NCBI RefSeq assembly: GCF_900110875.1
Contig: NZ_FOFM01000007.1
Coordinates: 248,001-312,000, forward strand
Source: Pseudovibrio axinellae
GTDB taxonomy: Bacteria; Pseudomonadota; Alphaproteobacteria; Rhizobiales; Stappiaceae
DNA: 64,000 nucleotides
Direction of reading: 5' to 3'
The position numbers and the translations under genes are program-made. The notes beneath the pieces were generated by a model. It was not told the origin of the DNA. It did no database searches and saw only the letters and a list, made by a program, of their open reading frames with translations. Numbering within the stretch: the first letter of the stretch is position 1; each line of letters starts with the position of its first letter. Below are positions 1 to 64,000 of the stretch, piece by piece.

Positions 1-679
1 CGAAGAATTCAGCTTCAAGTTCACACATATGGGTGAAACTCTCTGAGATTTCGCTTTGGCGCTTCTCACGTTCCTCTTCGCCAATAGTATTCACTTCCTG
101 CTTGACCCAATCGATAAACGCACCGAGTTCATCTGTTGAGAGAACCCCGAGCAATTCAGCAAGGTAAGCCCGTTCTGGTCGCGGCTTCAAGGCTTCGCGC
201 ATGCCCCATTCGCGATAGATCCACTCAGAAGCAAGCAGCGTTGCCATGCCATCAACATAGTGCCCTTTACCTGCGGTGGAGAGCAAAGTCGCACCAATTG
301 CACGGGTCACAGTGTTTGGTTTCGTATTCAAATACACTTCAGGTTCTACACCCAGTTCTTTGAATGTTCGCACAAAGTAATCGAGTTCCTCGCAAGTCAC
401 ATGGCTGGCAAAGTCTGCAAGCCGCGCCTTTGCAGCCATTGTTGGGGCTTTGGCGATTAGGAAGCCAAGAGCTGAGGCCAGGTCTTGAATATAATGATAG
501 TCCTCAAGCATATACCGGGTAAACACCTCAGTACTTACCGTGTCATTGCCAACTGCACTGGTGAAAGGGTGTTCAATGGCCCTACTCCATAAAGGCCCTG
601 CAGATTTTACCAGCCAATCAGTAAAAGTCTCATCGCGATGAGCAGCCTTATAATTGGCATAACTTGCAGTTTTCAGCAT
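1..679 (-). CDS. tenA: TenA/THI-4 family protein (thiaminase II-like), 3' end cut by window edge
   Basis: Translating the minus strand from the ATG at 679 gives about 226 codons open to the window edge, so the C-terminus is missing. The protein starts MLKTASYANYKAAH and has the all-helical TenA pattern, with a motif YMLEDYHYIQDLASALG near residue 57 and a CEELDYF stretch near residue 98. TenA proteins hydrolyse aminopyrimidines for thiamine salvage, and some members have other roles. A GGGAGG ribosome site at 689-694 supports the start. No TPP riboswitch (THI box) is visible in the 170 bases upstream. The family is fairly sure; the exact substrate is not. Confidence 0.8.
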   Translation of the reverse strand, partial: MLKTASYANYKAAHRDETFTDWLVKSAGPLWSRAIEHPFTSAVGNDTVSTEVFTRYMLEDYHYIQDLASALGFLIAKAPTMAAKARLADFASHVTCEELDYFVRTFKELGVEPEVYLNTKPNTVTRAIGATLLSTAGKGHYVDGMATLLASEWIYREWGMREALKPRPERAYLAELLGVLSTDELGAFIDWVKQEVNTIGEEEREKRQSEISESFTHMCELEAEFF

Positions 680-774
680 TCTCAAGTGCCTCCCAACACA
701 GTGTCCAAGAATTGACGTCGTTCAAACAATGCCACTCAGAGAAAGCCGAGACCAGACGGAAATCACCGTATATG

Positions 775-794
775 ACCCCTGATATTTAAGGGGT
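775..794. other. Small hairpin upstream of tenA
   Basis: ACCCCT and AGGGGT form a 6-bp stem around an 8-base AT-rich loop in the gap between tenA and the GNAT gene. There is no T-run, so it is not a convincing terminator. Its role is unknown. Confidence 0.25.
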
Positions 795-852
795 ATAGTT
801 CTAACGTATCTGCCTTCGACTCATGCACAGTACCGCTCAATGCGATGGCAAC

Positions 853-1302
853 TCAGGCCCGCCATTCATACAAAATATCCGGGGCGCCTTCTTCATTCTC
901 CGAACCGCTTGTCCTCTTCACTTCCTTAAAGCCGTGAACTTCATAAAATGACCTGGCAGCGCTATTCTCAACGAAACACATAAGCCTCAGCTTACCCGAG
1001 GATTTCGCTTTAGCTTGGCTCAAGAGTTCAGAACCAATCCCTTTGCGCAAATGTGTTGGGTCCAGATAAAGCTGTTCTATCCAGTCATCTTGAGTAGCCA
1101 TCATACCGATGATTTGACCGTCACTTATGACATTAATCAGTTCACAGCTCTCAAAAACAACATTCTGGAAATACCAGAGATCTTCTTTTGGACTATATCG
1201 GTTGGGTAAGAACGAAAGACACCTGTCACGCGAATGCCGATACATGCGAGCAACCGCTGGCAATTCATTATAGTGTGCCGATCTTATCTCAAGTGTCTGC
1301 AT
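853..1302 (-). CDS. GNAT family N-acetyltransferase
   Basis: This is a 149-residue protein starting MQTLEIRSAHY. The acetyl-CoA binding signature LRKGIGSELL lies near residue 85, and the usual C-terminal FYEVHGFKEV segment follows. A longer reading frame extends to 1371, but the ATG at 1302 is preceded by GAGAGG at good spacing and fits the normal GNAT length. It transfers an acetyl group to an unknown amine. It stands alone on the minus strand between tenA and the gene-poor flank of the defence locus. Confidence 0.75.
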   Translation of the reverse strand: MQTLEIRSAHYNELPAVARMYRHSRDRCLSFLPNRYSPKEDLWYFQNVVFESCELINVISDGQIIGMMATQDDWIEQLYLDPTHLRKGIGSELLSQAKAKSSGKLRLMCFVENSAARSFYEVHGFKEVKRTSGSENEEGAPDILYEWRA

Positions 1303-1408
1303 GCTGCCTCTCTCATGAGGAAAGCCTAGCATGGGTCGCACGCAACGTATCTGCACAAACACCTTTTGCACCGCATAGAACCCATGCAGTGGTGAGACTT
1401 AAAACGAG

Positions 1409-1579
1409 GTGGACAAGGCGAGCAGGCAATACCTGCGCTACTTGGATAAATATGAGTCTTCGGCATCAGCTACTCGCCTTGCCCGGGCGTTTTTGTATGA
1501 AACAAGGTCTCCACCAAAAGGCATTGGGAGCACGTGCCTAGTCATCGACGTGAGCTCCAACAAACACAAGTTTTGCTAA
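1409..1579 (+). CDS. Possible small or relic ORF, 56 codons, GTG start
   Basis: The frame opens after a TAA at about 1400 and runs 56 codons from a GTG (MDKASRQYLRYLDKYES...) to TAA at 1577-1579. The first half has a protein-like composition with a plausible helix. There is no good ribosome site and I recognise no family. It could be the relic of a longer gene at the edge of the defence island, or chance. Confidence 0.2.
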   Translation: MDKASRQYLRYLDKYESSASATRLARAFLYETRSPPKGIGSTCLVIDVSSNKHKFC

Positions 1580-1844
1580 GAGCCGCACATTTCAGGCCAG
1601 TTTACTGTCAATGATAGTCACGCCTATCAGGATAGTTGTAGCTATCAAAACAGTTACACATGCCAGTGTAGACGCCCTTCGGGTGACCAGCTTCCGCTTG
1701 GCCCCTGCACTAAAGGCTTTCAAGGGGTGTTTCAACGAACCCGCCAGATGATGCGTTACTTCACCTGATAGCCCCGCCCAGCCCACGCCGAACTAAAGGA
1801 CGGTCCCTTAGCTGCCCGTTTACGTGAACATGAAATTTAGAATA

Positions 1845-1929
1845 AGGGAGGTCACGGTAAGGGGAGTAACTTTATGATAGCCGAAGCGGAGCAGCCTTAG
1901 CTTCATAAAGCAGAGCACTTACCCTCCCT
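1845..1929. repeat. Imperfect inverted repeat / long stem-loop beside the defence operon
   Basis: AGGGAG...GGTAAG on the left pairs with CTTACCCTCCCT on the right, with a five-base insertion in the left arm. Inside it, CTTTATGA (1870-1877) pairs perfectly with TCATAAAG (1903-1910). The element is 37 bases downstream of the herA stop codon. It could be an RNA structure ending the operon, a small RNA, or a non-autonomous palindromic element. No poly-T tract follows directly. Confidence 0.45.
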
Positions 1930-1966
1930 CATCGCCATTCGCTACAGGGTAAAACCTAGTTCAACA

Positions 1967-3715
1967 TCAAGACGAGCTTTGCTTGCGCCAGGAACCAATA
2001 GAAGTTTGTGTATCAGATACTGGAGTATCTTCATTCCAGCGATCCCAAAAGGCAACAGTTTGGCTATCTGGTTTCATCCTTGGCTCAGTGATCCGAACTC
2101 GCGTTGGCAGCAGGCTGGCATCACCAACAACAAGTGCCTCGCCAATATCCAGGACGGGCAGTAAGTCACCGAAGCTTCCAAGGCTATCAGGTAAGAGCCG
2201 CTTGATAACGCTTTGATCGTCGCTGTTGGTCAGGCGCATTGCTACCACATTATTACACTGGCTGAGTACAGTTCGATTTACTTCTGATGGTCGCTGACTA
2301 ATCACAACAAGACCAATTCCGTACTTTCGGCCCTCTTTGGCGATCCGTTCAAATATCTCAACAGCAACGGCGTCAGCACTATCCGCCTGCATGCGTTCCG
2401 GGATGTACAGGTGAGCCTCGTCACACATAATTGCTATTGGATGGCGCTTGTCAGATTTCGTCCAAAGGCTGGTTGAGAAGAGAATTTGAGCCAATAAGCT
2501 CACCATCAGTGGAAGCACGTCAGACGGCACCTCTGAAAAGTCGATAATTTTGATTCCACCTTCGTTATTGTCTTGTGCGCCACGCCCCGCAGAGATGGCG
2601 TGAACCATACGCTCGAGCCAAGCCATGTCCATACATTCAGGTGGAGGCTGGAACAGGAAAGACAGACGACGGTCATGCCTTTTGGCTTCTAGGCGACCAA
2701 TCAACCGGCTGAGCTTGCCATGATATGGACCTTGCTTATCCGCCCTTGTTCCTGGGACCATCTCGGTGTCCAGCTCTTTAAGCTTCATGAGAGCGGTGTT
2801 GATATCGAACGGCACCGGACTGTCGATCGTAAAATTCTCCAAGACCTCTTTGTGCTCGACTGGGTCAAGAGAGCTCTTTTTAGCGTCAACGATTGCACGG
2901 GTCATGATCATTGATTGGTTCGGAGCATTCTGGTCACTTCGGTCAACAAACAACGACAATAAGGCCTCATAGCCTAGTAGCCAGTAGGGTAGATGAAGGA
3001 CGCCATCAGCCAAACCACGATTGTGTTCGATGTCTGATGGTCCGGCAATCCGAAGGTGCCTGAATGCTTTGCTTTTGAGCGGTCGATATTCGCCATGGAT
3101 GTCGAACAAGACGGCATTCGCTTGCGGCAACTCGGCAATTTGATCGAGTAACCTTGCTGTAGTCCAAGACTTCCCAGAACCTGTACTGCCAACTATTACC
3201 GCATGGCGCTGAAAGAGTTTGTTCCCATTCAGATAGGCGATAGCTTCGTCATCCAACGTGAAATGGCCAAGAGATAGCTTTGGGCCTTCTGTTTTTACGT
3301 CAGAAATGACTTGCATGAATTTGGTAAGTCGTTCGCCATCCAGCGAAAAGCAGTTAGCGTCGATTTCCGGGACGGTCTCAAGAGTACGGCGAAACACGTT
3401 TTGATCAGTGCCGACGCGGTCGAGCAGTGTGCCAATGAGAGTGACTTTCACCAAGTTGTTTTCATTTGGAACAAGATCATCGTCGGCAAGCTCAGCCTCC
3501 ACCAGCTCACGTGTGTCTGGCTTCCGGGTAATCTTCACTACAATGCCTATTAAGTGCTGACCGGGCTTACTGCTTTGTAGAACAACTAACCGATTGACCT
3601 GGAGACGTTTGAGACGGTCCAGGTCATCGATACGGATAGTGACTGCAGCGGTATCGACTGAAATGACGCTGCCAAGAGATTCTGTGTCGGTGAAGTCGAA
3701 AATGGACATTTGCAT
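1967..3715 (-). CDS. HerA-type ATPase of a SIR2-HerA anti-phage system
   Basis: The protein has 582 residues. An N-terminal beta-barrel (HAS-like) region precedes a Walker A motif VGSTGSGKS at residues 175-183. A DUF87/HerA motor core follows, with Walker B IAIMCDEAH at 427-435 and a conserved ISQRPSEVN at 472-480. HerA proteins form hexameric DNA-pumping rings; in defence systems the ring scaffolds a nuclease or NADase partner. It follows the SIR2 gene with a 3-base gap, so the two are co-transcribed. The first ATG is 3715, but an ATG at 3709 is better spaced from AGGA. The SIR2-HerA pairing (also called Nezha) is known; assignment here rests on the neighbour and motifs. Confidence 0.9.
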   Translation of the reverse strand: MQMSIFDFTDTESLGSVISVDTAAVTIRIDDLDRLKRLQVNRLVVLQSSKPGQHLIGIVVKITRKPDTRELVEAELADDDLVPNENNLVKVTLIGTLLDRVGTDQNVFRRTLETVPEIDANCFSLDGERLTKFMQVISDVKTEGPKLSLGHFTLDDEAIAYLNGNKLFQRHAVIVGSTGSGKSWTTARLLDQIAELPQANAVLFDIHGEYRPLKSKAFRHLRIAGPSDIEHNRGLADGVLHLPYWLLGYEALLSLFVDRSDQNAPNQSMIMTRAIVDAKKSSLDPVEHKEVLENFTIDSPVPFDINTALMKLKELDTEMVPGTRADKQGPYHGKLSRLIGRLEAKRHDRRLSFLFQPPPECMDMAWLERMVHAISAGRGAQDNNEGGIKIIDFSEVPSDVLPLMVSLLAQILFSTSLWTKSDKRHPIAIMCDEAHLYIPERMQADSADAVAVEIFERIAKEGRKYGIGLVVISQRPSEVNRTVLSQCNNVVAMRLTNSDDQSVIKRLLPDSLGSFGDLLPVLDIGEALVVGDASLLPTRVRITEPRMKPDSQTVAFWDRWNEDTPVSDTQTSIGSWRKQSSS

Positions 3716-3718
3716 TTC

Positions 3719-4741
3719 CTAAAGGGCTAAGCTGTTGAAGCCTTCGAGTGACCAAAGATCTGGTGTTGCGACATTGGTGCCTTCCGGGTAGCTCGGCGAG
3801 TAAACTCTGCTTCCGGTTCCAGAGCGTTCGATACCCAAGTAGTTCGTGCCGGCCTTGTTTCTCAGGAAGTCTTGCGCTTCTTCCGTTAGCGTTCGGGCCA
3901 GTACTACTGTTGGGACGTTCTGCTCCCGGCATCGTTCGATGAGCTTGGGGTGGATATGCTGATCTCGAAAACCAAAACCTACACAAAGGAAAGCTGAAGC
4001 GTTCTTTAGTGCTGCATCGGCTCCGTTGATGGTTGTTCGGAACGGGTCCTCGTAGGTCTTTTCGTACTTGTTTAACCCTGGCGTTACGATAAGCGGCGTG
4101 TAGTGATCTTTGGACGGAAGCTCAAACACTGGTAATCCAATAGACCTGTCATCGGCGGTGCGAAACCAATCTAGAGACCCGTGGATCTTCCAAATCTTAA
4201 CGACGCGGGCTGCCTTGGTTCCGTGTGTCAGTTTTACCCGGCCCGTACTTTCCCACTTTTGAATGTAACCTGGCGCAAAGCCAGTCTGAAACAACACGTT
4301 CTTGGAGTTGCAAGCGAACTCGGCAACGCGGTCATAATTTGTCGTGACCACATGTACCTCGCTATGAGTACTGCTGAACATGTTGTCCAATAGTCTGCCC
4401 AAAGCAAACTCTCCATCGTGGGCAGCGGTTTCCAAAAGCTGCTTGTCTTTGGCGTTCACGCAACTCCAAGTCAGACCTACAATTTTTGACAGGAGCGATG
4501 GAGGCAGTGTTTTACCTTCCAAAGCCGCCTCAAGGTGATCGTTGTTGGACAGCGCTGTCTTGACCAATAGCCACGCGTCATGTTCAGCATCACCGTCGGT
4601 CTCGATATTCTCGAAAAGGTAAGTGCTCAATTCGCCCATACTGGGAAGCCCATGGGGCATTGATGCCCCGCTGCCGAGGACGATTGTGGGGCAACCTTGA
4701 AAACAAGACTGGGCGGTCCTGGTAATTTGTTCTTCCGTCAC
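3719..4741 (-). CDS. SIR2-like NADase effector of a SIR2-HerA anti-phage system
   Basis: A 340-residue SIR2_2-type protein. The nucleotide-binding turn is LGSGASMPHGLPSMGEL near residues 22-38, followed by TTNYDRVAEF near 133. The likely catalytic histidine is in KIHGSLDW near 186, and FLCVGFGFRDQHI forms the Rossmann-like C-terminal strand. In defence pairs SIR2 destroys NAD+ when HerA-bound complexes sense phage. It is the first gene of the operon, with an AT-rich upstream region. All residues expected for catalysis appear present, so I judge it intact. Trigger and phage range cannot be read from sequence. Confidence 0.9.
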   Translation of the reverse strand: MTEEQITRTAQSCFQGCPTIVLGSGASMPHGLPSMGELSTYLFENIETDGDAEHDAWLLVKTALSNNDHLEAALEGKTLPPSLLSKIVGLTWSCVNAKDKQLLETAAHDGEFALGRLLDNMFSSTHSEVHVVTTNYDRVAEFACNSKNVLFQTGFAPGYIQKWESTGRVKLTHGTKAARVVKIWKIHGSLDWFRTADDRSIGLPVFELPSKDHYTPLIVTPGLNKYEKTYEDPFRTTINGADAALKNASAFLCVGFGFRDQHIHPKLIERCREQNVPTVVLARTLTEEAQDFLRNKAGTNYLGIERSGTGSRVYSPSYPEGTNVATPDLWSLEGFNSLAL

Positions 4742-5105
4742 GTGAAAACAATTCCAAAAATTTTAGATAGTATTGAGTCTAATTTCTATTACTGTAGTCA
4801 ACACGTGGCAAATGGGAAGTGAATTTATGATCTAACCTCAATCAGGAGTTTATAGAGCCCATTAAGACATTTAATGGGGCGCCTGAGGCTGGAAACAGGC
4901 TGGCTGCACTATCGATTTTCATGCATGCAACAGCGAACGGCAACTCTGGTCACACACCAGCTTTGTTTCATCCGCGAGAAACTGGGAGCTGTTGAACGTC
5001 AGCAAAGGACTCAATCATGTCTAACGCTTCTTGCACACGAGAGAGCATTTAGGAGGGAGAATTGCACACCGTCCATAGCAATATTTATCTCTACCCTGCA
5101 CCAAA
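4742..5105. other. Non-coding region upstream of sir2-herA
   Basis: An AT-rich stretch of about 100 bases directly before the SIR2 start is the likely promoter. At 4858-4878, CCCATTAA and TTAATGGG form a perfect 8-bp stem with a 5-base loop. The remainder has no convincing gene. The 86-codon frame starting at 4874 has no family resemblance and I take it to be chance. Confidence 0.4.
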
Positions 5106-5129
5106 AAGGGCACCTTAAAAGGTGCCCTT
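5106..5129 (-). terminator. Intrinsic terminator of asd
   Basis: AAGGGCACCTT and AAGGTGCCCTT form a perfect 11-bp stem, and on the minus strand the stem is followed by TTTTT. It lies 26 bases after the asd stop codon. Confidence 0.85.
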
Positions 5130-5155
5130 CGTAATTTCGTTTTCTGCCATCTAGC

Positions 5156-6193
5156 TTAAGCTGCCGTTTTTGCCTTTGGCTGGATCAGGCCGCGATTGAC
5201 GAGAACCTCGGCGATCTGAACGGTGTTCAGTGCAGCACCCTTGCGCAAATTGTCGGAAACAACCCACATGTTCAGGCCGTTCTCAACAGTCGCATCTTCG
5301 CGGATACGGGACACATAGGTCGCATCTTCGCCAGCGCACTCGTAAGGAGTGACGTAGCCGCCATCTTCACGCTTGTCGACAACCAGAATGCCCGGAGCTT
5401 CGCGCAACAGATCCTGAGTTTCTTCCACGCTCAGGGGACTATCAAGCTCCATGTTCACGCTCTCACCATGACCAACGAACACAGGAACACGAACAGCAGT
5501 ACAAGTCACTTTGATGGTCGGATCGAGAATTTTCTTGGTTTCCGCAAGAACCTTCCACTCTTCCTTAGTGTACCCATCTTCCATGAAATCGTCGATATGT
5601 GGAATGACGTTAAACGCAATGCGCTTCGTGAACTTTTGCGGCTCAACCGGATCATTCACAAACACAGCACGGGTCTGGTTAAACAGCTCATCCATCGCTT
5701 CTTTACCGCCACCAGAAACAGATTGGTAGGTTGAAACAACAAGACGCTTGATACCAGCTTTTTCGTGAATAGGCTTTAGAGCAACAACCAGCTGAGCAGT
5801 GGAACAGTTCGGGTTCGCGATGATGTTTTTCTTTTTAAAGTCAACAATATCATCTGCGTTCACTTCAGGAACGATCAGCGGCACATCTTGGTCATAGCGC
5901 CATGCAGATGAGTTATCGATGACAACACACCCTTTGGCCGCGATCTTTGGTGCCCATTCTTTTGCAATAGAACCACCAGCTGACATGAGACAGATATCAA
6001 CATCGGAGAAATCGAAGTTCTCCATTGCTTTCACCTTCAGCGTTCTGTCACCAAAGGAGATTTCCTTGCCCTGAGAGCGGCGAGACGCCAGTGCAATCAC
6101 TTCATCAGCAGGAAAACCGCGCTCTGCCAGAATATCCAGCATCTCCGCACCCACATTGCCGGTAGCACCTGCGATCGCAATCTTATAACCCAT
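5156..6193 (-). CDS. asd: Aspartate-semialdehyde dehydrogenase
   Basis: A 345-residue protein that reduces aspartyl-phosphate to aspartate semialdehyde, the branch point for lysine/diaminopimelate, threonine and methionine. The N-terminal NADP-binding turn is GATGNVGAEML, and the active-site cysteine is in NPNCSTAQLV near residue 132. The start is the ATG at 6193, with GAGGA about 9 bases upstream. A longer frame to 6298 would add a low-complexity Pro/Gly/Ser leader not found in the family. It is a single-gene unit with its own terminator. Confidence 0.95.
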   Translation of the reverse strand: MGYKIAIAGATGNVGAEMLDILAERGFPADEVIALASRRSQGKEISFGDRTLKVKAMENFDFSDVDICLMSAGGSIAKEWAPKIAAKGCVVIDNSSAWRYDQDVPLIVPEVNADDIVDFKKKNIIANPNCSTAQLVVALKPIHEKAGIKRLVVSTYQSVSGGGKEAMDELFNQTRAVFVNDPVEPQKFTKRIAFNVIPHIDDFMEDGYTKEEWKVLAETKKILDPTIKVTCTAVRVPVFVGHGESVNMELDSPLSVEETQDLLREAPGILVVDKREDGGYVTPYECAGEDATYVSRIREDATVENGLNMWVVSDNLRKGAALNTVQIAEVLVNRGLIQPKAKTAA

Positions 6194-6299
6194 TGGTCTT
6201 GTCCTCTTCGTCTCCCCCGCTGGCTTCCGGAGGCTACCTGAGCCCGAGGAGCCGTTTGGCGCCCTCCGTCCCGGGGAGAGCGCGGGAAAGAGTGGCACC

Positions 6300-6476
6300 T
6301 TAGACGGTGGTCTTTGTCGTTTTCGTGGTGATTGTCTTGGTTGTCTTCACGGTCACTTTTGCAGCCGACATCATGCCCGCGGATTTAACCACGGTGCGCA
6401 TGAATTTCATTTTGTCGGTCGTGCGAAGGAACATTCCGCGTAACTCTTTCCCAAAAAAATAGATCGCCAGTTTCAT
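6300..6476 (-). CDS. Possible small basic protein with a Lys/Thr-rich tail
   Basis: The frame starting MKLAIYFFGKELRGMF has 58 codons. It ends in a low-complexity lysine/threonine tail made of repeated KTT units. The frame could also begin upstream, at up to 6575. It lies between the ComB-like gene and asd, on the same strand. I recognise no family. A helical, basic, nucleic-acid-binding peptide is conceivable, but this may be a chance frame. Confidence 0.3.
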   Translation of the reverse strand: MKLAIYFFGKELRGMFLRTTDKMKFMRTVVKSAGMMSAAKVTVKTTKTITTKTTKTTV

Positions 6477-6595
6477 GCCTTGACGCGAAACATTTGTCAA
6501 TAACCATTGTTTTAGCAGTGTTTGAGCGTCTCCAATGCGTGGCAACATCGCACCAGCAAAAACGGCAGGATACAAGGCTTAGCAGACAAGAAACT

Positions 6596-7363
6596 TCATT
6601 CAGGCAAAATAAACCCTGATGTAAGCTCAACTTTTGAGCCCGCGATGTCTGGGGTTGAAACATCTACGAAGGCACTCAGCACCTGGTTAGCACAATTGAT
6701 TTGCAGTAGTTCTGGCACACACGTCTCACTGTCCTGCTGGGCTGCCCACTCCACATCACACGCATATCCATGCCGTGAGAGCTCCTGCCCACTCACACAG
6801 CCTTGCAAAGCCTCGTGCAAACCCTCAGCAAACGACAGATATCCAGCACGCGCCATCGATGCTTCTGGCGACATCGGGCTTTCCAACAAATGCGCCAGGG
6901 CACCGCACGCGAGTTGATCCTCAAACGCCGGGCGCAAACTGCCATCCGGCCACTTCTCTCCAGCTGCCAAAAGTAAGATCTTACCGGGAACCTCTTTGAG
7001 ATAAGAGGCGAGTGCGGCTGCATTTCTAAGAGTACCCGCAAACACTCTGCCCTCTCGAGGCAATGCAGAAAGCGTTGCTCCATTCGGGCTGGGCAAGACC
7101 AACATGTCCCCCGCATCAAGGTTCATTAGGCTTGGCGGTGACAGCGTGAAACCACCCTCTCGGCGCTTTCCAGCACAAGTGGCACCAACCTCCGCAGCCA
7201 GAGCCTTTCCAGTCTCCCGCTCTGCAACTGGCACAACCAGCGCTCCCCTGCCACACGCAACAGATGTTGCAGTCGAAAAGCTAAGGCAGTCCACGATGAC
7301 GGTTGCCGCAAACCCGTCACGCTCCGCGCCCCTGCCCCACTCCACATGCACAAAATCCACCAC
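6596..7363 (-). CDS. 2-phosphosulfolactate phosphatase (ComB) family protein
   Basis: A 255-residue protein with the ComB pattern: VDCLSFSTATSVACGRGA near residue 24, LVLPSPNGATLSALP near 88, AGTLRNAAALASYL near 109, and LLAAGEKWPDGSLRPAFED near 130. Archaeal ComB removes phosphate from 2-phosphosulfolactate in coenzyme M synthesis; bacterial members are widespread and their substrate is mostly unknown. The start appears to be GTG. It is divergent from the L,D-transpeptidase gene across about 90 bases. Confidence 0.75.
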   Translation of the reverse strand: MVDFVHVEWGRGAERDGFAATVIVDCLSFSTATSVACGRGALVVPVAERETGKALAAEVGATCAGKRREGGFTLSPPSLMNLDAGDMLVLPSPNGATLSALPREGRVFAGTLRNAAALASYLKEVPGKILLLAAGEKWPDGSLRPAFEDQLACGALAHLLESPMSPEASMARAGYLSFAEGLHEALQGCVSGQELSRHGYACDVEWAAQQDSETCVPELLQINCANQVLSAFVDVSTPDIAGSKVELTSGFILPE

Positions 7364-7450
7364 TCAAGAGCCCCCCAAATATCACTGGCATTCCTGTGTT
7401 GGTGCCATACAATCTAAGAACTCTTGGGCCGATTTCTCCGAAAGACTTTT

Positions 7451-8212
7451 ATGACACTCATCAAGTACAGCATTGCAGCAGGCGCAGTCGCAATCATAGC
7501 CGCACTAACGTTTATTTTGCTCACACGCTATGATCCTACCCAACCATACTTTTCATCACATTCATACTGGTTTGCCAAAACGGCTGATCTCAAGGATGTA
7601 AAACGCAGCATCACACCTCGCCTTTCTACCGAACTTGCTGAAAAGGGAATGAACCTAAATGACCCGGTCTTCCTGCGGATCTTTAAAGAAGAGGCAGCTT
7701 TGGAAGTCTGGAAGCAACAAGGCAGCCAGTACCAGCTCTTCAAAACTTATGAAATCTGCTCGTATTCTGGAAAGTTAGGGCCAAAGCTCAAAGAGGGCGA
7801 CAAGCAAGCGCCTGAAGGTTTCTACCGTGTTTCCAGCAATCAGCTCAACCCGCACAGCGTGAACCACCTCGCCTTTAACATTGGTTTTCCCAATTCCTAT
7901 GACAGAGCGAACAACAGGACCGGTTCATTTTTAATGGTTCATGGCAACTGTTTGTCTGCTGGTTGCTACGCGATGACCGATGCACACATGGAAGAGATTT
8001 ACCTGCTAGTCGAAACCGCTCAAAAAGGCGGGCAACGTTCTGTACCTACTCACATCTTTCCGTTCCGGATGACAGAAACAAACATGATAAAACACGCAAG
8101 CAGTGAGTGGGTGCCCTTTTGGGAGAACTTACAGGAAGGCTACTCGTGGTTCGAAGAAAGCCGCACTCCACCAAGGATTAGTGTCTCCAACAAGTCCTAC
8201 ACCTTCAATTAG
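7451..8212 (+). CDS. L,D-transpeptidase (YkuD/YafK-type), membrane-anchored
   Basis: A 253-residue protein with an uncleaved N-terminal signal anchor (MTLIKYSIAAGAVAIIAALT). The catalytic motif HGNCLSAGCYAM, near residue 160, contains the nucleophilic cysteine (SAGC) and the upstream histidine expected for YkuD enzymes. Such enzymes crosslink peptidoglycan or attach lipoproteins in the periplasm. A TTG 27 bases upstream would add nine residues; I prefer the ATG because it gives a typical signal anchor. A single-gene unit. Confidence 0.8.
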   Translation: MTLIKYSIAAGAVAIIAALTFILLTRYDPTQPYFSSHSYWFAKTADLKDVKRSITPRLSTELAEKGMNLNDPVFLRIFKEEAALEVWKQQGSQYQLFKTYEICSYSGKLGPKLKEGDKQAPEGFYRVSSNQLNPHSVNHLAFNIGFPNSYDRANNRTGSFLMVHGNCLSAGCYAMTDAHMEEIYLLVETAQKGGQRSVPTHIFPFRMTETNMIKHASSEWVPFWENLQEGYSWFEESRTPPRISVSNKSYTFN

Positions 8213-8329
8213 AGGCCAAACCAGAGAAAGTGGTGGGCATGTGCTCAATCTCGGCAGGTGCCCCTTGCACATCTTCGCACAACTTTCCAGTTTTAGGCTT
8301 TATTTAAGCAAGAACCTCAGGAAGAACGA

Positions 8330-8827
8330 ATGGAACTTCTCCAATACGCACTCGAACTCGCAAAGGATTTTGAGAGCTCACGATTTCCTGAGGTCTTTCA
8401 GTATGCGTGGTGGGTCTATCCGGCGTTCAATACCGGGCACATTTTAGGCCTTGCAATGCTCTTCGGTTCCATTGTGTCACTGGACCTGCGCATGATAGGC
8501 ATGTGGAGATCCATCCCACTTTACGACATGGCGCGCCCACTTACCCGCATTGCTCTGTTTGGGGCCCTGATCGCGATCACCACCGGCGTTTTCCTGCTCT
8601 CGGTAAAAGCACGCATTTACGTCAGCTCACCGATTTTTTGGGCAAAGTCCGGCTTTCTCATGATTGCGTTGCTTAATGCGCTACTCCTGCGCTTCAACAA
8701 GCCGTGGCGCTATCTGTCACAGGTGGATTCCAGAGGCACAATTCCACGGTTTAAATCTGCAGGACTTGTCTCGCTGATGAGTTGGACAGGAATGCTGATT
8801 TGCGGAAGGTTCTTCGGCTACATCTAG
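8330..8827 (+). CDS. Integral membrane protein, DUF2214/DUF6644-like
   Basis: A 165-residue protein with four hydrophobic helices. The first carries NTGHILGLAMLFGSI, where the histidine is typical of small proteobacterial membrane proteins of this kind and could bind haem. Helices two to four follow near residues 75-95, 105-120 and 143-160. Function unknown. It follows the L,D-transpeptidase on the same strand after 117 bases with no terminator seen, so co-transcription is possible. Confidence 0.65.
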   Translation: MELLQYALELAKDFESSRFPEVFQYAWWVYPAFNTGHILGLAMLFGSIVSLDLRMIGMWRSIPLYDMARPLTRIALFGALIAITTGVFLLSVKARIYVSSPIFWAKSGFLMIALLNALLLRFNKPWRYLSQVDSRGTIPRFKSAGLVSLMSWTGMLICGRFFGYI

Positions 8828-8874
8828 CGGGGCTGCACTGCACCCCCGCAGCAGTCAGGCAGGTGGTCACAACG

Positions 8875-9384
8875 CTATTCTGCATTATCACACTTGGTCG
8901 GCAAAGCCTTATTTAAGGGCTTATCCGTCGCTTTCAACTCGCCTTTCTGAATACCGATAGGAGAATATGGAGGCTCCGTGATCACTCCAGGGTCCGTTGA
9001 ATGCAGCACATAACATCCGGCATATACCTGTGAACTACCATCATTGAGGTGCGTTTCGATCGCAACTGGCAGAGACCAGTAAATCTGGCTCATACCCGCA
9101 TCAGCGCTCGCGGTGCCATAACGAAGCTGAACTGATGCTGTGTCGCTATAGCCACTCTTCCATTTCTCATAGTCCTTGGGAGGAGAAACGAAGTAGCTAT
9201 AGGCACGCGGATAATCCTTGCTATTAATCGCATTATAATAGCTTTCAACAACCGCTTGGGGTGAGCTGCGGTTATCAATATAGGGCCCCGCCCCAAGGCT
9301 GAATGCCTGTGCCCCCGAAAGGACCGAAATCAGTCCTGCTGCAAAAACTCCGCCAAATCCCAAAAGCTTTTTGGAAGTGATCAT
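8875..9384 (-). CDS. Secreted hypothetical protein with signal peptide
   Basis: A 169-residue protein with a clear signal peptide (MITSKKLLGFGGVFAAGLI...GAQA, cut near residue 27). The middle segment SPQAVVESYYNAINSKDYPRAYSYF is typical of NTF2-like/SnoaL-type exported domains. Two cysteines near the end (AGCYVL and TKCD) could form a disulphide. No enzymatic motif is visible. Probably periplasmic; function unknown. Confidence 0.65.
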   Translation of the reverse strand: MITSKKLLGFGGVFAAGLISVLSGAQAFSLGAGPYIDNRSSPQAVVESYYNAINSKDYPRAYSYFVSPPKDYEKWKSGYSDTASVQLRYGTASADAGMSQIYWSLPVAIETHLNDGSSQVYAGCYVLHSTDPGVITEPPYSPIGIQKGELKATDKPLNKALPTKCDNAE

Positions 9385-9456
9385 GGCTGCCTCTCACTCT
9401 CTTTTGTCAGACACAACCAAGTTCAACAGAGGCAAGCTAAGACAAACTTAAAACAC

Positions 9457-9873
9457 TCAATGCGCTCTTACATAAACCGCTTCGTTGGTAAACGAACCTG
9501 CATCCAGCAAATGCACGGTTTGGTAGACGGTCAGTTCAGATCCGTTTTCATTCAGCTCACGCTTGGCAACCATAATGGTAAGACCTCCGCGCTTTGCTTC
9601 AGACGTCAGAATCTGCCCAGCTTCCAGGCTCAGGGACAATGTATCGGCAAACGGGTTCTGAGGCATCGGGCGATCTTCGCCGTCAGGAATACCGGAGAAG
9701 TTAGCTGCCACTGTCTCCCCATCACCCTCAACGGTTTTCATGAAGAAACCAATCTCGCCGCCCTTCTCAATAATTTTCAGGCTGCCACCCAGTGGCACTG
9801 AGCCCTGCTCATATCTTGAAAGGTCTGGATCCAGAATCCAGGTTCCGAGGAAAGGCGTCAAACGTTCATCCAT
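9457..9873 (-). CDS. Small conserved-type hypothetical protein, beta-rich
   Basis: A 138-residue protein starting MDERLTPFLGTWILDPDLS. The opening and the many short beta strands recall lipocalin-like or DUF1579-like proteins that begin with a LxGTW motif. The ATG at 9873 has GGAAGA at proper distance; a longer frame to 9900 lacks one. No signal peptide, so probably cytoplasmic. It lies on the same strand as the secreted gene at 8875-9384, 72 bases away. Confidence 0.55.
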   Translation of the reverse strand: MDERLTPFLGTWILDPDLSRYEQGSVPLGGSLKIIEKGGEIGFFMKTVEGDGETVAANFSGIPDGEDRPMPQNPFADTLSLSLEAGQILTSEAKRGGLTIMVAKRELNENGSELTVYQTVHLLDAGSFTNEAVYVRAH

Positions 9874-10089
9874 GCTATTTCTTCCAGCATTGTTTCTCAA
9901 ACTTGTCTTGGCTCACGCTTATGCCGCACTGAAGTTTTCAACGCAACCACATCGCACACCTAACACCCGTGATTAACATCAGCTCTCCGAACTTGCCAAA
10001 AACCAATCCTAAAGCGCCGTGATGATCTAACAGAACATTCGTGTTTATGGCGGACACTTGCTGACAGAAACACCCGCAACGGAGGCCAA

Positions 10090-11214
10090 ATGTTCACGCG
10101 TATCACAGCCAACGCTCTTGCCGTTTTCAAGCTCGCTCTGGCAGCACTTGCATTTATTATAGTGCCAGTCGCCGCAAACGCCTGCACAAGCTTTACCCTA
10201 ACGGCAACCGACGGCAGCAGAATGTATGGTCGCACCATGGAGTTCGCTCAACTGCTTCCCACAAAGGTCGGCTTGATCCCGCGAGGCTATGAATTTGCCT
10301 CACAGATCAACGAGCAGCCCGGGCATAGCTGGAAAGGTAAATACGCGGTGATTGGTGCCAGTATTTTCGATAGCTTTGCACTTGTGGACGGCATAAACGA
10401 GCATGGCCTGTCTGGCGGCGCGCTCTATTTCCCAGGTTATGCAGGCTACAAAAACCCGGCCGATGATCCCAAAACGCGCGCCAATGAGGTCTCCCCAGTC
10501 GACTTCCTGACTTGGGTGCTCTCCAATTTCAAAACCGTGGATGATGTCAAGGCTGGTCTGGATCAGGTTTCACTTGTCGCCAGCTTTTACAAGCCGATGA
10601 ATGAGATCCCTCCGCTGCATTACACACTACATGACACAGAGGGGCACTCCATTGTCATTGAACCGATGAATGGGGAGATAAAGGTCTACGACAACCCCTA
10701 CAGTGTGCTTACCAATTCGCCTGATTTTGAATGGCACACGCAGAACATCCGTAACTACCTTTTTCTGTCTCCCTTCAACGTCGACTCCAAAGACATCATG
10801 GGCGAGCAACTCGCCCCGTTTGGACAGGGTTCCGGCTTGCTTGGTATTCCTGGAGACCCAACCCCACCGTCTCGCTTTATTCGCGCACTTGGGTTCATTA
10901 CGACAGTCGATGCCTCCGACCTCAATAAAGCACCGCTCACCACCATGGAGCACGTCCTCAATAACTTTGACATTCCCATAGGCTTTGTTCGCTCTCCCAC
11001 CTCATCAGAATCCGAGGGAAAGACGGATGACGACTATACCCAGTGGACTGCGATCTCAGACATGAAGGCAAAGAAGTTCTACATCAAGACCTATGAGAAC
11101 CAGACTTTGCGAACGGTCGACTTTGAAGACTTTGATGTAAGCGGCAGTGAAATGAAACTAATCGAACTTCCTGCCCACCAACCACCACTACCCCTTATAC
11201 CAAAGGCCCCTTGA
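10090..11214 (+). CDS. Choloylglycine hydrolase / penicillin V acylase family, exported
   Basis: A 374-residue Ntn-hydrolase precursor. The signal peptide ends VAANA and the next residue is the catalytic Cys32 in CTSFTLTATDGS, followed by MYGRTMEF with the conserved arginine. Later motifs LTNSPDFEWHTQNIRNY and a YTQWTAISDM segment match the family. Members cleave linear amides: bile salts, penicillin V, or N-acyl homoserine lactones in Gram-negative relatives. In a marine bacterium an acyl-homoserine lactone or other N-acyl amide is a reasonable substrate, but this is inference. It has its own terminator. Confidence 0.85.
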   Translation: MFTRITANALAVFKLALAALAFIIVPVAANACTSFTLTATDGSRMYGRTMEFAQLLPTKVGLIPRGYEFASQINEQPGHSWKGKYAVIGASIFDSFALVDGINEHGLSGGALYFPGYAGYKNPADDPKTRANEVSPVDFLTWVLSNFKTVDDVKAGLDQVSLVASFYKPMNEIPPLHYTLHDTEGHSIVIEPMNGEIKVYDNPYSVLTNSPDFEWHTQNIRNYLFLSPFNVDSKDIMGEQLAPFGQGSGLLGIPGDPTPPSRFIRALGFITTVDASDLNKAPLTTMEHVLNNFDIPIGFVRSPTSSESEGKTDDDYTQWTAISDMKAKKFYIKTYENQTLRTVDFEDFDVSGSEMKLIELPAHQPPLPLIPKAP

Positions 11215-11236
11215 AGGCCGTAAAGCTAAGCCTTGC

Positions 11237-11258
11237 AGGAGCTGCTTGGGCAGCTCCT
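11237..11258 (+). terminator. Terminator after the acylase gene
   Basis: AGGAGCTGC and GCAGCTCCT form a perfect 9-bp stem with a TTGG loop, followed by a weak T-containing tail (CGCTTATTT). It lies 23 bases after the acylase stop codon. Confidence 0.65.
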
Positions 11259-11404
11259 CGCTTATTTGTCATGTTCAAAAACAACGGGATTTGTCTGGGG
11301 AACAGTTGCTAATCAACCTATGGCGTTTGAGGGGCGACATAAGCGGCGGAGCGGATCAAAGGGCCTTTGGGGCGAAACAATATATATAAAAACCTTATGT
11401 TTAT

Positions 11405-11599
11405 TTATCGGATGGATGGTCCTGTGTGAGTTCCAAATCCGATATCCCTTTCTAAATATGGCGACAGTTGACCGTTGCAAATGATCTTCTCTTTGCGGGA
11501 GAAAGAAGACTTGAATAATCCAGCTACCGATCTGAATAAGCTTGTTTTATTATGGGACTTAACACTTGATATCTGAACTTCATCTACACAATTTGCCAT
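11405..11599 (-). CDS. DUF1127 (YjiS-like) small protein
   Basis: A 64-residue protein. Its C-terminal part QLSPYLERDIGFGTHTG matches the LxDxLxRDIG signature of DUF1127 mini-proteins, although the preceding basic helix is less arginine-rich than usual. GAGGA sits 6-7 bases before the ATG at 11599. In alphaproteobacteria DUF1127 proteins modulate RNA turnover and carbon or phosphate metabolism. It is divergent from the LysR gene at 11696, with a shared 96-base promoter region, so it is a candidate target of that regulator. Confidence 0.65.
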   Translation of the reverse strand: MANCVDEVQISSVKSHNKTSLFRSVAGLFKSSFSRKEKIICNGQLSPYLERDIGFGTHTGPSIR

Positions 11600-11695
11600 G
11601 GTTTTTCCTCGGTTTGTTGGGATAACTAATGGCGGAAATTGAATTTTCAGTCCAATCGAATATAAGGATCAATACATAAGGAGTATTTATCTAGG

Positions 11696-12592
11696 ATGGC
11701 AAACAGCTTACCTCCCCTCAACGCGCTTCGTGCATTTGAAGCTGCCGCCAGACACTCCAACTTCACCCGCGCAGCGCAAGAGCTGGGAATGACACAGGCC
11801 GCCGTGAGCTACCAGATTAAGGTACTGGAGGACCGTACGGGCAAACCTTTATTCAACCGTGTGGGACGGCAGGTTATTCTGACAGAAGCAGGTGCGCAGT
11901 TTGCCGCCGTTGCCAGTGAGGCATTTCAATCGATCCGCACTGGGTTTTCTGCGTTGCAGGAGACGGGGGACTTCACGCTAAAATTAACCGTGCTGCCCAC
12001 GTTTGCAATGAACTGGCTGTCTTTGCGTATCGGCGCCTTCCAGATGGAAAACTCCAAGATTGCAGTGCAACTGGATACCAGCGGTAATGTCGTTGATTTC
12101 GCCTCTTCAGATTTTGATATTGGAATCCGGCATGCATGGGGAAAGTGGCCGGGCCTCTGCACAGAAAAACTCGCGGAGATTACATATACGCCCATGCTCA
12201 GCCCGAAACTGCTAGAGAGCATCGGCGAAATTAAGAGCCCCGATGATCTGCTTAGGTTTCCTCTTATTGACGCAAGTGATCCATGGTGGATTGATTGGTT
12301 TGAGGCTGCTGGTATCAAAAATCCCGATTTTTCAAACCAGCACCATTCGCGAATGGGCACGCAAGCCGTTGATGGCAATATCGCGATAGCCGGCCACGGT
12401 ATAGCAATATTGTCGCCGATCTTTTACGCTTCCGCGCTCCGGGACGGGCTATTGGTTCAGCCATTCGAGTTAGAGTGCGTGGCAGCAAAACCAATCTGGT
12501 TGGTCTATCGCGAAACACAGCGAAACCATAAAAAAATAAAGCTCTTCCGCGATTGGATTTTCAACGAGATGGAAAAACACAAGGACCACTGA
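11696..12592 (+). CDS. LysR-type regulator, GcvA-like
   Basis: A 298-residue protein with the GcvA-type opening LPPLNALRAFEAAARHSNFTRAA and a winged HTH in residues 1-60. A periplasmic-binding-type effector domain follows, with IGIRHAWGKWPG near residue 142 and AGHGIAILSP near 232. AAGGAG lies 11-16 bases before the ATG. Such regulators in Rhizobiales control glycine cleavage or beta-lactamase genes. Here the divergent DUF1127 gene and its own promoter are the nearest targets. Confidence 0.85.
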   Translation: MANSLPPLNALRAFEAAARHSNFTRAAQELGMTQAAVSYQIKVLEDRTGKPLFNRVGRQVILTEAGAQFAAVASEAFQSIRTGFSALQETGDFTLKLTVLPTFAMNWLSLRIGAFQMENSKIAVQLDTSGNVVDFASSDFDIGIRHAWGKWPGLCTEKLAEITYTPMLSPKLLESIGEIKSPDDLLRFPLIDASDPWWIDWFEAAGIKNPDFSNQHHSRMGTQAVDGNIAIAGHGIAILSPIFYASALRDGLLVQPFELECVAAKPIWLVYRETQRNHKKIKLFRDWIFNEMEKHKDH

Positions 12593-12638
12593 TCAATCAG
12601 AGGCCCTTCGTCAGTTCTTTTAGTTAGCATCCGCCCAA

Positions 12639-13760
12639 TCAGGCAGACACACCCGCCAAAGCATTGAGTTCAGCAACAATTGCATCGCCCATTTGCGCGG
12701 TTGTGATCGTGGCTTCACCTTGCTGAGCAATATCCTTGGTCCGCAACCCTTTATCCAATGCGTTGGAGATTGCCTTCTCAAGCATATCTGCCTCTGCAAT
12801 CTTCTGGAAGGAGTAGCGCAGGGCCATTGCAAAGCTGGCAATCATTGCAATCGGGTTGGCTGCACCTGCGCCTGCAATATCTGGAGCCGAACCGTGCACA
12901 GGCTCATACAGCGCTTTGCGCTTGCCAGTTGTTTCATCCGTCGCGCCCAAAGAGGCGGAAGGCAGCATACCCAGCGAGCCGGTCAACATTGCAGCAACAT
13001 CAGAAAGCATATCGCCAAACAGGTTGTCAGTTACAATAACATCGAACTGTTTCGGCCAGCGAACCAACTGCATGCCACCAGCATCTGCCAGCATATGTTC
13101 CAGTTCAACATCCGCATAGTCAGCTTTGTGTGTTGATGTAACAACCTCATTCCAAAGCACGCCGGACTTCATCACATTGCGTTTTTCCATGGAACAAACT
13201 TTGTTACCACGGGTCCGTGCAAGGTCAAATGCAACACCAGCAATGCGCTCAATCTCGTAGCTGTCATAAACCTGCGTATCAATTCCGCGCTTCTGGCCAT
13301 TGCCCAGCTCGATGATTTCTTTCGGTTCACCGAAATAAACACCACCTGTCAGCTCGCGAACGATCAGAATGTCCAGGCCTTCAATGATGTCTTTCTTCAG
13401 CGAAGATGCATCAGCCAAAGCCGGGTAACAAATCGCCGGGCGCAGGTTTGCAAACAGTCCAAGGTCCTTACGCAGACGCAATAACCCTGCCTCTGGACGA
13501 ACATCATAAGGCACATCATCCCACTTCGGTCCACCAACAGCACCGAAGATGACAGCATCAGCTGCCTGTGCTTTCACCATATCTTCTTCAGAAATAGCGC
13601 AACCATGAACGTCGTAAGCACTGCCCCCAACAAGGCCTTCTTCATATTCAAAGGTGTCTTCGCCATTCTCACTGAGCCAGCTGATAACCTTTTTTACTTC
13701 TTCCATAATTTCCGGACCAATTCCGTCACCAGGAAAAAGCAAGAGCTTGTTGGATGCCAT
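12639..13760 (-). CDS. leuB: 3-isopropylmalate dehydrogenase
   Basis: A 373-residue leucine-biosynthesis enzyme that oxidises and decarboxylates 3-isopropylmalate. It shows the N-terminal [14 protein letters not shown], the substrate loop [16 protein letters not shown] near residue 94, the [13 protein letters not shown] motif near 134, and the metal site [14 protein letters not shown] near 245. Length is normal for alphaproteobacteria (about 370). It converges with the LysR gene across 46 bases. Confidence 0.95.
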
Positions 13761-13948
13761 GGGTCAATGTCCCCGTTTTTGCAAATTAAAGTTGACCATT
13801 TGTGCCGCTTCCCCTTGGGTTTTGCAAGGTTCAATAATTCAACGAAACTGGATGGGTCCTCAACTATTCCTAGATAGACAGTTTTTTCCAACCCCACCAT
13901 AATGGTCGTTCTACACCCAATGCGCACAGGTCTAAGGCACTGCAAAAT

Positions 13949-14872
13949 ATGCATAAGTTGTTAGTCATAGGTGGGTCAGGATTTGTGAGAGCCTCTCTCG
14001 TTCCCGCATTACTTTCGAAGGACTATAATGTAACCTTGCTCAATAGAGGTTCACAGCCTGTGCCGGGAACAAACCAGCTGATCGCAGACAGGAATGACCC
14101 CTTCGCCATGCAGCAAACAGCTGGCCGCTACGAAGCCGTAATCGATACAAGCGCTTACACCCGCGCACAGGCAGAACTTGCATTCAATATTTTTGGCATT
14201 CACGCAAAAAAATGGATCCACCTTTCCAGTGCTGCCGTGTACAAAGAAACCAAGAACCATCTGCCTGGCGAGAAAGACCCGATTGGCGGTGCAAGTGTTT
14301 GGGGTGATTATGGCAGAGGCAAATCTGCAGCCGACGAATTTCTGCTCAGTCAGGAACATACTCCTGCGATCGCACTCCGCCCCCCCTATCTCTATGGGCC
14401 GCACAATAATATTGACTGCGAGCAATTCGTTTGGGCGCGTGCTCTAACGGAGCGCCCGATCATTCTTCCTGCAGATGGAAGGACCAAGCTTCAGTTCCTG
14501 CATGAAGAAGACCTTGCCAGTTTTATCCTATACCTGCTGGCAATGCATGCGATGCCCACTTGCGCTGTAAACTTGGCAGATCCGCACATTCTCACGATTG
14601 AGCAATGGGTAAAGATGCTTTGCAAGATTGCCGGAATCAAGCCAGATATCCTTTACGGAGAAGACGTGGCACCGGGCATCCCACCTAGGGGCTATTTCCC
14701 GTTCCGCGACTTTGACTGTGCTTTGGATGTAACCAACTATCTGGAAAATTTTGACTGGCAACCGCACTACACACTACGCGACGGCTTCACCCAAACCTTC
14801 AACAGCTACAGCCAAGAAGAGCTTGCAAGAAGCTCTCCCCCAACATTTGCGGAAAAAGAGATCGAATATTGA
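13949..14872 (+). CDS. NAD-dependent epimerase/dehydratase (extended SDR)
   Basis: A 307-residue protein. The nucleotide-binding turn is VIGGSGFVRASL, where the last glycine of the usual GxxGxxG is arginine. It has the segment KWIHLSSAAVYKET near residue 88 (SxxxVY) and GDYGRGKSAADEFLL, in which YxxxK supplies the catalytic tyrosine and lysine. LRPPYLYGPHNN follows. The substrate is likely a nucleotide sugar or isoflavone-reductase-type compound. Stand-alone gene. Confidence 0.7.
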   Translation: MHKLLVIGGSGFVRASLVPALLSKDYNVTLLNRGSQPVPGTNQLIADRNDPFAMQQTAGRYEAVIDTSAYTRAQAELAFNIFGIHAKKWIHLSSAAVYKETKNHLPGEKDPIGGASVWGDYGRGKSAADEFLLSQEHTPAIALRPPYLYGPHNNIDCEQFVWARALTERPIILPADGRTKLQFLHEEDLASFILYLLAMHAMPTCAVNLADPHILTIEQWVKMLCKIAGIKPDILYGEDVAPGIPPRGYFPFRDFDCALDVTNYLENFDWQPHYTLRDGFTQTFNSYSQEELARSSPPTFAEKEIEY

Positions 14873-14887
14873 GTGTTTCAAACCGTC

Positions 14888-15283
14888 CTATTGGTATCTG
14901 CCATGGCGCTGCAGCATTTCAATCCGATAGCCATCTGGGTCGGTCACAAAGAAAAACCGTGCAAGCAATTTGCCCTCTACAAAGAACTCTTTGATATCTT
15001 CCGGGGCAAGTCCTTCTTCTTTGAAGCGGGCATATTCACCATCAAGATTGTCGACACAAAATGCAATATGACCATATCCATCGCCAAGCGTGTAAGCTTC
15101 AGTGCGCTCTTTATTGACGGTTAATTCAACTTCAAAATCATTTTCAGCGTTACGCAGATAAACTAGCGTAAAACTGTCAAAATCCAACCGCTTTGCAACA
15201 TCCAATCCAAATGCGACACGGTAGAACGCTAGGGAGCGCTCTTCATCCAGCACGCGGATCATCATGTGAATTGCTTTTGCCAT
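14888..15283 (-). CDS. gloA: Lactoylglutathione lyase-like VOC protein (glyoxalase I)
   Basis: A 131-residue single VOC protein. The four metal ligands of Ni-type GloA are visible in order: His in IHMMIRV, Glu in FEVELTVN, His in YGHIAF and Glu in YRIEML. Glyoxalase I converts the methylglyoxal-glutathione adduct to lactoylglutathione in the cytoplasm. It converges with the SDR gene (15 bases apart). Confidence 0.85.
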   Translation of the reverse strand: MAKAIHMMIRVLDEERSLAFYRVAFGLDVAKRLDFDSFTLVYLRNAENDFEVELTVNKERTEAYTLGDGYGHIAFCVDNLDGEYARFKEEGLAPEDIKEFFVEGKLLARFFFVTDPDGYRIEMLQRHGRYQ

Positions 15284-15565
15284 GGGGCGGACCTTTCTAA
15301 CTTAAATCATTGAACAACAAGTAGGTCTTCAACACGGGCAACGTCAAGCTCAACAACCACACTTTGCAATTCTTGCTCAATGCGTGCTCTCCCCCTTGCC
15401 ACTTCAAAAAGCACGATCTATGGTCCGTTTGGGTCAGGGCACCCGCCGCTCGCAAGCATTCGCTTTGGTGAAGCTCCATCCTTCAACATCAAACCGCACA
15501 ATTTTGCGGTCACTGGCAACGCGAGCTCCAGAAACTCTCCGCATCAGAAACAGAAAGTCGTTTTG

Positions 15566-16942
15566 ATGTCTGAAATACCTCAATCTAAGCCAGACAATAT
15601 TTTCTTGTCCGGCTCCATACCTTTTTTGTTCGTAAAAACCGCGATCCCGATCACAATTGTGATGTTGGTCAACGGTCTTCACACGGTTGTCGACGCCTAT
15701 TTTCTAGGTAAGTATGTCGGCACACAGGCACTGACAGGTGTCACACTCATGTTCCCCTTGTTCATGGTGCTTGTGGCCCTGTTTACGTTGGTGTCCAACG
15801 GCTTCGCCAGCATCTATGCAAGAGCTTTGGGCGCGAACAACCAACGTACTGCCAAGAAAATGATCGACAGTTCAATCTTTCTTGCATTGATTGTCTGCGC
15901 GGTGCTGATCCTGTTTTTCGTAACACTCGGGTTTCAACTGGCACTCTTTTTAACCAACGGCACACCAGAACTCGCCGAGATTGGCTACCAATATATGGCG
16001 ATCCTCATCATCGGGTCTCCTCTGGGCTTTATCCTGTCCATCAACATCGACAGGCTGCGGTGTGAAGGGTTGCTCCCCCTCATGACAGCAGTCACCCTTA
16101 GCGGTGCGTCTTTAAACATCTTCTTTGACTGGCTGTTTGTGGCACAGTTCGGCTGGGGTGTACCTGGGTCAGCCTATGGCACGCTCACAGCTCAACTGCT
16201 CTCACTCACGGCGCTCGTTGCCTACTACACACTCAAACACCGGCATTTTTCCTTTTTTAAATGGAGGCCCGTCCGCTTTCAGTGGAACTCACTGCTCGCG
16301 CTCGGTATTCCTTCCAGTCTTGGATATATCGGTGTTTCACTCATGGCAGCCACAGTCCTGTATGCCATTCAGCTGTGGGCAGGCACTAATTACGAAGCAA
16401 CAGCGGGCGCTTATGGCATTGTTACAAGAGTGACAACCTTAACATTCCTGCCGTTGCTTGGCCTCAGCATGGCCTTTCAATCCATCGTAGGTAATAACTA
16501 TGGAGCGCAAAACCATGAGAGAACAGCCAGTTCCATAAAAACGGCAATCCTTATTGCATTGGTATATTGCAGCGTGGTGCAGGCTTTATATTTCATGTTC
16601 AGCGATCAGCTAGGGTTCATTTTCGTTGATGATACTGCGACCATCGCAGAAGTGGCTCGCATCACGCCCATCATCACAATGGTATTCTTCCTGTTTGGCC
16701 CATTAATGATCACTGGTACTTTCTATCAAGCGATTGGAGATGCTCAACGTGCAACTATTCTGTTGCTCTCCAGAACCTACCTCTTTGCCATTCCCCTCAC
16801 ATTCTTATTACCCTTCTTTATGGGTGAGGTTGGAATCTGGTACAGCGGCGTCATCGCAGAATTCCTCCTGCTTGGCCTGACGTTGATTGTGCTTGCGGCA
16901 AAAAGAAAGACAGTTCCAGCAACGCAGATAGAAGCTGCTTAA
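15566..16942 (+). CDS. MATE family multidrug/cation efflux transporter
   Basis: A 458-residue membrane protein with twelve hydrophobic helices and internal two-fold MATE symmetry. Residues such as MLVNGLHTVVDAYFLGKYVG near 32 are typical of the DinF/NorM family. MATE proteins export organic cations using Na+ or H+ gradients. The start is the ATG at 15566; the frame is open back to 15380, but the extra 62 residues are soluble and unlike the family. Confidence 0.85.
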   Translation: MSEIPQSKPDNIFLSGSIPFLFVKTAIPITIVMLVNGLHTVVDAYFLGKYVGTQALTGVTLMFPLFMVLVALFTLVSNGFASIYARALGANNQRTAKKMIDSSIFLALIVCAVLILFFVTLGFQLALFLTNGTPELAEIGYQYMAILIIGSPLGFILSINIDRLRCEGLLPLMTAVTLSGASLNIFFDWLFVAQFGWGVPGSAYGTLTAQLLSLTALVAYYTLKHRHFSFFKWRPVRFQWNSLLALGIPSSLGYIGVSLMAATVLYAIQLWAGTNYEATAGAYGIVTRVTTLTFLPLLGLSMAFQSIVGNNYGAQNHERTASSIKTAILIALVYCSVVQALYFMFSDQLGFIFVDDTATIAEVARITPIITMVFFLFGPLMITGTFYQAIGDAQRATILLLSRTYLFAIPLTFLLPFFMGEVGIWYSGVIAEFLLLGLTLIVLAAKRKTVPATQIEAA

Positions 16943-16993
16943 AAGAAAAGCCCACACAAATGAGCGCAGTTCTCTCAATTAATTGCTCTAACC

Positions 16994-17025
16994 GCCCTCG
17001 CAGTGCTGCTTGCATGTGCGAGGGC
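16994..17025. terminator. Hairpin between the convergent MATE and EamA genes
   Basis: GCCCTCGCA and TGCGAGGGC form a 9-bp stem with a 14-base loop. No T-run follows on either strand, so terminator function is only a guess from its place between two converging genes. Confidence 0.35.
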
Positions 17026-17098
17026 AACATCTGCAAGGCCTTCAGCAAGGCAGACCAAAACCTCAACCTTTGAAGGCTGAGCCTGTATTCATCGCTGA

Positions 17099-17986
17099 CT
17101 AAAGCAAGATAACTGCTGCCCCCGAAAGTGAAAGTAAAGCGCCCGCCCATGCCAAAGGATGAGGCATGTTTCCGGTTCTGAGCCACAGCAACGGAAGAAC
17201 AAAGACCGGCGAGAGGGAGCCAAGCACAGTTGCGACCGCTGCGTCATAATGCGCATACGCATAAAGCAGCAGCGACACAGAAATCCCATAACCAATGAAC
17301 CCAGGAACGATCACCCGCAACAGCAGCAGCCAGTTCATTTCTGCAATCGGACGTACAGCTTTAAGCGGCATTAATCCAGCCAAAGACACCACAAAGGCCG
17401 CCCCCATAATCCGCACAGCAGAGGCAGCCAGCGGCTCAGTTCCTGCACTTAGCACAGGTTTTAAAACAAGGAATCCAACCCCTTGTGATGCGGCTGCAAT
17501 CACCCCAAGCACAACAATCAGCAACAAGTCGCGCCTAGAAACAGACGCCTCGTCTTGACCAGAGCTGCCGAAAAGAATCGCAAGGCAAATCCCGAAAAGC
17601 GCAATCCCGATCCCGCCCAACTCTCCCAGGCTCAAGGTCTCGCCCAGGAACAGAAAAGCCAAAGCAGCAACAATGGGTGTTTTTAGAGAAAGCAACAGCT
17701 CAGTTTTACGCGGCCCAGCGCGGCGCAAACACTCCATCATTGCAAGATTGCCGATAATAACACTCACAATCACACTCAAGGCAAATGCTGGCCACTGGGT
17801 CCAAACCACGCTTTGCCAATAACCAAGCGCAGTGCAAAGGGCGCACAAAATCCCGCCAGATGTCAAAAGCTGAATACGAGTAAACTCAAAAACCCCGACA
17901 GTTCTCACCGGGGTATGAGCCATCATAGACCCACATGCCCACCCGAACGAGGCAACCACAGCAGAAGATACCGCTAAAACAACCAT
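17099..17986 (-). CDS. EamA-family drug/metabolite transporter
   Basis: A 295-residue protein with ten hydrophobic helices in two EamA repeats. The segments LLLSLKTPIVAALAFLFLGE and VLPLLWLRTGN are typical. The likely start is the ATG at 17986, ten bases after GGAG; a TTG at 18001 is less likely. Members export amino acids, sugars or other metabolites. It is divergent from the hxlR gene, and paired operators lie between them, so HxlR control is likely. Confidence 0.8.
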   Translation of the reverse strand: MVVLAVSSAVVASFGWACGSMMAHTPVRTVGVFEFTRIQLLTSGGILCALCTALGYWQSVVWTQWPAFALSVIVSVIIGNLAMMECLRRAGPRKTELLLSLKTPIVAALAFLFLGETLSLGELGGIGIALFGICLAILFGSSGQDEASVSRRDLLLIVVLGVIAAASQGVGFLVLKPVLSAGTEPLAASAVRIMGAAFVVSLAGLMPLKAVRPIAEMNWLLLLRVIVPGFIGYGISVSLLLYAYAHYDAAVATVLGSLSPVFVLPLLWLRTGNMPHPLAWAGALLSLSGAAVILL

Positions 17987-18005
17987 AGCAAAACGCTCCA
18001 AAGTC

Positions 18006-18048
18006 GCTACAATAAATGTAGCAACTCATCTGCTACAATAAACGTAGC
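18006..18048. promoter_or_regulatory. Two tandem HxlR-type operators
   Basis: GCTACAATAAATGTAGC (18006-18022) and GCTACAATAAACGTAGC (18032-18048) are near-identical palindromes, differing by one base and starting 26 bases apart. They fill the space between the divergent EamA and hxlR genes. Confidence 0.75.
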
Positions 18049-18063
18049 AAAAAGGAAAGCCCT

Positions 18064-18408
18064 ATGCCTGCACAAATACCAAAGGCCGGAGAGCCAGTCA
18101 GAGGCTCAAAGTCTGGCAAACCAATCATGGTCCTATTCGATCTACTGGGAAGGCGTTGGGCGCTCGGGATCATCTGGAATCTGTCCAGCGGGCCACAAAC
18201 CTTCCGCAGCCTGCAATCAAACTGCGAGTCTGTTTCTCCCACTGTGCTCAACACACGGCTAAAGGAACTGCGAGAGTGCGGGATCGTGATAAACGGAGAC
18301 AGTGGTTATGAATTAACCACGGAAGGCAAAGACCTATTTGTCTATCTGGAACCGCTCGGCACATGGTCTCAGACTTGGTCTCACGCATCCAACTTAACCG
18401 AGCAGTGA
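18064..18408 (+). CDS. HxlR-family transcriptional regulator
   Basis: A 114-residue winged-helix protein. The pattern VLFDLLGRRWALGIIWNLSSGPQTF starting near residue 21 and LNTRLKELRECGIV near 62 is typical of HxlR. These regulators bind short palindromes beside divergent genes and respond to electrophiles or aromatic ligands. The tandem palindromes directly upstream suggest that it controls itself and the EamA exporter. Confidence 0.85.
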   Translation: MPAQIPKAGEPVRGSKSGKPIMVLFDLLGRRWALGIIWNLSSGPQTFRSLQSNCESVSPTVLNTRLKELRECGIVINGDSGYELTTEGKDLFVYLEPLGTWSQTWSHASNLTEQ

Positions 18409-18592
18409 TGGCCACCTTAACCTTGGGAAATACCTTGGTTGAGCTGCTGATCGCGATCTTCTGCCCGATGCTTGAAGAGCATCTAGCCTAACAGCAGCTT
18501 AATTCAACACAGATGCTTCCCACCTGCACTCTCAAGCTTTTTTCAGCCGCACAATTTACAGTTCAGCATGTCCATGACAACGCCGGTGGCCA

Positions 18593-20023
18593 ATGCAACA
18601 GGAAAAACCGCCCAGCACTGAGCATAAGATTGCGTTCATACCACTCGTGCTGATCACCACAGCGCTGTTTCTAACCATGCGTAACATGCCAATGATGGCC
18701 GAAACTGGCCTGCAAATGGTGCTGCTCAACACGATCACTGTGTTCGCCTATCTGTTGCCCACCGCCTTGATCTCAGCTGAACTTGCAACGGGCTGGCCTC
18801 AAAACGGAGTCTTCCACTGGGTCGAGGCAGCTTTTGGAACACCAGTTGGTTTCATTGCCGTCTTCTTGCAATGGATTCAGTCCATATTCGGTGTAACCAC
18901 CATTGTTGCTTATACAACAGCAACCCTCACCTACGCATTTGACCCTGAACTCGGATCAAATCGATACTACATCACATTTTCGGTTCTGGCCCTGTATTGG
19001 GCTGCAACCCTTATCAATTTCAAAGGCACGCAAACTTCAGAGAGGATCTCCGGCTACGCTGTTTCTATTGGAGTACTGCTCCCATCAGTACTGCTCATTG
19101 GCTTTGGCATCTATTACCTCTTTTCCGGCGCACCAATCGCCCTTGATACCTCCCCAACATTTTCAAACTGGGTACCGTCCCTATCTGAAACCAGCAGTCT
19201 TATTTTTTTCATGAGTTTCGTCTTTGGCTTTGTCGGCATTGAGGTTTCAGCTTCCCATGCCAACGAGGTCGATAACCCACAAAAGAACTATCCCCGCGCG
19301 ATCTTCACCGCTGCTATTGCTGGGTTTATTATCACCCTTGCAGGCGGGCTAGCAGTCTCTCTCATTTTGGAGAAAGGAGAAATCTCCAACCTCAATGGAG
19401 CTCTTCAGGCATTTTCAGCCTACCTCAACGCCTTTGGCCTATCTACACTCATACCCTTGAGCGCTTTACTGGTAGCATTGGGTGCCGCAGGTCAGGTCAG
19501 CACATGGATCGTTGGCCCTGTTAAAGGAATATGGGCCGCCAGCCGAAGGGGATTACTCCCGCAACGCTTTTCCAAAGCTAACAAAAACAACGTCCCAACA
19601 GCCTTACTCATTTTACAAGCCTGCCTGATCTCGTTGATCAGCTTCAGCTTCATAGTCTTTGAGAACGTAAACCTGGTCTTTTTAGTGCTAACGTCCACAT
19701 CTGTCCTGCTCTACTCTCTCATGTATTTGCTTATGTACGTGGCCGCGATCCGTCTGCGCTACACCCATCCGCATATCGCTCGCCCCTACAGGGTGCCGGG
19801 AGGAAACTGGGGAATTTGGGTGCTGGGTGCAATTGGTGCAACAACAGCAATCAGCTGCTTTGCCATTGGGTTTCTTCCACCAGGTAACCTGCCATTCAAA
19901 GTGGAGAGCTTTGAGGTTTTGATGGCCACAGCTGTCGTTCTTGCCCTGCTTGTGCCCATCGGCATTTGGGCCAAACAGCGCAAATATATTCAGTATCCCT
20001 CTAAAACGAGAGGGCACAGCTAA
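18593..20023 (+). CDS. APC amino acid permease, GadC-like glutamate/GABA antiporter type
   Basis: A 476-residue protein with twelve hydrophobic helices. It has the APC features LTMRNMPMMAETGLQMV in helix 1, VFHWVEAAFGTPVGF, FVGIEVSASHANEVDNP, and AIRLRYTHPHIARPYRVPGG before the last helices. GadC-type antiporters exchange glutamate with GABA or other amino acids, but the residues here do not identify the substrate. It overlaps the next gene (TAATG), so the two are translationally coupled. Confidence 0.8.
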   Translation: MQQEKPPSTEHKIAFIPLVLITTALFLTMRNMPMMAETGLQMVLLNTITVFAYLLPTALISAELATGWPQNGVFHWVEAAFGTPVGFIAVFLQWIQSIFGVTTIVAYTTATLTYAFDPELGSNRYYITFSVLALYWAATLINFKGTQTSERISGYAVSIGVLLPSVLLIGFGIYYLFSGAPIALDTSPTFSNWVPSLSETSSLIFFMSFVFGFVGIEVSASHANEVDNPQKNYPRAIFTAAIAGFIITLAGGLAVSLILEKGEISNLNGALQAFSAYLNAFGLSTLIPLSALLVALGAAGQVSTWIVGPVKGIWAASRRGLLPQRFSKANKNNVPTALLILQACLISLISFSFIVFENVNLVFLVLTSTSVLLYSLMYLLMYVAAIRLRYTHPHIARPYRVPGGNWGIWVLGAIGATTAISCFAIGFLPPGNLPFKVESFEVLMATAVVLALLVPIGIWAKQRKYIQYPSKTRGHS

Positions 20024-21462
20024 TGTCAAAAGCACGCGGGCCTTTGCCAAAACACCACATTACTCTTTGGCATCTCGTTTTTATGACCTCAGCGCTTTTC
20101 ATGACCATGCTGAACATGCCACTTATGGCTCAAACAGGTACAAAAATTCTCTTCTTCAATGTTGCGGTGGTTCTTTGCTACATTCTGCCGATATCACTTA
20201 TTTCCGCTGAACTGGCAACGGGTTGGCCTAAACACGGCGTTTACTCCTGGGTGGAGGAGGCCTTCGGCACACCTTTTGGGTTTATGGCGATCTTTCTGCA
20301 GTGGTTTCAATCAATCCTTGCGGTAGTCGCAACCGTTGCCTACACCACCGCAGCTCTCATATTTGCGTTTGACCGCCCGCTTGAATCAAATCCGTGGATC
20401 ATGTTTGCAGGCGTTGTCATCATCTATTGGGGAGCAACCCTAGCAAACTTCAGAGGGACAAGGGTTACAAAACGTATTGCTGGCACTTGCCTCTTGGCAG
20501 GTACCCTCCTTCCCTCATTCACCATGATAGTTCTGGGGCTCCTATATGTTTCCGGGCCGTCTCAGCCCGTGATCGACATCAACTTAACCAAAGAAGAGCT
20601 GCTTCCATCGTTCACACAGCCTGCAACACTTTACCTTTTTCTTAGCTTCCTATTCGGCTTCATTGGAATGGAAGGCTCCGCGACCCATGCCACCGAAGTT
20701 CGAGACGTTCGGCGCACCTACCCTCTGGCGCTTTTCATTGCCGCACTCATTGGCTTCTCAAGCTCCTTTCTTGGAGGCCTGACGATTGCCATGATTATCC
20801 CGGAAAAGGAGATCTTAAACACGCTGGGCGTGCTCCAAACATATAGAGTCTTGCTGGATTACTATGGCTTACCGAGCGTCCTGCCAATCGCCGCACTCTT
20901 AATTGCGGTCGGCGCTGCTGGTCAGGCGAGTACCTGGATCGCAGCTCCAGTTCTTGCACTGGCTCAGGCCGGACGCGATGGTATGCTTCCCCCGGTGCTG
21001 CATCGCTTAAACACATTTAAAATGCCTGTCCGCCTCATGCTCATTCAGGCAACAATCGCAACACTTATCGCCCTAGCCTTCCTGATACATAGAAATACAA
21101 ACGAAGTGTTTCTCTACCTCACCTCAACTGCCGTCATGCTCTATTCAGTTATGTACGTGATGTTATACAGCACCGCGATCAGATTGCGGTATAAGAGACC
21201 CAATGTGCCCCGTGCCTACAAAGTTCCTTTTGGAAACTACGGCATCTGGATTCTTGGCAGCATCGGCATTTTAACATCGCTTACAGCATTTATCCTTGGC
21301 TTCAGCCCACCAGATGAGCCTGATTTGACAGCAAAATCGTTCCGTTCATTGATTGTGCCCGGAGTGTTAATAACGCTGTGTGTACCATTTATACTTTGGA
21401 AGCTACGCCGCCCAAGCTGGAAAGCTCGAATACCAAGTAAAAAGCCGCATCCTACACCGTAG
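20023..21462 (+). CDS. APC amino acid permease, second tandem GadC-like paralogue
   Basis: A 479-residue paralogue of the preceding protein with the same landmarks: FMTMLNMPLMAQTGTKILF in helix 1, VYSWVEEAFGTPFGFM, FIGMEGSATHATEVRD, and AIRLRYKRPNVPRAYKVPFG. Its ATG overlaps the stop codon of the first gene. The pair probably arose by tandem duplication and may act as two antiporters of related specificity, or as a heteromeric unit. Confidence 0.8.
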   Translation: MSKARGPLPKHHITLWHLVFMTSALFMTMLNMPLMAQTGTKILFFNVAVVLCYILPISLISAELATGWPKHGVYSWVEEAFGTPFGFMAIFLQWFQSILAVVATVAYTTAALIFAFDRPLESNPWIMFAGVVIIYWGATLANFRGTRVTKRIAGTCLLAGTLLPSFTMIVLGLLYVSGPSQPVIDINLTKEELLPSFTQPATLYLFLSFLFGFIGMEGSATHATEVRDVRRTYPLALFIAALIGFSSSFLGGLTIAMIIPEKEILNTLGVLQTYRVLLDYYGLPSVLPIAALLIAVGAAGQASTWIAAPVLALAQAGRDGMLPPVLHRLNTFKMPVRLMLIQATIATLIALAFLIHRNTNEVFLYLTSTAVMLYSVMYVMLYSTAIRLRYKRPNVPRAYKVPFGNYGIWILGSIGILTSLTAFILGFSPPDEPDLTAKSFRSLIVPGVLITLCVPFILWKLRRPSWKARIPSKKPHPTP

Positions 21463-21496
21463 AAAGCGGCTTCAAAAAAAGGACACAGCCCGCAGC

Positions 21497-22204
21497 TTAT
21501 TCAGAGGCTTCAGGTTCTTCAGGAGCGTGTTCCGCAGCCTCTTGCTCTTTTAGGCGCGCGCCTAAATCCTGCGCATCCTCAAAAATCTCGGTCTCATTGT
21601 TCATGATCCGAAGCGAACCAGTGCCAATATCAAACCAAGCTCCATGAATATGTAAACTACCTTGAGTGACAAGCTTCTCAACGAAAGGGAACGTCAGAAG
21701 GTTTTTCAAACTCTGTCGGACACCGGCATATTCCAACGCAAGCTGAGGGTCTTCGTTTTTATCAACTGGCGTACAGGCTAGCGTAATTGCAGCTGGTTCC
21801 AGCATCTTGATCCAAGGACCAACAAACTGGCCGGTCTTTCCAAGTTTACCGTTACTTTCACGGAAGGCTTGAACACCGCCACACTTACAGTGGCCCATGA
21901 TCACAATGTGCTTCACTTTCAAACTAGTTACAGCATATTCAAGTGCGGCACTGGTACCGTGTGTACCACCACCCTGAATAAAGGGAGGAACAAGGTTGGC
22001 AACATTTCGCACAACAAACAATTCACCCGGCTGGGCGTGAAAAACCCCTTCCGGCGTTACCCGGCTATCGCAGCAGGAGATCACCATAGTCTGAGGTTCT
22101 TGGCCGTAAATAGCGAGCTTTTGATATTCCTCTTCGAACTGGCGGTAAATCCGCTCTTTATAAAGGCCGTATCCAGTCAGCAAATCTTTTGGAAAGTTTG
22201 TCAT
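21497..22204 (-). CDS. Beta-class carbonic anhydrase
   Basis: A 235-residue enzyme that interconverts CO2 and bicarbonate. The zinc ligands are visible: Cys and Asp in ISCCDSRVTPEG, and His and Cys in MGHCKCGGVQAF. I start at the ATG at 22204 (MTNFPKDLLTGY), which matches alphaproteobacterial homologues. A GTG at 22228 would add eight residues. The acidic tail (EEPEASE) is unremarkable. Confidence 0.9.
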   Translation of the reverse strand: MTNFPKDLLTGYGLYKERIYRQFEEEYQKLAIYGQEPQTMVISCCDSRVTPEGVFHAQPGELFVVRNVANLVPPFIQGGGTHGTSAALEYAVTSLKVKHIVIMGHCKCGGVQAFRESNGKLGKTGQFVGPWIKMLEPAAITLACTPVDKNEDPQLALEYAGVRQSLKNLLTFPFVEKLVTQGSLHIHGAWFDIGTGSLRIMNNETEIFEDAQDLGARLKEQEAAEHAPEEPEASE

Positions 22205-22267
22205 GCCCCGCCATCTCATTAGAGTCACTCTTGTTTGCCTATATAGCTAAGGTAAACAATCTTTCAA

Positions 22268-22282
22268 CTGGCCAAAGGCCAG
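22268..22282. other. Short hairpin between ridA-like and carbonic anhydrase genes
   Basis: CTGGCC and GGCCAG form a 6-bp stem with an AAA loop downstream of the RidA-like gene. There is no T-run after it on the minus strand, so a terminator role is weak. Confidence 0.3.
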
Positions 22283-22350
22283 AAGATTTAAAGTAGTTTC
22301 AATGACACCACCGCATCAGGCCCAAACTCCCCAAAAACACAAAAGTCAGC

Positions 22351-22734
22351 TCAGACGGTCCGTGCTGTCACTTCAATTTCAACCTTCATCTCGTCTTTGA
22401 TAAGGTCACAAATAACCATTGTCGCCGCCGGACGAATATCGCCAAAATACTCTCCAAGAATTGCAAAGACAGTCTCGACATTGTTTCTGTCGGTCACATA
22501 GTAGCGTGCTCTTACGACATCCAGAAGGGAGCACCCTGCTTCAGCAAGTGCGCCTTTGATCGTCTCCAGAGCGTTAACGACCTGTGCGCCAACATCCTCT
22601 GGCATTTTCATCGTAGAGTAGTCATAGCCCGTCGTGCCTGAAACATGGACAAATTCACCATCGACCACAGCACGAGAATACCCGGCTGTCTTTTCAAATG
22701 GTGAGCCTGAAGAAATAAGGGTTCTCTGCGACAC
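22351..22734 (-). CDS. RidA (YjgF/YER057c/UK114) family protein
   Basis: A 127-residue protein with the chorismate-mutase-like RidA fold. It has VSGTTGYDYSTMKMPEDVGAQ near residue 32 and the substrate-binding IRPAATMVI near 103, followed by KVEIEVTA. RidA proteins hydrolyse reactive enamines and imines formed by PLP enzymes. The motif differs somewhat from archetypal RidA, so it probably belongs to another Rid subgroup. Confidence 0.8.
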   Translation of the reverse strand: MSQRTLISSGSPFEKTAGYSRAVVDGEFVHVSGTTGYDYSTMKMPEDVGAQVVNALETIKGALAEAGCSLLDVVRARYYVTDRNNVETVFAILGEYFGDIRPAATMVICDLIKDEMKVEIEVTARTV

Positions 22735-22846
22735 AGCAACCTCCCTGGAAAGTACGCCAAAGCACCACCGAAGCTTGGCTAAGACAGAGCTTGTAAACTA
22801 GTAAATACAATCAGGTTCGGTTCAAATCAATTGAGAATTAGACCTG

Positions 22847-23038
22847 TTAGTCACTGCGACTTGAAGAGAAGAAGCAACTCAGCCCAAGTGCAGTCCATAA
22901 AGCAATGCCAATCCAGTACATCAAAGCGTCTGTTGAACTGTAGATCACATCATATAAGAGGGTGTATCCCGCATAGAGATCCCAGGCGACCCAAGCCAGT
23001 AAAACGATGCCTACGACACGCCAGAAAAAGCTCACCAT
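22847..23038 (-). CDS. Small membrane protein, two helices
   Basis: A 63-residue protein starting MVSFFWRVVGIVLLAW. It has two hydrophobic helices, at residues 4-20 and 38-55, and a short serine-rich tail. GGAGG nine bases before the ATG at 23038 is a strong ribosome site and decides this start over longer options. I recognise no family. Confidence 0.5.
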   Translation of the reverse strand: MVSFFWRVVGIVLLAWVAWDLYAGYTLLYDVIYSSTDALMYWIGIALWTALGLSCFFSSSRSD

Positions 23039-23092
23039 GCACCACACCCTCCAGAGATACATTGTAACGCTTTGAAGCCTAGGCAAAACCAA

Positions 23093-23571
23093 TGGTTTTC
23101 GGGGTGCTCAACATAGCTTTATCGGTCATATAGAAGCAAATGAATCAGCAAATCGACACCAAAAGAACAGATGAAGCACTTGCACAATCCTACAAACTCA
23201 ACCGAAAAATGTCGGTTAGACTAAAAACACCTCATAACTATATAGCCTAATTCTATATTTATTTTGCCTATTTCAATTAATTCTGAGATATAAAGGGCCA
23301 CAAACAGACAAAAAGCTTGCTCGTTTCTCTTGAGTAAATTTGTCACTTTTTTCAACTTCGGACACGTGGGGGGACCCACAGGTCCATCAACCTATTGATT
23401 TAATTTAATTAAACAAGTCAATTGGGCAACCAAAGGAATACGAGGGCAATTGGAGGGATTTAGCAAAAGCGACAGATGCCATGCAAAGTGTAAACTTTCT
23501 AAGGTGTTGCTTGATAAATAACAATACTTCTTATTCAATGCCTGCCGTGTTGTTGTTGGGGGACTACATAC
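23093..23571. other. Long AT-rich leader of the mesaconyl-CoA hydratase gene
   Basis: No gene is seen in these 479 bases. The region is AT-rich, with a GTGGGGGGACCCAC palindrome near 23366-23379 and two CAATTGG motifs near 23419 and 23449. It probably holds a regulated promoter and a long untranslated leader for the gene at 23572, whose ribosome site is GGGGGA. Confidence 0.35.
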
Positions 23572-24654
23572 ATGACGTTAACTGCGGTTAAGACAAAAAC
23601 GTCTTGCGGTAATTTTTTCGAAGATTTTCACGTGGGCCAGGTCATAAGACATGGCACACCAAAGACTATAAATGAGGGGGATTCGGCACTTTATACTGCA
23701 CTATATGGGTCGCGGTTTGCAGTACAATCAGGAACTGCTTTTGCGGAGGAAATTGGTTACCCATATTACCCGCTCGATGACTTGCTTGTATTTCATGTAG
23801 TCTTCGGGAAAACAGTGGGCGATATTTCGCTAAATGCCGTGGCAAATCTGGGCTATTCCGACTGCCGTTTTCTGATGCCTATCTATGCCGGGGATACAGT
23901 TTCTGCGACATCTGAGGTCATCGGGGTTAAAGAAAACTCGAACGGCAAGACCGGTGTTGTTTACGTACGCTCGACAGGCTACCGCCATAAAGAGCCAGGG
24001 AGCCCGGAGAAGGTTCTGGAGTACACACGCTGGGTGATGGTGAAAAAGCGCGATGAAACAGCGCCAGCACCAGAAACAACCCTGCCGGAGCTACCAGAAG
24101 GCATCTCAGAGGCCAGCTTAGGACAAGCTGTGCCAGAGCTTTCGATCGAGAATTGGGACTTTGACTTATCTGGCTCTCCATTCCGCTTCCACGACTACGA
24201 AGTGGGCGAAAAGATCGACCATGTGGATGGTATGACGGTTGAGGAGGCTGAACACCAGCTCGCCACACGCCTGTACCAGAACACGGCTAAAGTCCATTTT
24301 AACCACCACAGCGAGAAAAACAGCCGCTTCGGCAAGCGGTTGATCTATGGTGGCCATGTTATCTCACTAGCCCGCGCCCTGTCCTTCAACGGACTTGGCA
24401 ACGCATTCCACATCACTGGCATAAACGCAGGACGACACGTCGCCCCGCTCTTCGCTGGCGACACGGTCTATGCGTGGTCAGAGGTCTTGGACAAGAAGCA
24501 GATTGAAGGCCGAAGCGACGTCGCAGCCATGCGCATGCGCCTCGTCGCCACAAAAGATCTCACCTGCACAGATTTCCCTTTCAAAAACGAAGACGGGAAA
24601 TACAAAGAAGGTGTCATCCTTGACTTGGACTACTGGGTCATCATCCCGGTTTAA
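23572..24654 (+). CDS. mch: Mesaconyl-CoA hydratase (beta-methylmalyl-CoA dehydratase)
   Basis: A 360-residue protein with two MaoC-type hotdog domains. It carries the family-specific stretch INEGDSALYTALYGSRFAVQ near residue 34, DDLLVFHVVFGKTVGDISLN near 66, and KENSNGKTGVVYVRSTGY near 121. The enzyme interconverts mesaconyl-CoA and beta-methylmalyl-CoA in the ethylmalonyl-CoA pathway, which alphaproteobacteria use to assimilate C2 units or recycle polyhydroxybutyrate carbon. It stands alone with its own terminator. Confidence 0.9.
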   Translation: MTLTAVKTKTSCGNFFEDFHVGQVIRHGTPKTINEGDSALYTALYGSRFAVQSGTAFAEEIGYPYYPLDDLLVFHVVFGKTVGDISLNAVANLGYSDCRFLMPIYAGDTVSATSEVIGVKENSNGKTGVVYVRSTGYRHKEPGSPEKVLEYTRWVMVKKRDETAPAPETTLPELPEGISEASLGQAVPELSIENWDFDLSGSPFRFHDYEVGEKIDHVDGMTVEEAEHQLATRLYQNTAKVHFNHHSEKNSRFGKRLIYGGHVISLARALSFNGLGNAFHITGINAGRHVAPLFAGDTVYAWSEVLDKKQIEGRSDVAAMRMRLVATKDLTCTDFPFKNEDGKYKEGVILDLDYWVIIPV

Positions 24655-24673
24655 GTGGTCAGCTCATAACGAA

Positions 24674-24706
24674 AAAAGCCCGGCGCGCACTTTGCACCGG
24701 GCTTTT
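24674..24706. terminator. Bidirectional terminator between mch and the U32 gene
   Basis: AAGCCCGG and CCGGGCTT form a stem of about ten pairs with an A-run before it and TTTT after it. It can end transcription from both converging genes. Confidence 0.85.
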
Positions 24707-24728
24707 ATTCAAACGCATATGAACGAAG

Positions 24729-26375
24729 CTAGCTAACTTCGTGCTTAAGCGCGTTCTTGGCAAACATTTCGCCTTGTTTCTTGGACTTCAGGATTTCACG
24801 CGCTTTTTCAAACTTCGGGTCTTCCCAGAAGATCATGCAGCCGTTACAGCCACGGCCACAACAGCCGTCTAAGCCAAGGCGTGGAGACTTCGCTCTACGG
24901 TCCTGACTGCCTTCTGCAATCGCATCGATCAGCTTGTCGCGCTGGCTCTCATACTTATTTTCCTGTGCAGGAGTAGCTTCACCGCGCGCTTCAATACGCT
25001 CACCAAGGCGGTCCAGCTTCAACCGGTTCCACTGCTCTGGCGTCAATGGACGCTCTTTGCGCACAATCGTATTGATTGGGAAACGGTCCTTAAAGCCAGC
25101 AACCTCCTCCTTGTCGAAGAGAGAAAACGGAATACGAATAACAGGCTGCTTGCCTGCATGCACTTCCTGGGTAATCTCGCCTGACTTGGCATTCTCAAAC
25201 TCATAGATACGCAGCAGAACACTTTCGCCAGACATCGGCTGGAGAAACTCCAAAACCTCACCAGCAACGATCTTGTTCTTCACCTTCATATAGAAAGCGT
25301 CATCTGTGACGTTTTCCAAAAGACCGGCAAATTCCCACTCGCCAATGGAGTGCGTGTCCTCGTAATTGTGAGCGTAGTTGTTCAAACGCCCATCATGGAA
25401 CGCGGTCGTATACCCACGGTTCGCAACACTGTACATTTCGTCCATGTACTTTTGCGGGTTCCAGTTATCAGGATCACGATAGTAATCGTCAATCGCCATG
25501 CGGTATGCACGCGCCACAACAGCCACATAGTACATGGATTTGCCACGTCCCTCGACCTTCAGTGTATCAACGCCAATGCGCATAAGCTCGTCCAGCTTTG
25601 GCATCAGGCAAAGGTCTTTGGAGTTAAGAATGTACGACCCGCGGCCATCCTCCAGAATTGGCATCAGCTCACCAGGGCGACAGCCTTCTTCCAGCAAGAA
25701 CTCAAACATACCAACGTTGTCTTCGTTCAGCTCCAGCTCATTGATGGTGCCGTCCTTCATGCGCATACGAACTTTGTAGTTCCAACGACAAGAGTTTGCA
25801 CAATTACCCTGGTTCGCGCCACGCTCCGCCATAAAGTTGGAAAGCAGGCAGCGACCGGAATAGGTCATGCACATTGCACCATGAACAAATGCCTCCAAAC
25901 GAATGTCCGGGCACTTTTCACGAATTTCAGCAAGCTCTGGGAAGGAAACTTCACGAGCCAGCACGACGAGCGCAGCACCCTGATCTTTCCAAAAGTCTAC
26001 AGACAACCAGGAACATACATTGGCCTGCGTCGAGATATGCAGCGGCACCTCAGGCAGCTTCTTCTTCATGTACTGGAAAACACCCGGATCCGCGATGAGC
26101 AAACCGTCTGGTTTTATGTCACGAATGGTTTCGGCATATTCGTCGAGCTTCGGTATATCCTTGTTATGCGAAAACAGGTTCAGGGTCAGGTAAACCCGTT
26201 TCCCGTGTTTATGCGCAAACTCAATTCCCTCAACCACTTGCTCAAGCGTAAACTCCGCTTTCGTGCGCAGCGACATGTCTGGGGTTCCAAGGTAAATTGC
26301 ATCTGCACCATACAAAACAGCAATCTTCAGCTTCTGCAGGTTGCCCGCAGGCATAAGGAGTTCCGAGCGTCTCAT
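24729..26375 (-). CDS. Peptidase U32 family protein (tRNA hydroxylase TrhP-like)
   Basis: A 548-residue protein opening RRSELLMPAGNLQKLKIAVLYG, as in U32 proteins. It has the core HGAMCMTYSGRCLLSNFM near residue 169 and NQGNCANSCRWNYKV near 192, whose cysteines bind an iron-sulphur cluster in studied members. A Cys-rich C-terminal CCGRGCNGCMIFWED is unusual for short U32 proteins. E. coli U32 members TrhP and RlhA hydroxylate tRNA or rRNA; protease activity is doubtful. I prefer the ATG at 26375 to the TTG at 26387. Confidence 0.8.
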   Translation of the reverse strand: MRRSELLMPAGNLQKLKIAVLYGADAIYLGTPDMSLRTKAEFTLEQVVEGIEFAHKHGKRVYLTLNLFSHNKDIPKLDEYAETIRDIKPDGLLIADPGVFQYMKKKLPEVPLHISTQANVCSWLSVDFWKDQGAALVVLAREVSFPELAEIREKCPDIRLEAFVHGAMCMTYSGRCLLSNFMAERGANQGNCANSCRWNYKVRMRMKDGTINELELNEDNVGMFEFLLEEGCRPGELMPILEDGRGSYILNSKDLCLMPKLDELMRIGVDTLKVEGRGKSMYYVAVVARAYRMAIDDYYRDPDNWNPQKYMDEMYSVANRGYTTAFHDGRLNNYAHNYEDTHSIGEWEFAGLLENVTDDAFYMKVKNKIVAGEVLEFLQPMSGESVLLRIYEFENAKSGEITQEVHAGKQPVIRIPFSLFDKEEVAGFKDRFPINTIVRKERPLTPEQWNRLKLDRLGERIEARGEATPAQENKYESQRDKLIDAIAEGSQDRRAKSPRLGLDGCCGRGCNGCMIFWEDPKFEKAREILKSKKQGEMFAKNALKHEVS

Positions 26376-26709
26376 TGTAGCGACCAAATTCTCTGGTGTG
26401 TTCAGCTCTAAAGTCGAGCTGCTGGTTGGCGCATCAACCCATTTCCTTTGCGAGGATAGATGGGGCGCGCGTTTATTTTTAGCTTCTAAGGGATTTCATC
26501 AAGGATGAACAGAAGAATTTCGTCTCACCCAAACACCACAATGCCAGTGTTCCAAAATGGGGCAAACACAGGCATTTCAAGCATAGATTAGTGATATGAG
26601 GAGTAACCCTTACGAGCACAATTGGGCGGGCACATCAGCACCCACCCAAGTGATTAGGAATAGCAATTTATTCAGGCCGTTCGATGACAATAATCAACCA
26701 ACGAGCAAT
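26376..26709. other. Intergenic region, no gene
   Basis: This stretch holds the U32 promoter and the 3' flank of the LysR gene. The 13-base string AGCAATTTATTCA occurs twice, near 26661 and 26703, the second copy overlapping the LysR stop codon. Nothing else stands out. Confidence 0.35.
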
Positions 26710-27642
26710 TTATTCAACCAGAGCAGCGACCGGTTGATACGCTTCATCATCGACAAAGTCATAGTGTAGCTGGCTCTCAAACCACTCTCGGAAGGCCCTA
26801 ATTTTGGGTTCAGCCCGGCGCTTTTCTCGCCACATCAATCGATGCTCACGCCCATCCAGCTGATACTCTGGGAAAATCGGAACAAGCTTCCCTGCAGTTT
26901 CAGCCTCGGCACTTAGCAAGTTGGATTCAAGAATAATCCCAAATCCTTTCTCCGCCGCATCAAGAGAAAGCGCAGCATTCTCAAACACCATGGTCTCTTT
27001 TATGATTGGGTTTGACACACCAGCTTCAGACAGCCAGGTTTCCCAAGAGACCGAAGCTCCCTCGCTGCGAATAATAGGAAGCTTGAGCAGCTCCTGAGGT
27101 TTTTTAGGGTAGCCAAGCGAATCCAACAATTCAGGCGAAATCAACGGGCGAAACTTCTCACGCCCCAAAGAAATCTCTTCAAACGCATCTGGAGTATGAG
27201 TCTGGCGGGTAAACACAAGATCATAAAGTCCCCCGTCAATGCTCACATCATCTCCGCTGCTGGAAACAGTGACCGTAATCTCTGAATTTTGCGAGGCAAA
27301 GGAGCGCAACCGACGCAGGAACCAGTTACTGGCAAAACTAGAGGAACAGTAAACGCTTAAAGTATCCCGATTTCCGACCGCTTCGATTGTGCGCGTTGCA
27401 GTCGAGATACGATCAAAAGCCTCAGAAATTTCGGAAGCATATCGATAGGCTGCCGCCGTTGGGAACACTGCTCGGGAACGGCGCTCAAACAGCTCCAATC
27501 CCAGGTGATCTTCCAAGGCTTTAAGACGGTGACTAACCGCGCTAGCGGTAATCGCTAGCTTTTGGGCTGCTGAAACCAAACTCCCAGTTTCCATAACAGC
27601 ACGAAACGCGACCAAAGCATTCAAAGGGGGCAAACGATTCAT
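26710..27642 (-). CDS. LysR-type regulator, GcvA-like
   Basis: A 310-residue protein with the HTH segment LPPLNALVAFRAVMETGSL and ITASAVSHRLKALEDHLGLEL in residues 4-52. An effector domain follows, with DLVFTRQTHTP near residue 136 and AEKGFGIILESNLL near 233. The target is not obvious. The upstream 345-base AT-rich region is its likely regulatory site. The HTH-citrate synthase gene lies further upstream on the same strand. Confidence 0.85.
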   Translation of the reverse strand: MNRLPPLNALVAFRAVMETGSLVSAAQKLAITASAVSHRLKALEDHLGLELFERRSRAVFPTAAAYRYASEISEAFDRISTATRTIEAVGNRDTLSVYCSSSFASNWFLRRLRSFASQNSEITVTVSSSGDDVSIDGGLYDLVFTRQTHTPDAFEEISLGREKFRPLISPELLDSLGYPKKPQELLKLPIIRSEGASVSWETWLSEAGVSNPIIKETMVFENAALSLDAAEKGFGIILESNLLSAEAETAGKLVPIFPEYQLDGREHRLMWREKRRAEPKIRAFREWFESQLHYDFVDDEAYQPVAALVE

Positions 27643-27987
27643 GAAATGCCTTATACTTGATAGAGTGAGAGATACAACGAATACTAAGACTAATTACATA
27701 GACGTACCATATGGCGCTCCTAATTTGAACACCATCAGGAGAGTTTAGTCATCTCAAAGATATGTAAAACATCACAATTACGCAATAGATAACATCGATA
27801 TCAACTGACTCGATTATTGATAATCTAACGTTTACTTAATCATTACCAATAAAAATTATCGATACAAATATATCTACATCATACAAACGTAAATTCGAAA
27901 ATTTTACGCTAGGACAGGATAGAATAAATAAATTATACACGCTCAGGTTAAAGATCAAAAAAACTAACTATTCAGCTGAGCCGTGAA
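27643..27987. other. AT-rich intergenic region upstream of LysR
   Basis: No gene is visible. The stretch is much richer in A+T than its neighbours and contains repeated ATCGAT/TTATCGATA-like strings around 27793-27870. It probably holds the LysR promoter and binding sites. Confidence 0.35.
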
Positions 27988-29172
27988 TTAGGCAGGTCGA
28001 ATACCAACATATGCAGCACGTGGCCGTATTTGTTCTTGCATTTGGTATTGTTCTAATGCTTGAGCAATCCAACCGCTAATTCTTGAAATACAAAACAAAA
28101 TTCCCGCAGAGTGTGTTGGAAGTCCCAAAACTTGCACCAAAAGTGCTAGTGGAAAATCCACATTCATGTGTTTCCCGAAGAGCTCCCGCGACCTCTCCAG
28201 CAAAGGTGGAATCAATTCAATGAGAGGATGATCAAGATCACTTTGTATGAGCATCTTTAACATAAACTCACCGCGAGGGTCGGGACCTCCATAAACAGAA
28301 TGCCCAAGACCAGGCAGGTATTCGCCATTCATACATCTTTCTTGTAGCACGTTCTCGATATCGTCAATTACATGAATATGCTTCAGCCAACTAAGGACTC
28401 GCCCCGCATTTGTTCCATGCCTGGGGCCCATGAATGCACCTAGCCCCGAAATCAAAACGGCATGCAGTGGCGCACGCGTCGAAGCTGCACATCGCACCGC
28501 ATAAGCACTTGTATTGAGTTCATGATCAGCACACAAAACAAGCGTCGCTCGGATCAAATCGATGGCCTTTTCATTCTTCACGCCCCATGCCCGAGCAATT
28601 TGACGATGCATTGGCTCAGAACTCGGAGGCTGCAACAGCAGCGCGCTTGCAGCAAGGCGTAACAGGCCTGCCCCTTTCACTTTGAGAAGCTCCTGCGACA
28701 GAGTGTAGGCCGCATTATCCTGCTCCGGCCAGGAACACAGAGCCACAATTGCTCGCTCAACAGGCCTCTGGTCAGCACTCAAAACACTGACGGCTTTAGG
28801 AGTAGGCTGTGAGAATGGGTCACTCTCGCACTCCCATAAGAGCGTCGAAACACTTTCAAGCGTCCCAGCCTTTGCGAGTTCCAGTGCAGATTGACCGCGG
28901 TAGTAATGTCCTTCATCTGTCAGAAGTGTGAGCTTGGTTTCAAGCACGCCTTTTGCAGCAGCATTGCGCGATTGCCCTTCATGCGCTTCCGTACCTTCTC
29001 CAACACGACGACTTCTCAAAAAACGAATGTCTGAAGCGTCATACAGCCTTGTGCGCCCCGGCCCCTGAACCGAACGCACGAGCCCGCGGCTCACATAGGC
29101 GTAGAGCGTGGCTGGGCGTACCCCCAACTCATTGGCAGCTTCTTTGGCAGAAAGATAAATAACTTCAGACAT
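27988..29172 (-). CDS. Citrate synthase-like protein with N-terminal MerR/excisionase-type HTH
   Basis: A 394-residue fusion. Residues 6-55 form an HTH (LSAKEAANELGVRPATLYAY...) followed by a wing (GPGRTRLYDASDIRFL). Residues 75-394 form a citrate synthase domain with ADHELNTSAY (215-224), GPRHGTNAGR (His252), GLGHSVYGG (His291) and NVDFPLALL (Asp339). These correspond to the citrate synthase triad, although the usual Arg after His291 is Ser. Such HTH-linked citrate synthase family proteins occur in Rhizobiales with no firm role. It may bind DNA and sense an acyl-CoA or oxaloacetate. A palindrome precedes the start. Confidence 0.8.
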   Translation of the reverse strand: MSEVIYLSAKEAANELGVRPATLYAYVSRGLVRSVQGPGRTRLYDASDIRFLRSRRVGEGTEAHEGQSRNAAAKGVLETKLTLLTDEGHYYRGQSALELAKAGTLESVSTLLWECESDPFSQPTPKAVSVLSADQRPVERAIVALCSWPEQDNAAYTLSQELLKVKGAGLLRLAASALLLQPPSSEPMHRQIARAWGVKNEKAIDLIRATLVLCADHELNTSAYAVRCAASTRAPLHAVLISGLGAFMGPRHGTNAGRVLSWLKHIHVIDDIENVLQERCMNGEYLPGLGHSVYGGPDPRGEFMLKMLIQSDLDHPLIELIPPLLERSRELFGKHMNVDFPLALLVQVLGLPTHSAGILFCISRISGWIAQALEQYQMQEQIRPRAAYVGIRPA

Positions 29173-29186
29173 CGCGCACCCATCAC

Positions 29187-29204
29187 ATGATCAACATTGA
29201 TCAT
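29187..29204. promoter_or_regulatory. Candidate operator of the HTH-citrate synthase gene
   Basis: ATGATCA-ACAT-TGATCAT is an 18-base inverted repeat lying 15-32 bases upstream of the ATG at 29172. Its place suggests autoregulation by the HTH domain. Confidence 0.5.
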
Positions 29205-29419
29205 ACGAATACATTACGCGAAGATGCAAGCAGCCATGAAAAACTGCCAAAGCCCCAGCATTCCCATAGTACCCCATAAAAACAATTGCTAGATGATAGC
29301 AGTTTCTCTACCCTACCACTCAAAGATGCACTTTTCATATGTAGTATTTATTGTTTCACTGCAGTCACATGCCCTCCGCCTTTAACTAGAACACCACTGT
29401 TATTTTAAAGATCAGATAC

Positions 29420-30013
29420 ATGACTAAAATCCTGAAACTAGAAAACTCCAATTTCTATTCAAAACTCATATCAACCATATCAGAGGATTTTGACCGCCAA
29501 GCGCAAATTGAGAAGTTTATTTGCAAGTCCTGGGAGATCCACTACGATTTATTCAACCCAGAGAACTTTGAGGATCCTGAGGATCACGAGTTGTCCAAAA
29601 ATAACCCGGACTACTTTGAGGAGCTTGAAATTCCCCACACCAATGCTGCAATTTTGGATGTTTTTGGCCATAACCGCCAAAAAGATTACGATGTCACAAC
29701 CTTGCAAGATCTAATCAAACACACTGCATTAATCGAAGAACGAATTCTGGACTTCTTTATTCATTACACCTTTGGCGATGGTGGAGCATATGCGGAAGGA
29801 AAGCACTATAGATATGCACAGACAACAATCGAAGACCACTATAAAACAAGCTTTACTCAGAAAGAATTCGTACGTCGCTTGCTGCGTCTTCAAACCATAA
29901 TCTTACCAAGTGCGATAGATGGTTTAAAACTCGAATTTATGTGCGCGTGGGATATGGAGCACGGTGTAGTCTTGGAATTTAAAGATGGTTCCATGGTTGA
30001 AAGCGAGATCTAA
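29420..30013 (+). CDS. Hypothetical acidic protein
   Basis: A 197-residue acidic protein that I do not recognise with confidence. It has no signal peptide or membrane segment. The C-terminal AWDMEHGVVLEFKDGSMVES recalls DUF6985-like proteins, where a WDxEHG motif precedes beta strands. The middle (IEERILDFFIHYTFGDGG) is helical. Base composition is more AT-rich than in neighbouring genes, which suggests recent arrival. An immunity-type protein is a possibility only. Confidence 0.5.
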   Translation: MTKILKLENSNFYSKLISTISEDFDRQAQIEKFICKSWEIHYDLFNPENFEDPEDHELSKNNPDYFEELEIPHTNAAILDVFGHNRQKDYDVTTLQDLIKHTALIEERILDFFIHYTFGDGGAYAEGKHYRYAQTTIEDHYKTSFTQKEFVRRLLRLQTIILPSAIDGLKLEFMCAWDMEHGVVLEFKDGSMVESEI

Positions 30014-30036
30014 GGCATATCTTATGCTGGGTGGCA

Positions 30037-31050
30037 TCAGTTGCTCTTGGTCACATTAGCTGCTTCTGCGGCGTCAATCAGATCCTTGCCGATCTCATCT
30101 TCAAAATCTCCCCATACAGGCCGCATCACATCCACCCATTGTTGGCGCTGTTTTGGCGTAAGCTCACGGACGGTGTAACCCGCATCAACAATCCGTTGCC
30201 GGTTCACTTCGCTCGTCTTTGCCGCTTGCCCGTTGGCCTTTACCAGCGTTTCCCGGAAGATAGTCAGAAACAGCTCCCGCACATCAGGTTCCAGGCTTTC
30301 CAGCCACTCCTGAGGGGTAAAAACGACATAAGCCAGCAGCTGATGGTTGGTCTCGGTAGTCCCGTCCTGCACCTCAAAGAACCGCGACGTGAAGATGTTG
30401 GACCAACTGTTTTCCTGTCCATCAACAACCCCTAACTGCAAGGCCCCATAGACCTCTTTGAACGCCAGCTTCTGCGCACTTGCCCCCATCGCCTCAATCA
30501 TCGCAACGGCCACATCCGAATTCTGAACCCGAAACTTCAGCCCGGCTCCGTCAGAGGGCACAAGCAATGGTTTATCGGCAGAAAAGTGCTTTAATCCATC
30601 AAAGAGGTACCCAAGCCCAACGACCCCGAAATCAGACATGACGCCAAGGAGTTCCTGCCCTTTTTCGCTGGCAGTAAAGCGCTGCACCGCATCCATATCC
30701 TCAAACAGGAAGGGAAGATCAAAAAGCCGATACTTGTTTGTGTAGACTTCCAGTTTTGAAAGAGAGGGCGCAGCCAGCTGCACATCACCCAGTATCAGGG
30801 CTTCCATCACCTTTTCATCATCATAAAGCTGGGAAAAGGGAAACACCTGCATACACGCCTTACCATTCAACTCGGTATTCACCCGCTCCGCCAACATGCG
30901 CGCGAAATCTCCTTTAGGGTGTCCGCTCGGCGGCACAACATGGCTAAACTTGATGACAACTTCACCAGGCTTACAGTCAATCTGGGCAAATGCAGGTGCA
31001 CCGAAAACAATGCCCAGAGCGAGAATTACGGCAGTAAATGCTCTACTCAT
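30037..31050 (-). CDS. dctP: TRAP transporter solute-binding protein, DctP family (second copy)
   Basis: A 337-residue periplasmic protein with a signal peptide (MSRAFTAVILALGIVFGAPAFAQ). It has the DctP core VIKFSHVVPPSGHPKGDFA, the carboxylate-binding arginine in GLKFRVQNSD near residue 172, and VVDGQENSWSNI. It is closely similar to the DctP at 33363-34364. A terminator separates it from dctM, so it is expressed apart from the operon. It may offer the shared DctQM pair a second substrate specificity. Confidence 0.85.
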   Translation of the reverse strand: MSRAFTAVILALGIVFGAPAFAQIDCKPGEVVIKFSHVVPPSGHPKGDFARMLAERVNTELNGKACMQVFPFSQLYDDEKVMEALILGDVQLAAPSLSKLEVYTNKYRLFDLPFLFEDMDAVQRFTASEKGQELLGVMSDFGVVGLGYLFDGLKHFSADKPLLVPSDGAGLKFRVQNSDVAVAMIEAMGASAQKLAFKEVYGALQLGVVDGQENSWSNIFTSRFFEVQDGTTETNHQLLAYVVFTPQEWLESLEPDVRELFLTIFRETLVKANGQAAKTSEVNRQRIVDAGYTVRELTPKQRQQWVDVMRPVWGDFEDEIGKDLIDAAEAANVTKSN

Positions 31051-31151
31051 CAGCTCCTCGCGGCAACATTAATGTACCCACCTATTATCGCAGTTTACCC
31101 CCAAAATCCGCCTAAGCTATTGCGGCGCATTTGCCTCGAATAAGCCCCAAC

Positions 31152-31180
31152 AAAAAAGCCGGAGCACATGCCCCGGCCTT
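31152..31180 (-). terminator. Terminator of the dctPQM operon
   Basis: On the minus strand a GCCGG...CCGGC stem ends in TTTTTT. It lies 23 bases after the dctM stop codon. Confidence 0.85.
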
Positions 31181-31202
31181 TCATAATTGATGTCGATTGA
31201 CG

Positions 31203-32603
31203 CTACCTGACGATAACTTCAGGCCCCATCATATAGGTTGGCAACGCCGTGGAGAGCCATGGCAGGTACGTAACCATTATGAGGAACACCAGAAGAACCA
31301 TCACAAAAGGTGCAGCAGCACGCACCACCTGCACCAGACTCATGCCTGTTATGCCCGACGTCACAAACAAGTTGAGCCCGATCGGCGGAGTGATCATGCC
31401 AATCTCCATGTTCACCACCATGATGATACCCAGGTGAATTGGATCAACACCCAGCTCCACAGCAATCGGGAACACCACAGGCGCCACAATCAAAAGCAAA
31501 CCAGATGGTTCCATGAACTGACCACCAATCAGCAGGATAATATTGACGGCAATCAGGAAGGTGAACCAGTTGAAACCCGCACCTAACATCCAATCGGTAA
31601 TGACCTGCGGGATACGCTCAGCAGTGAGTGTGTGAGCAAAGAGCAGCGCATTCACGATGATGAACATCAACATAATCGTGGTCTTACTACTCTCAACCAG
31701 CACTTTGCGCGTGTCCCGGTGGAAGAAGGCAGGGAAGAAGTAAAGAACAATCAAGCCGAGGTTACGAACTACCGCTTCAAGCAGATTCTCTTTCGGTTTC
31801 CGCCACTTCTTGTCCTTCAGCGGGCCCATGTCACGATAGATGAACAGAGCAATCAAGCACGCATAAACAGCAGCAACAGCAGCAGCTTCTGTTGGCGTAA
31901 ACACACCTGCATAGATACCGCCAAGGATGATCACAATCAGGAACATACCAAACGCAGCTTCAGCAAACGTGGACCACAGCACCCGAATGCTTGGGAAAGG
32001 TTGTGAAGGCAGGTTTTTCTTGCGTGCAATGATGTAGATCGTCACCATCAGCATCAGACCAGCCACAATGCCCGGAATAACACCCGCCAGGAACATACGC
32101 CCAACAGAAACGTTAGTTGCAGCTGCATAAACAACCATCACGATGGAAGGCGGGATCAGAATTCCCAGCGTACCAGCATTGGCGATGATGCCTGCAGCAA
32201 ATTCCTTGGAGTAACCAGCCTGACGCATCGCAGCAATCGCGATGGTACCAATCGCAACCACAGTCGCTGGAGACGAACCGGAAAGCGCAGCAAAGATCAT
32301 ACAGGCCAGCACGCCAGCCATAGCCAGACCACCACGCACCCAGCCAACAGTTGCCACAGCAAAGTTTACGATACGGCGGGCAACGCCACCAGTGGACATG
32401 AAGCTGGAAGCCAGAATAAAGAACGGGATAGCAAGCAGTGTAAAGTTCTGTGATGCATTGAACATCTGAATAGTTACAGAGCTCATGGAGTCATGAGAAA
32501 ACAATGCGATGTAGAGAACGGAAGACAAGCCAAGCGCAATCGCGATTGGTGCCCCGATAAGAAGCAGCCCAAAGAGCAGCAAAAAGAGAACAGCGGTTTC
32601 CAT
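31203..32603 (-). CDS. dctM: TRAP transporter large membrane subunit
   Basis: A 466-residue protein with about twelve hydrophobic helices. Segments such as AALSGSSPATVVAIGTIAIA near residue 107 and GILIPPSIVMVVYA near 150 form the Na+-coupled translocation core of DctM. It imports the solute delivered by DctP together with DctQ. It starts 5 bases after the dctQ stop codon, in one operon. Confidence 0.95.
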   Translation of the reverse strand: METAVLFLLLFGLLLIGAPIAIALGLSSVLYIALFSHDSMSSVTIQMFNASQNFTLLAIPFFILASSFMSTGGVARRIVNFAVATVGWVRGGLAMAGVLACMIFAALSGSSPATVVAIGTIAIAAMRQAGYSKEFAAGIIANAGTLGILIPPSIVMVVYAAATNVSVGRMFLAGVIPGIVAGLMLMVTIYIIARKKNLPSQPFPSIRVLWSTFAEAAFGMFLIVIILGGIYAGVFTPTEAAAVAAVYACLIALFIYRDMGPLKDKKWRKPKENLLEAVVRNLGLIVLYFFPAFFHRDTRKVLVESSKTTIMLMFIIVNALLFAHTLTAERIPQVITDWMLGAGFNWFTFLIAVNIILLIGGQFMEPSGLLLIVAPVVFPIAVELGVDPIHLGIIMVVNMEIGMITPPIGLNLFVTSGITGMSLVQVVRAAAPFVMVLLVFLIMVTYLPWLSTALPTYMMGPEVIVR

Positions 32604-32608
32604 TGGGC

Positions 32609-33268
32609 TTAGTCCTTCAGCACGTCTTTATTTTCTTCAACGAGCTCTTCAGCTTCGTGCGCGGCAATCATCGTGTCGCGCTGCCCCGTCAAAATGAGCC
32701 AACACATTTGCAATGATCGGAATGCAAGAAGGCCAAGGCCAATCGGCAAAATGACATAACCCCACCACCGTGGAACACGCTCTTTCACACCAAACATCTC
32801 CTGATACCACTCAGGAAACTTCAGATCTTCCATGCCGATAGGAAGCTTGTAGTACCGCGACACGTAATCGAACGCACCGCCGGAAGAACCGCGGTTATCA
32901 AGCCCGAGCACCCAGCCAAACCAATCTGCATCAAACAGCAGCGCCGCATACAGCAGCGTCACAAGGGCGCCAATCAGCCCAAAGGTGCGGAAGACCGGTT
33001 TCGGAAACAGGCGGATGAATGCATCAACGCCAAGGTGTGAGCCAATTTTCAACCCATAGCTCATGCCAAAAAGAATGAGCCATGCAAACAGTACGCGGGT
33101 GAACTGTAGCGCGCCACCCCAACCCGAATTAAAGCCGTACCGCATGACGACCTGCCAGAAGGTAACCAGCGTCATCACCGCAAGGATGGTAGCGATAAAG
33201 CCTTCTTCGAAAGCATCTATTATTTTATTTAGTCGAGACAAAGCGCCCTCCCCCAACAGCACTCTCAT
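32609..33268 (-). CDS. dctQ: TRAP transporter small membrane subunit
   Basis: A 219-residue DctQ with four hydrophobic helices, the first at residues 27-42 (TILAVMTLVTFWQVVM). An insert of about 45 residues between helices 3 and 4 makes it longer than the usual 160-180 residues. It pairs with DctM. It lies between dctP and dctM in the operon. Confidence 0.9.
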   Translation of the reverse strand: MRVLLGEGALSRLNKIIDAFEEGFIATILAVMTLVTFWQVVMRYGFNSGWGGALQFTRVLFAWLILFGMSYGLKIGSHLGVDAFIRLFPKPVFRTFGLIGALVTLLYAALLFDADWFGWVLGLDNRGSSGGAFDYVSRYYKLPIGMEDLKFPEWYQEMFGVKERVPRWWGYVILPIGLGLLAFRSLQMCWLILTGQRDTMIAAHEAEELVEENKDVLKD

Positions 33269-33317
33269 TTCTCAGTGTGTTGCGGCACGGAGAAAGAAAC
33301 CATTGTGGTATTTCAGA

Positions 33318-33340
33318 GTCCGCCCGGCCATAGGCCGGAC
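33318..33340 (-). other. Hairpin between dctP and dctQ
   Basis: GTCCGCCCGGCC and GGCCGGAC form a bulged G+C-rich hairpin 22 bases after the dctP stop codon, without a T-run. Such structures often stabilise the binding-protein part of a transporter message. Confidence 0.5.
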
Positions 33341-33362
33341 GAACTTAACAACAAGACTAGGA

Positions 33363-34364
33363 TTAGTTGTTTGCTGCGACGGCAGCGTCGATCACATCCT
33401 GACCGATGTCATCAGCAAATTTTGCCCATACAGGCTTCATCACAACAACCCACTGTTCGCGCTGTTCTGGGGTAAGAGTGCGAACCTCTACACCAGATTC
33501 GATGATTTTTTGCTTGTTAGCTTCGTTGATTGCAGAGCTGCGCGCATTCGCTTCATTCGTCACTTCAGTAAAAATAGTGACAAACTGATCGCGAACCTCT
33601 GGGTCAAGGCTGTCCAGCCATTCTTGAGAGGTTACAGCAAGGTAAGACAGCAGCTGATGGCTGGTTTCTGTAATACCGTCCTGCACTTCAAAGAACTTCT
33701 TGGTGTAGATGTTAGACCAGGTGTTTTCCTGTCCATCAACAACACCGGTCTGGAGAGCGCCGTATACTTCTTTAAACGCAAGTTTCTGCGCATTTGCTTC
33801 CATTGCTTCAATCATCGCAACAGCAACATCGGAAGTTTGAACGCGGAATTTCAGGCCAGCAGCATCAGCAGGCGTCAGCAACGGCTTGTTGGCGGAGAAG
33901 TGCTTGATACCGTTGTAAACGTAGCCCAGACCAACAAAGCCGATGTCAGACATCGCGCCCAGCAGTTCCTGCCCCGTTGGACCCTGAGTAAAGTTGTTGA
34001 CTGCGTTCATGTCAGAGAACAGGAACGGAAGGTCAAACACACGGTACTTAAGTGTATACGCTTCAAACTTGGAAAGAGAAGGCGCTGCAATCTGAACGTC
34101 GCCGAGAAGCAGTGCTTCCATCACCTTGTCATCGTCGAACAACTGAGAGCTTGGGAAAACCTGCATACAAGCTTTACCATTCATCTCAGTGTTCACACGC
34201 TCAGCAAGAGCAGTTGCGAAATCACCCTTAGGGTGGCCGGTTGCGGACACTACGTGACTGAATTTAATTACAACTTCACCCGGATCACACGCTTCAGCAG
34301 CGACGGTCTGAGTAGCGGTGAACATGCCAGCTGCAACTGTCGCAGCAGTAATAATCTTTTTCAT
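33363..34364 (-). CDS. dctP: TRAP transporter solute-binding protein, DctP family
   Basis: A 333-residue periplasmic C4-dicarboxylate receptor. The signal peptide ends TQTVAAEA. Core motifs are VIKFSHVVSATGHPKGDFA, GLKFRVQTSD with the carboxylate-binding arginine, and VVDGQENTWSNI. It is the first gene of the TRAP operon, and a sigma-54 promoter and DctD-type palindromes lie upstream. The ribosome site is GGGAGG. Confidence 0.95.
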   Translation of the reverse strand: MKKIITAATVAAGMFTATQTVAAEACDPGEVVIKFSHVVSATGHPKGDFATALAERVNTEMNGKACMQVFPSSQLFDDDKVMEALLLGDVQIAAPSLSKFEAYTLKYRVFDLPFLFSDMNAVNNFTQGPTGQELLGAMSDIGFVGLGYVYNGIKHFSANKPLLTPADAAGLKFRVQTSDVAVAMIEAMEANAQKLAFKEVYGALQTGVVDGQENTWSNIYTKKFFEVQDGITETSHQLLSYLAVTSQEWLDSLDPEVRDQFVTIFTEVTNEANARSSAINEANKQKIIESGVEVRTLTPEQREQWVVVMKPVWAKFADDIGQDVIDAAVAANN

Positions 34365-34410
34365 AGTATCCTCCCAATTGGATCGGAGCGGTGCTCCTCA
34401 CGATACTACT

Positions 34411-34426
34411 AGCAAGCGGCATGCCA
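34411..34426 (-). promoter_or_regulatory. Sigma-54 (-24/-12) promoter of dctPQM
   Basis: On the minus strand the sequence TGGCATGCCGCTTGCT matches TGGCACG-N4-TTGCW with one mismatch. It lies 47-62 bases upstream of the dctP start, which fits expression driven by the enhancer-binding protein DctD encoded next door. Confidence 0.85.
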
Positions 34427-34490
34427 GTTTTAACACCTACAATAAATACAGATACTTACGGATATTTACCTAATTATTCGATTCATATTT

Positions 34491-34541
34491 GTTACGAACG
34501 CGTAACATTTAGGAGCCAAGATTGTGTCGAATTCGACACAA
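34491..34541. promoter_or_regulatory. Two palindromes, probable DctD upstream activator sites
   Basis: TTGTGTCGAATTCGACACAA at 34522-34541 is a perfect 20-base palindrome, starting just after the dctD stop codon. GTTACG-AACG-CGTAAC at 34491-34506 is a second inverted repeat. They lie about 65-130 bases upstream of the sigma-54 promoter, as enhancer sites usually do. Rhizobial DctD sites are similar TGTG...CACA palindromes. Confidence 0.7.
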
Positions 34542-34543
34542 AT

Positions 34544-35911
34544 TTATTCAAACCCATCGTCTTTACTCAATCCGTACTTCTTCATCTTCTCATAAAGCGC
34601 TTTACGGGACACAGATAGCGCCTCGTAAGTGGGCTTGATCTTGCCGCCATTTTTCTCAAGCTCAGCAGAAATTATTTCACGCTCATAAGCGCTTACCCGT
34701 TCAGCAAGAGCTCCAGCCTTCGCCGCCGCACCTGCACTGCCATTAGGCATTTGCTTAGGGTGGCCTTCCAGCCCAAGCACAAACCTGTCTGCCACGTTGC
34801 GCAACTCGCGTACATTGCCCGGCCAATCGCGCTGCATTAACTCAGAAAGAAATTCGCGGGAAATATCGGGCACCTCTTTACGGTAGCGTGCCCTTGCTCC
34901 TCGCGTGAGATAATGAAACAGGACCGGAATATCTTCCACCCGCTCTTTAAGTGGAGGAATAGCCAAGGTAATCACATTCAAGCGGTAGAACAGATCCTTC
35001 CGGAAGCGCCCTTCATTGGAGGCCGCCTCCAGATCTTCCTTGGTTGCAGCAACAAATCGCAAATCAAGTGGGATCGACTTATTTGAGCCAAGGCGTTCAA
35101 TGGCGCGAGTCTCAAAAACCCGCAGCAACTTAACCTGCAAGTCCATAGGCATCGATTCAATCTCGTCGAGAAAAACGGTCCCGCCGTGAGCATGTTCCAA
35201 CTTTCCGATCCGCTGCCCACTTGCACCGGTAAAAGCCCCCTTCTCATGCCCAAAAAGTTCGCTTTCGATAATATCGGCAGGCAACGCTCCACAATTCAGC
35301 GCCACAAATGGCCCGTCTTTACGCACCCCCTCCTCATGCAAAGCCCGTGCAACCACTTCTTTGCCTGAGCCCGTCTCGCCCAAAATGAGGACATCTGCAT
35401 CCGTGCCAGAAAGCGCCATAATCGTATTCCGCAACGCTTCCATCGAAGGAGATTTGCCAACGATACGCTCTTCCATGCCAGAAAGGTTGCCCAGCTCCTC
35501 GCGCAATACACGGTTTTCCAGCGTCAGGCGGCGCTTTTCCAGCGCCCGCTCCATAACCGCAACCAAACCGCTGACAGGAAACGGCTTCTCCTTGAAATCA
35601 TAGGCCCCGGCCCGCATTGCCTCCACAGCCAGTGGCACATCCCCGTGGCCCGTAATCAGTACCACAGGCAACGCACTATCAATCTCGAAAGCAGCCTTCA
35701 TCAAATCAAAGCCGCCCATTTTAGGCATACGAATATCGCTGACAAGGACACCGTAGAACTCATGCGAGATATGTTCCAATGCTTCCTCAGCCCGAGAAAA
35801 CGCCACAACCTTATAGTCGGCCAGCTCCAGTCCCTCGACCAATGCTTCGCGGATATCATCATCATCATCAACGAGAAGGATCGTTGCTTTATCGATTGCC
35901 CAAACATCCAT
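34544..35911 (-). CDS. dctD: C4-dicarboxylate response regulator, sigma-54 activator
   Basis: A 455-residue NtrC-type regulator. The receiver domain contains LLVDDDDDI and VSDIRMPKMGGF, with the phosphorylated aspartate. The AAA+ domain has Walker A GETGSGKEV and the sigma-54 contact motif GAFTGA. The C-terminus is a Fis-type HTH (LSVSRKALYEKMKKYGL). The start is the ATG at 35911, one base after the dctB stop codon with AAGAAGA ahead; a longer frame to 35950 overlaps dctB and is unlikely. Confidence 0.95.
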   Translation of the reverse strand: MDVWAIDKATILLVDDDDDIREALVEGLELADYKVVAFSRAEEALEHISHEFYGVLVSDIRMPKMGGFDLMKAAFEIDSALPVVLITGHGDVPLAVEAMRAGAYDFKEKPFPVSGLVAVMERALEKRRLTLENRVLREELGNLSGMEERIVGKSPSMEALRNTIMALSGTDADVLILGETGSGKEVVARALHEEGVRKDGPFVALNCGALPADIIESELFGHEKGAFTGASGQRIGKLEHAHGGTVFLDEIESMPMDLQVKLLRVFETRAIERLGSNKSIPLDLRFVAATKEDLEAASNEGRFRKDLFYRLNVITLAIPPLKERVEDIPVLFHYLTRGARARYRKEVPDISREFLSELMQRDWPGNVRELRNVADRFVLGLEGHPKQMPNGSAGAAAKAGALAERVSAYEREIISAELEKNGGKIKPTYEALSVSRKALYEKMKKYGLSKDDGFE

Positions 35912-35912
35912 A

Positions 35913-37793
35913 CTAACTATCTTCTTTCTCAAGATCGCCGGCAACAGCAAAGGCGTCGTTCAGTACAATAACAAAACAAGCACCACCAAGCGCGGACCGC
36001 TCATACCGCAGCTGCCCATCCAGGTCCTCTATTATTTTATAAGCAATAGAAAGCCCCAGTCCCAATCCCTCTCCCACATCCTTTGTGGTGAAGAACGGGT
36101 CAAAAATATGCGCAGCAACATCCTCCGGTATACCCGGTCCATTATCCTCAAAACGAATGGTCACTTGCTGCTTTGTACGCATAACAGAAATCTGAATACG
36201 AGGATCATCTTGTTCGCCCATCGCATCCAGCGCGTTGCTCATCAGGTTCATCAGCACCTGTGCAAGACGAACCTGCCCAGCGAGGACCTCAATAGATTTG
36301 TCGTCCTGTACCACCGTTGCACAGACACCTATCTGCTTACAACGTGGCCCCGTCATCATCAGCACTTCGTCAACAACAGCAGATACCTTCACCGGAACAA
36401 GGTCACTCCCGGCTTTGCGGGTAAAACCTTTCAGCACGTGGCTGATTGCAGCCATTCGCTCAACCATCGCAACAATCTTGCCAAGGCTCTTGAGGGCGCG
36501 CTCCGTTTTCCCGGTCTCAATCAAAACCTGAGCATTCTCTGAGTGGGTGCGGATCGCACCAAGGGGCTGATTAAATTCATGGGAGATCGCAGCAGACATC
36601 TCGCCCAGTGTTGCAAGCTTGGCAGATTGAACCAAACCGGCCTGAGCTTGCTGCAATTCTTTTTCCGCCGCCTCGCGCTCTTTAACTTCCTGTGCAAGCA
36701 AGGCATTCATGTTGGAAAGTTCACAAGTCCGCGCATGGACACGCTCTTCTAAACGCGCTGCATAAACCTTGTCCTGCCGAATACGCTCCAACAATCGGCG
36801 GCGGCGCTCTCCGGCAATCCAAAACATTCCACTTCCAACAACACAAAGCAGCAAGGCCACCAATGCAGCCCAAACGGATTGCTGCCGAACTTGCGCGGTA
36901 TCTGCAAACAACACCACCTCCCAATTCAAAACGGGAAGGTCCTGCTCAATCATCTGGAAATTCGATTTATTTAAAGGCGGGCCCAACCGCACAAGCTGAA
37001 AGTCCATATCAGACCAGCGCCGTTCAATAACGCCATTCCCCTTGCTACTTGTTCGCCCGCGCCGCATCGTTTGAGAGGCAACCAACCGCTCACCTCGCCA
37101 GCTGGGTTGATTGGTAGCCACCACAATCCCGTTCTGATCCACGGCGACCAGCCTGTCCTTTGAAAGCGCCCAGGACTGCTCAACACCTTCCAGGCTCACA
37201 CGAACAGCGATGAAACCATAGTCCTGATCACCCTGGCGAACAGGTGCTATAAAGACATAGCTGGCAGGGCCACCACTACGCGACAGCACCAATTGCCGTC
37301 CAAGTCGCCCTTGTTGAGCAGCGCGCAAGGCATCTGCATAAGAGGACATACCTTGCTCGGCCATACTGGCATCACCAATCAGGTTGGATGCAACTATGCG
37401 ACCATCCGATTTTTGGAACCAGACCTCCTGCGCACCCGACATTCCCGCAATCACTTTGGCAACATTTTGCCCACGTTGATGCCCGTCATTGGCGAGGATT
37501 TGCACGATATCAGAACGCCGTGCCAAAAGCGGAGGAAGCAACCTGTATTTGTCGAGGTACTTTTCTAGCCCCGCAGCCTGCACAGACAAGGTAGCCTGAC
37601 TACGCGTGTGCAAATCTGCCATATAGAACTGGCTGCTCAACTGCATCGCGACCCATGCAACGATGAGTGAGAACACAGCAAATGTCACCAGCGCAAAACT
37701 GGAGATTCTCCGCCATCTCTCAGATCTGCTCTTCCTGTTCACGCCAATTGTCCGATACAGATGTTGGGTAGGATGCTGCCGAAAGCATCGCAA
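35913..37793 (-). CDS. dctB: C4-dicarboxylate sensor histidine kinase
   Basis: A protein of up to 626 residues. Two membrane helices (near residues 32-52 and 305-325) flank a periplasmic double-PAS sensor region. A coiled coil precedes the dimerisation box ISHEFNQPLGAIRTHSENA, where the histidine is phosphorylated. The ATPase domain has NLMSNALDAM, DNGPGIP and GEGLGLGLSI. It senses periplasmic C4-dicarboxylates and phosphorylates DctD. The start is uncertain: TTG at 37793, or GTG at 37742. It lies 28 bases after modC on the same strand. Confidence 0.9.
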   Translation of the reverse strand: MRCFRQHPTQHLYRTIGVNRKSRSERWRRISSFALVTFAVFSLIVAWVAMQLSSQFYMADLHTRSQATLSVQAAGLEKYLDKYRLLPPLLARRSDIVQILANDGHQRGQNVAKVIAGMSGAQEVWFQKSDGRIVASNLIGDASMAEQGMSSYADALRAAQQGRLGRQLVLSRSGGPASYVFIAPVRQGDQDYGFIAVRVSLEGVEQSWALSKDRLVAVDQNGIVVATNQPSWRGERLVASQTMRRGRTSSKGNGVIERRWSDMDFQLVRLGPPLNKSNFQMIEQDLPVLNWEVVLFADTAQVRQQSVWAALVALLLCVVGSGMFWIAGERRRRLLERIRQDKVYAARLEERVHARTCELSNMNALLAQEVKEREAAEKELQQAQAGLVQSAKLATLGEMSAAISHEFNQPLGAIRTHSENAQVLIETGKTERALKSLGKIVAMVERMAAISHVLKGFTRKAGSDLVPVKVSAVVDEVLMMTGPRCKQIGVCATVVQDDKSIEVLAGQVRLAQVLMNLMSNALDAMGEQDDPRIQISVMRTKQQVTIRFEDNGPGIPEDVAAHIFDPFFTTKDVGEGLGLGLSIAYKIIEDLDGQLRYERSALGGACFVIVLNDAFAVAGDLEKEDS

Positions 37794-37821
37794 AGCTCGC
37801 TCTGGTGTAACCTGTGCACGA

Positions 37822-38889
37822 TCACTGGTCTAGCGCAACGCTCTTGACCAGTGCAAAGACCTCTTGTCCAGCAGCCAGCTGCAACTCATGCACTGAGTGG
37901 CGTGTCAAACGTGCCCGCAAGTGCTGTTCGCCAACACGGCAGTCAACTTCAGCGTAGGGGCCAGCGGTCTCCGTAATGCCTTCAATACAAACACAAAGCA
38001 CATTTCTTACAGAGGCTTGTTCGGGAACTTTGCGGGCAAGAGCCACATCCTTGGCTTTGATACGGATACGCGCATCCTGTCCAACCGTGCCAAGCTGCCC
38101 CGGCAAAAACAGCTTCTGCCCCTCTAAGGAAAACTCTGTCATCTGCCAATGCGTATCGTATTGACTAAACTTGGCAAAAAGCAAGGAACCTGCATCCGGC
38201 CCGTTCACCAATTGTGGCAGCTCCAGATTGCTCAGCATCTGCGCGATCGGCCCGTAAGCAACAACGCTTCCCTGATCTAACAGCACCAGAGTATCGGCAA
38301 GCTGTTCAATTTCACCAAGGCTATGGCTCACATAAAGCATCGGAATGCCAAATTCATTCTTCAGCTTGAGAAGGTACGGCAGGATCTCCGCTTTACGGGA
38401 GGCATCAAGCGAGGCCAGCGGCTCATCTAAGACAAGGACCTTCGGATTTGAAAGCAACGCCCGGCCAATAGCAACGCGTTGCTTCTCTCCGCCAGACAGC
38501 CCAAAGGGGCGCCTTTTCAGCAAATGCGAGATCCCCAACAACTCAGCAATCTCACCCAGACCAACACCAGAGTTACGCCCTGCTGCCCATTGGCTGTAAA
38601 GCAGGTTCCGCTCCACATTCATGTGCGGAAAGAGCCGTGAATCTTGAAACACCATCCCAACACCGCGCTGCTGGATAGGAACGTTAATGGAACGATCCCG
38701 ATCAAAAACCACTTGCTCCGCTAGCACAATGCGGCCTGCATCGGGCGCGGCTAGCCCAGCAATCATGCGGATCAGTGAGGACTTGCCAGCACCTGACCTG
38801 CCGAATATCGCAGTAATCCCGCTATTCACGGCAAATTTAGCCGAAAGCGAAAAATCTCCCACCCGACTGGAAATGTCCAAATCAATCAT
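37822..38889 (-). CDS. modC: Molybdate ABC transporter ATP-binding protein
   Basis: A 355-residue ATPase with Walker A GRSGAGKSS, signature LSGGEKQRVAIGRAL and Walker B VLVLDEPLASLD. A C-terminal TOBE/Mop domain (residues 285-355) binds molybdate. It powers molybdate uptake through ModB. It overlaps modB by 8 bases, in the operon modABC. Confidence 0.95.
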   Translation of the reverse strand: MIDLDISSRVGDFSLSAKFAVNSGITAIFGRSGAGKSSLIRMIAGLAAPDAGRIVLAEQVVFDRDRSINVPIQQRGVGMVFQDSRLFPHMNVERNLLYSQWAAGRNSGVGLGEIAELLGISHLLKRRPFGLSGGEKQRVAIGRALLSNPKVLVLDEPLASLDASRKAEILPYLLKLKNEFGIPMLYVSHSLGEIEQLADTLVLLDQGSVVAYGPIAQMLSNLELPQLVNGPDAGSLLFAKFSQYDTHWQMTEFSLEGQKLFLPGQLGTVGQDARIRIKAKDVALARKVPEQASVRNVLCVCIEGITETAGPYAEVDCRVGEQHLRARLTRHSVHELQLAAGQEVFALVKSVALDQ

Positions 38890-39586
38890 GCTGACCTCCC
38901 AACCGACGGGAAAGTCGCCTGGAAACCAGTTCAGACAGCACCAATGCAGAAATGGAGACTACAATTGCAATGACAGTCAGACGAATTGCCCCGGCATCAC
39001 CAGAAAGGCTCTGCATCTCCGTATAAAGCGCCAGGGAAAGTGTACGCGTCTCGCCAGGAATATTGGAGACAAACGTAATCGTTGCGCCAAACTCCCCCAT
39101 CGCCTTAGCAAACCCAAGCACAGCACCGCTCAATATACCCGGCAGAGCCAAAGGCAATGTTATGAGCAGGAAGGTCTTCAAACGTGAGGTACCAAGAGAA
39201 TACGCGGCCTCTTCCAGTTGTCCATCAGACAGCTCGAACGAAAGCTTCACCGGGCGGATGATAAGCGGAAACGCCATAATGCCCGCAGCCAAGGCCGCCC
39301 CGGTCCAGCGAAACGCAAACACGATCCCAAATACATCTGCAAAGAAACTGCCCAGCGCACCTTGCCGCCCAAACAAGATCAGCAGCACATAGCCAGTCAC
39401 CACCGGCGGCAGAACAATTGGCAAATGCACAAGGGCGTTGACGAGTGTATGACCGGGAAACTTCCACCGAGCAAGAACGTAACCAAGCAAAACCGCAGGC
39501 GGCAGCGCAATCGCAATTGCTAGGCTAGCCACCTGTAGCGACAGCGTAATCGCAGCCCACTCAGCATCCGTCAGAAAAAAACTCAA
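38882..39586 (-). CDS. modB: Molybdate ABC transporter permease
   Basis: A 234-residue permease with about five or six helices and the cytoplasmic EAA loop EEAAYSLGTSRLKTFLLITLP near residue 140, ending in the usual glycine/proline-rich GAVLGFAKAMGEFGATI. It overlaps modA by 4 bases and modC by 8. Confidence 0.95.
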   Translation of the reverse strand: MSFFLTDAEWAAITLSLQVASLAIAIALPPAVLLGYVLARWKFPGHTLVNALVHLPIVLPPVVTGYVLLILFGRQGALGSFFADVFGIVFAFRWTGAALAAGIMAFPLIIRPVKLSFELSDGQLEEAAYSLGTSRLKTFLLITLPLALPGILSGAVLGFAKAMGEFGATITFVSNIPGETRTLSLALYTEMQSLSGDAGAIRLTVIAIVVSISALVLSELVSRRLSRRLGGQHD

Positions 39587-40374
39587 TCGCCACTCACTTT
39601 GAAACCGTGCGCCTGAAAGATCGCTTGCCCCTCAGCACTTTTCAAAAAACCCATAAACTGTTCGCTACTCTTGGAATGAGTAGAGGTCAAGGCTCCAGGA
39701 ATAACAATAGTGCGGTGGCTCCCCTGTGGAATTTCCGCCACAACACGAACGCCATGCTCTGACTTTGCATCAGATGAATAAACCAGAGCCAGCGGGACTT
39801 CTCCACGTGCTGCTGCTGCCAGTGCAATGCGAACGTTCTCCATCGGAGCAAGCTGGTGCGCGATCCCCCGCCACAATCCCAGATGCGTCAACGCCTCTTT
39901 GCCATAACGCCCCACAGGCACAGTTTCAGGTTCACCAATTGCAAGACGTCCACCAGCCAAAGCAATCTGCAAAGCCTCATTGTTCAGCTCAAACGGCGCA
40001 GCACCCAGCGTGTTAGACCCAACCAACACAAGCCCGTTGGAAGCTAACGGCACAACACTGTCATTGACGACCGCCCCATTCTCGGCAGCCAGAGCCATCC
40101 AGGCATCATCGGCAGTCACCAAGACATCAGCAGGTGCGCCAGCGATAACATGACGCGAAACAACCTGGGACCCACCAAAGGAAAATTCAGTCTTCGTATT
40201 GTGGGAGGCATCAAACTTGGCACCAGCATCTTCCAGCACGTCTTTCAAACTAGAAGCAGCAAACACCAGGATATGCTCTTGGTCTTGCGCAAATGAGGGA
40301 GCGCTCCCGCCAACAACAAGCGCAAGGCTTACAACCACTGCAGAAAGAAAACGCCAGAAACCAGCCACGACCAA
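39583..40374 (-). CDS. modA: Molybdate-binding periplasmic protein
   Basis: A 263-residue protein with a signal peptide ending APSFAQ. The mature start ILVFAASSLKDVLEDAGAKF and GGSQVVSRHVIAGAPADVLVTAD are typical of ModA. It delivers molybdate to ModBC. The start appears to be TTG at 40374, with GGAG just before it; a GTG at 40368 is an alternative. First gene of modABC. No ModE site was identified with confidence. Confidence 0.92.
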   Translation of the reverse strand: MVVAGFWRFLSAVVVSLALVVGGSAPSFAQDQEHILVFAASSLKDVLEDAGAKFDASHNTKTEFSFGGSQVVSRHVIAGAPADVLVTADDAWMALAAENGAVVNDSVVPLASNGLVLVGSNTLGAAPFELNNEALQIALAGGRLAIGEPETVPVGRYGKEALTHLGLWRGIAHQLAPMENVRIALAAAARGEVPLALVYSSDAKSEHGVRVVAEIPQGSHRTIVIPGALTSTHSKSSEQFMGFLKSAEGQAIFQAHGFKVSGD

Positions 40375-40507
40375 GAAACTCCACTTCGCAAGACCGGACA
40401 GAACTATACGTATTCAGCTCAACAGGTCCACTGACACATATCAAGTGCACCGCAGGTTTCGTCAAGCCGTTTGTAAATTCCGCACTTGACGTGACGGCCA
40501 ATAATAA

Positions 40508-40523
40508 TTTAGTAATAACTAAA
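40508..40523. promoter_or_regulatory. Candidate ArsR-type operator
   Basis: TTTAGT-AATA-ACTAAA is a perfect inverted repeat centred about 29 bases before the start of the ArsR gene, and fits autoregulation. Confidence 0.55.
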
Positions 40524-40544
40524 CAGTATAGAATGCACTAAACA

Positions 40545-40877
40545 ATGACAAACCTAAACACAACACTTGCCGCCCTAGCAAATCCGGCCCGGCGCCAAAT
40601 GCTGGACCAGTTGCTTCAGGGCAGCAAAACCGTGAAGGAACTGAGCCTCAATCACGACATGACAGCGGGCGCGATCTCTCAGCACCTGAAAGTCCTTGAA
40701 GAGGCACAGCTCATAACACGCATCGTCAAAGGACGAGAACATCACTGCGAACTAGCCCCCGATGGTCTTGAGCCAGTTCTGGGTTGGACAGAAAAGCACA
40801 AAACTTTCTGGCAGCAAAAGTTATCCTCTTTTGATGCATTCATCCATGAGCAAACCGGCGAGAAGGACAATGGATAA
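40545..40877 (+). CDS. ArsR-family transcriptional regulator
   Basis: A 110-residue winged-helix protein of the ArsR type found next to SRPBCC genes. It opens LNTTLAALANPARRQMLDQLLQG, with recognition helix AGAISQHLKVLEEAQLI. No metal-binding cysteines are present. It overlaps the SRPBCC gene by 8 bases and heads a three-gene operon (ArsR, SRPBCC, GFA). Confidence 0.85.
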   Translation: MTNLNTTLAALANPARRQMLDQLLQGSKTVKELSLNHDMTAGAISQHLKVLEEAQLITRIVKGREHHCELAPDGLEPVLGWTEKHKTFWQQKLSSFDAFIHEQTGEKDNG

Positions 40878-41334
40878 AGCAGCTGACACAAACTACAGCG
40901 TTAACGAAAGCATGTGGTTTGCAACCGACCTTGAAACTGCTTTCTCTGGATGGACGCAGCCGGACGCCATCACAAGCTGGTTTGGCCCACCCGGTTACAA
41001 AGCCGAAGTTCTGGAACTGGACCTCACACCAAATGGACGCTGGCGGTTTCGCATGGTCCCACAAGCAGGTGCCCCCTCTCACCACACAGGCCAATATGTC
41101 GAGATATCCCGGCCAGACAAACTGGTCTTTACGTGGGAGAGCGAGGAAGACAAGCACCTGACTAACGGACGCGACACACTGGTAACGGTGACATTTACTG
41201 AAGAGACTGGTGGTGTCCGCATTACCATTTTGCACGAGTGTCTGCCATCTGTGGAGGCTGCCAATGCTCTGACCTACGGCTGGGGCCGCGGTATCACCTG
41301 TTTTGATGACTGGTTAAGGAGACGGGAAGAATGA
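40870..41334 (+). CDS. SRPBCC (AHSA1-like) domain protein
   Basis: A 154-residue protein with the START-like Aha1 domain: AFSGWTQPDAITSWFGPPGY near residue 21, RPDKLVFTWES near 83, and a C-terminal TYGWGRGITCFDDWL. Members bind small hydrophobic ligands, and ArsR-SRPBCC pairs are common, but the ligand is unknown. The start at 40870 lies inside the end of the ArsR gene, with AAGGA ahead. Confidence 0.8.
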   Translation: MDKAADTNYSVNESMWFATDLETAFSGWTQPDAITSWFGPPGYKAEVLELDLTPNGRWRFRMVPQAGAPSHHTGQYVEISRPDKLVFTWESEEDKHLTNGRDTLVTVTFTEETGGVRITILHECLPSVEAANALTYGWGRGITCFDDWLRRREE

Positions 41335-41732
41335 CAAAGCAACTCACTGGTGGATGCGCCTGCGGTGCGCTCCGTTATAAAGCTGACGGCGAAATCGAGT
41401 TTTCCTTTAACTGCCACTGCCGCAAGTGCCAGCGCTCCACCGGAGCAGGCCACTCCTCAGCATTCGCAGTAGACACCGCTGAGGTTGAGTTTCACGGAGA
41501 GGTCCGCGAATACAAATGCCAAAGTGATAACGGTGCCTCAACCTACTCCGGCTTTTGCCATACCTGCGGCTCTCCTCTGACCAGTCGTACAGAACGCTTC
41601 CCCAACCGCATCTACATCCACGCCGCCACTCTGGATGACCCAAGCCTCTTCACCCCCAGTTTCACCATTTTTGAAGAAGCTGCCCAACCCTGGGACCCAC
41701 CAATGAAGAACCTGCAAACCGCACCCAGGTGA
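41331..41732 (+). CDS. GFA/CENP-V family zinc protein
   Basis: A 133-residue protein with the glutathione-dependent formaldehyde-activating fold. Zinc ligands are in GGCACGALRY, NCHCRKCQR and GFCHTCGSPL. It overlaps the SRPBCC gene by 4 bases, completing the operon. GFA proteins are proposed to act on glutathione adducts, and their real substrates are mostly unknown. Confidence 0.85.
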   Translation: MTKQLTGGCACGALRYKADGEIEFSFNCHCRKCQRSTGAGHSSAFAVDTAEVEFHGEVREYKCQSDNGASTYSGFCHTCGSPLTSRTERFPNRIYIHAATLDDPSLFTPSFTIFEEAAQPWDPPMKNLQTAPR

Positions 41733-41792
41733 TTAAGAAAAAGGCGTCGACGTAACAACGAGAAGCCTATAAACAGGCTCAGTTTGCTCACT

Positions 41793-42680
41793 CTACATTT
41801 CGGGGTTCACCAGTGAGCGGTGCACCTGCATTCCTGCCCATGCACCGTCACCAACGGCAAACGAAATCGAATGCGGCACACGGGCAACGTCACCACAGGC
41901 GAAAACGCCGGGAACAGTCGTCTGCTTGAATTCATCCGTCACAAGCTGTTGCCCCATGGAATGCTCCTCATGCTCGCAGCCTATAGCCGCTGCTAGCGCA
42001 TTGGATGGAAACGTATTTGAAACAACAAAGATGGCGGAGAACTCCAGCCTGCGGCCATCCGTAAGCACAATATCGGCAGTCCCCTCAATACGCTCGACCC
42101 CAACCTCTTCAAGGGCCACACCATGTCGAAGCAGGTGCGCACGCTGTCCATCATTCAGACAGACCACGTTATTGGTGAAAAAGGTAGTAGTGCCCCACTC
42201 CGGCATAATCTCGGCCTGATGCAATGAGACCGGATTAAACGCAATAACGCCGATCGGCCCGTTATTCAGCTCATAGCCATGGCAATAAGGACAGTACAAA
42301 ACCGATTGCCCCCAGCGCTCTGCCAGACCGGGAATATCAGGAATTTCATCACGAACACCAGTGGCAAGTAGAATCCGGTGAGATGTAAAGTCTGCTCCCT
42401 TATCGGTACAAACGCGGAACATACCAATCTCGCCTAAGACGTCCTGAACTGCCCCCGCATACCAAGTGAGCCCCGGATAGGCATCAAGCTGGTCTCTGGC
42501 CTGCTGCCATAACGCATTAGGATTCACGCCATCCTGCCCCAAAAAACCATGAAGGTGCTCTGCAAAGCGGTTCCGCCGCTCACCTGCATCGATCACCAGC
42601 ACAGATCTGCGAGCGCGCAGCAATTGCAAAGCAGCCGCCATCCCAGCGTAGCTTCCCCCAATCACAATAACATCATGCAT
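41793..42680 (-). CDS. Thioredoxin reductase-like FAD-dependent oxidoreductase
   Basis: A 295-residue two-dinucleotide-fold flavoprotein. It has FAD site VIGGSYAGMAAALQL at residues 7-21, redox-active CPYC at 130-133 and FAD-contact VFACGDVAR near 260. It reduces a thioredoxin-like or small disulphide partner. I start at the ATG at 42680 because FAD binding begins at once, as in the family. The frame is open 62 codons further upstream, but that part does not look like this family. Confidence 0.85.
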   Translation of the reverse strand: MHDVIVIGGSYAGMAAALQLLRARRSVLVIDAGERRNRFAEHLHGFLGQDGVNPNALWQQARDQLDAYPGLTWYAGAVQDVLGEIGMFRVCTDKGADFTSHRILLATGVRDEIPDIPGLAERWGQSVLYCPYCHGYELNNGPIGVIAFNPVSLHQAEIMPEWGTTTFFTNNVVCLNDGQRAHLLRHGVALEEVGVERIEGTADIVLTDGRRLEFSAIFVVSNTFPSNALAAAIGCEHEEHSMGQQLVTDEFKQTTVPGVFACGDVARVPHSISFAVGDGAWAGMQVHRSLVNPEM

Positions 42681-42888
42681 CCTCTGGCTTCCCTGTTTCT
42701 GGCGCTCAAATACTCGGTTCGCACATAACGCACGAATACGCTCCAGCAATGATGCCTCACCTCCTGCAAAGGCATCATTAAACGCAGCAAAAGGGATTAC
42801 CCTGTGAAGAGAGCATGTTCTCTTTGCGGTTGCCCGACCTTGGGATAAAAGTAAAGCTGTGATCAAGAAATTGGCGGCGAATACTTAG

Positions 42889-43407
42889 ATGCAAAAGCTG
42901 ATTGTTACTGGTGCCAACGGAGTAGGTAAGAGTTTTGTAGCAACACAATTAAGTTCTGCACGACCCGAAATTCCATTGTTTTCATTCGATGCATTAAAAC
43001 TGACCAGTGATTGGAAGCAGCGTCCAAAACCAGAAATCGACAAAAAACTCTCTCAAGTCACCGCGTCCGATGCTTGGATAATTGAAGGTGGTCCAAGCCT
43101 CCTTGCACAAGCACTTCCAAAAGCGGACGTTGTTATCTGGCTTAATCCTCCAGAGTTACTAAGAACTTGGCGCCTGATGATCCGCCCGTGGCGAAATCTT
43201 GGCAAAACCCGCCCAGAGCTGCCCGAAGGAAACCGCGACTGGCCTTTTCAGCAATATCGTTTTGCGATACGTAGCCTTAAAAACGGCTCAAATTTCAGAG
43301 CGCGCATCTCTGCTTGTTTGGAGCAATCAAACACGCAACAAATTTGGCATTGCCGAAACGACAAAGATATTGAAGCTGCGCTCAAAAAATGGAGCGCTGC
43401 GGGTTAA
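42889..43407 (+). CDS. Small P-loop ATPase/kinase-like protein (zeta-toxin/FlaR-like)
   Basis: A 172-residue P-loop protein with Walker A VTGANGVGKSF at residues 6-16, DAWIIEGGP near 66 and the lid-type segment TWRLMIRPWRN. It resembles adenylate-kinase-like proteins of unknown role. It is divergent from the FAD reductase. It sits in a run of single accessory genes and may be mobile cargo. Confidence 0.65.
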   Translation: MQKLIVTGANGVGKSFVATQLSSARPEIPLFSFDALKLTSDWKQRPKPEIDKKLSQVTASDAWIIEGGPSLLAQALPKADVVIWLNPPELLRTWRLMIRPWRNLGKTRPELPEGNRDWPFQQYRFAIRSLKNGSNFRARISACLEQSNTQQIWHCRNDKDIEAALKKWSAAG

Positions 43408-43445
43408 CTATAAGGCCAACATACACACTAGTGTGTGGCAAGCTG

Positions 43446-43835
43446 CTATTCAGTGCGGCCTGTACCATCGCGGTCGTGTTTATAACATGTCGTGTGAGGA
43501 AACGGTGGCAGCCATTTTTCACGACGAACAGTCCAGAGTTCGTAGGTCGGCATGAGTTGATCAGGGCTGTCTAAAGCTCCCAGCAGTACTTCTGTCTCAT
43601 CTGAGCTGCGCGCAAAAACTGAGGAACCACAGCAAGGGCAAAAATGTCGCCCTTTATAATCGTGTGTTTCCCCCTCAATCACAACGGCATCCTCAGGAAA
43701 TACTGCGGAGGCATAAAAGAGAGCGCCATGATGCTTTCGGCAGTCAAGACAGTGACAAACACCAACCCGATAAGGCCGACCCGTCGCTACGATTCGAACC
43801 TGACCGCACACGCACCCACCGGTGAACTTCTCCAT
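43446..43835 (-). CDS. GFA/CENP-V family zinc protein
   Basis: A 129-residue protein with zinc ligands in GGCVCGQVRIVATG, CHCLDCRKHHGA and FCPCCGSSVFAR. It is a paralogue of the GFA protein at 41331-41732, of a different subgroup, and is not in an operon. Substrate unknown. Confidence 0.85.
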   Translation of the reverse strand: MEKFTGGCVCGQVRIVATGRPYRVGVCHCLDCRKHHGALFYASAVFPEDAVVIEGETHDYKGRHFCPCCGSSVFARSSDETEVLLGALDSPDQLMPTYELWTVRREKWLPPFPHTTCYKHDRDGTGRTE

Positions 43836-43920
43836 AGTCTGCCTCCTTTAGATACCACCTGTTTGTTGGCTTCAACCCGAGCCCTTCACAAACGACAACC
43901 CCCATTTTCCCTTCGTAGCC

Positions 43921-44005
43921 CCTAACCACCCACACCCTTCTTCAGATCCTCGCAGATCATGTCACAGGCCTTCTCCGCGATCATGACTATAAGGAGTTGG
44001 TATTG
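43921..44005 (-). pseudogene. Relic of the 3' end of a GMC oxidoreductase gene
   Basis: About 71 of 86 aligned positions match the 3' end of the GMC gene at 44513-44598, with one gap. Read on the minus strand it encodes MIAEKACDMICEDLKKGVGG and stop, against [20 protein letters not shown] in the intact gene. The single-base gap breaks the frame upstream of that part. The two copies flank the GNAT gene in the same orientation. Confidence 0.85.
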
Positions 44006-44037
44006 TAAAAAATTATGGTGACCCGTAAGACGTACTT

Positions 44038-44517
44038 ATGTTTCAAACACGGACCTCAACTGAGCAAGACACCTCACGTATTTTAGAGATATGGCGAGAG
44101 GCTGTCGACGCGACACATCACTTTCTATCCCCTGAAGACAGAGAAGCGATTGAGCGGGAAGTTTCTACTTTCTTTCCAAAAGTATGTTTCATTCTCGCGG
44201 TTGATGAAACCGACGAACCTCTCGGCTTTATGTTCCTCCATGAAGGGCATCTGGAGGCTTTGTTTGTCGACCCTACTCATCATGGCAAAGGCATCGGCAA
44301 CACGCTGATCAAAACCGCTCTTGTCGATCACCCCGACTTAACAACAGATGTTAATGAACAAAACCTTCAGGCTGTTGGCTTTTATGAACGAATGGGCTTT
44401 GTAAGAACTGGCCGCTCAGCGACCGACGGTCAGGGACGACCATACCCTCTCATCCATCTGCAATTCCAGCATGAAAGAACACTCAACGCTTATTGCTCAG
44501 GCAAGCAGGTTCCCTAA
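44038..44517 (+). CDS. GNAT family N-acetyltransferase
   Basis: A 159-residue GNAT of the YjaB type. The acetyl-CoA motif is HGKGIGNTLI near residue 82, and the family element DVNEQNLQAVGFYERMGFV near 103 follows. Its stop codon overlaps the stop codon of the GMC gene on the other strand. It is flanked by two copies of the GMC 3' end, so it looks like inserted cargo. Confidence 0.85.
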   Translation: MFQTRTSTEQDTSRILEIWREAVDATHHFLSPEDREAIEREVSTFFPKVCFILAVDETDEPLGFMFLHEGHLEALFVDPTHHGKGIGNTLIKTALVDHPDLTTDVNEQNLQAVGFYERMGFVRTGRSATDGQGRPYPLIHLQFQHERTLNAYCSGKQVP

Positions 44518-46121
44518 CCACCCACACCCTTCTTCCGGTCTTCGCGGATCATATCCGAAGCCTTCTCCGCAATCATGATAGTTGGGGAGTTGGTATTGCC
44601 GGAGGTGATGCGGGGCATGATGGAGGCATCAACCACACGAAGTCCTTCAATGCCCTTCACCTTCAGCCGTTCATCAACAACAGCCCCCATCGAACACGTC
44701 CCGACAGGGTGGAATATCGTTGTACCGATATCACCTGCAGCAGTGGCAAGTTCTTCGTCGGTGCTGATTTGCGGACCCGGCAGGTACTCTTCTGGAGAAA
44801 ATGCCTGCATCGCCTTGGTTTGCATAATTTTACGCGTGAGCCGCAAACTATCAGCGGCCACCTGACGGTCCGTTTCCTGCGATAGATAGTTCGGCTGGAT
44901 CTTCGGGTGAGCTGTCGCATTGCCTGAGCCAATATGAACACTCCCGCGAGAGTCTGGCCGCAAGTTACAAACACTGGCAGTAATGGCAGGGAACTCATGC
45001 AGCGGATCGCCAAATTTATCCAGCGACAACGGTTGGATGTGATACTCGATATTCGGCGCCTCATAGGAATTATCAGAGCGAGCAAAAACCCCAAGCTGAC
45101 TTGGTGCCATGGACATTGGGCCGGAGCGATTCAACGCATATTCTGCTGCAATTTTCGCCTTACCAATGAGCGAATTCGCCTGCTGGTTCAGCGTTACTGT
45201 ATTTTGCACCTTATAAATGCTGCGGATCTGCAGATGATCTTGAAGGTTTTCGCCTACATCCGGTTGGTCCAGCACCATCTCAATACCAAGTGGCATCAAG
45301 CGCCCGGCAGAGCCAATGCCAGAGAGCTCAAGGATTTGCGGTGACCCGATCGACCCCGCGCTCAAAATTATCTCACCTGTGCACGCGGCAGAAACCATCT
45401 CCCCCTTCATCATCATGCAAACACCCGTCGCACGGCGTCCACCAAACTCCAAAGCAGTCACCTGCGCTCCGGTCAGAACCTTTAAGTTGCTGCGCCCCGC
45501 AACAGGCTTAAGAAACCCTTTGGAGACACTCCATCGCACGCCTTTGCGCTGGTTCACTTGAAAGTAAGAGGAGCCGAAATTGTCGCCGCCATTAAAGTCA
45601 TCAACCTTCGGAATGCCCACTTCTTCGCAAGCATCACGGAAACGGTCGAGGATCGGCCACGACAAGCGCTGTTCTTCAACGCGCCATTCACCGCCCTCAC
45701 CATGCACCTTGGAAGAACCGGCATAGTGATCCTCTGACTTCAGGAAGTACGGCAGCACATCATCCCAGCCCCAACCAGTCAGGCCCAGCTGTCGCCAGTT
45801 GTCATAATCCTGCGCCTGCCCGCGCAAATACAGCATTCCGTTGATGGAGGAGCACCCGCCCAGCAATTTGCCGCGCGGGTAGTTCAGCTTGCGCCCGTTC
45901 AGGCCCGGCTCTGCCTCAGTCTGGAACCCCCAATCCATGCGGGGGTTGCCCATGCAATACAGGTAACCAACCGGAATGTGGACCCATGGGTGTTTATCGT
46001 TTCCGCCCGCTTCCAGCAGCAGCACTTTCACATCGGGGTCTTGAGAAAGTCGATTAGCAACAACACAGCCAGCAGAGCCAGCTCCAACCACGATGTAATC
46101 CCAGCTTCCCAATGCGCGCAT
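44514..46121 (-). CDS. GMC-family choline dehydrogenase-like oxidoreductase
   Basis: A 535-residue flavoprotein with FAD site [15 protein letters not shown] near residue 11 and the GMC signature [19 protein letters not shown] near residue 85. The C-terminal active-site region HPVGTCSMG contains the first catalytic histidine, and SGNTNSPT the asparagine. It resembles BetA, but no betB or betI is nearby, so the substrate (choline, or an aliphatic alcohol) is open. A divergent copy of its last 28 codons lies at 43921-44005. Confidence 0.85.
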
Positions 46122-46211
46122 TTTGGCCCTCCCAAGCCCAAACCCTCTTTGTCACCTAGGATAGAAACTGATCTGACCAAATGCACTAATAAATTATGTC
46201 TAGATCACCAG

Positions 46212-46685
46212 TTACGCATCACGGCGATGCGCAACAGCGGCAAAGCATCCCCTGCGGGCATAGTGCATCTGGATATAGGAGACCTCAGGGTTTTCAAAGA
46301 ACTGCTCAAGCATCGGCTTGATATCATCACTCTGCGCAATATCGGCTTCAATCATCATGTGATTTGCATCGAAGCCACGCAACGATAGCAATCGCAACGA
46401 CAAAGAAACCGGCACGTCATTGTCATAGGGTGCAGCTTGTGTAGCGTTCTCGCGCACAAACACAGCATGAGAGGCTTTATACGGCGTTTCATTGGGCTGA
46501 TACACGTAGTTCACAAGAAACACCCGTTCGCCAATTTCCGCATCAGCCAATGTTACCCGGCACGGAAAGCCGGGCTTCGCGTCAGCTGTATAAGCGACCA
46601 CATTACGGGCAGAAAGCTCGCCCTCACTCAGTCCGTTCAGGTATTCAAACTCTTTTGATTTCAATCCACTAATAACAAAAGCCAT
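46212..46685 (-). CDS. DUF1203 domain protein
   Basis: A 157-residue protein opening FVISGLKSKEFEYLNGLSE, followed by KPGFPCRVTLADAEIGERV and ETPYKASHAVFVRE. This is the DUF1203 pattern, with the conserved PCRxxLxDA. Function unknown. It is transcribed alone between the GMC and DUF533 genes. Confidence 0.75.
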   Translation of the reverse strand: MAFVISGLKSKEFEYLNGLSEGELSARNVVAYTADAKPGFPCRVTLADAEIGERVFLVNYVYQPNETPYKASHAVFVRENATQAAPYDNDVPVSLSLRLLSLRGFDANHMMIEADIAQSDDIKPMLEQFFENPEVSYIQMHYARRGCFAAVAHRRDA

Positions 46686-46825
46686 AGATTTCTCCTCATG
46701 TTTGGAGCAACCTATGGCCTAATGAAAACCTGAACCACCCGATTTGCGAGTACGACAGAAACCAATGCCCGAAAAAGCCCAGCGACCTTGAAACAAACGA
46801 CGCACAAAACGCGGACAGGCCTAGG

Positions 46826-47587
46826 TTAAGCTTGCGATTGCATCTCGGCAATTGCCTTTTCCAGCTCAGCAACCAAACCGCTGTCCAGTTCCAACCGTGC
46901 CGCCAGCATCATCAAATAGGCCTTTTCAGCAGGAAGGTCAGGGTCAATTGCCAAACGAGAGGCGGTGTAGATTTCCGCTGCGGTTTCCGGGCAAGTTGCA
47001 AACGCCACAACACGGTCAATATCAAGCGGTGCCCGCATTTCATCCAGCACGAAAGCCTTCTCTTCAGCACCAAGGCCAAGCTCATCCAGCTTTTCAAAGA
47101 TCCGCTGCATTTCATCCTGATCCACATTGCCATCAGCTTTTGCTGCCTGAATCATTGCGGTGATCAAAGACATGGCAAATTCTTTGCCGTTAGAGGACCC
47201 CGCATCAGGGTCAAACGCGGTTCCGGTTGGGTCTGGTAAAGCAAGCGGTTCTGGCACAGGCACAACAGTTGCTGGGGCAGGCTGAGCAGCCCCTTGAGTG
47301 TCAACAGCACCGCCGCCGTTGTTCTTGCCGTCTTGCCATGTCTGGAAAGCTTTGTAGGCAAGGCCGCCAACCAGCGCCATACCGCCGTATTTCACGGCCT
47401 TTTTGCCCATCTTCCTGCCCTTCTTGCTGCCAAGAAGGTAGCCGGCCAAACCTCCGGCAACAGCACCACCAGCAAGACCACCAGCATTGTTTTTGATGTA
47501 CGACTGCCCTTTGTCCAAGGCACCACGGGCCTGATTGCCACCGTTGGAACCTAAGAACTGATCAAGAAGTGCCTTGCTGTCGAACAT
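46826..47587 (-). CDS. DUF533/TerB-like inner-membrane protein (YebE-like)
   Basis: A 253-residue protein. The N-terminal half has a glycine-rich membrane-associated stretch (AGGLAGGAVAGGLAGYLLGSKKG) and GGMALVGGLAYKAF, then a proline-rich linker. The C-terminal half is a TerB-like helical domain with MIQAAKADGNVDQDEMQRIF, whose acidic motif may bind metal. The ATG at 47587 is preceded by AGGA. Role probably in envelope or stress biology. Confidence 0.8.
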   Translation of the reverse strand: MFDSKALLDQFLGSNGGNQARGALDKGQSYIKNNAGGLAGGAVAGGLAGYLLGSKKGRKMGKKAVKYGGMALVGGLAYKAFQTWQDGKNNGGGAVDTQGAAQPAPATVVPVPEPLALPDPTGTAFDPDAGSSNGKEFAMSLITAMIQAAKADGNVDQDEMQRIFEKLDELGLGAEEKAFVLDEMRAPLDIDRVVAFATCPETAAEIYTASRLAIDPDLPAEKAYLMMLAARLELDSGLVAELEKAIAEMQSQA

Positions 47588-47710
47588 CTGTAATCCTATC
47601 CCGTTGCTTTTGGGCGTCATGCGCCAAATCTCTATGGAGATGGGAAGCAATGGATTTCACTTCAAGATGCACTTTCCTGCAAAAGTGCCACCTGACAAAA
47701 TTGTAATAAA

Positions 47711-48178
47711 CTAGCCAGTCAGTGGCAGGTGGTTATCATCGCGCAAAGTATCCATCGCGATGGAGCTGCGCACATTCTGCACCGCTTCATGGGGCAACAG
47801 GTCGTTATTGATAACATCACTCAGCGCCTTCAAATCACGCACTCTGATCTTGAGCATGTAATCCATGTCGCCTGTCATTGCGTAGGCTTCTTGTACATTT
47901 GGGATAGTTCGCACCAAATCGCGAAACAGCTTGGCATTTTCCTTATTGTGCGTTGCCAGCGCCACGCCAACAAAGGCAATCACATCCAGCCCAAGGTATT
48001 CAGGGGAAAGGTCAGCCTTGTATCGCCGGATCACCCGCTCCTGCTCCAGCCGCGTTCGCCGCCGCGAAACCTGCGAGGCAGACAGGTGAATCACATCCCC
48101 AAGTTCCTGGTTGGTCTGGCTGGCATCTTCTTGCAACGCTGCAAGTAATTTTAAATCAAATTGGTCAAGTTCGATCAT
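47711..48178 (-). CDS. Lrp/AsnC-family transcriptional regulator
   Basis: A 155-residue protein with HTH in residues 5-50 (LDQFDLKLLAALQEDASQTN; LSASQVSRRRTRLEQ) and a RAM ligand domain with VQEAYAMTGDMDYMLKIRV. It is divergent from hppD across 135 bases, so regulation of tyrosine breakdown by aromatic amino acids is likely. The start is the ATG at 48178; the longer frame adds residues atypical of Lrp. Confidence 0.85.
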   Translation of the reverse strand: MIELDQFDLKLLAALQEDASQTNQELGDVIHLSASQVSRRRTRLEQERVIRRYKADLSPEYLGLDVIAFVGVALATHNKENAKLFRDLVRTIPNVQEAYAMTGDMDYMLKIRVRDLKALSDVINNDLLPHEAVQNVRSSIAMDTLRDDNHLPLTG

Positions 48179-48313
48179 ACATCGCACCAAATCATCATAT
48201 GACGCACATTTCATGCATATACTGCGTGATTTCACGTAAGAATGCAAACCTGTCGCGCCAGAGATATTTCAGAATAGCTCTAAACTGAAATCGCCTTGTT
48301 TGAGGAGGAACAA

Positions 48314-49426
48314 ATGGGCCCATTTCCGCACGACGCAGCACCAGCTGAAATCACAAAAGAAAACCCGGCTGGAACAGATGGCTTTGAATTTGTCGAGTTT
48401 GCGCATCCAGACCCGGAAAAGCTGGAGGTCCTCTTCCGCCGTATGGGTTTTGCGCCAGTCGCAAAGCACAAGAGCAAGAACATCACGGTTTATCGTCAAG
48501 GTGATGTGAACTACATCCTCAATGCAGAGCCAAACAGCTTCGCCTCCCGCTTCATTGACGAACACGGCCCATGTGCACCATCCATGGCATGGCGTGTTGT
48601 GGATGCACAAAAGACCTTTGAGCATGCGGTGAAACGCGGCGCGGAAGCCTACACAGGCGCCGATAAAACCCTCGACGCCCCTGCCATCATGGGCATAGGC
48701 GGCTCCCTGCTTTATTTCGTCGATAAGTACGGTGACAAAGGCTCCGCATACTCACAAGAGTTTGACTGGCTGGGCGAAGCGGATGTACAGCCTGCAGGCA
48801 AGAGCTTCTATTACCTCGATCACCTGACCCACAACGTCTATCGCGGCAACATGGACAAGTGGTGGGCGTTTTACCGCGAGCTGTTCAACTTCAAGCAAAT
48901 CCACTTCTTCGATATTGATGGTCGCATCACAGGCCTCGTCAGCCGCGCGATTACCTCACCCTGTGGCAAGATCCGCATTCCGCTCAACGAGTCCAAGGAC
49001 GACACCAGCCAGATCGAAGAGTACTTGCGCAAGTACAAGGGCGAAGGCATCCAGCACATCGCTGTCGGCACTGATGACATCTATGAGGCCACCGACAAGC
49101 TGGCAGAAGATGGCCTCAAGTTCATGCCCGGCCCACCACAGACTTATTATGACCGCAGCGCCGAGCGCGTGCATGGCCACACGGAACCACTCGACCGCAT
49201 GGCCAAACACGGCATCCTCATAGATGGTGAAGGTGTTGTCGGCGGCGGCATGACCAAGATCCTGCTACAGATCTTCTCCAAAACCGTGATCGGCCCAATC
49301 TTCTTCGAATTCATCCAGCGCAAAGGCGACGAAGGCTTCGGCGAAGGCAACTTCCGCGCCCTCTTCGAAAGCATAGAAGAAGACCAGATCCAACGCGGTG
49401 TCATCAAACAAAACGCCGCCGAATAA
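48314..49426 (+). CDS. hppD: 4-hydroxyphenylpyruvate dioxygenase
   Basis: A 370-residue Fe(II) dioxygenase converting 4-hydroxyphenylpyruvate to homogentisate in tyrosine catabolism. The iron ligands are His in LDHLTHNVYRGNM, His in IQHIAVGTDDIYE, and Glu in GPIFFEFIQRKGD. The segment GFGEGNFRALFESIE ends the catalytic domain. GAGGAGGAA just before the ATG at 48314 decides this start over the TTG at 48296. Homogentisate genes are not in the window. Confidence 0.95.
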   Translation: MGPFPHDAAPAEITKENPAGTDGFEFVEFAHPDPEKLEVLFRRMGFAPVAKHKSKNITVYRQGDVNYILNAEPNSFASRFIDEHGPCAPSMAWRVVDAQKTFEHAVKRGAEAYTGADKTLDAPAIMGIGGSLLYFVDKYGDKGSAYSQEFDWLGEADVQPAGKSFYYLDHLTHNVYRGNMDKWWAFYRELFNFKQIHFFDIDGRITGLVSRAITSPCGKIRIPLNESKDDTSQIEEYLRKYKGEGIQHIAVGTDDIYEATDKLAEDGLKFMPGPPQTYYDRSAERVHGHTEPLDRMAKHGILIDGEGVVGGGMTKILLQIFSKTVIGPIFFEFIQRKGDEGFGEGNFRALFESIEEDQIQRGVIKQNAAE

Positions 49427-49445
49427 CCACGAAGAACGACAGCCG

Positions 49446-49485
49446 AAAAGACTGAAAGCGCAGGGGGACGCTTTCGGTCTTTTTG
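49446..49485 (+). terminator. Terminator of hppD
   Basis: AAGACTGAAAGCG and CGCTTTCGGTCTT pair with one mismatch and are followed by TTTT. The hairpin lies 20 bases after the hppD stop codon. Confidence 0.85.
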
Positions 49486-49677
49486 TGTTTTGAATAAGTA
49501 CCAATAAGTAGATCGCACCCGATCACGATCGATGCAGCATAGCCTTCACTCGCTGCTCTTCATGAGTGAAACGCATAAACGCTGCGCTGCGATACCTGTT
49601 TTAAGTATTAAAACAATACGCGATGCTCTGATAAATTATGCAGACTATAAATCAGCAAACAGATTGGCTTGAACGAA

Positions 49678-50235
49678 ATGAGACCACCAACTTTAAAGAC
49701 AGATCGTTTTGTTATTAGAGCCTTTGAGAGAGAAGACTTACTCTCATTCGCAAAATATCGTGCGCACGAAGACATTGCTAGATACCAAAGCTGGGTGGAC
49801 TTTTCACTTCAAGATGCCATCGATTTTTTTAACAGCATGGATTATTCGAACTTTGGCGCAGAAGGAAACTGGTATCAGTTAGCAATTGCATCAGCTATCG
49901 ACGGTGAATTGCTAGGTGATATAGCTGTACATTTCATAGATAAAGACCAAATAGAAATTGGGTTCACGATTTCACCTTTACATCAAGGTCAAGATATCGC
50001 GACGGATGCAATCTCAATATTCCTAGGGTATGCATTTTCTGATCTCAAAAAACACCGCACAATTGCTATCACAGACACCAGAAATCAGGCATCAGTTCGG
50101 CTTCTTGAAAAGCTGGGTTTTCGCCGGGAGGGCCACTTTATTGAGAACATATTCTTTAAAGGAGAGTGGGGCGACGAGTACCTCTACGCTTTGTTGCGGA
50201 ATGAAAATAAGCTCAGAACTCAAAAATGTGCCTAG
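49678..50235 (+). CDS. GNAT family N-acetyltransferase (RimJ/RimL-like)
   Basis: A 185-residue GNAT with the RimJ-type opening LKTDRFVIRAFEREDLLSFAKY, the acetyl-CoA region SPLHQGQDIATDAI near 104, and NQASVRLLEKLGFRREGHFIEN near the end. The ATG at 49678 is preferred over the TTG nine bases before. The gene is AT-rich compared with hppD. Substrate unknown (a ribosomal protein N-terminus or small amine). Confidence 0.8.
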   Translation: MRPPTLKTDRFVIRAFEREDLLSFAKYRAHEDIARYQSWVDFSLQDAIDFFNSMDYSNFGAEGNWYQLAIASAIDGELLGDIAVHFIDKDQIEIGFTISPLHQGQDIATDAISIFLGYAFSDLKKHRTIAITDTRNQASVRLLEKLGFRREGHFIENIFFKGEWGDEYLYALLRNENKLRTQKCA

Positions 50236-50429
50236 GTAAGCCCAGATGGGCGACTGAGTCAGCACGGACAATCCGTTGCACAAGGTTGCCGCCAACACCT
50301 CAGAATTCGCTGTTCAACAAGTACAAACTACGGCTTGAATGCCCCCGCCCAATTAAACTATACTCCAATACTCATATTTTAATTTCCGAGGAGCAACGAG
50401 CCATCGGAAGTGCTGGAGAGGTGCCACAC

Positions 50430-50915
50430 ATGCGTACTGGGGCAAACGACATTTATCTGGAACGCCAGCCAGAGCGACTGGTGCTGGAAGGATACCGCCG
50501 CTGGTCCGCCGGGTTTGAAACGGGCTCAATAGCGCCCTGGGAGATGGCCTGGGACCTCTATGACGAAGCATTGGGTCATCACAACGCCGGACTCGCAATT
50601 GCCAGCCTCTCTCAATATGTGCGGACCTTAAACCGCTGCGCAACCTGCCCGCTCAGAAGCTTCCCCTATGAATCCCAGAGACTTTGTGTGGAAGAATGCC
50701 TGACCATGGGCCTAATCGCCGGACTGCAAAACGATACTGATACAGCTGCACTCTGTTTAAGCCAAATAGTCTGTCCGCAACGATGTCAGGAAGTCGAATA
50801 CGCTGCCCTGAACTTCGCACAAACGCTAAAATGCATGGGACAAGTCATGCTCCCCGTTCCAGAAAACGTACTGGAAGACATCCAACAAAAAGCAACACAC
50901 AAGAATTTCCATTAA
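50430..50915 (+). CDS. Conserved-type Cys-rich hypothetical protein
   Basis: A 161-residue protein starting MRTGANDIYLERQPERLV. The front half (YRRWSAGFETGSIAPWEMAW) is helical. The rear half contains cysteine pairs: CATCPLRSFPYE, LCVEECLTMG and CPQRC. The spacing suggests a metal or iron-sulphur site, but I recognise no family. GGAGAGG eight bases before the ATG at 50430 sets the start; the frame is open further upstream but not protein-like. Its 3' end lies just before the permease relic. Confidence 0.6.
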   Translation: MRTGANDIYLERQPERLVLEGYRRWSAGFETGSIAPWEMAWDLYDEALGHHNAGLAIASLSQYVRTLNRCATCPLRSFPYESQRLCVEECLTMGLIAGLQNDTDTAALCLSQIVCPQRCQEVEYAALNFAQTLKCMGQVMLPVPENVLEDIQQKATHKNFH

Positions 50916-50940
50916 GGTAGCAGAATGATCTCTCCTATAG

Positions 50941-51025
50941 CACCTCACCCCATCCCCAACGCTGTCAGGCCCACGCTCCACTAATAACTCACCGCCACAC
51001 AGAATACGGTAATCGGCAGCATCCA
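50941..51025 (-). pseudogene. Relic of the 3' end of an SLC13/ArsB-type permease gene
   Basis: It matches 69 of 85 positions, without gaps, to the 3' end of the permease gene at 52316-52400. Read on the minus strand it gives WMLPITVFCVAVSY, a stop, then WSVGLTALGMG and stop; the intact protein has WMLPITVFCVVVSY then VWIVGLMALGVG. The premature stop shows decay. It is separated from the intact gene by the 1.3-kb cargo at 51026-52315. Confidence 0.85.
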
Positions 51026-51056
51026 AAAGTAGAGCTATCAAGGATTGCTGTACACC

Positions 51057-51560
51057 CTAACCAACCAGCCTCCAAAGCCGCTCCAGCTCTTTAGGATGCT
51101 CAAACCGCAGTATCTGCCCATCAAACTGAGCTAGTTTATCAAGGTCGCGTGATCGCCTCGCTCTTTTGTAATTGAGCACAAACCAAAGAAACTTCCAGTC
51201 AAAGCGCTCTTCGCAGCCGTCAACGAATTCACCTTCACGCTTCTTCGTAAAGCCCATCAACATCCGTCGCAGCGCTCGAAAGAAGCAAATATGTGTCGGG
51301 AAATCAAGAAGGATCACAGTATCGGCACGTGCCACCCGATATTCCAGCGTCCCCCCATAATTTCCGTCAATGATCCAGCAAGGATCAGCCGCTAATTCCT
51401 TCACCTTCTCTGCCCAAACACTCTTGTCAGTCGGCACCCATCCCGCCTGCCAATAATGAAAATCCAGATGAACAAGCGGCAGTCCGGTAGCAGCAGCCAG
51501 CTCCCTCGCCAGCGTAGACTTCCCCAACCCCGGACATCCAACAACCATCACCCGCTGCAT
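51057..51560 (-). CDS. P-loop ATPase, FlaR/adenylate-kinase-like
   Basis: A 167-residue protein with Walker A VVGCPGLGKSTLAREL at residues 6-21, a substrate-type segment LVHLDFHYWQAGWVP and a DPCWIIDGNYGG strand. It belongs to the DNA-topology-modulation FlaR-like kinases of unknown substrate. It lies inside the segment bounded by the permease relic and the permease gene. Confidence 0.7.
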   Translation of the reverse strand: MQRVMVVGCPGLGKSTLARELAAATGLPLVHLDFHYWQAGWVPTDKSVWAEKVKELAADPCWIIDGNYGGTLEYRVARADTVILLDFPTHICFFRALRRMLMGFTKKREGEFVDGCEERFDWKFLWFVLNYKRARRSRDLDKLAQFDGQILRFEHPKELERLWRLVG

Positions 51561-51644
51561 TTTCTCTCCAGGCCTCCACCTGTTTTACGATAAATACAAA
51601 ACAGCTATAAGAGCAAACAACAGAGCAGTACGTTGGGCACTTTT

Positions 51645-52231
51645 CTAGTTCAGTGCAGCTGCCTCGATCGTGTCATATTGAACGCCGCTAAAGGTCTCAC
51701 GATCGTCCGATAGCACCATCGTTCTTAGTATGATCCCTAATTTTGGCGAGTAAGACTGCTCTAGCGTAATTGGGGGCCTTCCTTCCAGCTCCAAGCGCTC
51801 CTCAACACGCCACGTATCATAAACGCATTCACCGATTTTTACCTTCGCCATGTTCAGAAAAGAAAGCTTAACTGCCCCTCGATAAATTTCTTTTTCCTCG
51901 GACTTAAGGACGACCTTAGAGGTCCAGGTTCCAGATTCCTTAGATCATCCAACTGAGAAACCTGCTCAGAGTACTCAGTGGAATATGTCCGTTGAGAACT
52001 AATCCGTTGCCCGATTGCAAGCGCATGTGGGAAAATAGAAATCACTTTATCCTGAGTAGGCTCAAATATATCCTCACGTTCTTCAATCACGCCATCCTTA
52101 GTGCTCTTTAAGACAGCAACAAATAAAGGGCTTGTTCTTGTAAGTTTCAGTCCACCCTCAAGCATTTTCTGCGGACAAGCCCAAGCAAAATTCATTCCAA
52201 ACAAGAAAAATAAAATTGTCCATCTAAGCAT
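51645..52231 (-). pseudogene. Frameshifted gene for a secreted hypothetical protein
   Basis: The first part (52231 to about 51940) encodes a signal peptide (MLRWTILFFLFGMNFAWA) and a protein with FVAVLKSTKDGVIEERED. After a shift near 51930-51945 the second frame reads ESGTWTSKVVLKSEEKEIYR, then LSFLNMAKVKIGECVYDTW and on to AALN. The second frame is closed by a TGA just upstream, so one base was gained or lost there. The joined protein would have about 195 residues. It is a broken gene, or a sequencing error. Family not recognised. Confidence 0.75.
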
Positions 52232-52319
52232 TACAACCTCATCAACAAATAAAAATAATTATCCATGTCACAAACACATGAAGCCAGAATAGGCTATTCA
52301 ACCAAGGCTGCAAACCACC

Positions 52320-53588
52320 TCACCCCACACCCAACGCCATCAACCCCACAATCCAAACATAACTCACGACCACACAAAACACCGTAATCGGCAGCATCCA
52401 CCAGCAGAATTGCCAGAAGGTGAAGGAGACGGCGCCGAACTTTTCGGCTTGCTGCACGACGATGACGTTACTTGCTGCGGAGATGATAAACAGGTTGCCA
52501 GCCACGGTGGAGATGGTGGAAAGCATCATGAAGGTGCCAGTGCTGCCGCCATCCAGCAGCTTCAGGTAAAGTTCCACCACAGGCACGTTGGAAAACAGCT
52601 GGCTGGCCCAAAAACTCACCACTGCGGTGATCGTCAAATCATCCAGCTCCCCCTGCAACGAACCAAGCAGATATTGCAGGGAGCCGGAGGCGTAAAGCGC
52701 TCCAGTCACCACAAACATGGCCACAAAGAAGACCAGCGTTGCCCAGTCTACCTCCTTCAGTACACGCAAACGTTCATCCCCCGCTAGGTAAATAGGCAAA
52801 CAAGACACCAGCCCGACCCAGCCAAAGGGCAGCTCTCCCAAATCAAAATAAGTCCGTCCTAAACTGTCGCCAACAATGATACCAACCAGCAACGCGACAC
52901 TAACCAGCGCAGGCCACTGCCGCCGGCTGACCTCAACAGCCTCAGCTTGGGTCTCAACCCCATCAGATACCATCATGCTGTCATCAGTGGCATTCTTCTG
53001 CACCAACCGGTGAAACCGAAAGAACACAGCCACAAGGCAAATCACACCGGGAACAAGCGCCCAAATCATGAAGGTTGCCAGCATATTTGGAAAGTTAGCT
53101 GCATTCACCACGAGTATATTCTGCGGGTTTCCGACCGGAGAAATCATAGAGCCAACCGTCACAGCAGCACACAGCGCCACCAACACAACGGCGAGCCTCC
53201 ATTGAAAGGCTTTGCTCAAGATAATCGCAATGGGCACGCCAATCACCGCGGCTGCATCATTGGTAAGCACAGCGGCGCAAATTGCAGAAGCCACCACAAA
53301 CCAAAGCAGGGCTAACCCGGCATTCGCCCGCTTCAACAACATATCGGCGATTTCCTGCGAAAGACCGGTGTCATAAAGTGACGAGGCAATACTGAACACC
53401 GCAAACAAATAGAAGATCAGCTGCCAATCCACCGCATGAAACGCAGCCACCGGCGTAATCTCTCCCAGCAGCAGCAACACAATCGCCCCTGCCAACATGA
53501 TGTGCCAGATCCGCACCATGGGCGGAAGCCACTGGCGCACGGCAATTCCAAGGAAAATAAGAGCGGAAATACCAAGAGAAACCGACAT
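52320..53588 (-). CDS. SLC13/ArsB/NhaD-type permease
   Basis: A 422-residue membrane protein with about eleven helices. Family landmarks are AAVLTNDAAAVIGVPIAI and MISPVGNPQNILVV in the first half and FWASQLFSNVPVVELYLKL in the second. Such proteins carry anions or dicarboxylates, or exchange Na+/H+. The substrate is unknown. A divergent duplicate of its last 27 codons lies at 50941-51025. Confidence 0.8.
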   Translation of the reverse strand: MSVSLGISALIFLGIAVRQWLPPMVRIWHIMLAGAIVLLLLGEITPVAAFHAVDWQLIFYLFAVFSIASSLYDTGLSQEIADMLLKRANAGLALLWFVVASAICAAVLTNDAAAVIGVPIAIILSKAFQWRLAVVLVALCAAVTVGSMISPVGNPQNILVVNAANFPNMLATFMIWALVPGVICLVAVFFRFHRLVQKNATDDSMMVSDGVETQAEAVEVSRRQWPALVSVALLVGIIVGDSLGRTYFDLGELPFGWVGLVSCLPIYLAGDERLRVLKEVDWATLVFFVAMFVVTGALYASGSLQYLLGSLQGELDDLTITAVVSFWASQLFSNVPVVELYLKLLDGGSTGTFMMLSTISTVAGNLFIISAASNVIVVQQAEKFGAVSFTFWQFCWWMLPITVFCVVVSYVWIVGLMALGVG

Positions 53589-53717
53589 ACCACACCGTAT
53601 CTACCATGGTTTGACAACAGCTTAATTGTCGCCCCCACAATCGAGCAAAATCCTTGGCGGCTTAGAGAGAACTCTCACCTATCCTCAACCAAGGTCGCAC
53701 AACATTTTAAGGTCCCC

Positions 53718-54956
53718 ATGAAACTCAACAAGGCAATGCTAGGGACGAACTTCTTCGCTGGCGATGTCGTGGGGGGAATTGGCCCTTATCTGGCGATTTA
53801 TTTGCTGACCGGCCTCCAGTGGTCTCCCGGAAGTATCGGAATTGCACTGGCCATCGGCTCGCTCACCACAGTGGCGCTGCAAACACCGGCCGGGGCTTTC
53901 ATCGACACCACCACCAAGAAGCGCTTGCTGCTGGCCTCCTGCGCATTACTCATTGGCTTGGCGACCATCTCCATTTTGCTGTTCTCACAGTACCCCGTGG
54001 TGATTTATATAGCGCAGATCTTCATGGGCATCGCCGTTGCGTTTGTTGGTCCCTGCATTGCCGCCATAACGCTTGGCATTTCAGGCCCTGAGCATTTCAC
54101 AGTACAAATGGGCGCCAATCAGGCTGCCAATCACACTGGTAATGTCTTCGCAGCTATCTTGGGGGCAGGTCTGGCCCTGTGGATCTCAGCAGAAGGCGTT
54201 TTCTGGCTTGTGGCAATTATGGCTATGGGAATGGCGGTCAGCATCGCAATGGTCAACGGATCAGCGATCAACCACACCGCAGCTCGCGGCGGTCTGCATC
54301 ACACAGCCAACGCAGGTGATGCGCCCTCAACTATTGGGACCATTCTTGCAGATAAGCGCCTGCTGACATTGGTCCTGTGCGTGTTCATGTTTCACTTTTC
54401 CAACGCTGCAATGCTGCCGCTGGTCGGCCAAAAGTTGTCCGTCAACTCAAACGTCAACATCGGCATCGCCTTCGCTTCCGCCTGCATCATCGTCGCCCAG
54501 TTTTGGATGACGCTTATGTCGTTGTTGTGCGCTGCCAAGGCTGATTCATGGGGCCGTAAGCCACTCTTCTTGGTTGCCTTTTTCATCCTGCCAATCCGCG
54601 GCCTGCTGTTCATGTGGTTTGAGGACCCAGTCGCGCTCATCTCGGTGCAGTCTCTGGACGGTATCGCCAACGGAATTTTCGGCGTCATTATCCTGCTCAT
54701 CGCTGCCGATCTGACACGCGGCACAGGCCGCTTCAATCTGGTTCAGGGGGCCTTGGCTGCTGTTGTGGGCATCGGTTCAGCATTTTCTAACTTGGTTGCT
54801 GAGGAGATTGTCCAGTTCTTCGGCTACTCACCGGCTTTTATCACCCTTGCCATTTTAGCTTTCATCGGCGCATCCATGTATCTGTTCTTCATGCCAGAAA
54901 CCATGGCGGCGCAAAGTGACGAGGACGAACAAGCTCCCCCTCAACAAACGAGCTAA
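53718..54956 (+). CDS. MFS transporter
   Basis: A 412-residue major facilitator protein with twelve helices. The loop between helices 2 and 3 reads LQTPAGAFIDTTTKKRLLL, a variant of the MFS motif; AKADSWGRKPLFLVAF is the equivalent in the second half. The ATG at 53718 follows AAGG, while the upstream open frame is hydrophilic and not family-like. It is transcribed 145 bases ahead of a ROK regulator, so it may carry a sugar. Confidence 0.85.
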   Translation: MKLNKAMLGTNFFAGDVVGGIGPYLAIYLLTGLQWSPGSIGIALAIGSLTTVALQTPAGAFIDTTTKKRLLLASCALLIGLATISILLFSQYPVVIYIAQIFMGIAVAFVGPCIAAITLGISGPEHFTVQMGANQAANHTGNVFAAILGAGLALWISAEGVFWLVAIMAMGMAVSIAMVNGSAINHTAARGGLHHTANAGDAPSTIGTILADKRLLTLVLCVFMFHFSNAAMLPLVGQKLSVNSNVNIGIAFASACIIVAQFWMTLMSLLCAAKADSWGRKPLFLVAFFILPIRGLLFMWFEDPVALISVQSLDGIANGIFGVIILLIAADLTRGTGRFNLVQGALAAVVGIGSAFSNLVAEEIVQFFGYSPAFITLAILAFIGASMYLFFMPETMAAQSDEDEQAPPQQTS

Positions 54957-55101
54957 TCCTTACGATTAGGTCACCTCAACTTTCGGGTGAAAACACCAAT
55001 TAATGTGGTTCCTCCCTTTCTTTAATTGCTCGCAGTTACTTATGCTTGTCGCCACCAGATAATACAGAGCGCATACGTGCGATAAGCAGGCCAGCAATCG
55101 A

Positions 55102-56310
55102 ATGATCGAAAAAGCCAGTAAAGAGCAGGTTCGGCGTCAAAACCGGTTCGTGGTATTGTCCACGTTACGGCGCCATACGACACTGGCTCGCGTCGAGCTT
55201 GGCCGACTCACAGGTCTGTCCCTTGCCGCTGTCACCTCCATCACTGCTGATCTTAAGGATCGCGGCCTGATCAAAGAGGTGGAAGAACAGCCCAGCCCCG
55301 ACACCAACACACGAGGCCGCCCGCGTACCTATTTGCGTTTGCGGGATGATGTCGCCCACGTCATCACTGTCAAAATCACGGTTGATCGTGTGTCTCTGGC
55401 CCTGGTTGATTACACAGGCAAACAGCACGCTGAGGCAAAGTTCATGGTGGAATCCTCCGATATGGGAGGGGACGCCTTCACGGCCTTGCTGGCACGGGAA
55501 ATCAAAGCCCTCAAGAAGACAGAGCCTTTGCGCGCCCGCAGCGTGATGGAAATTACGGTGGCAACGCAAGGCATCGTCGGCAAGCACAATGGTTCCATCA
55601 TCTGGTCACCAACCATCGCGGAAAGACAAGTCGAGCTGACGGCCAAATTGACCAAAGCTCTTGGTATCACCTGCACACTCTACAACGACACCAATATGAT
55701 TGCAGAGGCCCTGCACCGACAGGATACCGAAAAATACAGCGGTAACTTTGTGGTGGTGTATATCGACCGTGGTGTAGGCATGGGCATCTTCATCAAGAAT
55801 ACCCTTTACCGAGGAGAAACCGGAGCGGCAGCTGAATACGGCCACTCACCCTACACACCCGATGGAGCGGCCTGTAGATGCGGAAACAAAGGCTGCCTGG
55901 AAGCTTACATTGCCGATTATGCCCTTTACCGGGAAGCGCAAAAGCTGCCAAAGGAAACCTCCCCTTCCGCGATGTTCTATGGCCCGGAATACATCCAGAA
56001 CCTGAGAAGCAGAGCCCGTGATGGCGAGGCGCAGGCACAAAAGGTCTTTACCGATGCAGGGTTTGCACTGGGCATAAGCCTCGCCCGCACAATCTCATTG
56101 CTGGACCCAAGCCGCATCGTTCTGACAGGCAAAGCAATGCAAGCCTATGACCTGTTTAAGCATGGCCTGAACAAGGGACTGGAGAGCGGATTGCTAACCC
56201 CGTTGCTGGACTCCGTTAATCTGGAGGTTTTGCCGTGGGATGAGGACTTCATCCTCCAAGGCCTGCTCATCAAAGCCCTAAAGCACCTGGACGAAGCCTT
56301 GGTGCTGTAA
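55102..56310 (+). CDS. ROK-family transcriptional regulator (NagC/XylR-like)
   Basis: A 402-residue protein. An N-terminal winged HTH (LARVELGRLTGLSLAAVTSIT) is followed by a ROK sugar-binding fold. It carries the glycine-rich YIDRGVGMGIFIKNTLYRG and the zinc site GAACRCGNKGCLEAY. The usual acid of ROK kinases is not clearly present, so it is a regulator. The upstream MFS gene is the likely target. Confidence 0.9.
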   Translation: MIEKASKEQVRRQNRFVVLSTLRRHTTLARVELGRLTGLSLAAVTSITADLKDRGLIKEVEEQPSPDTNTRGRPRTYLRLRDDVAHVITVKITVDRVSLALVDYTGKQHAEAKFMVESSDMGGDAFTALLAREIKALKKTEPLRARSVMEITVATQGIVGKHNGSIIWSPTIAERQVELTAKLTKALGITCTLYNDTNMIAEALHRQDTEKYSGNFVVVYIDRGVGMGIFIKNTLYRGETGAAAEYGHSPYTPDGAACRCGNKGCLEAYIADYALYREAQKLPKETSPSAMFYGPEYIQNLRSRARDGEAQAQKVFTDAGFALGISLARTISLLDPSRIVLTGKAMQAYDLFKHGLNKGLESGLLTPLLDSVNLEVLPWDEDFILQGLLIKALKHLDEALVL

Positions 56311-56359
56311 GCAAGTACCCAAGATGAAAAGCCACGAATGCAACGCTCTTCTTTGAGGA

Positions 56360-57079
56360 TTAGCGAGGTAAATCGCGAATGGGGCGAATGTTATCCTCAA
56401 ATGGCACATGCCGTTGCCGAAAGCTTGTATTCGGGAGGTATTTCGGCCTGCTGATCCGGTCCATTCGAAAATGACGAAAGTCCTCGCGTACAGGGTCCCA
56501 CCCCACCAAATACCATAGAGGTGGCAAGATCAGCATAGCTTGGGGTTCAACAATTCGGCTCGTTACAGCCCCTTTTGCATCACGGTACTGGAAACCCAAG
56601 TGATGGCGTTGCAAAAAAGCTGTCTCAAATGCAGGCAGCAGCGCAGGCTCCATTACTCCCATGTCAGAAATGTCTACCTGCGGTGAAAGCTGCCCAACAT
56701 ACAAGCAATCCAGAAACCGGCGCAAATCTCGAACCTTATCCGAGGGCAAGGCCCTTTCTATTTTGGCAAGTCCAGCATCTGCAAGACCCGAAAAGGGCAA
56801 GTTTCCGGCAGCTCGCATACACGCCACGCTGATAAGAAGCGCAAAAACTTCCGCAACCGAAAGCCGCGCGGTGGTCTGAACCGACTGCGGGTCCAGCTGT
56901 AAGCCTCCGCCGCGCCCAGGTTCAGAATGAATGACAAAGCCCTCATCTCGAAGCGCACTAATGTCACGCAACACGGTACGCCGGGATGCGCCAACCTCCT
57001 GCGCCAAATCAGCAACTGTCAAAGTGCCATTGCGGCGAAGGCTGCGCACGATGGCATCATGTCGAAGGCGTGTGTTCAT
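56360..57079 (-). CDS. YafY-like regulator with HTH and WYL domain
   Basis: A 239-residue protein. The DeoR-type HTH is at residues 14-45 (TLTVADLAQEVGASRRTVLR), and a WYL domain is near residues 150-215 with LPPLWYLVGWDPV. WYL domains sense ligands or nucleic acid. It is divergent from the epoxide hydrolase across 87 bases, with a palindrome between them. Confidence 0.85.
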   Translation of the reverse strand: MNTRLRHDAIVRSLRRNGTLTVADLAQEVGASRRTVLRDISALRDEGFVIHSEPGRGGGLQLDPQSVQTTARLSVAEVFALLISVACMRAAGNLPFSGLADAGLAKIERALPSDKVRDLRRFLDCLYVGQLSPQVDISDMGVMEPALLPAFETAFLQRHHLGFQYRDAKGAVTSRIVEPQAMLILPPLWYLVGWDPVREDFRHFRMDRISRPKYLPNTSFRQRHVPFEDNIRPIRDLPR

Positions 57080-57127
57080 TCTGAAAACCTATCATTCATT
57101 AGTGACAGAATTTGGCACTATTACAAA

Positions 57128-57152
57128 TTAGACAGGCGTTGAACATGTCTAA
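57128..57152. promoter_or_regulatory. Candidate operator between the WYL regulator and the epoxide hydrolase
   Basis: TTAGACA-N11-TGTCTAA is a perfect 7-bp inverted repeat ending 14 bases before the hydrolase ATG. It is a likely site for the divergent WYL regulator. Confidence 0.55.
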
Positions 57153-57166
57153 ATGGAGATAGTTTT

Positions 57167-58102
57167 ATGTTTGATCCCGCCGATTTTCCCAACCCCACCC
57201 TTATCGCCGTCAACGGTGTGCAGCTTGAAGTCTTTGAAGCAGGCCGCGAAAACGCAGGAAAGCCTATCGTGCTCTGTCATGGCTGGCCAGAACACGCCTA
57301 TGCTTGGCGTCATCAGATACCCGCTCTTGTTGAGGCTGGCTACCATGTCATTGCACCAAACCAACGTGGTTACGGCAACTCATCCCGCCCGGTTGAAGTT
57401 ACAGATTATGACATTGAGCACCTTGCGGGTGATCTCACCGCACTTCTCGATCACTATGGCTACCAAGACGCTACATTTGTCGGTCACGATTGGGGAGCAT
57501 TTGTCGTTTGGGGGCTGACCTTATTGCATCCTGAGCGGGTCAAAAGACTAATAAACCTGGCCCTGCCTTACCAAGAGCGCACAGAACAGCCGTGGAGCGA
57601 GTTCTTGGAGGCGCTTCTTGGAAGCGACTATTATATGGTTCACTTCAATCGACAACCGGGTGTCGCAGACGCGATACTGGAAGAAAACTCAGCCCAGTTC
57701 CTTCGCAACTTGTTCCGCAAAAATGCGCCCCCTGAACCCGATATGGCGATGATCAATCTAGCCAAAGCGCAAGCCCCGCTCGGTGAGCCGATCATGAGCG
57801 ACCGCGAACTGGCCGTTTTCGTCTCCACCTTCCAAACCACAGGGTTCACAGGCAGTATAAACTGGTACAGAAACCTTGATCGCAACTGGCATTTATTGGC
57901 GGACGTAAACCCAATCATCCAGCACCCTGCCCTCATGATTTATGGCGAGCGCGACGTGATCCCGAAGTTTGAGAGACTATCTGAGTTCGTGCCGAATGTG
58001 GACGAGATCAATCTGGACTGCGGTCATTGGATTCAACAGGAAATGCCCGTTGAAACAAACCAGACGATTTTGAAATGGCTAGACCAGCAGGATGCTACCT
58101 AG
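57167..58102 (+). CDS. Alpha/beta hydrolase, epoxide hydrolase type
   Basis: A 311-residue enzyme with the oxyanion motif LCHGWPEHAYAWRHQI near residue 37. The nucleophile Asp is in FVGHDWGAFVVWG near 106, and the catalytic His in LDCGHWIQQE near 287. The aspartate nucleophile makes it an epoxide hydrolase or haloalkane dehalogenase rather than an esterase. It is under the control region shared with the WYL regulator. Confidence 0.85.
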   Translation: MFDPADFPNPTLIAVNGVQLEVFEAGRENAGKPIVLCHGWPEHAYAWRHQIPALVEAGYHVIAPNQRGYGNSSRPVEVTDYDIEHLAGDLTALLDHYGYQDATFVGHDWGAFVVWGLTLLHPERVKRLINLALPYQERTEQPWSEFLEALLGSDYYMVHFNRQPGVADAILEENSAQFLRNLFRKNAPPEPDMAMINLAKAQAPLGEPIMSDRELAVFVSTFQTTGFTGSINWYRNLDRNWHLLADVNPIIQHPALMIYGERDVIPKFERLSEFVPNVDEINLDCGHWIQQEMPVETNQTILKWLDQQDAT

Positions 58103-58145
58103 CCCATAAGTGTTTCACGGCAATGCAACTGCGAGCTGATCTGGC

Positions 58146-59279
58146 TTAAACGCATCGTTGAAGCACAGCGGAGGTTCCCAGCCCGCCAGCGGCTGCAATC
58201 ATAGCAAGGCCCAGCGCCCCGTTGGGCTCTTGCTTCAGTTCATGAAACAACCGTACCGCCAAAATAGCGCCAGATGCGCCAATGGGATGGCCCCGCGCCA
58301 ATGCCCCGCCGCCGCGATTAATAGCAAGCGGGTCAAACTCAAACGCATCCGCACAGGCGATCGCTTGAGAGGCAAACGCCTCCATGATTTCAACAGCTGC
58401 AAAGTCCTGCGCGCTTAATTTGGTTTTGGCAAGCACCTGCTGGGTTGAGGCAATTGGCGCAAGGCCGGGAAACTCAGGATCAGCCCCCTTGCGGCTACAG
58501 CCGATAATCTCCACGGCGAAATCAGCGTTGAGCCGGTCAAGCACCTCACCAGAAACCACAAGTAACGCAGCAGCCGCATCCGCCTCAACCGCAGTCGTGG
58601 CAGACGTTTGCACATACTCACCTTCGCCTGTCAGCAGCTTGGCCCGCTGCGCTAATCGGGGCGAAAGCTTACGCGCAAACCCATCCATTGCGTTAGTTTG
58701 CCCCTCAAGCAGCACAAACTCCTGAGGCCCTAAAGCCCGCAATGTCTTTTGGTGGCTCTCAATGGCCCACGCATTTTGTTGAGAGTTGGAAATCCTCAAT
58801 GTGCGCGCCAGATGAGCTGCTGCCTCCAGCATATCTGGGTCACACTCCGGCCATGGTGTAAACGGCGGGCGCAGATAAAAGTCCGCCTGCCCATCTTGCC
58901 CTTTATGCGCACGCAAAGGCCGCTTCGAGTAGCTTTCCAAACCGCCGCACAGCACAACCTCCGCCTGACCAGAGCCAACACTGGCCGCAGCATTCACCAG
59001 ACTATCAAGACCAGAGCAGCACTGTGTATCGAGTGTTAAAGCAGTAACACTAAGAGGCAAACCGCATTCAAGGGCAGCAACGCGAGCGGGGTTTCCTCCG
59101 CCATACAGCCCATTGCCAAGCACCACCTCGTCTACATCACTTAGGCTTAATCCTGCATCAGCCAGAACGGCAGTTGCCACAGGCGCCCAAAGCTCATGCA
59201 CCCCACGATCAGCATGAACCCCGCCGCGAGGTTCAACGCTCGTTCTGCGGGCTGCAACAAGGTAAGCTGATACGCTCAC
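58146..59279 (-). CDS. Thiolase-like acetyltransferase with altered active site
   Basis: A 377-residue thiolase-fold protein. The nucleophilic cysteine is present (DTQCCSGLDSL, near Cys87), as is the histidine in ALARGHPIGASGA. The usual NEAF loop is MEAF (VEIMEAFASQA), and the C-terminal CxGGGxG, which supplies the second cysteine, reads AAAGGLG. It therefore keeps acyl-transfer residues but lacks two residues needed for normal Claisen chemistry. It overlaps the ligase gene by 4 bases, last in the bioMNY operon. Confidence 0.8.
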   Translation of the reverse strand: MSVSAYLVAARRTSVEPRGGVHADRGVHELWAPVATAVLADAGLSLSDVDEVVLGNGLYGGGNPARVAALECGLPLSVTALTLDTQCCSGLDSLVNAAASVGSGQAEVVLCGGLESYSKRPLRAHKGQDGQADFYLRPPFTPWPECDPDMLEAAAHLARTLRISNSQQNAWAIESHQKTLRALGPQEFVLLEGQTNAMDGFARKLSPRLAQRAKLLTGEGEYVQTSATTAVEADAAAALLVVSGEVLDRLNADFAVEIIGCSRKGADPEFPGLAPIASTQQVLAKTKLSAQDFAAVEIMEAFASQAIACADAFEFDPLAINRGGGALARGHPIGASGAILAVRLFHELKQEPNGALGLAMIAAAGGLGTSAVLQRCV

Positions 59280-60706
59280 GCCAACTCCTGCTCATAAAGC
59301 TGCGCCAACCGGCCAAAATCTGTCTTACCGCTAGCAGTCAAGGGCCAATCCCGTTCCACGATCACCACACGCCGAGGCGCCTTAGAAGACCCAACCTGCT
59401 TTCGCAAGTCCTTCAACAGCCCCATAACTTCCAGCTCTTGATGAGGCTTTGCTTTCACCAGCGCAACAGCAACCGTTCCGCGCACCTCATCAACACTTGG
59501 CAAAATAGCAGCGTGGGCCACATCGCGGCGAGCCTCCAGATAGCGCTCAGCTTCTTCAGGGTAGATATTCACCCCGGCACTCACCAACATCCGGTTCTCA
59601 CGCCCCGCTACATAGAGGAACCCACTGGCATCCAACCAGCCATGATCACCGATCGTAACAAACGCACCATCACGCCGGAAACTATCATCAGACCCGCACG
59701 CGTAGCCGTCAAACGCATGAGAGCTGGCAACCCAAATGCAACCGGTTTCACCAACTCCAACTGGCTCTCCGACTTGGTTACGGATCTCCAGCTTAATATC
59801 GGGGATTGGCACACCAACAGAGGTAGAAGGCGCCTCATCAACCGGTCTCTTAACACTCACAAAACTGAGCTCAGACGCACCGTAAAACTCAATCACTTGC
59901 ACGTTTGGCGCAACACCTGCAAGGTGAGACAGCCCCTGCCCTGTCCACTTCGCACCACTGATCAAAACACGCTGCAACTCGTCCAGTTCAACTTTGCTTT
60001 TGCCCGCAGCAACCAGATAATGAAGTTGAGTAGGTGTCACATAAACCGCGCTTGCCCCAAACGCCTCCATGTCTTTAACAAACCGGCGCGCCTGAAACTG
60101 GCTGACAGTCAGCACGGCAGCGCCCATATCCAGCGCTTGCACGGCGCCGTACAAATGAAGCGAATGGCTCATTGGCCCCGGCACAGCAACCCGGTCCCAC
60201 GCGCCCAGTCCCATCACATCTTTTGAAAGCGAGAACCCCTTCAGCCAGGACGCATGGCCGCGCTGATACCCCTTTGGCTGACCAGTGGAGCCTGAGGTAA
60301 ACCCAATATAAAACGGGTCCTCACCATGAGCGGTCACGGTCTCACCAGAGCGACCGGTTACCTGAGCCTCTAAAAACTCTAGGACATCCGCATCACCAAG
60401 GCGCATCACACACCCGACGCGGCGCTCAGCATCAGTTTTGCGCCTTTGCTCCCATTTACTGTCCAGCACAACAGCAATACGGCCCGTTCGAATGACACCC
60501 ATAAAGGCGATCAGGAACAGATCTGCACGCTGAAAATCCAACGCAATTTTATCGCCATGCTGCCCAAACGCGTCAACGCCATACGCGACCTGAGAAACGG
60601 CTCTTGCCAGCTCTGCCCAGGTATAACGATGCTCATCACAAAGCAAAGCCAGCGCTTGAGGGCGCTGGCTCGCAAACTGATCAACATATTGACCGACATA
60701 ACTCAT
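59276..60706 (-). CDS. Class I adenylate-forming acyl-CoA ligase
   Basis: A 476-residue AMP-binding enzyme with the P-loop FTSGSTGQPKGYQRGH, VIEFYGASELSF near residue 280, and hinge FLYVAGRENRMLVSAGVNIYP. The catalytic lysine is in LTASGKTDFGRL. It makes acyl-CoA from a carboxylic acid, CoA and ATP. It overlaps bioY by 4 bases at its start and the thiolase by 4 at its end. Gene context suggests a biotin-related acid, by inference only. Confidence 0.85.
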   Translation of the reverse strand: MSYVGQYVDQFASQRPQALALLCDEHRYTWAELARAVSQVAYGVDAFGQHGDKIALDFQRADLFLIAFMGVIRTGRIAVVLDSKWEQRRKTDAERRVGCVMRLGDADVLEFLEAQVTGRSGETVTAHGEDPFYIGFTSGSTGQPKGYQRGHASWLKGFSLSKDVMGLGAWDRVAVPGPMSHSLHLYGAVQALDMGAAVLTVSQFQARRFVKDMEAFGASAVYVTPTQLHYLVAAGKSKVELDELQRVLISGAKWTGQGLSHLAGVAPNVQVIEFYGASELSFVSVKRPVDEAPSTSVGVPIPDIKLEIRNQVGEPVGVGETGCIWVASSHAFDGYACGSDDSFRRDGAFVTIGDHGWLDASGFLYVAGRENRMLVSAGVNIYPEEAERYLEARRDVAHAAILPSVDEVRGTVAVALVKAKPHQELEVMGLLKDLRKQVGSSKAPRRVVIVERDWPLTASGKTDFGRLAQLYEQELA

Positions 60707-61269
60707 GCACGCGAAAGAATAGCAGAAGGCAAACCACGCGCGATTGTGTGTGCCACAAGCGTCGCTAGCACCACCTTGATGAGATCACCTGGAATAAACG
60801 GCAGGCTACCAACCATAATCGCCTGATCCAGTGACATACCTGCTTTGTAGGCCAACACAGGCACACCAAGCGCATGCACCACCACGATGCCACCAATCAC
60901 GCCAGAAACAACAGCGCCGAACACCACGTTCGTGTTGCGCATGGCTTTCATGATCGCACCAACAACGATTGCGCCAACCAGATAACCAGCCAGATACCCG
61001 GCACTTGCACCATAAAACACGCCGATGCCGCCACGACCGCCTGCCAACAGCGGCAAGCCCAGCGCAACAAGGAACAGGAACAGGCCAACAGCAAGGCCAC
61101 CACGAACAGGGCCCAGCATCATACCAGCCAGCATCACCCCTAGAGACTGCGCCGTAATTGGAATTCCGCCAGCAAGACCCAGCTCAATTTTGGGCATCAA
61201 CCCCAGAGCTGCAATCAGAGCTGCATAAAATGCAATATGAACTAAAGAGCGATCACTCGACATTTTCAT
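60703..61269 (-). CDS. bioY: Biotin transporter substrate-binding S component
   Basis: A 188-residue protein with six hydrophobic helices and the BioY features GGIPITAQSLGVMLAGMMLG and GVFYGASAGYLAGYLVGAI. It captures biotin and works with BioM and BioN as an ECF transporter. It follows bioN by 12 bases and overlaps the ligase gene by 4. Confidence 0.95.
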   Translation of the reverse strand: MKMSSDRSLVHIAFYAALIAALGLMPKIELGLAGGIPITAQSLGVMLAGMMLGPVRGGLAVGLFLFLVALGLPLLAGGRGGIGVFYGASAGYLAGYLVGAIVVGAIMKAMRNTNVVFGAVVSGVIGGIVVVHALGVPVLAYKAGMSLDQAIMVGSLPFIPGDLIKVVLATLVAHTIARGLPSAILSRA

Positions 61270-61281
61270 CCTAACTTCGTT

Positions 61282-61890
61282 CTATCTGTCAAAACCATCA
61301 GCACCGCCACGAGCGATCAAAGCTTCTGCAACGTGATCTGTCATTTTAATCGCATGCAAAGCAAACGGAGCCAGCAGACGCCAGCTGTTTGAGCGAGTGG
61401 TTCTGGCTTTATAAGCTTCCTGCAAAGACGCATAGACTGCCAATAAGACCGGAACAAAACGGATCACCAGAGCTACAGCCAGTGACATGCGCCTTGAAGA
61501 AAGACCAAACACACGCAAAGGCCAGAACAGCGGTTCAACCGCGTCCATCAGGGCCTCCATATGCGTTGTTATACTAATAAAGTTGGCAAGGAGCACCATC
61601 GCTAATAGGCGCAACACAGCAATAGCGCCCTGCTCAATATCCCCCAGCACCACATGCACGATAAAGATGATTCCCATCATCCAGAGCAGTGGGCGGACGG
61701 CTTTTAGTTTTTCCAGACCCCGCTTGCCAAGGCTTGCATAAAGCACAACCACAACAGCAAGCATTAGGGCAGAAAACCAAAGGGTGTTGAACGGAATGAC
61801 CAGCAAGCTCACAGCAAACAAAGACAGCAGCTTTGCTCTGGCAGGCATCCGATGCGCCCAACTGTTGCCTGCCATGTAAAGTGAGATCAT
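61282..61890 (-). CDS. bioN: ECF transporter transmembrane (T) component
   Basis: A 202-residue protein with about five helices and the conserved RFVPVLLAVYASLQEAYKA segment that couples to the ATPase. It forms the membrane part of BioMNY. It overlaps bioM by 4 bases. Confidence 0.9.
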   Translation of the reverse strand: MISLYMAGNSWAHRMPARAKLLSLFAVSLLVIPFNTLWFSALMLAVVVVLYASLGKRGLEKLKAVRPLLWMMGIIFIVHVVLGDIEQGAIAVLRLLAMVLLANFISITTHMEALMDAVEPLFWPLRVFGLSSRRMSLAVALVIRFVPVLLAVYASLQEAYKARTTRSNSWRLLAPFALHAIKMTDHVAEALIARGGADGFDR

Positions 61891-62618
61891 GAGACCGCCG
61901 CTCCCGCAAAGTGGAAATCAGCTCCAAAAAGCTCATGCCGCTGATAGGCTGGAATCACATCACCAGGTTTACCGGAGAGCTTGACCTGCCCCTCTTCGAT
62001 CCACAACACCTTGTCATAGTCATTCAAGGCATCCAGTTCATGGCTGACAAAAACAATCTGTTGCTCAAGCGCATCCAGCTTCCTGCGCAATGCTGCCCGT
62101 GTGCGCAGATCCAAGCTAGAAAAAGGCTCGTCAAGCACAAGCAGCTTAGGCTCCATAATCAGCACAGCAAGGATGCAGATCAGCTGCTTTTGACCCTCAG
62201 AAAGCTCATGAACCGGACGCTCAGCGAGCTGTTCAATTCCATGGTCTTTGAGAAGTGCAAACCCCTGATCCTTCGCCTCACGTTTGCCAACGCCGATCTG
62301 GCGCAAACCAAAGCTTAACTCTTCAAGAGCAGTCGGAAAGATGAGCTGGTGATCTGGATTTTGAAAGACAAACCCTGTCACACGCGCAAGCCTCTTAGGC
62401 CCTTCCTCAGATGAAACCCCATGCACACGTAAAGTGCCACCCGAAATTGGCAGCAAACCGTTCAGGCTCCGCACAAGTGTGGATTTACCAGAGCCATTTC
62501 GGCCAATAATTCCAATTCGTTGCTCTGAAAGAGTTGCGCTCACATCGGAGATAATTGCAGAGCCATTGCGCTCAATGGAAACATGGTCGAAGCTGATTGT
62601 TTTTAAGATGTCGCTCAC
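61887..62618 (-). CDS. bioM: ECF transporter ATP-binding protein
   Basis: A 243-residue ABC ATPase with Walker A IGRNGSGKSTLVRSL, signature LSEGQKQLICILAVL and Walker B LLVLDEPFSSLD. It powers biotin uptake. It is the first gene of the five-gene operon bioM-bioN-bioY-ligase-thiolase. No exact BioR box (TTATMTATAA) was found in the 180 bases upstream. Confidence 0.92.
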   Translation of the reverse strand: MSDILKTISFDHVSIERNGSAIISDVSATLSEQRIGIIGRNGSGKSTLVRSLNGLLPISGGTLRVHGVSSEEGPKRLARVTGFVFQNPDHQLIFPTALEELSFGLRQIGVGKREAKDQGFALLKDHGIEQLAERPVHELSEGQKQLICILAVLIMEPKLLVLDEPFSSLDLRTRAALRRKLDALEQQIVFVSHELDALNDYDKVLWIEEGQVKLSGKPGDVIPAYQRHELFGADFHFAGAAVS

Positions 62619-63505
62619 GCCGTGCCGTCAGTCCGTAATAAGAGATGCACTCCTATACACAATGCATCATATCGACGCTACGGAAATCTTGAGTGCACCG
62701 CCCAAGCCTACACTAATATCTAAATTCAGAACATCCACCAGCTACCATCTTGCCCTGCCGCTGTAGAGAGCGCTGGGTAGGTTTATTATGCCTAAGCAGT
62801 CGCTTACAGATGAGAGTGTGAGTGTACCTTCGAACCAGAACGCCGACCAATGAAGAAAAGATGTAACCGGTTTCCTTTAGAACCCGAGCTTCATCCACCG
62901 ATAGGCTAAGATTCAACCTTACAAATACCAACAAATATGAAGAGCAACCTTTAGACGTGTCTGGTTCCCGGCGCGGTGACCGGGATGACAGCGCAAGCCG
63001 TACAAAACCTGCCTTTACCCAGCGGAGTCACCCCCAAGCTGATCCTGGGCCCAGTCTGAGCACATCTATGGCTCCTGGCTTCCAAGTCCAGTATTGTGCT
63101 TTCCGACTGTTTTCAGAGAGGGAGTAGCGTCGATCCAGGTGTATTAATATTTCCCAGATTATATATTTAACCGCGAGAAATCTTAAGTCATTGATCAGAG
63201 GTAGAGCATTCGTTTTGTGTCTTATCTGTTTTGACCTTATTCCACCCAAGAACAAAGCTCATATCCGATCTTCAAGTACCGTATGGTTTGAGTGGGAAAC
63301 CCGGCTTTTATACTACAACCAATTTAAAAGCCTTTGAACCACTAAAACAACAGTAAAGGAAGTCGATGATAAGCTTGAATACCATCAAGCGCAGAAAAAA
63401 CAGAAAAAACCAGGTCGAAACCAGCCGAAATGTGATTCATGTGCTCCCTTTGCAAGTCATACACAATCACCTTTTGACCCGGCCAACTTTGTCAGGTTTA
63501 CTTTT
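62619..63505. other. 887-base gene-poor gap
   Basis: The left part should hold the bioM promoter. At about 62960-62980, TCCCGG and CCGGGA form a hairpin in a GGTTCCCGGCGCGGTGACCG context, a type of small palindromic repeat common in alphaproteobacteria. CTGGGCCCAG near 63047-63056 is another palindrome. Two minus-strand frames (62713-62934 and 63028-63255) are not family-like. The NADAR gene promoter lies in the AT-rich right part. Confidence 0.4.
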
Positions 63506-63961
63506 ATGACCAACCCTTCAGAGAATACTATCTATTTCTACTCAATGACCGACGAGTATCCGGAGTTTTCGAACTTTGCACCGTATGGTGTCGAATTCGA
63601 TGACCGTTGGTGGCCGACCGTAGAGCATTATTATCAAGCAATGAAGTTCCACGAGGATGATTATCGCGAGCGTATCAGAAACTGCGGTAAGCCGGAGGAC
63701 GCTAAGGCTTATGGCAATACAAGGCAAATCCCTATGCGGTCCGATTGGGAAAAGATCAAGTATCAAACCATGTTAGATGCCGTACGCTACAAGTTTAAAA
63801 CTCATGAGCATCCACGAAACATTCTCCTGTCGACCGGACAGGCGCACTTAGCTGAGAACTCACCGGTGGATGGCTATTGGGGAGTTGGACCTGATGGGAA
63901 CGGTCTCAACCGATTAGGGCAAATTCTTATGAAAATTCGAGAGGAATTGCAAGATTCATGA
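63506..63961 (+). CDS. NADAR family protein (YbiA-like N-glycosidase)
   Basis: A 151-residue protein with the NADAR pattern: FYSMTDEYPEFSNFAPYGVE at the N-terminus, WWPTVEHYYQAMKF near residue 35, and SPVDGYWGVGPDGNGLNRLG near the C-terminus. E. coli YbiA cleaves riboflavin-precursor N-glycosidic bonds, and other NADAR proteins remove ADP-ribose from guanine. It is isolated, with large gaps around it and more AT-rich codons, which suggests horizontal origin. Confidence 0.88.
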   Translation: MTNPSENTIYFYSMTDEYPEFSNFAPYGVEFDDRWWPTVEHYYQAMKFHEDDYRERIRNCGKPEDAKAYGNTRQIPMRSDWEKIKYQTMLDAVRYKFKTHEHPRNILLSTGQAHLAENSPVDGYWGVGPDGNGLNRLGQILMKIREELQDS

Positions 63962-64000
63962 GATCTGGGTTGGCGCAAACACGTGAGATGCTGGAGCTAT

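Follow-up and report, generated by a model that had tools for sequence, protein, structure and literature searches.

The window analysed here, the whole 64 kb stretch of DNA from Pseudovibrio axinellae (G000), holds two loci at which the 3' end of a gene is present twice, once on the intact gene and once as a short relic, with small genes (the cargo) between the two copies. The duplicated end belongs to a GMC family oxidoreductase gene at the first locus and to a transporter gene at the second, and the features are as follows.

43446..43835, minus strand: GFA-domain gene (Pfam PF04828, E 1.6e-22), neighbour of relic 1 on the resident side
43920..44005, minus strand: relic 1, the last ~84 bases of a GMC oxidoreductase gene including the stop codon, reading frame disrupted
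44038..44517, plus strand: cargo 1, GNAT acetyltransferase gene (NCBIfam PRK10514 acetyltransferase, 229.9 bits, cut-off 134)
44514..46121, minus strand: intact GMC family (choline-dehydrogenase-like) oxidoreductase gene (PF00732, PF05199)
48311..49426, plus strand: 4-hydroxyphenylpyruvate dioxygenase (HPPD) gene (TIGR01263, 409 bits, cut-off 277), conserved left border of the second variable interval
49669..50235, plus strand: GNAT acetyltransferase gene (PF13302, E 6.6e-25), on the resident side of relic 2
50430..50915, plus strand: gene next to relic 2, without a Pfam match, in the same place beside HPPD in G003
50941..51033, minus strand: relic 2, the last 89 bases of a transporter gene and 4 beyond, with an internal stop
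51057..51560, minus strand: cargo 2a, P-loop kinase-like gene (NCBIfam PRK08118, 163.5 bits, under the cut-off of 215)
51645..52231, minus strand: cargo 2b, a gene in two pieces (51854-52231 and 51645-51851)
52320..53588, minus strand: intact CitMHS/DASS/ArsB-like transporter gene (PF03600, E 2e-39)

Relic 1 matches the 3' end of the GMC gene (44512-44598) at 84% over 88 columns (E 4e-18), with 74 of 85 aligned bases identical and the final 24 all identical, and relic 2 matches the 3' end of the transporter gene (52316-52408) at 80% over 93 (74/93 identical, E 6e-16). Both relics lie in the orientation of the gene they match and keep its stop codon with 2 (relic 1) or 4 (relic 2) further bases, and both break off abruptly at their inner ends, 84-89 bases inside the gene. 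Other direct repeats in the 64 kb window that lie less than 8 kb apart (E < 1e-3) were solely stretches of two paralogous gene pairs. When 903 genes (1.08 Mb of the genome) were scanned for a downstream copy of their own 3' end, a score of at least 28 was reached by the GMC and transporter genes only (54 and 51), the next-best scores being 26, 22 and 16; the matches scoring 26 and 22, third and fourth in rank, were left out because the repeats there extend through the gene itself or lie next to it. Scores never exceeded 21 in five control placements of the same 903 genes (the 3' end upstream, on the other strand or in a distant region; the 5' end downstream or upstream). Paralogous genes do account for the remaining repeats in the window, but as a reading of the relics themselves, chance similarity or ordinary paralogue repetition is refuted at both loci by these E-values and by controls that come nowhere near, and we give it practically no weight. 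A tandem paralogue origin was also ruled out for both relics, the similarity not extending around them. The repeat alignments and the scan thus confirm that the two loci share one design of relic 3' end, small cargo and intact gene, as the first-pass annotation had proposed; its start for relic 1 (43921) is corrected to 43920, the relic itself being upheld, and the excess of such stubs that it anticipated exists relative to the controls, but at 2 of 903 genes the stubs are rare and form no genome-wide class. Divergence at codon positions 1/2/3 is 2/3/6 and 3/6/10 in the two relics, a pattern that is compatible with a displaced allele and a decaying duplicate alike and does not separate the two.

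Cargo 1 is convergent with the GMC gene, with a 4-base overlap at the GMC stop. Relatives of its protein occur in 15 of the 87 family genomes, G000 included; the nearest homologue in the genus (74%) is found in G014 only, ~5 kb from the GMC gene of that genome, and G010 has one at 38%. Of the 14 short loci read, none has a relative of cargo 1 next to GMC. In G070, which belongs to another genus, a relative adjoins HPPD ~5.5 kb from a GMC gene; this is the same neighbourhood, but not a donor arrangement with GNAT next to GMC, and no donor of that kind was found in the relatives' loci examined. Beyond relic 1, no GFA-domain homologue adjoins GMC in the relatives, and the nearest in the genus (74%, in G005) is located ~11 kb from its GMC gene, past the transporter gene. 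Among plasmids, 552 records match the GMC region, none of them spanning 80% of the query.

At the transporter locus, the gene at 50430..50915 has a counterpart in the HPPD-transporter interval of G003 (75.7% DNA identity over 452 bases), and homologues at other places in six further relatives. Cargo 2a was found in 4 of 16 genomes of the genus, and each of the four has it, in one and the same orientation, in the interval from HPPD to the transporter gene; the flanks past the kinase-like gene are unconserved between species. The counterpart of cargo 2b in G002 is a single 200-aa ORF (12762-13364) in the same place, to which the two pieces are 46% and 54% identical. Cargo 2 is linked to the transporter gene in the same way in G002, where no relic was found at the transporter locus, and since the relic 2 neighbour is found beside HPPD in G003, G000 resembles a junction of two alternative arrangements. 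From HPPD to the transporter, the interval measures 50-4527 bases in 8 relatives, with unlike contents in most; between G002 and G004 it differs by an unrelated block (1416 versus 346 bases) that ends ~10 bases or less from the transporter stop. With conserved flanking genes and differing contents, this interval is an integrase-less accessory-gene hotspot.

A new observation is that three more lineages show the relic design at their GMC gene: G003, G002 together with G004, and another genus (G025). G015, a close relative of G002 and G004, has an empty site that consists of a DeoR-type regulator gene, 15 bases and the GMC stop, and in G002 and G004 the order is regulator gene, 32-base remnant, glyoxalase-like cargo and intact GMC. 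The remnant aligns to the final 35 bases of the G015 GMC gene with scores of 22.5 (G004) and 16.5 (G002), neither reached by any of 5000 shuffles (best shuffles 16.0 and 15.5). Its stop context, CTAAGC, and its flank are of the G015 type, whereas the intact G002/G004 ends read CTAACA, which indicates that the relic is the resident end and that the cargo arrived with the new end. In G003, a 98-base remnant with 70% identity to the G002/G004 GMC ends (E 2.5e-11) lies past an AAC(3)-family gene, and in G025, 217 bases at 90% lie past a 163-aa ORF; the two remnants match up to ~20 and ~10 bases before the stop codon, respectively. At the GMC gene, the matched part of the relic is 32, 86, ~100 or 217 bases long, the inner ends all differ, and the cargo is different in each event.

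A relic scan at the GMC end of 17 loci from other genera gave one clear case (G025), the remaining 16 scoring 14-22 with controls up to 25; four of the 17 (G016, G020, G021 and G026) may represent another locus, the search having found no AsnC and HPPD next to their GMC gene. G021 scored 22 versus 17 for its shuffles and was not counted as a relic, and G008 showed none within the 1.5 kb read downstream of GMC. Outside G000, a clear relic was present at 2 of 25 GMC genes and 0 of 786 other genes (Fisher p = 0.0009, a post hoc comparison). Control placements in the scan of 18 loci returned four matches of at least 43 and one of 30, the largest and the 30 being one ORF on the G025 relic. In G009, the 5'-end controls gave five matches of at least 28 (four downstream, one upstream), probably paralogue families, and the scan is not noise-free there.

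The best explanation, to which we assign a probability of roughly 0.6, is that alternative versions of a locus exchanged DNA by homologous recombination on one side only, the exchange being finished by an illegitimate join in the tail of the resident gene; the mechanism, homology-facilitated illegitimate recombination, is a published one, which these loci would show at metabolic genes. Incoming DNA from a relative would carry the gene in question, whole or as its 3' part, followed by genes other than the resident's, and could have entered by transformation, transduction, a gene transfer agent or conjugation. At one end, ordinary homologous recombination would take place in or upstream of the gene, and at the other, an illegitimate join, made with little or no homology and often with a few bases of microhomology, would fall inside the resident gene, no further from its 3' end than a few dozen to a few hundred bases. 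This would leave the gene intact with its 3' end from the incoming DNA, followed by the incoming neighbours as cargo and then by the resident 3' end, stranded on its native flank, where it would decay. Cargo lies beside the shared gene in G000, G002/G004, G003 and G025, and the G015 site is empty. Of the two models put forward in the first-pass annotation, the one in which an incoming orthologue with cargo replaces the resident gene and leaves its stub fits best, modified so that one end alone needs homology; it is favoured because the transporter cargo is the neighbour of the same gene in G002, and because the G002/G004 relic carries the resident flank when compared with the empty G015 site. 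The events in G000 probably ran in the same direction as that in G002/G004. Against this explanation, a donor with adjacent GNAT and GMC genes was not found, and in whole-gene trees the intact copies of GMC and the transporter group with G005 (support 0.993 and 0.997, respectively) and with no foreign lineage; gene trees, tried as a means of telling resident from incoming copies, are therefore uninformative on the donor. Nor does the explanation account for the nearness of the joins to the gene end.

Genomic islands at tRNA genes or gene 3' ends present the same order of intact gene, cargo and stranded 3' end, and the geometry in G000 equals an attL/attR pair, as small elements inserted site-specifically by a recombinase supplied in trans would leave; the post hoc concentration of clear relics at GMC genes and nine integrase-domain matches elsewhere in the G000 genome (eight above cut-off) would suit such a route. 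However, the inner boundaries differ in every GMC event and thus define no common core, the relics are 66-90% identical to the gene ends where an attachment core is expected to be identical, and all nine matches are on contigs other than that of the two loci (C66). A conventional-looking case on C86 of the same genome looks different, with identical 50-base repeats at C86:385194 and 397162 and an integrase-domain match at C86:397363. The earlier claim that the cargoes are without integrase is borne out, as NCBIfam and Pfam profiles found none in cargo 1 or cargo 2a, and the whole G002 counterpart of the cargo 2b pieces matches no NCBIfam family; there is no tRNA in 40000-56000, and no Rfam family at gathering score in 42000-54000. 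The loci thus differ from genomic islands in that neither an integrase in or beside the element nor an identical direct-repeat core at a fixed position was found, and in their scattered boundaries. Differing relic lengths at one gene, together with a contig free of integrase matches, argue against site-specific integration, which we judge very improbable. Judged by spacing, an integron gene cassette, with its attC recombination site on the 3' side of the gene, is an unlikely reading of the cargo: cargo 1 and the GMC stop overlap, and in G003 ~26 bases separate the end of the cargo from the relic. The alternative model of the first-pass annotation, a circle carrying cargo and a gene 3' end, is accordingly disfavoured in the sense of a tRNA-type island with a fixed core, and its single crossover is kept as a rival.

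In that form, a non-replicating circle or concatemer with cargo and a short 3' piece of the gene would integrate by one homologous crossover in the gene end, giving the same final structure without an integrase and with relic lengths that may vary with the piece carried; yet four of the five events would need a crossover within ~30-110 bases of sequence that is diverged today, and a circle is not needed for cargo 2, a transporter neighbour in G002 too, so we consider this route unlikely. Equally doubtful is a local event without foreign DNA, in which gene end and cargo would have been duplicated in tandem, or copied by template switching, and the product then partly deleted and left to decay. 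The 24-base tail common to relic 1 and the intact GMC end is missing from all 9 relatives, which points to one lineage for both copies, the codon-position pattern is compatible with neutral decay of one copy, and the G003 and G025 relics stop short of the stop codon; but the G000 copies would have to end 2-4 bases past the stop twice by chance, the G002/G004 relic resembles the G015 end and flank, not the intact end, at the stop context, and the cargo is unlike at each GMC event. A tentative further possibility is that, in two genera or more, small single-gene inserts without a recombinase land preferentially at the GMC 3' end, which would then be a recurrent site of integrase-free acquisition; the gene end itself would steer the illegitimate join, whether through its conservation, through a site of breakage or pausing, or through an enzyme acting in trans.

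Intragenic breakpoints, also raised by the earlier annotation for both genes, gave a weak signal in permutation tests (transporter p 0.01-0.04, GMC p 0.02-0.20; 18 tests, uncorrected), and relic-free genes gave one in the same test (HPPD p 0.005-0.01, o46212 p 0.02-0.08), so that mosaicism would not be specific to GMC and the transporter. Part-gene trees had mostly low supports; transporter bases 241-900 separate G000 and G005 (96), and bases 1-240 and 901-1269 place G000 on a short branch, a contrast that is at most suggestive.

Homology-facilitated illegitimate recombination has one homologous and one illegitimate end and brings unrelated DNA in beside a shared gene without an integrase (PMC3240628, PMC2884548); there it is known from experiments or variable segments, whereas here it would have left natural 3'-end relics at metabolic genes. 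The same mechanism is proposed, in PMC5361080, for displacement at T6SS effector genes, with the resident 3' end shifted back in one case. There, as in Rhs C-terminal displacement, an incoming gene end with its neighbour displaces the resident gene end; in those systems the toxin part forms a variable 3' end and an immunity gene is kept, whereas here the end is conserved and the remnant decays. Integrase-less accessory-gene hotspots are alike in their variable interval between conserved genes, high turnover and lack of detected mobility genes, but the double homologous exchange of that model, as there described, would leave no relic. Merodiploid formation by transformation was set aside, the duplications in PMC3784515 being larger than those here. 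The loci bear on the way in which accessory genes reach the many integrase-free variable spots of chromosomes. The 3'-end relics are directional scars which, where the empty site is known, reveal the resident side and the position of the join, and so make events of a rare kind countable in genome databases; their recurrence at one metabolic gene in several species offers a concrete locus for testing the mechanism.

Among the remnants, that of G002 scored barely above its shuffles, and that of G004 scored 18 in the general scan, which is noise level, and stands by its position. A C-terminal protein search of the 87 family genomes gave, among the matches listed, one further short GMC frame, at G017:C2:3404939.

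Alignment confirmed the claim of the first-pass annotation that two gene 3'-end stubs lie 7 kb apart, each with a small cargo between stub and intact gene. Both are on contig C66 (325,968 bases, containing the window) of a genome totalling 5.13 Mb, and were compared with relatives in Pseudovibrio.

43920-44005: relic 1, matching the GMC oxidoreductase gene end at 44512-44598
50941-51033: relic 2, matching the CitMHS/ArsB-like transporter gene end at 52316-52408

Each relic extends through the stop codon to 2 or 4 bases past it and has an abrupt inner end within coding sequence, with a frame disruption in relic 1 and an internal stop in relic 2. To place them genome-wide, genes were called by a simple codon-score method on 1.08 Mb of this genome (G000; 952 calls, of which the 903 exceeding 300 bases were scanned), and the last 150 bases of each were aligned with uncalled DNA up to 4 kb downstream. 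The GMC gene scored 54 and the transporter gene 51, followed by 26, 22 and at most 16 for the remainder of the 903 genes, while all five control placements scored at most 21; the relics are therefore real and rare in G000. Among 487 genes of the relative G009, no 3' relic scored at least 28 (best 25), although five 5'-end control matches did attain 28. Loci of seven relatives (120 genes) yielded one gene at or above 28, the GMC gene of G003 (37), and 18 further loci (204 genes, targets unmasked) yielded the GMC gene of G025 (106). The latter set also gave five control-placement matches of at least 30, two of which came from a single ORF lying on the G025 relic. Outside G000, a clear relic was found for 2 of 25 GMC genes (8 confirmed among called genes, the other 17 by located stop only) versus 0 of 786 other genes (Fisher P = 0.0009, or 0.0006 on dropping four loci possibly not at the same place; post hoc, as threshold and gene were picked after G000 was known). 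The scar is real, rare and recurrent.

Counting G002 and G004 as one, the four GMC events all differ in cargo and inner boundaries. The G003 remnant (oriented positions 4839-4945) best matched the GMC ends of G002 and G004 (70.4% over 98 bases, E = 2.5e-11) and its own GMC end at 68% over 103, with the match breaking off ~20 bases before the stop codon and an aminoglycoside 3-N-acetyltransferase family gene (PF02522) between remnant and GMC gene. In G002 and G004, the stop of a presumably DeoR-type regulator gene is followed by a spacer with a 32-base remnant, a glyoxalase-like gene (PF13468) and the GMC gene, while only 15 bases separate the regulator and GMC stops in G015. Against the G015 GMC end this remnant scored 22.5 and 16.5 (best among 5000 shuffles, 16.0 and 15.5). 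Around the stop, remnant and G015 both have CTAAGC, but CTAACA stands at the intact ends of G002 and G004. The remnant, flank included, is thus the end of resident type, and the cargo arrived together with the new end. In G025, of another genus in the same family, 217 bases beyond a 163-aa ORF match its own GMC end at 90% in an open frame, ending 10 bases before the stop. A short open frame for a GMC C terminus (109 aa; G017:C2:3404939-3405154), from another genus, is possibly another fragment.

The last 24 bases of relic 1 are those of the intact GMC gene and were found in none of nine relatives, so both copies belong to the G000 lineage after its split from the others. Differences at codon positions 1/2/3 (2/3/6 and 3/6/10 in the G000 relics, 7/3/12 in G025) would fit a displaced allele and a decaying duplicate alike and do not decide between them, because the intact copy is under selection in any case.

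The transporter gene ends a variable interval bordered on the left by the 4-hydroxyphenylpyruvate dioxygenase (HPPD) gene, ranging from 50 bases (G005) to 4527 (G009) across eight relatives. Of 16 genus genomes, 4 carry the kinase-like gene of cargo 2, always within this interval and in identical orientation. G002 has the order of G000, namely the kinase-like gene, the two-piece gene as an unbroken 200-aa frame, then the transporter gene, and no transporter relic was found there; the G003 interval starts with a homologue of the window gene at 50430. Given these linkages, G000 reads like a G002-type arrangement joined to a G003-type one, relic 2 marking the putative seam. G002 and G004 (loci L061/L063) share 98.7% and 96.2% identity on either side of unrelated blocks (1416 versus 346 bases), both of which end ~10 bases or less from the stop codon of the transporter gene; this shows that the interval is exchanged in pieces.

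Breakpoints were sought by comparing G000 with G005 and with G002/G004/G015 (permutation P, uncorrected for 18 tests). The middle segment of the transporter gene was closer to G005 and its outer parts to G002/G004/G015 (P = 0.01-0.04), with values of 0.02-0.20 for GMC, 0.02-0.08 for o46212 and 0.28-0.71 for AsnC and mfs, making homologous exchange in the neighbourhood of the two loci plausible. Of the excess of stubs and the gene breakpoints anticipated in the first-pass annotation, the former stood above the controls; the latter were weak, HPPD also giving 0.005-0.01, and none could be tied to the cargo. Separately, GMC gene bases 181-480 (window 45642-45941) are 88-95% like G015 and G002, the remainder mostly lower (68-89%), a hint of another exchange between species.

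Two models had been offered, a circle integrating at a gene end and an incoming orthologue replacing the resident gene; the evidence favours a one-sided homologous exchange, in which one end of the incoming DNA would recombine by homology and the other would join illegitimately in the resident gene end. Such an exchange would explain the unequal relic lengths and why cargo 2 is the transporter gene's neighbour elsewhere, and similarity in G000 would halt at the stop codon because the two arrangements have nothing in common beyond it. The proposed exchange needs no integrase, and no integrase-domain match was found on C66. Several entry routes may be possible. The GTA_TIM domain, linked to gene transfer agents, occurs in 16/16 genus genomes versus 1/14 controls; the Competence domain, presumably ComEC-type, occurs in 16/16 yet also in 10/14 controls and says little on entry route. 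Both speak for the presence of the domains, not for use of either route.

The mechanism is known in kind; what is new is that it can be read repeatedly from a single metabolic gene, in different species and in two genera. Homology-facilitated illegitimate recombination is defined in the abstract of PMC3240628, and is proposed in parts of PMC2884548 for loci with one segment replacing another and of PMC5361080 for T6SS loci, where one step shifts the resident effector's 3' end back; a section of PMC5635113 describes many hotspots without integrases and suggests double homologous exchange. A literature search that did not name these genes, and covered few subscription papers, turned up no description of relics at the ends of GMC or CitMHS genes, which is weak evidence of absence.

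A useful contrast to the relics is offered by C86:385194-408828 of G000, where identical 50-base repeats 12 kb apart, a third copy at 90% and an integrase-domain match (C86:397363-397872) look like a conventional integrated element. Homologues of the window gene pair at 42889 (+) and 43446 (-), spanning 42889-43835, keep their convergent order at another chromosomal site in G002, G004 and G006 (spacing ~26 bases, ~0.8 kb and ~2 kb), so the two genes may have travelled together; in G003 and G014 they lie on separate contigs. In G070, of another genus, a gene related (59%) to the GNAT acetyltransferase gene of cargo 1 adjoins HPPD ~5.5 kb from a GMC gene (C8, ~217-223 kb), so that this GNAT gene seems to wander within one neighbourhood. 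Finally, a 1295-aa ORF in G000 (C66:320150-324037) is internally duplicated in tandem over 1.1 kb (99% identity).
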